DNA from: a virus
Direction: 5' to 3' (one strand)
Length of the DNA stretch: 27,610 bases
Virus record (IMG/VR): IMGVR_UViG_3300012009_000052
Span: 1 to 27,610 of that record
Every line of letters begins with the position of its first letter. Position 1 is the first letter of the stretch. The notes beneath the pieces are model-generated. The model saw nothing but the letters and a program-made list of their open reading frames with translations. It ran no database searches and was not told the origin of the DNA. Positions 1-27,610 of the stretch are shown here, piece by piece. A program made the translations under genes and the position numbers.

Positions 1-1
1 A

Positions 2-61
2 CCCATCTACATCGCCATGGCTATCCTCGTGGCGCTGTTGTGGTGGGGAGGGAGGAGATGA
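2..61 (+). CDS. C-terminal end of an upstream membrane protein (partial)
   Basis: The second reading frame is open from the window edge to TGA at 59-61. Its 19 visible residues are mostly hydrophobic (IYIAMAILVALLWW) and end in GGRR, as a C-terminal membrane helix with a basic cytoplasmic tail would. The stop overlaps the ATG of the next gene (ATGA), so the two are probably translationally coupled. The rest of the protein lies outside the window. A holin or other small membrane protein is possible, but nothing visible decides this. Confidence 0.5.
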   Translation, partial: PIYIAMAILVALLWWGGRR

Positions 62-516
62 GAGTACTCTCAATGCAGTCATGGGATTATGATCGGGGGA
101 TTGATCGGGTGCGCGATGTAGCCAGGGCAATGCCTGACGATGAATTCGTTATTGCAGGGAGGCCCAATGATACCTTGTTGTGGCCGGAGAATGCTCAAGT
201 GGTTGGAGTTATTAACCCGGCAGACATTTTGCCGGTTGCGGATGTTGTTCTACGGTTGACGAGGCGAAACGACCCGTGGGGGCGTGACATAGTTGAAGCT
301 CTGTCAATGGGTGTGCCTGTCGTGGCTACTGGGATATGGCAAGGGTATGTCCAGCATGGGGTCAACGGGTTTCTACTGGGAGAATATAACCTAGAGAAAA
401 CAATTCACTATGTCCAAAAGACGGAAGGATTGTCTTTTGTTCCAGACACCCGATTTCATGGTGCAGTAATCGCTAAACAAATCGAGGGTATTTATGAAAG
501 TCTTATATCTAACTAA
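58..516 (+). CDS. GT-B glycosyltransferase C-terminal (nucleotide-sugar) domain, free-standing
   Basis: This 152-residue protein looks like only the C-terminal Rossmann half of a GT4-type glycosyltransferase. It has an initial strand and helix (residues 1-20), EFVIAGRPND (29-38), and the signature stretch around DPWGRDIVEALSMGVPVVA (72-90) followed by GVNGFLL. That stretch corresponds to the family E-x7-E motif, with D72 in the first acidic position and E80 in the second; this half normally binds the nucleotide-sugar donor. No N-terminal acceptor domain precedes it, because the ATG overlaps the previous stop and follows a GGGAGG ribosome site. The next gene resembles the missing N-terminal half. 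A cell-surface or virion glycan role is inference. Confidence 0.72.
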   Translation: MRVLSMQSWDYDRGIDRVRDVARAMPDDEFVIAGRPNDTLLWPENAQVVGVINPADILPVADVVLRLTRRNDPWGRDIVEALSMGVPVVATGIWQGYVQHGVNGFLLGEYNLEKTIHYVQKTEGLSFVPDTRFHGAVIAKQIEGIYESLISN

Positions 517-949
517 AAAAGATCAAGGCGGGGGGTCGGCAAAGAGCTTGCAAGTGATGTTATCTTGGTCAACAATAGATCATGATACCCATGAGGTTTC
601 GTATTCATGGCGACCACACGAACGCAATAGCCTGTACACTCTCCTAATGTTTTTTGCGTCTCGCTGGTGGAGAGAGTTAAAAGCATTGCGAACAGCCGAG
701 CAAGGATATGATATTTTGCATATCAATCACGAAGGTTTAATTTGGTACGCCTTTGGAAGTGAGTTGAAAGTTGTGTGCCATATTCGTACAGACTGGCCCA
801 AGGGTGTATGGAGTTGGTTATTTAGGGTTTTGGTTGTGTCGTTGTCGGACGCGGTTATTAAAATATCACCGAACAGCTATCCACTGCCATTGGTTATAGT
901 AATACCTAATGCAGCGTTTGAGAGGGGAGGGGGAGATGAAAAAATATAA
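494..949 (+). CDS. GT-B glycosyltransferase N-terminal (acceptor) domain, free-standing
   Basis: This 151-residue protein resembles the N-terminal half of a GT4 enzyme. It has MKVLYLTKKDQGGGSAKSL with the glycine-rich loop after the first strand, a YDILHINHEG segment, VVCHIRTDWPKG, then LSDAVIKISPN and VIVIPNAAFE. In full-length enzymes the last element sits at the hinge into the second domain. The protein stops just there, and the second domain is encoded immediately upstream (58-516), so the normal order is reversed. The two genes overlap by 23 bp. The coding sequence is visibly more AT-rich than the head genes, which suggests separate acquisition. An unrelated Rossmann protein is a less likely alternative. 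Confidence 0.6.
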   Translation: MKVLYLTKKDQGGGSAKSLQVMLSWSTIDHDTHEVSYSWRPHERNSLYTLLMFFASRWWRELKALRTAEQGYDILHINHEGLIWYAFGSELKVVCHIRTDWPKGVWSWLFRVLVVSLSDAVIKISPNSYPLPLVIVIPNAAFERGGGDEKI

Positions 950-1202
950 GGCGACTTTCTCTTTGTATGGGAAAATGATTGAACCCGTTGAGGTAGACAA
1001 GGAAACAAGCAAAAGCGTTTGGATTGAAGGAAGGCGCTTAGCGAAAAGGTCGAGCTATGAGAATTATCTTGATTCGTTTGAGGAGGCGAAAGAGTGCTTG
1101 ATGGAGTATGCCGATGAGTTGAGCGTTGATGCCAGAAGACGCTTGCAGTATGCACGAGACGTTAGGGGCAAAGTAAAGGGATTGAAAGCGGAGGAGGGCT
1201 AG
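936..1202 (+). CDS. Hypothetical 88-residue protein
   Basis: I do not recognise this protein. It has a short beta-like N-terminus (KKYKATFSLYGKMIEP) followed by charged helices rich in Lys, Arg and Glu, and no cysteine pairs or membrane segment. The ATG at 936 is preferred over an in-frame ATG at 909 because a strong purine run (gaggggaggggg) lies directly upstream of 936, whereas 909 lies inside the previous gene with no ribosome site. It overlaps the preceding gene by 14 bp and its TAG abuts the next ATG. AT content is high, like its two upstream neighbours. Confidence 0.6.
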   Translation: MKKYKATFSLYGKMIEPVEVDKETSKSVWIEGRRLAKRSSYENYLDSFEEAKECLMEYADELSVDARRRLQYARDVRGKVKGLKAEEG

Positions 1203-1397
1203 ATGAAGAAAGTATTTAAGGGGTGGGTAGGGAAGGAATTGGAGTCGCGGCATCTTTTTGATTGGGCCAGAGAGGAGGATTCGGGTGTATATGTGCTGGA
1301 GCCATGGCATGTGATTCACAGGGATTATCCGCAGTCCTGGCATAAGCATTATTTGCCTGCCAAGCGAGTAATTATAACCGTGGAGGTAGAGGAATGA
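1203..1397 (+). CDS. Hypothetical 64-residue protein
   Basis: This is a small unknown protein starting directly after the previous stop, with a ggagg site at about 1191-1195. It is rich in Trp, His and Tyr (HVIHRDYPQSWHKHYLP) and ends in a beta-like stretch (RVIITVEVEE). It has no cysteines or membrane segment. Its TGA overlaps the ATG of the next gene, placing it in one run of translationally coupled small genes. No function can be assigned. Confidence 0.55.
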   Translation: MKKVFKGWVGKELESRHLFDWAREEDSGVYVLEPWHVIHRDYPQSWHKHYLPAKRVIITVEVEE

Positions 1398-1546
1398 ACA
1401 TCCGCTGTCCCAAGTCCGAAACCAGGGTGCCGGTGGGGTACTGCCGGGAGTCCTGCCTGAACCCGTGTGAGGAGTATTACAAAGTCATGGCCGACAGAGA
1501 GCGGGGGTACGATGCTGAGGGCGAACGAGAAAAAACTGGAGCGTGA
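1394..1546 (+). CDS. Small four-cysteine protein
   Basis: This 50-codon frame begins at an ATG overlapping the previous stop (ATGA). Cysteines fall at residues 5, 17, 21 and 25 (CPKSE..., YCRESCLNPC), a spacing that could bind one metal ion. The second half is charged and probably helical. Small phage proteins with one zinc knuckle are common, but this one cannot be placed in a named family. Coupling to its neighbours is the main reason to call it a gene. Confidence 0.5.
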   Translation: MNIRCPKSETRVPVGYCRESCLNPCEEYYKVMADRERGYDAEGEREKTGA

Positions 1547-1547
1547 G

Positions 1548-1721
1548 ATGAAACCCATAACGACAATTCTGGCGGTAATTCTGGCAATCGTGATAGTGCC
1601 CCTGATGTGGTTTGTGTTGGCAGTCCGCGCGATATGTTGCGGAAGGGGCCGACACGGGGCCTCATCGCCACGAGGATCGATCGAAACCCAAAACGAGTAC
1701 CATGCCAAGGAGGAGGGGTGA
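1548..1721 (+). CDS. Small single-pass membrane protein
   Basis: This 57-residue protein has one hydrophobic segment at residues 3-28 (ITTILAVILAIVIVPLMWFV...) followed by CCGRGR and a polar tail, which suggests a membrane helix with the tail in the cytoplasm. The ATG at 1548 is preferred to 1467 because it lies 2 nt after the previous stop, has a ggag site upstream and gives a protein beginning at the membrane helix. It ends 2 nt before the next gene. A lysis-related or superinfection role is possible but not shown. Confidence 0.5.
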   Translation: MKPITTILAVILAIVIVPLMWFVLAVRAICCGRGRHGASSPRGSIETQNEYHAKEEG

Positions 1722-1722
1722 A

Positions 1723-2097
1723 ATGCCGATTGACCAGCAAGAACTCGCGGATGCCATGGGATTCCGGGACATGGGGGAGGCCCTGCATTACCTATGCGGG
1801 GGCGAGAGAGGGGAGTGGAGCCAGGAGGCTGTGGCCGACATGCTGGGGGTGGCGAAACGCACAGTCGGCCTCTGGATGGGGCAGTGGGGTGTGCCGCCGC
1901 GGGGTAGGGTGAGTCCGGGGCGAAAGGATAAATACAAGGCCCATCTCAAGAGATTGGGCCATGAGTATGTCGCGGAGAGGACCAGCTCAGAGATTGCGGG
2001 GCGGGTGGGGTGCGCGAAGAGAACCGTCAATCATTACTTGCGGTTGTGGGGATGGAAGCCCCAGCGCACTCAGTTTATCTTGTTTCTTGCCGAATGA
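1723..2097 (+). CDS. Tandem helix-turn-helix DNA-binding protein
   Basis: This 124-residue protein carries two similar homeodomain-like HTH units. The first is at about residues 33-58 (SQEAVADMLGVAKRTVGLWM) and the second at about 87-112 (SSEIAGRVGCAKRTVNHYLR). Both share the A-KRTV recognition-helix pattern and end in W-G-(V/W), so the second unit looks like an internal duplication. The start follows an aaggaggagggg site 2 nt after the preceding stop. It is the last gene before the terminator at 2155-2200. A transcription regulator of this accessory operon is the simplest reading; a terminase-like or transposase DNA-binding domain cannot be excluded. Confidence 0.65.
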   Translation: MPIDQQELADAMGFRDMGEALHYLCGGERGEWSQEAVADMLGVAKRTVGLWMGQWGVPPRGRVSPGRKDKYKAHLKRLGHEYVAERTSSEIAGRVGCAKRTVNHYLRLWGWKPQRTQFILFLAE

Positions 2098-2154
2098 TGG
2101 GGGATGATATGAACCGTCAGCCACAGGTACGCCTAAACCGACCCTGCTTCTTCA

Positions 2155-2200
2155 ACGCCCGATTGCTCTGTAAGCCACGGAGCAAGTCCGGGCGTTTTTT
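2155..2200 (+). terminator. Rho-independent terminator
   Basis: ACGCCCG at 2155-2161 pairs with CGGGCGT at 2189-2195. An inner stem TTGCTC (2163-2168) pairs with GAGCAA (2180-2185). A run of six T follows (2195-2200). It closes the accessory operon that ends with the HTH gene. Confidence 0.82.
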
Positions 2201-2219
2201 ATGTCCGCTGCAGGGCAGG

Positions 2220-2501
2220 GTGTTCGGGGAGTTCCTGACGGCCCTGACCCAGTATTTCCTATCCAGCCCCTACAAGTCGCAATCGATGGTGCCGGGGGCT
2301 GGCTCAAACCCTGGGGGGCTGCTTCCTGGGCAGATCAAGTTTTTCGATATCGGCAAATGCATTGCCGTCGAGCATGAGCCGTTGGTATCGGAGTTTTGGC
2401 ACACGGGCAAGATCCCCGACCAGGCTACCTGTGAGGCATTGAGCGCATCCCTAGAGCGGTTCGATAAAGTGAGATTCGCGCATCGGTACGGGCAAGACTG
2501 A
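2220..2501 (+). CDS. Possible small protein of unknown function
   Basis: A GTG at 2220 just after the terminator opens a 93-codon frame with GC-rich third positions. The product starts with an amphipathic segment (FGEFLTALTQYFLSSPYK) and continues with mixed sequence (FFDIGKCIAVEHEP; ALSASLERFDKVRF). The same frame extends back through the terminator hairpin to 2010, which is unlikely to be translated. The ribosome site is poor (aggg directly before GTG), and no family is recognised. It may instead be a decayed gene or non-coding. Confidence 0.3.
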   Translation: MFGEFLTALTQYFLSSPYKSQSMVPGAGSNPGGLLPGQIKFFDIGKCIAVEHEPLVSEFWHTGKIPDQATCEALSASLERFDKVRFAHRYGQD

Positions 2502-2517
2502 GGTTGCGATATCAACA

Positions 2518-2739
2518 ATGAGGGGCAACGACCACGAGCGAGGGCGGCACCGGATAGAAGCTGCTGCCTTTCGTTTGTCCGACGACGCGCCAAGGATCAA
2601 ATCACCCATCAGGCCCTCCGCGGGGCTGCGGACCCCCCTGCAGGATTTACTCGCCCACAAGATCGAGACAATCGATAGCGCACGGCTTCGAGCCGGCGTA
2701 GGGGCCCTGTTCTCCATGGCGGGGATCCCGATACACTGA
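2518..2739 (+). CDS. Doubtful 73-residue frame
   Basis: An ATG frame with an Arg-rich N-terminus and a more protein-like C-terminus (LQDLLAHKIETIDSARL). It has no convincing ribosome site and overlaps competing minus-strand frames. It is listed because it is the only plus-strand candidate between 2502 and the terminator hairpins at 2753-2824. Without homologues it should be treated as uncertain. Confidence 0.2.
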   Translation: MRGNDHERGRHRIEAAAFRLSDDAPRIKSPIRPSAGLRTPLQDLLAHKIETIDSARLRAGVGALFSMAGIPIH

Positions 2740-2752
2740 ACGACCCAGGAGA

Positions 2753-2787
2753 GGGGCCGGCCTTGGCATGGATGCAGGGTCGGCCCC
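2753..2787 (+). other. GC-rich hairpin upstream of terminator
   Basis: GGGGCCG at 2753-2759 can pair with CGGCCCC at 2781-2787. No T run follows, but it sits five bases before the true terminator at 2792 and may belong to the same 3' end structure. Confidence 0.4.
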
Positions 2788-2791
2788 ATTG

Positions 2792-2824
2792 ACACCCGAG
2801 CCCATTGGACCCGGGTGTTTTTTT
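2792..2824 (+). terminator. Rho-independent terminator
   Basis: ACACCCG at 2792-2798 pairs with CGGGTGT at 2812-2818, followed by seven T (2818-2824). It separates the weakly coding interval from the packaging genes that start at 2851, so those genes need readthrough or a promoter I could not identify. Confidence 0.85.
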
Positions 2825-2850
2825 GTGGGCCAAGTAGCCGGAGCGACGAT

Positions 2851-2994
2851 TTGAGCCTCGACATCCTCACATTCAACGGCCCATGCCCCTCATGGTGGCC
2901 CGTAGGCACCACGATATGGGACCCAGCCATTCAGGTGGGCCTCGTGATGGGATTCGCGTTGCTGGCGGTATGGGTTTGGGGGAGCGCAGACTGA
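2851..2994 (+). CDS. Small single-pass membrane protein with TTG start
   Basis: A 47-residue protein starts at TTG, seven bases after a CGGAG site (2839-2843). The N-terminal half contains PCPSWWP. The C-terminal half is a membrane helix (about residues 26-43: AIQVGLVMGFALLAVWVW) ending in GSAD. Its TGA overlaps the ATG of the next gene by one base. It is the first gene after the terminator and heads the packaging operon. No function is recognised. Confidence 0.6.
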   Translation: MSLDILTFNGPCPSWWPVGTTIWDPAIQVGLVMGFALLAVWVWGSAD

Positions 2995-3116
2995 TGCCGG
3001 TCAAGAAGGTGGGAAACAAGTGGCAAATCGGGAGCGGGAAAGCCCGGTACGACAGTAGGGAGTCCGCCGAAAGGGCTTATCGTGCCTACCTGGCCCGGAA
3101 GCACAAGGGGAAGTGA
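2994..3116 (+). CDS. Small basic phage protein
   Basis: This 40-residue Lys/Arg-rich protein begins with PVKKVGNKWQIGSGKA and ends in a helix, AERAYRAYLARKHKGK. Short proteins with this layout (a K-W-x-I/V-G-x-G-K strand pair followed by a helix with A-x-x-A-Y-x-A-Y) occur in many tailed phages without known function. The internal ATG at 2994 is chosen over 2883 because it is coupled to the upstream stop, and because 2883 would overlap the membrane-protein gene in another frame. Confidence 0.68.
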   Translation: MPVKKVGNKWQIGSGKARYDSRESAERAYRAYLARKHKGK

Positions 3117-3117
3117 T

Positions 3118-3264
3118 ATGCCGGAAAAGCAAAAGAAGAAAAAGAAAACCCTCCAACCCCCCAAGCCGAAGAATCCCCCCAACCTGTGGGACCGGATGAA
3201 GCAGATCAGGGGGAAGAAGAAAACCTACTCCGACATCATGAAGGACCTGTTCCCTGATGGGTAA
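3118..3264 (+). CDS. Small lysine/proline-rich protein
   Basis: This 48-residue, very basic protein has a poly-lysine run near its start, then a Pro/Lys/Asn segment (LQPPKPKNPPNLW) and a helix ending KDLFPDG. The ATG lies one base after the preceding TGA. Its end overlaps the small terminase start by 8 bp. Its charge suggests nucleic acid contact, and a packaging accessory role is a guess from position only. Confidence 0.55.
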   Translation: MPEKQKKKKKTLQPPKPKNPPNLWDRMKQIRGKKKTYSDIMKDLFPDG

Positions 3265-3775
3265 GCGGAAGACATACGACTGGGAGGCCATCGAGAGAGA
3301 GTACAGGGCGGGGCAGTTGTCGATCTCTGAGATTGCCCGGCAGCATGGGTGTAGTCGGGGAGCGATACAAAAGAAGGCCAACCAGAGGCAGTGGACTCGC
3401 GACCTCTCCGAGAAGGTTCGCCGGGACATCAGGGCTCGCCTGGTGGCGGAAGAGGTGGCAGGCGGCACGTGCCACCCTGACCAAGCCGTTGAAGAGGCGG
3501 CCAAAAGGGGAATCCAGGTGGTGCGGGATCACCGGACCATCATTGGGAAGACGATCGGGTTGGCAAAAGGGCTTTTGGCGCGAATCGAAAACGAGGTCTT
3601 GCCATACAAAGAGCAGGCGGAGCTTTTCCGGACCATCTCACAGGGCCTGCACAAGGTCGTTCCTCTCGAACGCCAGGCTTTCAGTCTCGACGAACCCGAG
3701 GATGAAGGCAAGGAGCGTGTACTGAAGGTCATCTATGAAGAGGCCCGGACGGGCGAAGAGAAAGACCAAGACTGA
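3257..3775 (+). CDS. terS: Terminase small subunit
   Basis: The small terminase recognises viral DNA and hands it to the motor subunit. This 172-residue protein has an N-terminal HTH at about residues 22-46 (SISEIARQHGCSRGAIQKKA), preceded by YDWEAIEREYRAGQ. A central helical region (about 85-145), suited to ring oligomerisation, follows, and the C-terminus is acidic. Size, HTH position and a 41-bp overlap with the large terminase all fit. The ATG at 3257 lies inside the previous gene. The call rests on architecture and position. Confidence 0.85.
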   Translation: MGKRKTYDWEAIEREYRAGQLSISEIARQHGCSRGAIQKKANQRQWTRDLSEKVRRDIRARLVAEEVAGGTCHPDQAVEEAAKRGIQVVRDHRTIIGKTIGLAKGLLARIENEVLPYKEQAELFRTISQGLHKVVPLERQAFSLDEPEDEGKERVLKVIYEEARTGEEKDQD

Positions 3776-5024
3776 AGTCGAGATTCACCTACCCAAACCC
3801 CACGCCAGACAGAGAGAGTTCATCGATCACCCGGCGAAACGGAAGGTCATTCGGGCCGGCCGCCGCGGGGGGAAGACGGTGGGGATCTCGATTGCTTCGG
3901 TCGAGTGGTTCCTTGCTGGCCTGCGGGTCCTGTACGCCGCCCCTACGCAGGAGCAGGTGGGGCGGTTTTGGGCGACGACCAGTCGAGCCTTGGACGAGCC
4001 CATAAAGGAGGGCTGGTACCGGAAAAACGAGGTCGAGCACTTCATCGAGGTTCCGGGGACGGAGAACCGGCTGAAGGCCAAAACGGCCTGGAATGCGGAC
4101 TCCCTCCGCGGGGATTACGCCGATGTCCTCATCTTCGACGAGTGGCAGTTGGTGAACGAGGACGCCTGGGGGCTGGTGGGGGCCCCGATGCTCCTCGATA
4201 ACAACGGGAATGCGGTCTTCATCTACACACCCCCATCCCTGCGGAGCCGGTCGGTTTCAAAGGCGGACGATCCTCAGCACGCAGCGAAGCTCTTCAAGAA
4301 GGCCCGGGAGCTCCAAAGCGCGGGGTCAACCCGGTGGGCCGCGTTTCACTTCTCCTCCATGGACAACCCCTACCTCTCCCGGGAGGCCCTGGGGGAGATC
4401 ACGGGGGACATGACGGACCTCGCGTACCGGATGGAGATCCTCGCGGAGGACGTGGACGAGGCTCCTGGCGCCCTGTGGACCCGGAAGAGCATCGAGGACA
4501 ACCGCGTCACCATACCCCCTGGGGACTACAGCCGCATCGTGGTGGGGGTGGATCCCACGGTTTCCGAGGACGGGGACGAGTGCGGCATCGTGGTCGGTGG
4601 GCTGCACGAGGGCCATGGCTACACTTTGGCTGACGAGACCATGCAGGGTCGCCCCTTGGAGTGGGCTCGGGCGGCTGTCACGGCCTACCATAAGTTCCGA
4701 GCGGACCTCATCGTCGCGGAGAAGAACCAGGGCGGGGAGATGGTGGAGCTGACCATCCGCCAGGTGGACCCCGACGTACCGGTCAAGCTGGTGCATGCCA
4801 GCAGGGGGAAGCAGGCCCGGGCCGAGCCGATTTCAGCCAAAGCGGAGAAGGGCCTCATTCACCACGTCGGGGCCTTTTCGGCTCTCGAGGGCGAGTTGTG
4901 CCTGTGGGTTCCGGGGGACCCCTCCCCGAACCGGCTGGATGCGTTTGTCTGGACAATGACCGACTTACTCCTCCGGAACGTGCGGCTTGATGCGTCTGAG
5001 CGATATGCGGGGCTCTTCAAATGA
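3735..5024 (+). CDS. terL: Terminase large subunit (packaging ATPase/nuclease)
   Basis: This 429-residue motor protein drives DNA into the prohead and cuts it. The ATPase domain has Walker A at residues 40-48 (RAGRRGGKT), Walker B at 131-136 (VLIFDE) and a TPPS coupling motif at 165-168. The RNase H-like nuclease domain starts near 266, with likely metal ligands D273 (VVGVDP), E329 (LIVAEKNQGG) and D402 (NRLDAFVW). All expected motifs are intact and the length is normal. It overlaps terS upstream, and its stop overlaps the next ATG (ATGA). Confidence 0.96.
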   Translation: MKRPGRAKRKTKTEVEIHLPKPHARQREFIDHPAKRKVIRAGRRGGKTVGISIASVEWFLAGLRVLYAAPTQEQVGRFWATTSRALDEPIKEGWYRKNEVEHFIEVPGTENRLKAKTAWNADSLRGDYADVLIFDEWQLVNEDAWGLVGAPMLLDNNGNAVFIYTPPSLRSRSVSKADDPQHAAKLFKKARELQSAGSTRWAAFHFSSMDNPYLSREALGEITGDMTDLAYRMEILAEDVDEAPGALWTRKSIEDNRVTIPPGDYSRIVVGVDPTVSEDGDECGIVVGGLHEGHGYTLADETMQGRPLEWARAAVTAYHKFRADLIVAEKNQGGEMVELTIRQVDPDVPVKLVHASRGKQARAEPISAKAEKGLIHHVGAFSALEGELCLWVPGDPSPNRLDAFVWTMTDLLLRNVRLDASERYAGLFK

Positions 5025-5608
5025 TCGAGGTCCCCAAGGCAAGCGAGTGGATCCCGGAGAAGCGGCTTGTCCGATTCTACTTCAACCATCAGCCGGCAGC
5101 TGTCGCCAGGGTCTACGGCTCCATAGCCTGGCCGCTACCGGAGGGTGAGGGTGTGGCGCTTATCGCTGGCGAGACCCACCCCGGCAAGACCATTGTCGTT
5201 TGGGAGACGTTCCCGTTCAACACGATCCTGCCGGTGTTCAAGGGGGACGAGCAGTCCTACCAGGGCCTCGCAGAGTTCTTCGGGCGGTGCTGGACCCTGT
5301 ACCGATGCCGGACATTCTTTTGGGGGCGTGACCCTGCGGATGTCGTGAAGCACTACGCGCAACTGATTTATGCGGCCGAGACGATCCAGCCACCCCCTCA
5401 ACTGGTGGAGGTCAAACACTTCCGGGAAGAGGCCGCGGACGCACTGTTCGCTGAGGTGGCGGCAAGAGGCGGGGCCATGATCGATAAACACAACGATTTG
5501 CTCCGAAGCCACTTGGCGATGCAGGACGAACCGGAAAGGGCCCGGGGCTACCACGCCCTCCGGGTGCTTTTGATGGGGTTCTCTCGGATGCCGTATCGCG
5601 GCACTTAA
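5021..5608 (+). CDS. TerL-coupled protein of unknown function
   Basis: This 195-residue protein is coupled to terL by an ATGA overlap. It shows alternating strands and helices: RVYGSIAWP (30-38), GVALIAGETH (44-53), KTIVVWETF (56-64), a helix near 79-94 (YQGLAEFFGRCWTLYR) and RTFFWGRDPAD. This order resembles the beta-beta-beta-alpha-beta start of an RNase H-like fold, but the usual catalytic aspartate on the first strand is absent. Residues 50-57 (GETHPGKT) also match the bare Walker A pattern, although no Walker B is visible. Neither reading is secure. The coupling suggests a packaging accessory protein. Confidence 0.75.
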   Translation: MIEVPKASEWIPEKRLVRFYFNHQPAAVARVYGSIAWPLPEGEGVALIAGETHPGKTIVVWETFPFNTILPVFKGDEQSYQGLAEFFGRCWTLYRCRTFFWGRDPADVVKHYAQLIYAAETIQPPPQLVEVKHFREEAADALFAEVAARGGAMIDKHNDLLRSHLAMQDEPERARGYHALRVLLMGFSRMPYRGT

Positions 5609-5610
5609 CC

Positions 5611-5760
5611 AAACGAGTCTCATTTAAGGCATGTGGGCATACTGCCCTTGCCGATTTTAACGCTGCCATGAACCTCTCGGCTCGTGGCAGGGCGCTTGTC
5701 AACGCGCCGTACGCGGACAGCCGAATTTATCCGGCTGAACTGCAAGCCCCCGGCTTATAG
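5611..5760 (+). pseudogene. tnpB: 3' remnant of tnpB (IS200/IS605-type RNA-guided nuclease)
   Basis: A 49-codon frame ending at TAG 5758-5760 encodes the hallmark C-terminus of TnpB: the second half of the zinc finger (FKACGH) followed by ADFNAAMNLSARG. This corresponds to the family pattern CGH-x3-AD-x-NAA-x-N-(I/L)-x2-RG, which contains the last RuvC aspartate. The usual C-x2-C pair is reduced to one Cys, as if about two residues were lost. Nothing recognisable as the rest of TnpB lies upstream, because terL and its coupled gene occupy that sequence. The nuclease is therefore truncated and non-functional. The IS right-end hairpins downstream support the identification. Confidence 0.7.
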
Positions 5761-5776
5761 CCGGGCGGTAGTTGAC
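5700..5776 (+). ncRNA. Omega-RNA-like scaffold remnant
   Basis: TnpB guide RNAs are made from the element's right end, overlapping the tnpB 3' end, with the guide read from sequence just beyond the element. Two hairpins are visible: CAGCCG (5718-5723) with CGGCTG (5732-5737), and the perfect 7-bp stem 5749-5765. If the scaffold ends near 5776, the adjoining guide would begin TTAACAAAAATACAATATCG (5777-5796). Expression and use are unproven, because only part of the scaffold remains and no intact TnpB is seen. Confidence 0.42.
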
Positions 5777-5814
5777 TTAACAAAAATACAATATCGGCTC
5801 GAAGGAGAAAAACC

Positions 5815-5967
5815 ATGGGCGACGTACAGATGAAGAGGACCATTGAGGACGGGCGGAAGGCCATCTCCGCGCTGCAGGACCGGGTGGCCGAACTCGAGGA
5901 ACAGGTGGCCAAGGTCAACCGGAAGCTGGAGACAGAGCTCCCGACTCAGGTGAAGAAGGGGAAGTAA
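5815..5967 (+). CDS. Small coiled-coil protein before portal
   Basis: This 50-residue protein follows a clear gaaggag site (5801-5807). Residues 10-43 form a heptad-patterned helix (ISALQDRVAELEEQVAKVN) typical of a short coiled coil, with a basic C-terminal tail. Its TAA is immediately followed by the TTG start of the portal gene, and its last codons supply the portal's ribosome site (aagggg). It may assist portal or head assembly; that is inference from position. Confidence 0.65.
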   Translation: MGDVQMKRTIEDGRKAISALQDRVAELEEQVAKVNRKLETELPTQVKKGK

Positions 5968-7995
5968 TTGGAGCCTACCGGCCTCGCACAATATCTGATC
6001 AAGCTCCGGGATGCCTGGCTCAACACGCGCAAAACCCAGTTTGAGCCGCGGTGGAACGCGAACTACGCCATGATCAACAATCAGGACCCCGAGGACTCCG
6101 AAGAATGGAAGCTCGGGGAAGGAGAGGATTGGCGGTCCACTACCTTCATTCCCCTCCCTAAGGCGAAGGTGTTCGCGGCCCTCTCGATGCTGCTGGAGGT
6201 GATTCTGCAGAGCGGGTCGATCCCCTTCACCCTCAAGGCGGCCGAGGCGTCTGCGTACGAAACTCTCCCCGAGGAGCAGCAGGCGACCATCGATGAGGCC
6301 ATCGAGGGGATGTCGGAGCTGATCAAGGACCAGCTGCGGGACCGGAAAGTGGACCGGAGGTACCTGAAGCACCTCATGAGCCTCTTGGTCTACGGCGAGA
6401 CCATCAGCAAGTACAACGTCGAGCCAATCCTCGAGACGGGGTTCCAGGAAGAGTCCGTTGAGGCTGAGGGGTTGTTCCCCGAAGAGGCGGCGGAGCTTCA
6501 GTCTTTCGTTTACTACGAGGCCGAGCGGGATACCCCGGGGCACGACTATGTGTCTGTGTGGAATTTCCTCTTCGATTATGAGGATGAGGACTTCCGGGCC
6601 AACCGGGGGCAGATCGAGCTACTCCAGCTTTCCCCGTATGAACTCAGGCAGAAGAAGGGCCTTCCCGGGTTTGACGACGAGGCCATCGACCGGGCCATAT
6701 CGGAGAATCGCAACGCCAAGGATGGGCAGGGTACCGGCAGCCTACCCCCCGCGCTGAGGAACCTCCAGGAGCGCAAGCGCAACATGGATGCGTTCGAGGC
6801 GTGGGTGAGGGCCCCGAGGACCTTGGTGGAGGACTACGAGTCCGACCAGCACATGGATGTGGACGGGGGGTTGAACGCCGAGGAGACCGGAGACGAGGTG
6901 GAGGTTCTCGCCCAGGTGGCGAACCAAGAGATTGTGCGGTTTGCGCGGGTGGAGGCGAAGGACCGACCCTATCGCAGGAGCAAGTGGGAGGACGTGCTGG
7001 ACCGGGTGGACGGGATAGGGGTTCCGGACAACCTCAAGGGAATCAGCGCGGCCCTGAACGGCATGGTGAGGGCGTTCGAGGACAACAAGAAGCTCTCTGC
7101 CAACGTCATCCTCGCCATCAAGCGCACCCTCCTCGAGAAGCCCAATCAGATCGATGAGATCAAGCCCGGGTGCCAACTTGATATCTCCGACATGGCCGAG
7201 GATGTGCGGCAGGCTGTCTTACCGATCGTCATTCCAGATGTAGGGGAAACCCTCATGTCGGGCATCGCCATGATGGAGCGGTGGGGGGATACGGCGTCCA
7301 TGATCCCCCAGATCCTCCAGGGGTATGTGCTTCCCAAGCAGAAGTCCGACACGGCCTACGAGCTCTCCCAACTCCTCGAGCAGGCCGGGAAGTACCTCGG
7401 CAGGGGCATTCGGAACCTGGACGAAGGGAACATCGAGCCGGAAATCCGCGATATCTACGTCTACAACATGCAGGACCCGGACGTTCCGCAGGAGAAGAAG
7501 GCCAACGTCAAGGTTCACGCCGGCGGGTTCAACTCATTCCAGGACCGGATCATAAAGGCCCAGAAGATTCGGGAGCTCCTGGCTATGGTGGTGTCGTCCG
7601 AGCTTCTGTTGGGCGAGGTGAAGGTCACGCCCCACCTGAGGGTCGTATACGAGGCCCAGGACTTCGACCCGGATGAGTTCCTGCTGAGCGACGAGGAAAA
7701 GAACCAGAGGGCCGAGGAGCAGGCCGAGATGGAGGCCAAGGCCCGGGTGCAGGCCCTGGACGACCTCCAGATGCAGAAACAGGTGGAGACCCGGGCGAAG
7801 ATCGCAGAGGAGGAGGCCAAGGCCGAGTTCGACAAGGAGAAGGAGACCCTCGAGTCTCAGTTGGACCGGGAAGAGGAGACCCACAAGGCCGATCTGGAGG
7901 ACACGTTGAACGAACACGAATTTCAGCGGGAGATGGTGAAAACCCTCACCCGCGGAGAAGCCCGAGAGGAGGCTGGAGATGGAAGAGAGATGTGA
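5968..7995 (+). CDS. Portal protein
   Basis: The portal is the dodecameric ring through which DNA enters and leaves the head. This 675-residue protein has the size and layout of podovirus-type portals: an alpha/beta N-terminal region, a long central wing and stem region, and a highly charged helical C-terminus (about residues 575-665, rich in E, K, A and Q) able to form an extended coiled-coil barrel. Segments such as YLKHLMSLLVYGETISKYNV, VSVWNFLFDYEDEDF and GWGDTAS-like MMERWGDTASMIPQ fit portal helices. It starts at TTG directly after the previous TAA. Position after terminase and before scaffold supports the call; I identify it by architecture rather than a catalytic motif. Confidence 0.85.
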   Translation: MEPTGLAQYLIKLRDAWLNTRKTQFEPRWNANYAMINNQDPEDSEEWKLGEGEDWRSTTFIPLPKAKVFAALSMLLEVILQSGSIPFTLKAAEASAYETLPEEQQATIDEAIEGMSELIKDQLRDRKVDRRYLKHLMSLLVYGETISKYNVEPILETGFQEESVEAEGLFPEEAAELQSFVYYEAERDTPGHDYVSVWNFLFDYEDEDFRANRGQIELLQLSPYELRQKKGLPGFDDEAIDRAISENRNAKDGQGTGSLPPALRNLQERKRNMDAFEAWVRAPRTLVEDYESDQHMDVDGGLNAEETGDEVEVLAQVANQEIVRFARVEAKDRPYRRSKWEDVLDRVDGIGVPDNLKGISAALNGMVRAFEDNKKLSANVILAIKRTLLEKPNQIDEIKPGCQLDISDMAEDVRQAVLPIVIPDVGETLMSGIAMMERWGDTASMIPQILQGYVLPKQKSDTAYELSQLLEQAGKYLGRGIRNLDEGNIEPEIRDIYVYNMQDPDVPQEKKANVKVHAGGFNSFQDRIIKAQKIRELLAMVVSSELLLGEVKVTPHLRVVYEAQDFDPDEFLLSDEEKNQRAEEQAEMEAKARVQALDDLQMQKQVETRAKIAEEEAKAEFDKEKETLESQLDREEETHKADLEDTLNEHEFQREMVKTLTRGEAREEAGDGREM

Positions 7996-8323
7996 GACGT
8001 GCAGGTTTTTTGGCCCGGGGCATTCAGCGGTTGTTGGTGGATTTTGTCGCAGAAGGGCCCCGGCGTCCAACGAGTGGTTCCCCGTGACCCGACCGGAGCA
8101 GTGGTGCGGGGAGTGGGAGGAAAGCGAAGAGAGGGTCAAGGCCGAAATCAACGAGCAGAATAAGCACGCGACGGGGCGGTGGTTGGTGGGGCTGGTAATT
8201 GACAGATTAAGGGAGGCCTCTGGGCTCCTTCAGTCCAACGCCTTTGACAACTCCATCGAGACGATAGCCGCCAACCTCGACGCCCTCATTATGGAGCTGG
8301 AGGGGGTCCTCAATGACCGATGA
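7979..8323 (+). CDS. Small zinc-binding-type protein with helical C-terminus
   Basis: This 114-residue protein carries Cys5, Cys8, Cys23 and Cys43 in CETCRFF, GFCRRRAP and WCGEWE. That is a one-metal knuckle seen in many small phage proteins, with the C-R-R-x-(A/P)-P and WCGE-(W/F) signatures. Residues 50-114 are helical. It overlaps the portal gene by 17 bp and the next gene by 11 bp. Its function is unknown; the metal site is inferred from spacing. Confidence 0.68.
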   Translation: MEERCETCRFFGPGHSAVVGGFCRRRAPASNEWFPVTRPEQWCGEWEESEERVKAEINEQNKHATGRWLVGLVIDRLREASGLLQSNAFDNSIETIAANLDALIMELEGVLNDR

Positions 8324-8663
8324 ACCCCGCATCATCACCCCGGAGCAGATGGTTCGGGGGATCACGAACATTGGAGGCCCTTCGGTCATCGACGGGGACC
8401 CCGATGCCCTGCTGGAGCGCGTCATGCTGGAGGCGGAAAAGATTCTCCTCCGGGTCCTGACCAAGATGGGGGTGGAGATCACCAAAGACACGATACGGAA
8501 CCACTGCAGGCGGGTTCTATACAAGGACGACCCCCACCACATCGTCGAGTTCCGGTACGACGACAAGCTCCTCCTGCGGGCCATGGCGAACGTGAGCGGC
8601 ATGGGGATCGATTTCCTGGTGCCCAAGGGGATGGAAGACGCGGTGGAAGGAAAACCTGAGTAG
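8313..8663 (+). CDS. Hypothetical head-module protein
   Basis: This 116-residue soluble protein has two probable helices (LLERVMLEAEKILLRVLTKM, residues 33-52) and a later alpha/beta part (IVEFRYDDKLLLRAMANV). No known motif was recognised and it has no signal peptide or cysteine pairs. It is translated by overlap from the previous gene and lies in the portal-scaffold interval, where accessory head genes are common. Confidence 0.6.
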   Translation: MTDEPRIITPEQMVRGITNIGGPSVIDGDPDALLERVMLEAEKILLRVLTKMGVEITKDTIRNHCRRVLYKDDPHHIVEFRYDDKLLLRAMANVSGMGIDFLVPKGMEDAVEGKPE

Positions 8664-8685
8664 CGAAGCCCGAAAGGAGGCTCAA

Positions 8686-9030
8686 ATGGAAAAGACCCCG
8701 TACCAAGGCCAGATCGCCCATTTCATTTCAGGGGACGGTGTGGGTTTCGTCGGTGAGGTCGCGCCGGGGCCGTTCCCCGGTTGGATCCGCCTCAAGAATG
8801 CGGCCCAGACCCAACTGTACAAGACCAAAGACGGCGGCGTGGGGGTGCGGGTCGCCAAGATCAGCGGCGGCCAAAACGAGTACCGCGCCTACATCGATCT
8901 GAACGTCAGCCACTTCCAGCAGGTCCGGATCCTCAACACGGAGACCGAGTTCTACCGGACATACAAGCAGGAAGTCACGGGTCTCACCATGCCCTCCGGG
9001 AGGCAGATTTCGGAGGTGGCCCGTGGTTGA
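8686..9030 (+). CDS. Hypothetical beta-rich protein
   Basis: This 114-residue protein follows a strong aaaggagg site (8673-8680). It is strand-rich and glycine-rich at the N-terminus (IAHFISGDGVGFVGEV, GWIRLKNAAQ), which could form a small barrel, perhaps SH3- or LSm-like; that fold idea is a guess. No catalytic motif is visible. The next gene starts at a GTG inside its last codons. Confidence 0.6.
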   Translation: MEKTPYQGQIAHFISGDGVGFVGEVAPGPFPGWIRLKNAAQTQLYKTKDGGVGVRVAKISGGQNEYRAYIDLNVSHFQQVRILNTETEFYRTYKQEVTGLTMPSGRQISEVARG

Positions 9031-9295
9031 ACACCTTCGGATTCACGACAAGACGGGCCTCCGAAAGAACGTCATGGAGATCCTGGATCTTCAGAGTAAG
9101 CGGGAGCTGAAAGCCGTGGGGATCTGCTTTGCCCGAAAGGATGGGTCGATCCATACGTTCTGGAATGGCGATGACATGAATGCCCTCATCATGGCCACAA
9201 CCATGATGGAGCATGACATTCTTCACAGTCGGCCCGTTATTTATGAGGAAGCCTGCGACCCGCTCGAAGACCCGGAGGAGGGCCCTCCGGCGTGA
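9023..9295 (+). CDS. Hypothetical 90-residue protein
   Basis: This protein starts with GTG overlapping the end of the preceding gene (ggaggtggccc upstream serves as ribosome site). It has an alpha/beta layout with KAVGICFARKDGSIHTFW, then a methionine-rich helix (MNALIMATTMMEHDIL) and an acidic, proline-ending tail. Its function is not recognised. Its final codons contain a 7-bp hairpin (9272-9290) just before the next GTG. Confidence 0.58.
   Translation: MVEHLRIHDKTGLRKNVMEILDLQSKRELKAVGICFARKDGSIHTFWNGDDMNALIMATTMMEHDILHSRPVIYEEACDPLEDPEEGPPA
9272..9290 (+). promoter_or_regulatory. Hairpin covering the ribosome site of the next gene
   Basis: CCGGAGG (9272-9278) pairs with CCTCCGG (9284-9290) across an AGGGC loop. 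The GTG start of the next gene is at 9292. The GGAGG that would serve as ribosome site is inside the stem, so translation of that gene probably depends on ribosomes arriving from the gene before. Confidence 0.4.
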
Positions 9296-9552
9296 GACAC
9301 GAATACCAAAGCCTCTCGGAGCACGACCTCCTCACCCTGGGGCACTTTGCCCGGACCGACTACGGCCGGGTGTTTTTGTCCCTGATCCAGCGCATACACG
9401 ACGCGGAAGATGCTCGAATGAAGCACAGGCCCCGGCTGAGCGACACGGTGCGCGATGACCTCCGGTATCAAATGGGCTTGGTGGCCGGCTTGAAGCTGGT
9501 CCTGAGCGCACCGGACGAAATAGCCAACATCATTCAAAGCAAAGGAGACTGA
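9292..9552 (+). CDS. Hypothetical small helical protein
   Basis: This 86-residue all-helical protein starts at GTG overlapping the previous stop (GTGA). It contains LTLGHFARTDYGRVFLSLIQ and a later helix, QMGLVAGLKLVLSAPDEI. Many tailed phages encode a short protein of this pattern (helix, loop with basic residues, helix with G-x2-x-G-L then a pair of acidic residues) near the head genes, with no assigned function. The call as a real gene is firmer than any role. Confidence 0.6.
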   Translation: MRHEYQSLSEHDLLTLGHFARTDYGRVFLSLIQRIHDAEDARMKHRPRLSDTVRDDLRYQMGLVAGLKLVLSAPDEIANIIQSKGD

Positions 9553-9553
9553 T

Positions 9554-10192
9554 ATGAAACGCTTCATTCTTTGCCTCATGGCCTTGCTCGTGGGCCTTGC
9601 CGTGTTCGTGCAGACGGCTTCGGCCGACCCGTTCACCCGGAAGTCGCATGAGTGGACTGCGGAGCAGGAGTTTAAGAAGGGCGTTGTCTTCGGTCTGGAC
9701 CACAAAGCCAAGACCGAGTTCAACGATGACGGGGAAATCAGCAGCCTCTCTCGCCAGGAGAAAACGCCTACCTGCGTAAGCGGCTCCGGGTACACCCTCA
9801 CCTCTGACGACATTCGGGATTACTCAGTGTTTTACATCGACCAGAGCCCGGCTGTCGGTGTGGTGAACCCGATGAGTACCGGAAACGCTGGGATTGGAGT
9901 GAGCGCGGGAGTGACTGTCACCCTTCCGGTTCCCGACGCGAATTGCGACAAGAAGGACTTTTATCTGATCGGTACAGACTCCGGCGGGTCGCAGTTTGTG
10001 ACTTATGTGCCGGGAGGAACCATGTCGGGCGGAACCCCTGTAAGCCAGTCGGCCAACAGAACCGTGGGCAGCGCCAGCGTGACTTCCTGCACTGAATTCC
10101 TCACGATGGACGGCTACTATGATGTCCTGCACCTCAGGGCCAATTACAACTCTGCCGTGAGCTATGAGGTGCTTGATTATTACAACAGATAA
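9554..10192 (+). CDS. Exported protein with Sec signal peptide in the head module
   Basis: This 212-residue protein begins with a textbook signal peptide: basic MKR, a hydrophobic core to about residue 20 and TASA before a predicted cut at 24/25. The mature part is rich in Ser, Gly, Thr and Val with many short strands, as in a beta-sandwich, and has three cysteines. An aaaggag site lies six bases upstream of ATG. It sits between small head genes and the scaffold, where exported proteins are not expected. It could be a virion decoration protein or a periplasmic factor; neither is shown. Confidence 0.7.
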   Translation: MKRFILCLMALLVGLAVFVQTASADPFTRKSHEWTAEQEFKKGVVFGLDHKAKTEFNDDGEISSLSRQEKTPTCVSGSGYTLTSDDIRDYSVFYIDQSPAVGVVNPMSTGNAGIGVSAGVTVTLPVPDANCDKKDFYLIGTDSGGSQFVTYVPGGTMSGGTPVSQSANRTVGSASVTSCTEFLTMDGYYDVLHLRANYNSAVSYEVLDYYNR

Positions 10193-10252
10193 AGTTTCCT
10201 CCCCCGGCCCTGCCTGACGGGAAAAGTAGGCTCAGCCGAACAGGCAGAAGAA

Positions 10253-10286
10253 CCCCTTGGGGCCCTCGGGCCCCCGGGGGCTTTTT
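10253..10286 (+). terminator. Terminator/attenuator before scaffold
   Basis: CCCCTTGGGGCCC (10253-10265) pairs imperfectly with GGGCCCCCGGGGG (10268-10280), leaving a very small loop that probably opens slightly, and is followed by five T. It lies 19 bases before the scaffold ATG, so it probably reduces readthrough into the capsid genes or sets their relative dose. Confidence 0.7.
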
Positions 10287-10304
10287 ATGAAAGGAGACCG
10301 AGAC

Positions 10305-11219
10305 ATGCCGGATGACGAACTCGAAGTCACGGAGCAGACCGAAGAAGGGGACTTTGACAAGGTTTTCGGAGAGGACCCCCCTGTGGAGACCCCATCCGAG
10401 GAAGAGGAGCCTGAAGCCGAAGAGGAGTCTGAGGAGGAGTCTGAGGAAGAAGCCGAAAAGGAAGAGCCCGAGGAGGAGGACCCCGAGAAGGAAGAGCCTG
10501 AGGCGGAAGAGGAAGAGCCCGAGGACGAAGCCCTCACCCGTGGGCGGGAGCTCATGGAGGAGGAAGAGGAGAGCCGGAAGGCGGCTGAAACGGCCCAGGC
10601 CGAGGACCAGAGGAAAGAGACTCCCGCTCCCCAGCCGGTCGCTCCCGGCCTGATCAACGCTCTCTCCTCCTTGGTCTCTAAGGACATCCTCCCCGAGGGT
10701 GCCCTCGAGGTCAACGGGGTGGAGGTGGACCTCCGGGACTACCTCTCCGACAATCCCGAGGTGTCGGCCATCGTGGGGATTGGGTTTCGGCAGGGGATGA
10801 ACCGCCTGATCGAGTCTGGCCGCATCATGACCTCCGACCAAGTAGAGGAAACCGTGAGCAAGGCCGTCTTCGAGGCCACGGTCACATCCCAGCACCGGGA
10901 CGCCCCCAAGATCGTCCAGTCGGACGAGTGGGGAAAGTGGTTCGACGAAGAGGCGACCGACGAGGAGAAGGCCCTCTTCCGGTCCAAGAACCCCATGGAT
11001 CACGTTCTGGGGCTCGAGCGGTTCAAGAACCGGGCCACGGTCAAAAAGGCGCGGGAAAAGAAGGAGGCCCGGGACAAGGAGGCCAAGGAGACCCACGGCA
11101 AGCACAAGGATGTGCACAAGCACACGGGCAGGAGCCGCACCGCTACTCCGAGCTCCAAGCCCTCTTCGGATGATTTCGATGCCGCCTTCGATGAGGCTGC
11201 GGAGAAAGAGGTTGCCTGA
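10305..11219 (+). CDS. Scaffolding protein
   Basis: Scaffolding proteins guide capsid assembly and leave before or during packaging. This 304-residue protein has an extremely acidic, Glu-rich low-complexity N-terminus (about residues 20-90), a helical middle (about 115-250) and a basic, Lys/His-rich segment (about 250-275) before a C-terminal helix rich in Asp, Ala and Phe. Acidic N-terminus, basic C-terminal region and location directly before the capsid gene are the standard signs. ATG 10305 is chosen because aaggag lies eight bases upstream, whereas 10257 falls in the terminator hairpin. Confidence 0.82.
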   Translation: MPDDELEVTEQTEEGDFDKVFGEDPPVETPSEEEEPEAEEESEEESEEEAEKEEPEEEDPEKEEPEAEEEEPEDEALTRGRELMEEEEESRKAAETAQAEDQRKETPAPQPVAPGLINALSSLVSKDILPEGALEVNGVEVDLRDYLSDNPEVSAIVGIGFRQGMNRLIESGRIMTSDQVEETVSKAVFEATVTSQHRDAPKIVQSDEWGKWFDEEATDEEKALFRSKNPMDHVLGLERFKNRATVKKAREKKEARDKEAKETHGKHKDVHKHTGRSRTATPSSKPSSDDFDAAFDEAAEKEVA

Positions 11220-11401
11220 TGGAGCCGCATGAGAGAAAGGCGCTGTGGGAAAAGCGAGGATTCCAGGTAGCGAACGACCCCTACCTTCGGTGCCCCTACT
11301 GCAGCGCCATCCTCGCGGAGGGCAGGTATCCGGACTCCAGCATCAGGATCAAGTGCCGCCGGTGCGGCAACCTGGTTTCGTTTCAACGTCTTCCGCCGTA
11401 A
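11219..11401 (+). CDS. Com-like zinc-finger protein
   Basis: This 60-residue protein has Cys25-x2-Cys28 (RCPYCSAILAEG) and Cys46-x2-Cys49 (IKCRRCGNLV), the pattern of the Com family. In phage Mu, Com binds mRNA and activates translation of the DNA-modification gene mom. No mom-like gene is recognised here. Its start overlaps the scaffold stop by one base, and the capsid leader follows. A role in controlling capsid translation is tempting but only inference; it could equally be a structural zinc ribbon. Confidence 0.7.
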   Translation: MEPHERKALWEKRGFQVANDPYLRCPYCSAILAEGRYPDSSIRIKCRRCGNLVSFQRLPP

Positions 11402-11515
11402 TGCGGTAGGCGAAAGAATACCACGACCAAACCCCTCAAAAGAGAGTCAGAAGGCGTTTTCGAAGCCATAGGAACTCCAGGGGATCATTCATCATGATTT
11501 CGAAAGGAGATCGCT
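11402..11515 (+). other. Capsid gene leader without a gene
   Basis: This 114-base gap before the major capsid gene contains a small inverted repeat, ATCAT (11486-11490) with ATGAT (11494-11498), a loosely pairing CCCCT...AGGGG, and the capsid ribosome site aaaggag about nine bases before the ATG. No terminator or convincing promoter is seen. Confidence 0.4.
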
Positions 11516-12541
11516 ATGTCTTCGAACACCAATGTCTATGGGGACATTTCCCCCAGGACCGCGGCATACGCGGCCATTCGGCTGCTGACCCGTGGCCAGT
11601 TCGACCTGGTGACGGAGCGGTTCGGCCAGAGCCGCCCCCTTCCCAAGAAGAAGTCCAAGACCATCAAGTTCCGGCGGTACGAGTCTTTGCCGAGGGCCAC
11701 CGCGCCCCTGGCTGAGGGTGTTCCCCCGGAAGGACGGAAGCTCACCTACACGGACGTTTCGTGCAGCCTCGAGCAATACGGCGATATCGTCGAACTTACT
11801 GATGTTATTGCAGATACCCATGAGGATAACGTCTTCAAGGAGACGTTCGACAACTGTGGGGAGCAGGCCGCGGAGACCATCGAGGTGGTCAGGATCGCCT
11901 TCCTCAAGGCCGGTTCCAACATTTACTACGCGAACAACGCCGGCGCCCGGGCGTCCGTCAACTCCCCCCCTCTCCGTTCCGACTTCCGGAGGATCTACCG
12001 GGGCTTCAGGCGGAACAAGGCCGCCACCATCGGCAATATCATCAAGGCTTCGGCCAAGATCAGCACCGAGCCGGTGGATCCCGCCTACTTCGTCATGGGG
12101 CACACGGACTGTGATGCGGATGTCCGCAACATGGACGGCTTCATCCCGGTGAAGGAGTATTCCAACTCCGACCGCGCCCTCCCGGCCGAGGTGGGGAGCG
12201 TCGATCAATTCCGGCTCTGCCTGACGGCCCTCTTCGAGCCGTGGGAGACCTCCGGTTACAGCGGGACAACCTACCTGTCCTCCGGCGATATCCCCTCATC
12301 GTCCGCTCAGGCCGATGTGTACCCGCTCATCGCGGTGGGGAAGAACGGGTACGCCATTGTTCCGTTCCAGGGGAAGAACGCCGTGGTCCCCATGGTGGTG
12401 AACCCGAACGGCCGGCCGAGCGTCGGGAACGAGCTCGCCCAGAAGGGGTTCGTCAGCTGGAAGACCTACCAGACCGGAACCATCCTCAATCAGCTGTGGG
12501 TCGCGCGTCTCGAAGCAGCGGCTACGGCTGTCCCAGATTAA
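11516..12541 (+). CDS. Major capsid protein, N4-gp56 family type
   Basis: This 341-residue protein forms the shell. It matches the N4-gp56 capsid family in length and in its early segments: KTIKFRRYESLPRATAPLAE (47-66) with GVPPEGRKLTY, then QYGDIVELTDVIADTHED (87-104), followed by a long helix (FKETFDNCGEQAAETIE) and the usual late alpha/beta domain (YPLIAVGKNGYAIVPFQG). In this family the P-L-A-E-G-x-(P/T)-P and Q-Y-G-x-x-x-x-x-T-D signatures are typical. The aaaggag site and position after the scaffold agree. Confidence 0.9.
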   Translation: MSSNTNVYGDISPRTAAYAAIRLLTRGQFDLVTERFGQSRPLPKKKSKTIKFRRYESLPRATAPLAEGVPPEGRKLTYTDVSCSLEQYGDIVELTDVIADTHEDNVFKETFDNCGEQAAETIEVVRIAFLKAGSNIYYANNAGARASVNSPPLRSDFRRIYRGFRRNKAATIGNIIKASAKISTEPVDPAYFVMGHTDCDADVRNMDGFIPVKEYSNSDRALPAEVGSVDQFRLCLTALFEPWETSGYSGTTYLSSGDIPSSSAQADVYPLIAVGKNGYAIVPFQGKNAVVPMVVNPNGRPSVGNELAQKGFVSWKTYQTGTILNQLWVARLEAAATAVPD

Positions 12542-12621
12542 GTTTTTATAATAATATCAAGCATTTATTCCGCTGTTGCAATTTAACCGGGGCCTCGGCC
12601 CCATAGAAAAGGAGCAGGATC
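12542..12621 (+). other. AT-rich gap and GC hairpin after capsid gene
   Basis: The capsid stop is followed by an unusually AT-rich stretch (gtttttataataatatc, 12542-12558), then by GGGGC-CTCG-GCCCC (12589-12602) and an aaaaggag ribosome site for the next gene. The hairpin lacks a T run, so it is better read as an mRNA-stabilising or processing element than as a terminator. Confidence 0.4.
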
Positions 12622-13287
12622 ATGGGTAAGCGAATCGCAGGAACCTTCAACGGGACGGGGGCCGATCTGTATCTCGGGATCGGCTTCATCCCCGATTGGA
12701 TCCGCCTGATCAACCTGGAGGACGGCGACGAGGTCTCCGTGTTCTGGAGCAAGCACCTCCGCTCCTTGGAGCAGATCGAGGGCCTCCAGTTGCACGATTC
12801 CACCACCAGCCCTCTGACCAAGGGGAATGGCATCATCCCTTACGTTGGGGGTGACGTTTTCACCTCAGCCCAGACCGCCTACATCCGTGAAGAGCCGGAC
12901 GATCGTGACATGCGGGACTCCTCGGGCGGGACCGGCACCATCACCGCCTGGACCCTGGGGAGCGCCGCCAACTACACCGGCAGCTTCGATGAGGGCGTGG
13001 ACACCTCCTATGTTGGGGAGGGTTCCCGGGTCTACATCGAGGAGTCGGTCGGTCACGAGTTCAAGTGGGCGACCATCACCGCGCTGTCGAATGACGGCGA
13101 CGCGGCCAACGAGGTCACGCTGTCCGTTCCGGCCAAGAGCGGCATCGTCCATTTCCTCAGCGCCATGTACGACTACACGGGCGTTGCGGCTGGCGAGCGC
13201 ATGCCGGCCGGGGTGAAGATCAGCAACACTACCCTCAACGTCTCCGGGAACCTCTGCATGTTCGAGGCCGGAACCTACGACAACTGA
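12622..13287 (+). CDS. Putative head decoration protein
   Basis: This 221-residue strand-rich protein starts MGKRIAGTFNGTGADLYLGIGFIPDW. It is rich in Gly, Ser, Thr and Asp, with beta stretches such as GSRVYIEES and NEVTLSVPAKSGIVHFL. It has no signal peptide. It has its own good ribosome site and sits directly between the capsid gene and a terminator (13304-13329), so it can be made in high amounts with the capsid. That pattern suits a decoration or head-fibre protein, but I do not recognise the family. Confidence 0.6.
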   Translation: MGKRIAGTFNGTGADLYLGIGFIPDWIRLINLEDGDEVSVFWSKHLRSLEQIEGLQLHDSTTSPLTKGNGIIPYVGGDVFTSAQTAYIREEPDDRDMRDSSGGTGTITAWTLGSAANYTGSFDEGVDTSYVGEGSRVYIEESVGHEFKWATITALSNDGDAANEVTLSVPAKSGIVHFLSAMYDYTGVAAGERMPAGVKISNTTLNVSGNLCMFEAGTYDN

Positions 13288-13303
13288 TGATTCCAACGCG
13301 AGG

Positions 13304-13329
13304 AGCCCCGGGGCAACCCGGGGCTTTTT
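13304..13329 (+). terminator. Rho-independent terminator after capsid cluster
   Basis: AGCCCCGGG (13304-13312) pairs perfectly with CCCGGGGCT (13317-13325) across a GCAA tetraloop, followed by five T. It closes the scaffold-capsid-decoration unit. The next gene starts 14 bases later, so downstream tail genes rely on readthrough or an unseen promoter. Confidence 0.88.
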
Positions 13330-13343
13330 AAGGAGACCCAGAG

Positions 13344-14189
13344 ATGAGCCAGGAAGCCGACAAGAAAGCCAAGGAGCTCAAGGACGAACTGCTGAAGATC
13401 GAGGACAAGGACTCCCTCTTGGAGTTTGAGGCCAAGAACCGTGACGAGATTCTTTCCGGTCCCATGCACGTCCAGGCCGCGCTGAACACCAAGTGGAAGG
13501 AGATGACGGACCAGTTCTACTTCCAGCCCATCACGGCCCTCCCCCCACAGGCCCAGGTCACGGGAAAGCGGATCGACCCCAAGGGCCAGCAGTACCGCAC
13601 GGTCAGGGAGTTCGAGGAGATCCAGTGGAAGGCTGTTCGCGTGAAGACCCGCAAGGACCGCGTTGAGACCTTCTACAACCTCTCCGGCCTCATCAAGGGG
13701 ACCGGAAGGCGCCGCCTGATTCGCCAGAACCTCCGGGCCGACAACCTCTCCCCCACGTTCCTGAGCGGCGGGGACGAGATCGCCGCGAAGATTCTCAAGG
13801 ACCACGGGGAGGCGAACCTGATCGAGGGCGTCATCAAGAAGAACGTCAGCGTCGCGGTCGAGGGGTATTGGGAAGTCATCTTCGCCCCCGCCCAGAGCAA
13901 GGACGACCCCCACGATGTCGTACTCCAGTGGGAGGGGCAGTGCCTCCAGATCCAGCGAAACGTACCCGTCATCCTCCCCGGGACGCACCTCGAGGCCGCG
14001 GACAACGCCAAGTACCCCGTCTACATCCAGGACCCCGAGAGGAGCAAGGAAGGCCGGAAGATTCAGGGCTGGGTGCAGTTCTTCCCCTACTCCGTCCTCC
14101 GGGAAGCCACGGAGGAGGAGTACCTGGAGATGAAGGCGGCCGGCGATAAGGCGACCCGGAAAGCCAGAAGGGAGGCGCAGGCGGCATGA
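13344..14189 (+). CDS. Hypothetical virion-module protein
   Basis: This 281-residue soluble protein has a charged helical N-terminus (about 1-40), a central strand-rich part (VSVAVEGYWEVIFAP; QCLQIQRNVPVILPGTHLEA) and a basic helical C-terminus. The N-V-P-V-x-(L/V)-P and AADNAKYP region resembles segments of other phage proteins that sit after the capsid gene, but I cannot name a family. An aaggag site precedes the start. The stop overlaps the next ATG, linking it to the adaptor genes. Confidence 0.62.
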   Translation: MSQEADKKAKELKDELLKIEDKDSLLEFEAKNRDEILSGPMHVQAALNTKWKEMTDQFYFQPITALPPQAQVTGKRIDPKGQQYRTVREFEEIQWKAVRVKTRKDRVETFYNLSGLIKGTGRRRLIRQNLRADNLSPTFLSGGDEIAAKILKDHGEANLIEGVIKKNVSVAVEGYWEVIFAPAQSKDDPHDVVLQWEGQCLQIQRNVPVILPGTHLEAADNAKYPVYIQDPERSKEGRKIQGWVQFFPYSVLREATEEEYLEMKAAGDKATRKARREAQAA

Positions 14190-15211
14190 CCCTCATCTCC
14201 AACAAGGCCCTCCTGGACAAGTGCCGGGAGTTCATCGTGGCCGATCCGTCGAGCCAGGCCGTTGACCGCCTGATCAAGGATGCGTTGGTGACGGCCAATC
14301 GGGAGATTTTCACCATCGACGGCTCCACCCCCCTGGCGTGGGCAAGGGAAAGCTACGATGAGTTGTTCACCCGGGCCAATGCGGAGATTTCAGCCGTCAC
14401 GGCGGCCAACCCCGGGGTGATCACCGCGGACTCGGTGGATACGGACCTGTCGTCGGATCACGGGTTCCAGGACGATGACGTGGTGTATATCGACGGGATC
14501 GACGGGATGGACCGGTTGAACCGTCGAACCTACCTCGGCACAAGAGCCTCTGCCACCACCCTCACCCTGACCCAGCTGGACGGCACGAACGTCATCGACA
14601 CTTCGGGCTACGATGCCTACTCGGCCGGCGGGAAGGTGTGCCATGTGGGCTTTGTCCTGCCCAAGGCATCCATCGAGCCGACTGCGGCCCAGATCTCCAC
14701 GGAATCCTATCGCTGGACCATCAAGCGGGTCTGGGACGTGACGTTCGACGGCCACCCCGCAAGGCCCATCAGCGAGGAGAAGGCCCGGGACATGAGCCTC
14801 CTGGATCACGCCGGGGGAAGGCCGAAGTTCTGGCGCTACCAGAAATACTACCGGGGAGGGCCGGATAGCCTCTCCCACCTCCTCCTCTGGTACGGGTGGC
14901 CGAGCGCCAAGTACAACGTATCCGTCCACATCGAGAAGCAGTACCCGGACCTTTCTGAATGGGCAGGGGCAGTCTACCCCCCGCACCCCGAGGAGATCCA
15001 CGACTGCATCTGGCACCGGGCGCTCAAGAACCTCGCCACGAACGCGGAGAGGCAGCGCCGGGAGAGCACAGAGGGGCGCCTGATGGGGCAGATCGAGGTC
15101 TTGTACGCGCAGGTGTGGACGCAGAAGGCAGCCGAGGATGAGGCGATGATCAAGCGACTCTCGAGGAACATGCTGGGGGAGATGCCCCACTACGGAGGGA
15201 CGAGGGCATGA
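14186..15211 (+). CDS. Head-tail adaptor/tail-tube-type protein with inserted beta module
   Basis: This 341-residue protein has adaptor-like helices at both ends. N-terminal: VDRLIKDALVTANREIF (27-42). C-terminal: DCIWHRALKNLATNAERQRRE, then a long helix. At about residues 65-150 there is a beta module (HGFQDDDVVYIDGIDGMDRLN, then TYLGTRASATTLTLTQLDG and DAYSAGG). This module recurs in many phage tail-tube and nozzle proteins, and databases sometimes label it an E1-FCCH-like domain. It overlaps its neighbours by ATGA junctions. It has no signal peptide, unlike the next gene. A role joining portal to tail is inferred from this layout. Confidence 0.68.
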   Translation: MTLISNKALLDKCREFIVADPSSQAVDRLIKDALVTANREIFTIDGSTPLAWARESYDELFTRANAEISAVTAANPGVITADSVDTDLSSDHGFQDDDVVYIDGIDGMDRLNRRTYLGTRASATTLTLTQLDGTNVIDTSGYDAYSAGGKVCHVGFVLPKASIEPTAAQISTESYRWTIKRVWDVTFDGHPARPISEEKARDMSLLDHAGGRPKFWRYQKYYRGGPDSLSHLLLWYGWPSAKYNVSVHIEKQYPDLSEWAGAVYPPHPEEIHDCIWHRALKNLATNAERQRRESTEGRLMGQIEVLYAQVWTQKAAEDEAMIKRLSRNMLGEMPHYGGTRA

Positions 15212-15921
15212 AGCGAGCCCTACTTTTCGCGCTGGTCTCCTGCCTCCTTGCCGTGAACGCATGGGCCGGGGGGTCGCAGGGTACATCGGGAGTGACCGCG
15301 CAGGATATTATTGACGATATCCGGAATGACTTCAACGAAGACTCGGGGCTGTTCACCGACTCAGAGGCCGTCCAGTGGCTTGATGAGGCCGTGAGGGAGA
15401 TCAACTACCGGGCCCGGTGCCTGGAGTCTGGGGCTTCAAACATTATCTTGGCGGCGAACGATTGGGATTACGCCCTCACGCACTCCTACATGGACATCGA
15501 GAAGGTTATGTACGATTCAGGCGTGACCGACGACGACTACAGCCCACAGGTTTACGCTCTTGATCGGGTGCCGTTTCAGAAACTCCGTTACGGGCATGAG
15601 AAGGACCGGGGATCCCCGAAGTCTTGGGCTGTGTGGAACGACACCCTTTTCATTTGGCCGGTGCCGAGAAGCACAGAGTCGGGCAGCACCCTTTACCTCT
15701 ACTCCGTGGAGACGCCATCGGGCGTCACGGTCACTTCAAGCGCAATCGAGACACCATCGTATTTCGATGAGGCGATCAAACGCTATGTTCTCGCCAAAGC
15801 CTATTACAAGGACCGACAGAGGGCCAAGGGCAATGCGGAAATGGCTCTTTTCCGAGATTACATCAGTCTTTATGTGTCCCGATGGGGGCTGATAGCGCCC
15901 GCTCAACCTCCTCCACAGTAA
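15208..15921 (+). CDS. Adaptor/tail-tube-like protein with Sec signal peptide
   Basis: This 237-residue protein begins MKRALLFALVSCLLAVNAWA, a complete signal peptide with AWA before the likely cut at 20/21. The mature part looks like a phage adaptor: TAQDIIDDIRNDFNED, then DSEAVQWLDEAVREINYRAR, then a beta-rich middle (NDTLFIWPVPRS, STLYLYSVETPSG) and a final helix pair with AIKRYVLAKAYYKDR. These helices and the F-x-W-P-x-P strand are typical of head-tail connector proteins, which are normally cytoplasmic. It is coupled to the preceding adaptor by ATGA, and its end overlaps a minus-strand gene by 59 bp. Confidence 0.7.
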   Translation: MKRALLFALVSCLLAVNAWAGGSQGTSGVTAQDIIDDIRNDFNEDSGLFTDSEAVQWLDEAVREINYRARCLESGASNIILAANDWDYALTHSYMDIEKVMYDSGVTDDDYSPQVYALDRVPFQKLRYGHEKDRGSPKSWAVWNDTLFIWPVPRSTESGSTLYLYSVETPSGVTVTSSAIETPSYFDEAIKRYVLAKAYYKDRQRAKGNAEMALFRDYISLYVSRWGLIAPAQPPPQ

Positions 15922-16135
15922 ATGAGCCTTTGACCGGCGGTTCCTCGACGCTCACATCGTAGGCGATGCGACCGAGAAGAACCTGGACGTTCCCCGTTTT
16001 ATGGTCAAGCCGATAGGCCAGGGACTTGTGGTTCGACCGCACCACCTCATACCGGCTCCGCTCAATCCATCTTTCGGAGCAAATGGCCCCGGTCCCGATA
16101 GCGGCCAAGGCAATAACCAATAATATCCATTTCAC
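15863..16135 (-). CDS. Small membrane-anchored protein on the opposite strand
   Basis: This 90-residue protein starts at GTG (complement of 16133-16135), seven bases after a gggggtgag site. It has an N-terminal hydrophobic helix (KWILLVIALAAIGTGAI) and a polar domain, RYEVVRSNHK then AYRLDHKTGNVQVLLG. The Y-R-L-D-x-K-T-G-x-(V/W) turn recurs in small membrane-tethered proteins of bacteria and phages. It fills the otherwise empty 250 bases between two tail genes and runs against all other genes here. It may be expressed separately, as superinfection or immunity genes often are; that is speculation. Confidence 0.6.
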   Translation of the reverse strand: MKWILLVIALAAIGTGAICSERWIERSRYEVVRSNHKSLAYRLDHKTGNVQVLLGRIAYDVSVEEPPVKGSFTVEEVERALSAPIGTHKD

Positions 16136-16171
16136 TTGACTCACCCCCTTTCGCGGCAAGGATACCATCAA

Positions 16172-18757
16172 ATGAGGATGGGGTTCAAAGCGATTTTTGT
16201 TGCGCTGGGTTTCGCTTTCCTCTGCGCCTCGGCCTACGCCCAAGAGGTGCCGGAAGAAAATTGGCGACGCCAGTCCTATGTTTTTGACGGCAAATTGGAC
16301 CGGACCATTCCTTGGGTCGGGCAGAAACCCGGTGCGGTCAAGGAGGCGCTGAATGTTGCCAGGCCCGCGGCCTCTGTCTCGTTGGGGTGGGGTCCAAGGA
16401 CCGGCACGACCAGGCACAACACCTCTGCTATCGGCTCGTATACCATCAAGGCCCTCTCTCAGTACACGAACGCCTTCCACGATACCGACTCCTTCATCGC
16501 CCAGTGCAACGACCAGCTTTACCTTGCAGACAATGACCCCCCCTCGAGTGCGGGTGGAGCCTTCGGGTCTGCGATCTATTCTTTGGATTCCGGGGCTTCT
16601 CCGATGTTCGCGGAGCCCGTGAACGATTACTGGGTTGGAGCTGCGGCCGGCACGACCCCCTTCATCTGGTCAGGCGGGACGGAGTACCCTCGGTTTTTCT
16701 TCATTTCGCACAATTCGGCTGTTTCCTCCTATGTGGACGGGACGGACGATGTGTCGGATGACCGGGACGACACCTACGTTCTGTTCGTGGAGGACTCTGG
16801 GGAGACGGCCTACATCGGCTCTCCTCTCCGGTTGGACGGGTTCTACGTTGAGTTGACCGGAGCCACGAACATCGAGGCGGCGGGACTCTACGTTAAGGCG
16901 TACCAGAACGGTTCCTGGGCGGATGTGGCGGGCCTCTCGGACGGCACAGCCGATGCAACGGGTGTCACGACCCTCTATGAATCCGAAGGCCATGTCACTT
17001 GGTCCTTTGACGAGGACGATGATCCGTTTCTGTTGCCGGAAAACCAGGAACACCTCTTCTGGTACAAGACCGGCGTCACGGCAGACATCACGGATGGGGT
17101 GAAGATCAATCGCCTGAGAGTGAACGCCGACTGCCAGAGCATGACGAACCTCTGGAGCGGATACTATGAGAACGTGGCCTCGGCCCTTCTTTCCTCCGCT
17201 ACGGGGTTCGTGGATTACACCGGGGAAGTGACGGACGGGACCAGCGTCAATTACCTGGACCTCAACGGGGAGAACACTCTTTACATCGGGAGTCCCTACC
17301 CCGTCTTCGCTGTCTATTTCTACATCGACCCGGAGTACCCAAACCTTTCCTCCAACGTCTATCTGCAGGATGTTTCCTATTGGGACGGGGACAATCGCCA
17401 ATGGACGGCGGTTTCCGGGGCCACAAACGACTCCACTTCGTCCGACGACGAATACGCAATGCACCACAACGGCGCGGTCCAATGGGACGGGTCCACCTTT
17501 CAGGAGGACAAAATGCGCCTGGGCGGGGCCTCCGGCACGGACCTCTCCCCTATTTACTTTTACAAGCTGGAATGGAGCGGGGCGTTTTCCAGCGAAACAC
17601 ATATCTACGAAATTGCCGTAGCCCAGAAGCCCGAGTCCATCCCTCCGATGAATCATTACGATGGGTTTATCGAGCATGCCGGAAGGGTGTTTGCCTGGCC
17701 AGGGGACAAGTTCAAGCACGGGATGGATTTTGCCCAAGAGGGCGACCCCTTCGTGTGGAACGGGCAAAAAGCCGGATCCACGGGCGACATTTTCGGGCCG
17801 GGGATCGTCAATGCGGCGGCAAGGCTCTCCTCGTATGTGGTGGTGAGCACCGAGCATCCACATCGGTTGTACTTGATGCAAGGGAAGTCCCCCGGGTCGT
17901 TTGATGAGCTCCTTCTTGCCTCGAACGTGGGGGCCGTGGCGCCCCACACGATGGTGACGATCGAGGATGGGGTGAGGCTTTTTTCGACGGAGCTGGTCTA
18001 CAACGCCGTGGTCCTCATGGCGCCTGATGGGTTCTACGCGACGGACGGGAGAAAGCCCCTCTCGATATCGCAACCCATCGCGGATTACTTCGACACCGGC
18101 TCGACCCCGTATATCGAGCCTGCGCACATGCACAAGTCTTTTGCCGTGGTGGACTACGAAAACCGCGTGGTCCTCTTCGGCGTGCCGCTGAACGTGGAGA
18201 ACAACAGCACCACCCAGACAACGTGCAACTACATTTTGCCGTACAGTTACATCAACGATGAGTGGTGGGATCGGTGGGAGCTTTCGTCTGATGCGGCCTG
18301 CGGGACCAATCTGGTGGGGAGCAACGACCAGCGGTTGACCTACTTGGGGGATCATTCCGGGTATGTGTGGCGGTTTGAAGGGGACACGGACAACGAGACG
18401 AGGATCGAGCATTGGGTGAAGACGCCTGATTTCTTCCTGGGGAAGTCGTCCGATGCGCTGAACCGCAAAACCCGGCTGAGGGCGGTCAAGACCAAGACCA
18501 AGACGGACACCGTGGGGAACGTGGAGGTGGTCCTCTATCCCGAGGGGGCTAAGAGTGGCGTCTCCCCCACGGTCAATACGATGTCCCTTGTCCGCTCAGG
18601 GTACGACTACACCAAGGGCCGGATCAACTGCAACGAGGCGGCTGAGTCCTTCGCCATTCGCTTTCGGGCCGGCTATGCCTCCGGGGATGCCGGGGCCGAA
18701 ATGGAAATCTATGGGTTCACATGCGACTACTACGATGTGCGCGATACACAGCCGTAA
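16172..18757 (+). CDS. Tail nozzle-like protein with Sec signal peptide
   Basis: This 861-residue protein has the layout of podovirus tail nozzle proteins (T7 gp12 / P22 gp10 type): an N-terminal gene-product signature (SYVFDGKLDRTIPW, KPGAVKEALNVARP, then a GPRTGT turn), long beta-rich blades, a YDGFIEHAGRVFAWPGDKF / FAQEGDPFVWN region, and later VVLMAPDGFYATDGRK and YLGDHSGYVWRFEGD. It is preceded by MRMGFKAIFVALGFAFLCAS-AYA, a signal peptide cut near 23/24. ATG 16172 is chosen over 16136 because it begins at the signal peptide and follows aagga. An exported nozzle is unexpected. Confidence 0.72.
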   Translation: MRMGFKAIFVALGFAFLCASAYAQEVPEENWRRQSYVFDGKLDRTIPWVGQKPGAVKEALNVARPAASVSLGWGPRTGTTRHNTSAIGSYTIKALSQYTNAFHDTDSFIAQCNDQLYLADNDPPSSAGGAFGSAIYSLDSGASPMFAEPVNDYWVGAAAGTTPFIWSGGTEYPRFFFISHNSAVSSYVDGTDDVSDDRDDTYVLFVEDSGETAYIGSPLRLDGFYVELTGATNIEAAGLYVKAYQNGSWADVAGLSDGTADATGVTTLYESEGHVTWSFDEDDDPFLLPENQEHLFWYKTGVTADITDGVKINRLRVNADCQSMTNLWSGYYENVASALLSSATGFVDYTGEVTDGTSVNYLDLNGENTLYIGSPYPVFAVYFYIDPEYPNLSSNVYLQDVSYWDGDNRQWTAVSGATNDSTSSDDEYAMHHNGAVQWDGSTFQEDKMRLGGASGTDLSPIYFYKLEWSGAFSSETHIYEIAVAQKPESIPPMNHYDGFIEHAGRVFAWPGDKFKHGMDFAQEGDPFVWNGQKAGSTGDIFGPGIVNAAARLSSYVVVSTEHPHRLYLMQGKSPGSFDELLLASNVGAVAPHTMVTIEDGVRLFSTELVYNAVVLMAPDGFYATDGRKPLSISQPIADYFDTGSTPYIEPAHMHKSFAVVDYENRVVLFGVPLNVENNSTTQTTCNYILPYSYINDEWWDRWELSSDAACGTNLVGSNDQRLTYLGDHSGYVWRFEGDTDNETRIEHWVKTPDFFLGKSSDALNRKTRLRAVKTKTKTDTVGNVEVVLYPEGAKSGVSPTVNTMSLVRSGYDYTKGRINCNEAAESFAIRFRAGYASGDAGAEMEIYGFTCDYYDVRDTQP

Positions 18758-18774
18758 TAAGGGGAGGGTATATA

Positions 18775-19257
18775 ATGAAAAAGGTTTTTCTGTTGACATT
18801 GTCCAGCCTGCTTGTTTTTGTATTTTGCAGTTCATCTTTTGCAATAGACGCTAAAGACAAGGTAAAAGCGATTCAAAATGTTGAGCAGATTACTTTGTCT
18901 CAATATGAGAATGACGCTGCATGTAGCATTGCCTTTAAGTGCGTGTTCGACAAGTTCAATTTTGCTGTATTTACAAATAGAATAACGTCTGAGCATGGCG
19001 CCTGGCAACTTGCGTATGCTATTTGGAATGTTTTCAATGCAGACGTTATGCCAACCAAAGAGTTCAAGTCTTTAAGGTCTTGCGATGCAGAGGAAGTTCA
19101 TTTTTGGGTGATGGTCGATCAGTTTGGTGTTTGGGATGTGTCTACGTCAATGCGGTTTTCTGAAGGGGAAGTGACAGAGACCGTTTACGGGAAACACTAC
19201 AATATGTCGGACGCTATAAAGGCATTGCATGAAACGTGTTCATTACATAGCAATTAG
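18775..19257 (+). CDS. AT-rich exported protein of unknown function
   Basis: This 160-residue protein begins with a signal peptide (MKKVFLLTLSSLLVFVF, ending SSSFA near residue 23). The mature part is mixed alpha/beta with five cysteines (CSIAFKC, SC, TC) that could pair in an oxidising compartment. No family is recognised. ATG 18775 follows a ggggaggg site and is preferred over 18721, which lies in the nozzle gene. The gene is strikingly more AT-rich than its neighbours, with A/T-ending codons, which points to recent transfer: a typical inserted accessory gene. Confidence 0.7.
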   Translation: MKKVFLLTLSSLLVFVFCSSSFAIDAKDKVKAIQNVEQITLSQYENDAACSIAFKCVFDKFNFAVFTNRITSEHGAWQLAYAIWNVFNADVMPTKEFKSLRSCDAEEVHFWVMVDQFGVWDVSTSMRFSEGEVTETVYGKHYNMSDAIKALHETCSLHSN

Positions 19258-20455
19258 ATGCTTTGCCTTGGCTTTTATTTCCTGCTTGGTCCTCGGCTGG
19301 AAGCTCCCCGGAGCGGAGCATCAGTCTTCCGATCTGCACGATTGGGCGACCCAGCTTCAGGAGCGGGACATCGAGGGCTCGCGTGTCGAGAACCCCAAAA
19401 GGAAGGCGTCTCAGGATAAGTGGACCGGCCTGAATGCCTTTCCCGGCGATCCTTATCCTGACGACCTTTTGGATATGGAGAACACGGTCTGGCCGCATTT
19501 CCCCACCAATCCATGGAATATGCCGGATTGGGATTTTGCGGACTACCCCGACCCCGAAGAGACGCATGTGGGTAGCTGGTGGGGGAGCGACCCCGGTTCC
19601 GGCGGGGCTTGGCGGGTCTGCCGCCCGGAGGCCGGGGGCTACTACATCGAGTGCGGGACGTGCGAAAACTGGCCGATCAATCAGCCCGACTCCGACATCC
19701 TGGAGCTCACCACGTTCACCGGGCAGGGCAACTGGACCCACTTCGACAACAGCCTCATCACAGTATGCGCCTATGCCGGAGCCGAGGACGGCCAGGAGAT
19801 CACGGTTGGTTACACCGGCATCCCGGTTGTTGGCGGGAAGATGTATCCGCCCTACCACTGCGAGAAAACCTACTACGTCCAGTGCGAGGACTGTGAGTGC
19901 CAGGGGGCTGTGCCGCCGATTAACGGCGACAGCGCGACAATCGACCCGGACGGCGGCGCGGACAACACGGTGGACTTGTGGGTGGATTCCAGCCTTGCTT
20001 GTGGCCCCTTCTCTTGGGAAGTTTCGGGGTGGGGGTTCCATTTCGGCTCCACCTCCGGCCCCACAACGGGGGAGACCGAGGAGGAGCTTGAAATCATCAC
20101 GCTCTACGCCGATTCTTCGGCCTGCGGGACCGCCACGATTACCGTGACGGACAGTTGCGGCGTAACGGGAACGGCCTACTTAAAGTGTACCAGCGGCAAA
20201 TGGAAGGCATGTAACAGCAGCAGTGTTGGGGGTTGCACCACAGATGGAACTGGATGGCATCTCTACCTTTACAGCCCTGTTTGCGCGGTTTATTCCACTA
20301 CCGCTGCGCCGGGGGATGGCTACTGTGGTTGCCCGAGATTTACGGGAGGTGAGAGTTACTGCGTAAGGTGCCGTGAGCACGATGGCACCCTTTGCTTCTG
20401 CGTTGATCTTCTGCCATACTGTAGCTATAAAATGCTAAGTTGGATATGCTCATGA
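19229..20455 (+). CDS. Cysteine-rich secreted protein
   Basis: This 408-residue protein has an N-terminal signal-like segment (HYIAIRCFALAFISCLVLGW); FISC could be a weak lipobox. It contains 25 cysteines in total, 23 of them after the hydrophobic segment. A middle part rich in Asp, Pro and Trp precedes an Ig-like segment (GPFSWEVSGWGFHFGS... ACGTATITVTDSCG), and the last 100 residues hold dense CxC/CxxC pairs. That composition implies many disulfides and an extracytoplasmic or virion-surface site. It overlaps the previous gene by 29 bp (weak aagg site). It could be a receptor-binding or tail-tip protein by position; not proven. Confidence 0.7.
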   Translation: MKRVHYIAIRCFALAFISCLVLGWKLPGAEHQSSDLHDWATQLQERDIEGSRVENPKRKASQDKWTGLNAFPGDPYPDDLLDMENTVWPHFPTNPWNMPDWDFADYPDPEETHVGSWWGSDPGSGGAWRVCRPEAGGYYIECGTCENWPINQPDSDILELTTFTGQGNWTHFDNSLITVCAYAGAEDGQEITVGYTGIPVVGGKMYPPYHCEKTYYVQCEDCECQGAVPPINGDSATIDPDGGADNTVDLWVDSSLACGPFSWEVSGWGFHFGSTSGPTTGETEEELEIITLYADSSACGTATITVTDSCGVTGTAYLKCTSGKWKACNSSSVGGCTTDGTGWHLYLYSPVCAVYSTTAAPGDGYCGCPRFTGGESYCVRCREHDGTLCFCVDLLPYCSYKMLSWICS

Positions 20456-20865
20456 ATTTCTTTAGGATTACAGTGCTTCTGCTTTCGTTTTGCCTAGCGG
20501 CACCCGTTTTTGCCGAGAAGCGGTTTGCTAAAAAGGGGTCCGGGGTGCGCTTAAATCAATCCTTTCTCCCCCTCAAAGACGGGACGTTCTACGCAGTAGG
20601 ACAGGATAAGGTTTTTGCGCCGGAAGTGCTGCTTACGCCCTCGGAGCTTGCCGAGAACCGCCACCACACGATGACGTGGTTGAATCGGTTTCGGTATTGG
20701 GAAAGCGGCTCTCCCCCAAGGGAGCCGATGATTGAACGGGCGAAAAGGGAGATCCGCAACCGAAGGGAGCTTTTCCGCACCCTTTCCGGCGAGAACTGGT
20801 TTCGGCAGGACATCATGGGAAACCCCGAGGAGATAGACGAAGGCCCTCCCGACCAAGGCGGGTGA
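20452..20865 (+). CDS. Small exported protein
   Basis: This 137-residue protein begins MNFFRITVLLLSFCLAAPVFA, a signal peptide cut near 21/22, followed by a basic stretch (EKRFAKKGSG) and a soluble mixed domain with LTPSELAENRHHTMTWLNRF. ATG 20452 is selected because it overlaps the previous stop (ATGA) and starts at the signal peptide; a TTG at 20440 would add four residues. No family is recognised. It is the last of three consecutive exported-type genes and precedes a hairpin and the internal protein genes. Confidence 0.65.
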   Translation: MNFFRITVLLLSFCLAAPVFAEKRFAKKGSGVRLNQSFLPLKDGTFYAVGQDKVFAPEVLLTPSELAENRHHTMTWLNRFRYWESGSPPREPMIERAKREIRNRRELFRTLSGENWFRQDIMGNPEEIDEGPPDQGG

Positions 20866-20877
20866 GGCGGCTAATAG

Positions 20878-20894
20878 GCCGGGAGGTTCCCGGC
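20878..20894 (+). other. Hairpin before internal-protein genes
   Basis: GCCGGGA (20878-20884) pairs perfectly with TCCCGGC (20888-20894) over a GGT loop. There is no T run. It sits directly before the gaggagg ribosome site of the next gene and may be an mRNA processing or stability element. Confidence 0.45.
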
Positions 20895-20907
20895 GAGGAG
20901 GTAAGCA

Positions 20908-21540
20908 ATGGCGACCTATACAGACGCGAGAAATCTTCTGAGGGCTTCCAAAGGAACGGTGGACTACCCCGCAGCGGTGGGGAGCGCATACCGGGCTTTG
21001 GGTTCCCAAAACCTTGCAGCGAGGAAATACCGTGACGCGCTGGACCTCAGGGAGAGGCAGTTTGGGCTCCAGCAGGAACAGTTTGAGACGGGCAAGGAGC
21101 AGTGGGGGAAGCAGTTTGGGGAGAGCACGCGACAGTTCGACACCCAGGAAGAGAGATTTCGGGATACCTTGGATGCCCTCATGAAGGAGCGGGACCGAAG
21201 GTTTCAGCTTGCTGAGAAACAGGAGGGCAGGTTTTCTGATTACCAGGATTGGCAGAAGAAGCGATTTGGGATCCAGTTTGGGGCAGGAACCCCGGATGAG
21301 CGGGTATCGTCTTTTTGGGAGCCCATGGGGTTCACGGCTGAAAACTACCGCCAGACCCCCTCCGGTCAGTACCTCTACGGCAATGAGGGAACGCAGGCGG
21401 GAGGACAGGGGGCCTTTGGCACGTCCGGCAGCACCACAGCGGCCCCCGTAAATCCAATGCAGGGTATACCGGCGGGCGGGTGGAGATCGGGGAAACCCGG
21501 TGGCCCCTACCTTAGAGCCCTTCCCCGACGAGCCAGATAA
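20908..21540 (+). CDS. Internal virion/ejection-type protein with Q-F heptads
   Basis: This 210-residue protein has a helical core (about residues 45-115) built of seven-residue units with an aromatic anchor and Gln/Glu: RQFGLQQ, EQFETGK, EQWGKQF, GESTRQF, DTQEERF. Such Q-F coiled-coil repeats occur in phage internal or ejection proteins found between tail and giant genes. The C-terminal third is Gly/Ser/Thr-rich and disordered. A gaggagg site lies six bases upstream of ATG. The role in the virion is inferred from position and composition. Confidence 0.62.
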   Translation: MATYTDARNLLRASKGTVDYPAAVGSAYRALGSQNLAARKYRDALDLRERQFGLQQEQFETGKEQWGKQFGESTRQFDTQEERFRDTLDALMKERDRRFQLAEKQEGRFSDYQDWQKKRFGIQFGAGTPDERVSSFWEPMGFTAENYRQTPSGQYLYGNEGTQAGGQGAFGTSGSTTAAPVNPMQGIPAGGWRSGKPGGPYLRALPRRAR

Positions 21541-21552
21541 GGAGTTCGGCCC

Positions 21553-23235
21553 ATGATTGACGCATCTTTGTTTACAGACGAGCAGCTTGAGCAAGCCATT
21601 CGGCGGTTTCAGCCCAAGGCGGGAGGGAGGACTCCTTCCTTCACCGTCCCCGAGGCCATGACGGACAAGGACCGAGGGCAGAAGCAATGGGAGCTCGACC
21701 GTCTCAATGAGGAGATCGCAGTTTGGGAGAGGCCGCGGGAATGGTCTTTGCCCGACAAGGCACAGCCTCACATGCAGACCGGCTTTGCCGATGAGGGGGT
21801 TTTGAGGCAAGACGAATTGGCCGCCCGACCCGATGCTGAGGGGTGGGATCCCGGCAAGATCAGCCCCCGCTTTGCGCGAGAGACCGGGATTTACGCCCTG
21901 CCTAGTGGTGAAGTGACCAATGAGGGGAAGGAACTCAAGGCCAGGGGTTTCGAGCAAAGCGATACCGCCAAGCAGCGGTACATCGAGGCCATCCAGAAGC
22001 GAAACCAGCTTCGCCAGGAGCTCGCCCAGGACAAGGCCGGCGTGGCGAACATCCCCGGATACGGGATCTTCGAGCGGGGCGAGGAAGGGAAGCTCGGCAA
22101 GCGGATCGCAGAGGCTCCAACGGCCGGCGACTGGACGAAAACTCGAGAGGGCGCCACGACCTTGGCTCTACTGGACAAGGTGGGCGAGGGCGGGAAGCTG
22201 AGCAAGGCGCAGGAGATCTCCTTCAGGAACCACCACAAGCGACTCTCTGATCAGCTGGCGACGGTACAGGAACCCCTTTTGACCGGGCAGATTGAGGGTG
22301 AAGGCGGGATCAATCGCCCTCTGACTCAAGAAGAGCGACAGTATTTTGAGTCCCAGGCCGAGGGCATCAAGGGCCAAATGCAGACGCTCGAGTCAGTCAT
22401 GGGAGGCAGTGGGCAGGGAGTAGACGAGGCGTTCGAGGTCAAAGGGGGGCAAGATGGGTATCAGGAAATGATGCCCCAGGTGACGGATCGGCTGAATGCC
22501 ATCGAGAAGGCCAAGGGGCGAGAGGCGGCAGAAAGGGTCCTCGGTCAGGTCCAGAGGATGATCCAAAACAAGCGCCCGCCCGCTGATATCGAGCAGTACC
22601 TCAAGGACGCCGCGACGGGAGTGGAGAGACAGGGGGCCCAGAGGGAGGAACCCCAAGGACAGCCCAGGCAGGAAAAATCCCCCGTCGATGAGGGCCTCAT
22701 GGAGGTCAACGCTCCCGCTATGCCCCGGCCTTCCCGCAAGCCCATGATGCGCCCACAGGGAGGCGAAGCGGGTTCCGTCTCGGCATCGGCCGCCCGGTCG
22801 CAGGCCATGTCTACCCGGTCCCCCCAGGATATCCAGCGGAACCGGCAAAGGCTGGACGAGGCGTTCGGCCCGGACCGGGTTAACCAGATGACCTCTGATA
22901 TGGACATCGGGAATCCCTTCACCTCTGCCCAAAAGAGCATGGAGAACATCGGGGGGTACTTCGACCGGGCCACTACCGCCGTCCAGGGGCGCAGGGGCAG
23001 GGGCGTGGTCCCGGAGGATGTCCAGGCTGACCGGACCGCCGTCCTCACCAAGGCCGAGCAGGTCTCCCCCGGCGCGGGACAGAAGATCGAGAGCGCCCTC
23101 ACGAAGGTCTTCGGGGGGGAGTATTTCGACCCCAACACCCAGACCATCAAGCCCGAAGCCATCCCCGTGCTGGTGCAGGTTGCCAGGCAGTTGGGGCTTT
23201 CTGATCAGCAGATTCAGCAAATCATGGGGACGTGA
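21553..23235 (+). CDS. Putative internal virion protein
   Basis: This 560-residue, Gln/Arg/Glu-rich, largely helical protein has no membrane segment. Landmarks are EEIAVWERPREW, a long helical middle (LDKVGEGGKLSKAQEIS; AIEKAKGREAAERVLGQVQ), a disordered linker rich in Gln, Pro and Arg (about 355-430) and a C-terminal alpha domain ending LGLSDQQIQQIMGT. Its size and place between the Q-F repeat protein and the giant gene match ejection proteins of podoviruses. An aaggag site precedes ATG, and its stop overlaps the next start (TGATG). Family assignment is not secure. Confidence 0.6.
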   Translation: MIDASLFTDEQLEQAIRRFQPKAGGRTPSFTVPEAMTDKDRGQKQWELDRLNEEIAVWERPREWSLPDKAQPHMQTGFADEGVLRQDELAARPDAEGWDPGKISPRFARETGIYALPSGEVTNEGKELKARGFEQSDTAKQRYIEAIQKRNQLRQELAQDKAGVANIPGYGIFERGEEGKLGKRIAEAPTAGDWTKTREGATTLALLDKVGEGGKLSKAQEISFRNHHKRLSDQLATVQEPLLTGQIEGEGGINRPLTQEERQYFESQAEGIKGQMQTLESVMGGSGQGVDEAFEVKGGQDGYQEMMPQVTDRLNAIEKAKGREAAERVLGQVQRMIQNKRPPADIEQYLKDAATGVERQGAQREEPQGQPRQEKSPVDEGLMEVNAPAMPRPSRKPMMRPQGGEAGSVSASAARSQAMSTRSPQDIQRNRQRLDEAFGPDRVNQMTSDMDIGNPFTSAQKSMENIGGYFDRATTAVQGRRGRGVVPEDVQADRTAVLTKAEQVSPGAGQKIESALTKVFGGEYFDPNTQTIKPEAIPVLVQVARQLGLSDQQIQQIMGT

Positions 23236-26200
23236 TGCCTTTCACCCTCGACCAGGTTCAAAAAGCCCTCACGCCGACCTACGACACCCAGCCTGCCAAG
23301 AGCGGTATGTCCGCGCCCTCTCTTGAGACCGGTTCTTACGACGAGATCATGTCGTATTGGGGTGGGCCTGAGGAGCCTGCGGCACAGAAGCCCGTCTCGA
23401 GAGGCCCCCAGCCCGACCAAGAGGAGCCGGGGTATCTGGAGACGGTGGGGAAGGGCGTGACCCGGGGTTTTCAGGGACTCGCGTCTGGTGTCGGCGGGGT
23501 CATCCGATGGGGCGGGGACATCATCGGCGCAGACCCCGTGACCAACATCGGGAAAGAGACCTCTGACTACTGGAGGAAAGCCGCGACAGAGGGAATAGTG
23601 GCCCCCGACCCCGACCTTTACCAGGGGTCCTTCCTCGACAAGCCATCTCTCAAGAGGGCGGTGGGGATCATCTCCGAGGCCATGCCTTCTCTGGGCGTTG
23701 GGTTGGGCGCTGGTGTGGTGGCCGGCCCTGTGGCCGGCGCCGGGGCCTTGGGCCTTCTGGAAGGCGTGGGGTCCTATGAGGAGGCGAGAGAGGCAGGAAA
23801 AGGCGTGGGGGAGTCTTCCCTGTACGGCACGCTCTCGACGGTTGGGACGGCCCTCCTTGAGTACCTTCCCATCTCAAGGATCCTGAAGGGGAAGGGCGGT
23901 TTTGTCCGCGGGGCCGTTGGTGGCGGTGCGACGGAATCCGCCACAGAAGCATCCCAACAGGCATGGCAGAACCTCATTGCCAAGATAGGGTATGACGACA
24001 CCCGGAAGCTCGCTGAGGGTCTGGTCGAAAGCATGATTGGCGGTTTTGGCGCTGGTGGCATTGCCGGTGGGTCTTTCGCTAAACTGAACGATGTGGCTGA
24101 GGCGGCCAAGAACGCGGGGGTGACGAAGCCCGAGATTGACGCGGCCCGGGAGGAGCTGGAGAGCGAGGTTGAGGGGCTTGCCGAGGTTGCTTCACAACCA
24201 AGGACGATAGACGAGGCCCTGGCCGCGCAGAACCAAGCTCGCCAGGCCCAGATCGACGCAGCGTTCCAGCCCGAAGTCCTCCGGACCCAGGAGGAAACAG
24301 AGGCCATCAAGGCCAGAACCCGGGCCATGCGGGGTGACTTCACCCAGGCCAAGAAACAGGCCATCCTCGATGCCATCAATGCGCCCCCGGGTCCCGCGAG
24401 AGCGGATGCCATCACCCGTGCGCTGGTTCCCGTGCGCCAACCCGAGCCCCCACGAAGGCTTACTCAGGGCGAAGGCTTGAGGATGCTCCCTCCCCCGATC
24501 CCCGATTGGGTGTATGGGACCGGAGAAGTGCAGACCCCGTATCCAGGACAGGAAGCCCTCCCCGAACCCCCCAGGGCTCTCCCCGCGCCTGTGCCGGGAC
24601 AACTCTCCCCTCCCCCTACCGGTGAAGGACCCGAGGGGCCGGGGCAGTGGTCCACCCGCACACGAGGCAGGAGGGGTCCGCTTCCCATCCCCGAGCAGAT
24701 CCAGATGGGGGAGGCCGACCTGACCCAGCTTCGCGTTGCCGACCTCAGGAGACTCGCCAAGGAGAACGGGATTGACCTGGCGGGGAAGACCAAGAAGGCG
24801 GATATCGCGGAAACCGTGCGAGAAGGGCTGATTTCGCCCCAGGTGACGCCGGAAGCCCCCACCCCTTCCCCTGCTATTCAACCCGAGGGGGAAGTGGCAC
24901 CTGAGGCCGGAGAGGTGGCCCCCACGGAACCCACGAAGGAGCTTCCCCCGCCGCGTAGCCCCCAAACTATACTGGATGAATCTACCCGGCGAAGCGATGA
25001 GCGAAAAGCTAAAGCCGAAGATATGACGAAAAGGTACGGGGACACCCCTGTGGCCCTCTCGAAATCAGGTGAAGCAAAGGGGGTGATTATTCATCCAAGC
25101 ACCAAATCCCCCGGCAAATTCCAGACAACTTATTGGGATCGCAGGGGCTTTAGCATGGACACCACGAACGATTCCATGCAAAAAGCCATAAATGAGGCGC
25201 TACAGGAAGGGTACACGATTGAGGATCGGGCTGGGTTTGAAGAAGCATCAAAGTCTCGTATGTTCAGGAAGGGTGCAGACTTTACTCGGCAAATCCATAA
25301 GTATTGGGAGGGGGAGAGGCTCCCAGGACCAGCAATAGAGCTTTCGGCTCCCGCGGAGGAAGGACAGGAGGAGGCCACCCCAACCCCCAATCTCACCGGA
25401 GCAAGGAAGGCGACCGAAGAGGGGCAGCGGCGCGTCGAGGCAGCCCAGGAGCAGCTTCGTCAGACCATCAACGACCCGGACATCGTTGGCAAGCAGCGTG
25501 CGGACATGGTTGCCAACGGGCGAAATCTCGTCAGCTTCTTGCAGGCCAACGCCGCCAAGGACCTGGAAACCGACTACCACCAGGGAGACCGAGTTGCCTA
25601 CACCGGGGAAGACGCCCCCGAGGGCTTTCGGTCGTTCATTTACCTGGAGGGAAGCCGGGCGGGAGAGACAGGAGTAAAGCGAACCGCCGAAGCGAAACAG
25701 GCCGACGTTGAGCAGAGGGGAAAAGAACGACAGGAGCAGCAGGAAGGATTCCGGCGGGTCAGGGAAGCACAGAAGAAGACCGCCCAGGCCCCCGCCCAAC
25801 TAGCCCAGGAAGCGGCCAACGAAACCACCGGCTGGCGGGAGTCTGACCGCGTATTCATTTCCGACGCCTACGAGACCGCCCAGGCCAAGGGCTACACCGG
25901 CACCCTGGACGACTTCAAGGCCGACCTCATCACCGCCCACCGTGCCGGGGATCTCTCCCTCGAGCGTGCCGACCTCGTGGAGGCGATGGACCCGGAGAAG
26001 GTCCGGACCTCCGAGGCTCAGTTGGGGCGGGGCCGGTTCCACTTTGTGAAGAAGGCGAAGCCTGAGCGGGGCAAGAAAGAGCCGAAGCCCGAGAAAGAGA
26101 CGCCAACGGAGACCGTTCGCGCTTCCGTCAAAGGCCCCAAGAACATCCGTCAATGGGTGAAGTCCATGGGCGGGGTGAACCCCAACGATCCCACCTGGAA

Positions 26201-27610
26201 GGGTGAGCTGAATGACATCCGGTGGCAGCTGAAGGGGAACAGGAAGGTTGCGGCCCCGGGGTTCCCTCCGGGCTTCTGGAACCGCAAGGCCCCCTCTTTG
26301 GATGAGCGTGCGGCCCAGGCCGTGGAGCAGGGGTGGCTACCCCCGGGGTCTACCGACCAGGATTTGATGGACGCGATCACGGAGAACCTGTCCAGCCCTG
26401 AAGTGCGGGAAACCCTTGACCTTGAGGCCGAAGCGGAGTATTATAGACAGGCTGAAGAGGAGTATGAGGCAGCCAAACAGGAGGCCCTCGAAAATGGCGA
26501 AATCAGCGAATCAGACATTGCGGAAATTGAGGAACCTCTTTCTCAAGAAGGAGCGGCAGAGATTGCGGCTGAAGAAGGCAACGCTCCTGAAGGATCGACG
26601 GTAGACGAAGACGGTTTCGACTGGTCTACTGGAGAGATTGCCGAGCCTGAATTTCGCCTGACCCCCACCGAACCCACCCCGCAGGAAAAGGTCGAATGGG
26701 AGCGCCAGAAGGGGAAGATCAAACGCCCCGAGAAAGGTGAGCGCCCCCGTGCGCGCATTCCCGACGAGAAGATCAAAGCCGGAACCACGGGCAAGCAGGA
26801 GTCCCTCGTTCCCAAAGAGCAGGAGAAGGGGGAGACGGGAGACCTGTTTGCCTCGCTGGAGCGAAAGCGCCTTATCAAGGGGGATCGGGTAAAGGTTTCA
26901 AAAGCTGCCGAATCGTTTGGCAACCCCCACCCGGCAGCAGGGAAGACGGGAACTGTCGTTGAAAAGTTTGGATCAAATCAACGAGTGGTGGCAGTAGAAG
27001 CCGACGGAAAAACCCACAAGTATGTTGTCGGCACTGAACACCTTGCCCCTCTTGAAAAAAAGAGGTTCAAGCAGATTTCGGAGGCTGCCAACCGCCGCAG
27101 AGTCAAAAACTACATTGCGGACAATCGTGAGGCGCTTGAAAGGACAGGCTATAGAGAGGCGGAACCCGGAGAAACCTTTGAGCGAGTCGTATGGGAACCA
27201 ATAGGGGCGGGATATGCCGAGCTGAATAGCCTTGATGCGGTGGGCCTTCCCGACGGCAAAAATGTTTCTGCACTGCATATTACAAATGAGCCCGAATCCT
27301 GGGCGGAGGTTCTGCGAGAAGACTACGAAAGAGACGGGCGTTGGCGAATCATGGAGATCGAGGCCATGCCTGGGGATATCGTCGTTGAAGACGTTCAGCA
27401 GGCGATGCCCACAGAAATGTTTGGTCGAATGCTTGATAGCGGCATCCTTGTCACCGGCCGGCAAACCCTCAAGCGCGACACGAAGTCAAAGGTATACGCC
27501 AAAACAGGCCAGAAGAAAGGCACCCCCCTCCCCCACCACCAAGTCCAGCAGATCATCAACCCCTTCCGCCGAGCCTGGAAGAAGCGGGGGGTGAACCTGA
27601 CCGTCCGGGT
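23235..27610 (+). CDS. Giant polyvalent/ejection-type protein (partial, runs off the window)
   Basis: An uninterrupted frame starts at an ATG overlapping the previous stop and stays open for 1458 codons to the window edge. Residues about 140-285 form a Gly/Ala-rich hydrophobic region (LGVGLGAGVVAGPVAGAGA; MIGGFGAGGIAGGSF) suited to membrane insertion. Residues 496-533 resemble a SAP/Rho_N helix pair (LRVADLRRLAKENGIDL). Residues about 863-940 (SLERADLVEAMDPEKV, RFHFVKK) and 971-1055 (IRQWVKSMGG; SLDERAAQAVEQGWLP) look like large-polyvalent-protein-associated domains. A KOW/SH3-like segment lies at about 1215-1272 (KGDRVKVSK; YVVGTEHLAPL). The last visible residues (QVQQIINPFRRAWKKRG) look like the lead-in to a further domain. 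No complete enzyme is visible yet. Confidence 0.82.
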   Translation, partial: MPFTLDQVQKALTPTYDTQPAKSGMSAPSLETGSYDEIMSYWGGPEEPAAQKPVSRGPQPDQEEPGYLETVGKGVTRGFQGLASGVGGVIRWGGDIIGADPVTNIGKETSDYWRKAATEGIVAPDPDLYQGSFLDKPSLKRAVGIISEAMPSLGVGLGAGVVAGPVAGAGALGLLEGVGSYEEAREAGKGVGESSLYGTLSTVGTALLEYLPISRILKGKGGFVRGAVGGGATESATEASQQAWQNLIAKIGYDDTRKLAEGLVESMIGGFGAGGIAGGSFAKLNDVAEAAKNAGVTKPEIDAAREELESEVEGLAEVASQPRTIDEALAAQNQARQAQIDAAFQPEVLRTQEETEAIKARTRAMRGDFTQAKKQAILDAINAPPGPARADAITRALVPVRQPEPPRRLTQGEGLRMLPPPIPDWVYGTGEVQTPYPGQEALPEPPRALPAPVPGQLSPPPTGEGPEGPGQWSTRTRGRRGPLPIPEQIQMGEADLTQLRVADLRRLAKENGIDLAGKTKKADIAETVREGLISPQVTPEAPTPSPAIQPEGEVAPEAGEVAPTEPTKELPPPRSPQTILDESTRRSDERKAKAEDMTKRYGDTPVALSKSGEAKGVIIHPSTKSPGKFQTTYWDRRGFSMDTTNDSMQKAINEALQEGYTIEDRAGFEEASKSRMFRKGADFTRQIHKYWEGERLPGPAIELSAPAEEGQEEATPTPNLTGARKATEEGQRRVEAAQEQLRQTINDPDIVGKQRADMVANGRNLVSFLQANAAKDLETDYHQGDRVAYTGEDAPEGFRSFIYLEGSRAGETGVKRTAEAKQADVEQRGKERQEQQEGFRRVREAQKKTAQAPAQLAQEAANETTGWRESDRVFISDAYETAQAKGYTGTLDDFKADLITAHRAGDLSLERADLVEAMDPEKVRTSEAQLGRGRFHFVKKAKPERGKKEPKPEKETPTETVRASVKGPKNIRQWVKSMGGVNPNDPTWKGELNDIRWQLKGNRKVAAPGFPPGFWNRKAPSLDERAAQAVEQGWLPPGSTDQDLMDAITENLSSPEVRETLDLEAEAEYYRQAEEEYEAAKQEALENGEISESDIAEIEEPLSQEGAAEIAAEEGNAPEGSTVDEDGFDWSTGEIAEPEFRLTPTEPTPQEKVEWERQKGKIKRPEKGERPRARIPDEKIKAGTTGKQESLVPKEQEKGETGDLFASLERKRLIKGDRVKVSKAAESFGNPHPAAGKTGTVVEKFGSNQRVVAVEADGKTHKYVVGTEHLAPLEKKRFKQISEAANRRRVKNYIADNREALERTGYREAEPGETFERVVWEPIGAGYAELNSLDAVGLPDGKNVSALHITNEPESWAEVLREDYERDGRWRIMEIEAMPGDIVVEDVQQAMPTEMFGRMLDSGILVTGRQTLKRDTKSKVYAKTGQKKGTPLPHHQVQQIINPFRRAWKKRGVNLTVR

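Follow-up and report, generated by a model that had tools for sequence, protein, structure and literature searches.

Sec-type leaders on the head-to-tail adaptor and neighbouring proteins of a short-tailed phage lineage: possible completion of the virion across two compartments

Gene content of the window and recovery of relatives

The DNA analysed here, called the window, is a 27,610-base virus fragment from IMG/VR on which 32 genes were considered (Table 1). Genes are designated by their start positions and relatives by L numbers. In addition to the tabulated features, an acidic scaffold-like protein is encoded on the plus strand. The ejection role of ORFs 20908, 21553, and 23232 is presumed from their position and size, and ORF 23232 extends past the contig end. 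This giant, cysteine-free ORF (window 23232-27608; L003 contig 24699-40247; L069 from 4699) carries an LPD1 polyvalent-protein domain and reaches 5182 aa in the L003 contig; the two genes preceding it are also cysteine-free. Directly after the capsid gene, at 12622-13287, lies a member of a widespread family that also occurs in L005, L010, and L020 and is present in two to three tandem copies in some relatives.

Neither a DNA search of a phage collection nor single-sequence searches with the nozzle and adaptor proteins returned useful relatives. Relatives were recruited via the capsid protein 11516, which served as an anchor, and subsequently via alignments in capsid and adaptor searches. A nozzle search of bacterial genomes gave zero matches, and the capsid search of bacterial genomes yielded mostly leaderless loci, which were used as controls. 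The nearest capsid proteins in bacterial assemblies stem from one Deltaproteobacteria assembly (59% identity) and one Desulfobacteraceae assembly (52% identity), which may give a weak hint at the host; an adaptor search of 85 genomes of one class was empty and says nothing on the host. The leader-bearing genomes are all metagenomic fragments, with no cultured member among them.

Table 1. Features of the window; a slash marks the predicted end of a leader.
Feature	Position	Strand	Basis or remarks
Two overlapping glycosyltransferase-like ORFs, left end	1-949		PF13692 E 7e-9; PF13439 below cut-off
Small and large terminase and portal, leaderless controls	3257..7995	+	phrog_1206, phrog_2, phrog_1216
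212-aa protein with Sec-type leader, between portal and scaffold	9554..10192	+
Leader of gene 9554	9554-9625		MKRFILCLMALLVGLAVFVQTASA/DPF; site ASA/DPF
Major capsid protein, N4 gp56 type, leaderless control	11516..12541	+	phrog_1357 E 1.4e-52
Second adaptor-like protein without leader, internal control	14186..15211	+	PF24175 E 7.6e-4, under curated cut-off
Head-to-tail adaptor with Sec-type leader	15208..15921	+	PF24175, fold search, leader kept in clade
Leader of gene 15208	15208-15267		MKRALLFALVSCLLAVNAWA/GGS; site AWA/GGS
Probable tail nozzle/stabilisation protein with Sec-type leader	16172..18757	+	Position after adaptor; hhalign; leaders in homologues
Leader of gene 16172	16172-16240		MRMGFKAIFVALGFAFLCASAYA/QEV; site AYA/QEV
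160-aa protein with Sec-type leader	18775..19257	+
Leader of gene 18775	18775-18843		MKKVFLLTLSSLLVFVFCSSSFA/IDA; site SFA/IDA
Cysteine-rich protein with hydrophobic N-terminus and weak cleavage site	19229..20455	+	23 Cys after leader
Leader of gene 19229			MKRVHYIAIRCFALAFISCLVLG/WKL; weak site, just VLG/W
137-aa basic protein with Sec-type leader	20452..20865	+
Leader of gene 20452	20452-20514		MNFFRITVLLLSFCLAAPVFA/EKR; site VFA/EKR
Three presumed internal/ejection ORFs (20908, 21553, 23232), leaderless, zero cysteines	20908..27608	+

Six Sec-type leaders

Six genes of the window open with Sec-type leaders, as the initial annotation had claimed: the ORFs and their starts are as it described them, and a simple rule selects exactly these six and none of the 26 other genes. 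The rule requires a basic n-region, an uncharged nine-residue core with a mean hydropathy of at least 1.9, small residues at positions -3 and -1, and the absence of a long transmembrane segment. Five of the six leaders show clear n-, h-, and c-regions and small residues at both -3 and -1, and 19229 shows these features weakly; the five A-X-A-like motifs reported earlier are correct, and 19229 was rightly set apart from them. A tightened form of the rule picks out 0.6% of shuffled sequences. Among the genes following the capsid gene, it picks out 23 of 65 in leader-bearing genomes versus 9 of 359 in relatives in which no adaptor bears a leader (Fisher p 4e-14, uncorrected for relatedness). Calls made by so simple a rule include known false positives, notably in the 12622 family of relatives, whose characteristic start, GTGA.VY.C.GFVPD, fools it.

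That these leaders are artefacts of wrong start codons or chance hydrophobic N-termini is scarcely credible. Starts were indeed picked by rule, the 12622 family does produce false positives, and the ribosome-site-like sequence upstream of 20452 is weak. Against this, such sequences are clear at 9554 and 18775, the ATG of 15208 overlaps the stop codon of 14186, and for five of the six genes the window offers no in-frame alternative start with a ribosome site at the border between leader and mature protein; the exception is gene 20452, where a GTG that may have a ribosome site occurs at residue 32. Mis-annotated starts were rejected on these grounds. Nor did the clade contain relatives whose start lies past the leader and has a better ribosome site; the leader trait is kept across diverged homologues, which, like the low rate in shuffled sequences, argues against chance. 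Export of the six proteins by the Tat pathway was likewise rejected, as none of the leaders has an RR motif. The mature parts of the leader proteins contain no second hydrophobic or transmembrane segment. Judged by their sequences, the leaders are almost certainly selected Sec-type signals, and they are likely to be actually translocated and cleaved.

A separate observation concerns small proteins of relatives, encoded either between the genes for portal and scaffold or ahead of them (L003:612-1843, L007:5084-6216, L013:4868-5287), which bear Tat-like N-termini reading MNRRSFVKA, MKITRRGFLK, MNRREFIKA, MIDRRTFIK, and MKRRTFLK. Pfam TAT_signal matches two of these proteins below its cut-off.

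The adaptor and its leader

Protein 15208 matches the Pfam family SU10_adaptor (PF24175) over residues 30-220 with an E-value of 5.5e-18 and 66.5 bits (curated cut-off 27); the match starts at residue 30 and so leaves out the 20-residue leader together with a short linker. The best PDB matches of an AlphaFold model built from nine homologues (pLDDT 72) are phage portal-tail and tail complexes with the adaptors of cyanophage A4, SU10, KHP30, GP4, N4, and T7, the SU10 match having an E-value of 6e-7 and TM-scores being only about 0.5. PDB sequence searches with the adaptor and nozzle returned nothing relevant. Protein 15208 is a podovirus head-to-tail adaptor, and one of the six leaders clearly belongs to an adaptor.

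Comparison with close relatives, suggested along with the initial annotation, revealed a leader on all ten adaptors of the window's kind (window, L003, L005, L006, L011, L020, L021, L022, L026, and L079; L023 and L024, near-copies of L022, are outside the ten), and homologues of 16172 bear leaders as well. Thirty-eight more distant adaptor homologues have no leader and begin directly at the domain; among them are the homologue of a cultured Pseudoalteromonas phage and those at loci in assemblies from many Proteobacteria. A phylogeny of the mature domain places all nine leader-bearing adaptors that were tested in a single clade, with one change (SH-aLRT 95). As far as seen, the leader was gained once, so that the homologues are not independent.

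The adaptor leaders are only 17% identical among themselves, and the first 23 residues of the mature proteins 50%, yet every leader retains a hydrophobic core and a small residue (A, S, or G) at -1. The mature N-terminus G[S/T]xxTS follows the leader directly in nine aligned adaptors; in L079 it reads YSTVTS. The mature N-termini of the leader-bearing adaptors have almost no K/R, with 0.1 per 14 residues versus 1.6 in leaderless homologues (p 4e-4, indicative only, the homologues being related), and K/R-poor mature N-termini are as expected for exported proteins. On the sequences compared, the leaders of the adaptors are a conserved trait and no accident.

The initial annotation had set passage of virion parts through the periplasm against a re-use of the leaders. 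One form of re-use, the retention of hydrophobic N-termini on virion proteins that insert into the host membrane at genome ejection, would suit proteins such as adaptor and nozzle, which line the ejection path according to the part of the SU10 report drawn on here (PMC9509320). It is nonetheless highly improbable: the leaders have complete n-, h-, and c-regions with cleavage motifs, and the same leader type is found on unrelated accessory and lectin-like proteins. Moreover, such leaders would be captured by SRP or SecA during synthesis. Export is favoured over an ejection anchor because the cleavage motif lies directly before a conserved, K/R-poor mature N-terminus and no second hydrophobic segment follows. 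Of the two earlier options, the sequences thus point to export, while the translocation itself we infer.

The probable nozzle and the other leader genes

Gene 16172 probably encodes the tail nozzle, considering its position after the adaptor together with a weak profile match. Its profile aligns with those of annotated stabilisation proteins over 247 columns in hhalign (56% probability, E 1e-4). The L003 homologue matches phrog_5107 (E 9e-5), a family that is also matched by an annotated stabilisation protein of L015. A database search with the window protein gave no confident match, and the AlphaFold model of the nozzle, based on three sequences, has a pLDDT of 35. The earlier claim that the leader genes include an adaptor and a nozzle holds for the adaptor by family and fold; for the nozzle it is plausible and less firm.

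The products of genes 9554, 18775, 19229, and 20452 are putative virion proteins, and database searches assigned none of them to a known family. The leader of the 9554 family is retained in the homologues of L002, L003, L006, L021, and L026, in all of which, L026 excepted, the site is followed by A/DPF, A/DPY, or A/EDPF. No homologue of 18775 was present among the fetched loci, and at the position that corresponds to 20452, L003 (18627-18971) encodes a protein whose N-terminus is leader-like. The homologues of 19229 in L003 (36 Cys), L022 (19 Cys), and L005 (partial) also have a hydrophobic N-terminus; full-length members of this family carry 19-36 cysteines after the leader, the presumed ejection proteins zero. 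Two more leader proteins are encoded downstream of the giant ORF in L003, one of them a ConA-like lectin resembling virion proteins.

The hydrophobic N-termini of the 19229 family, with their poor cleavage sites, would fit a mechanism in which the leaders target proteins to the inner membrane and cleavage is absent or slow. Adaptor and nozzle would then be tethered and the tail built around docked heads, an arrangement that would let heads and tail parts meet before lysis. We consider such tethering unlikely, given that a good cleavage motif ends the leader in all nine aligned adaptors, directly followed by the conserved mature N-terminus, and that a Sec-translocated domain would still be located on the periplasmic side.

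In L022, two leader genes of the tail module flank the gene for a membrane protein of the Wzy_C family (PF04932, O-antigen ligase type, E 5e-19), and L023 and L024 likewise have a Wzy_C gene between two leader genes of this module. The inserted segment (L022:6859-8551) comprises the Wzy_C protein and a small TPR-like protein and separates the nozzle gene from the cysteine-rich gene. Enzymes of the Wzy_C type act in the periplasm. The protein may modify exported tail proteins or may simply alter host surface sugars.

Linkage of leaders within an adaptor-nozzle cassette

Of 30 pairs formed by an adaptor gene and the long gene after it, 28 agree in leader state (both with leader in 7, neither in 21). 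The two mixed pairs are L020, where a leader visible by eye is missed by the rule, and L012, which has a different gene at the next-gene position. According to the rule, no leader is present on the terminase, portal, scaffold, capsid, and ejection genes of the window. In the leader-bearing genomes, leaders are likewise missing from the capsid protein, from families 13344 and 14186, and from the ejection genes, and none was found among 20 homologues of 14186. L029 possesses a leaderless adaptor and next gene, and its capsid groups with that of the leader-bearing L011; in L079, leaders on both adaptor and next gene occur beside a different capsid family (PF13252). Together with the linkage of the two genes, these cases indicate that the leaders move together with the adaptor-nozzle cassette and form a single functional state. 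Unlike the adaptor tree, the capsid-gene tree does not unite the leader-bearing loci in one clade, since L029 falls inside, as do L008 and L009, which are labelled leaderless only for lack of data. The opposite leader states of L029 and L011, whose capsids group together, suggest that the adaptor-nozzle cassette has been exchanged between genomes.

The gene order also bears on the proposal that the leader proteins are not virion proteins at all, in which case adaptor- and nozzle-like copies would have been redeployed in the envelope, e.g., to block superinfection, and 14186 would be the true adaptor. The window does have two adaptor-like genes, the other four leader genes are only putatively virion genes, and export of envelope-modifying proteins is common among phages. 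Even so, the proposal is decidedly unlikely. Two adaptor-like genes are also present in the leaderless relatives L029, L031, and L035, and the order in L029 is identical (adaptor-like, adaptor, nozzle position), which places 15208 where the normal adaptor resides and leaves no other candidate. The fold of 15208, in addition, matches portal-bound adaptors.

Comparison with known systems

The adaptor family is already known, and the Sec leader is the new element. Adaptors of the SU10/N4 type (PF24175), solved in SU10, N4, KHP30, and GP4, belong to the same sequence family as 15208, have the same fold, and share the gene order, being encoded after the capsid gene and before a gene of the nozzle/stabilisation type. 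In known members the protein begins with the domain, whereas in the window adaptor a conserved Sec leader precedes it. The adaptor homologues of the cultured phages Shocker and DS1 are leaderless. The adaptor of the N4-like phage DEV has been modelled from residue 2 (PMC10925440), and a signal peptide is not mentioned for SU10 in those sections of the report that are used here (PMC9509320). Nozzle-type proteins such as P22 gp10 and that of SU10 resemble 16172 in their position right after the adaptor and in the weak profile similarity to stabilisation proteins; 16172 differs in having a leader. The gene following the adaptor encodes 840-880 aa in most complete leader-bearing loci versus 530-700 aa in most leaderless counterparts.

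Filamentous phages (Inoviridae) make coat proteins with Sec signals, and their assembly takes place at the inner membrane. The two systems have in common Sec leaders on virion proteins handled at the membrane, a resemblance of logic only between unrelated viruses: the window carries the terminase, portal, and N4 gp56-type capsid genes of a tailed dsDNA virus, and no inovirus genes (filamentous coat protein, zot-type ATPase) were seen in it. The host Sec system is also used by SAR endolysins and by further phage lysis proteins whose N-termini are of the Sec type (PMC3765740); they are, however, non-virion lysis proteins, and the SAR type lacks a cleavage site. The literature open to search yielded no earlier case of a Sec leader on a tailed-phage connector.

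A possible assembly route and its implications

The assembly of tailed phages, including short-tailed ones, is regarded as cytoplasmic and as ending before lysis. The explanation preferred here, held at about even confidence, is that the leaders are working Sec/signal-peptidase-I signals and that tail-side parts mature in the periplasm and are docked to filled heads at lysis. Head, DNA-packaging, and internal ejection proteins would be made and assembled in the cytoplasm. The adaptor, the probable nozzle, and the neighbouring accessory proteins, one of them cysteine-rich, would be exported by Sec, cleaved, and would then mature in the periplasm. Once the inner membrane is breached at lysis, filled heads would dock the tail-side parts, and the virion would be completed across two compartments. 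Translocation, cleavage, and the timing and place of assembly we infer. Besides the linked leaders and the leaderless head, packaging, and ejection genes, a periplasmic step is hinted at by the many cysteines of the 19229 family, by mature parts free of membrane segments, by the Wzy_C protein of L022, L023, and L024, and by the additional leader proteins of L003. For the assembly route taken by itself, i.e., periplasmic tail parts joining filled heads, confidence falls just short of even. A shade more tentative still is the proposal of a short-tailed dsDNA phage lineage whose heads form in the cytoplasm, whose connectors and tails form in the periplasm after Sec export, and whose parts come together upon opening of the inner membrane. 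Some points speak against the periplasmic route. It is awkward that cytoplasmic heads and periplasmic tails meet only after the inner membrane opens; the adaptor, which has one cysteine, needs no disulfides; leaders of the 19229 type have poor cleavage sites; and the leader-bearing homologues, going back to a single gain as far as seen, do not count as independent cases.

A conserved export signal on a portal-binding adaptor family would imply either that the virion is finished outside the cytoplasm or that there is a membrane-bound assembly site. If true, either route would alter current views of how tailed phages are built, and it would account for the making of tail parts that are glycosylated or rich in disulfides.
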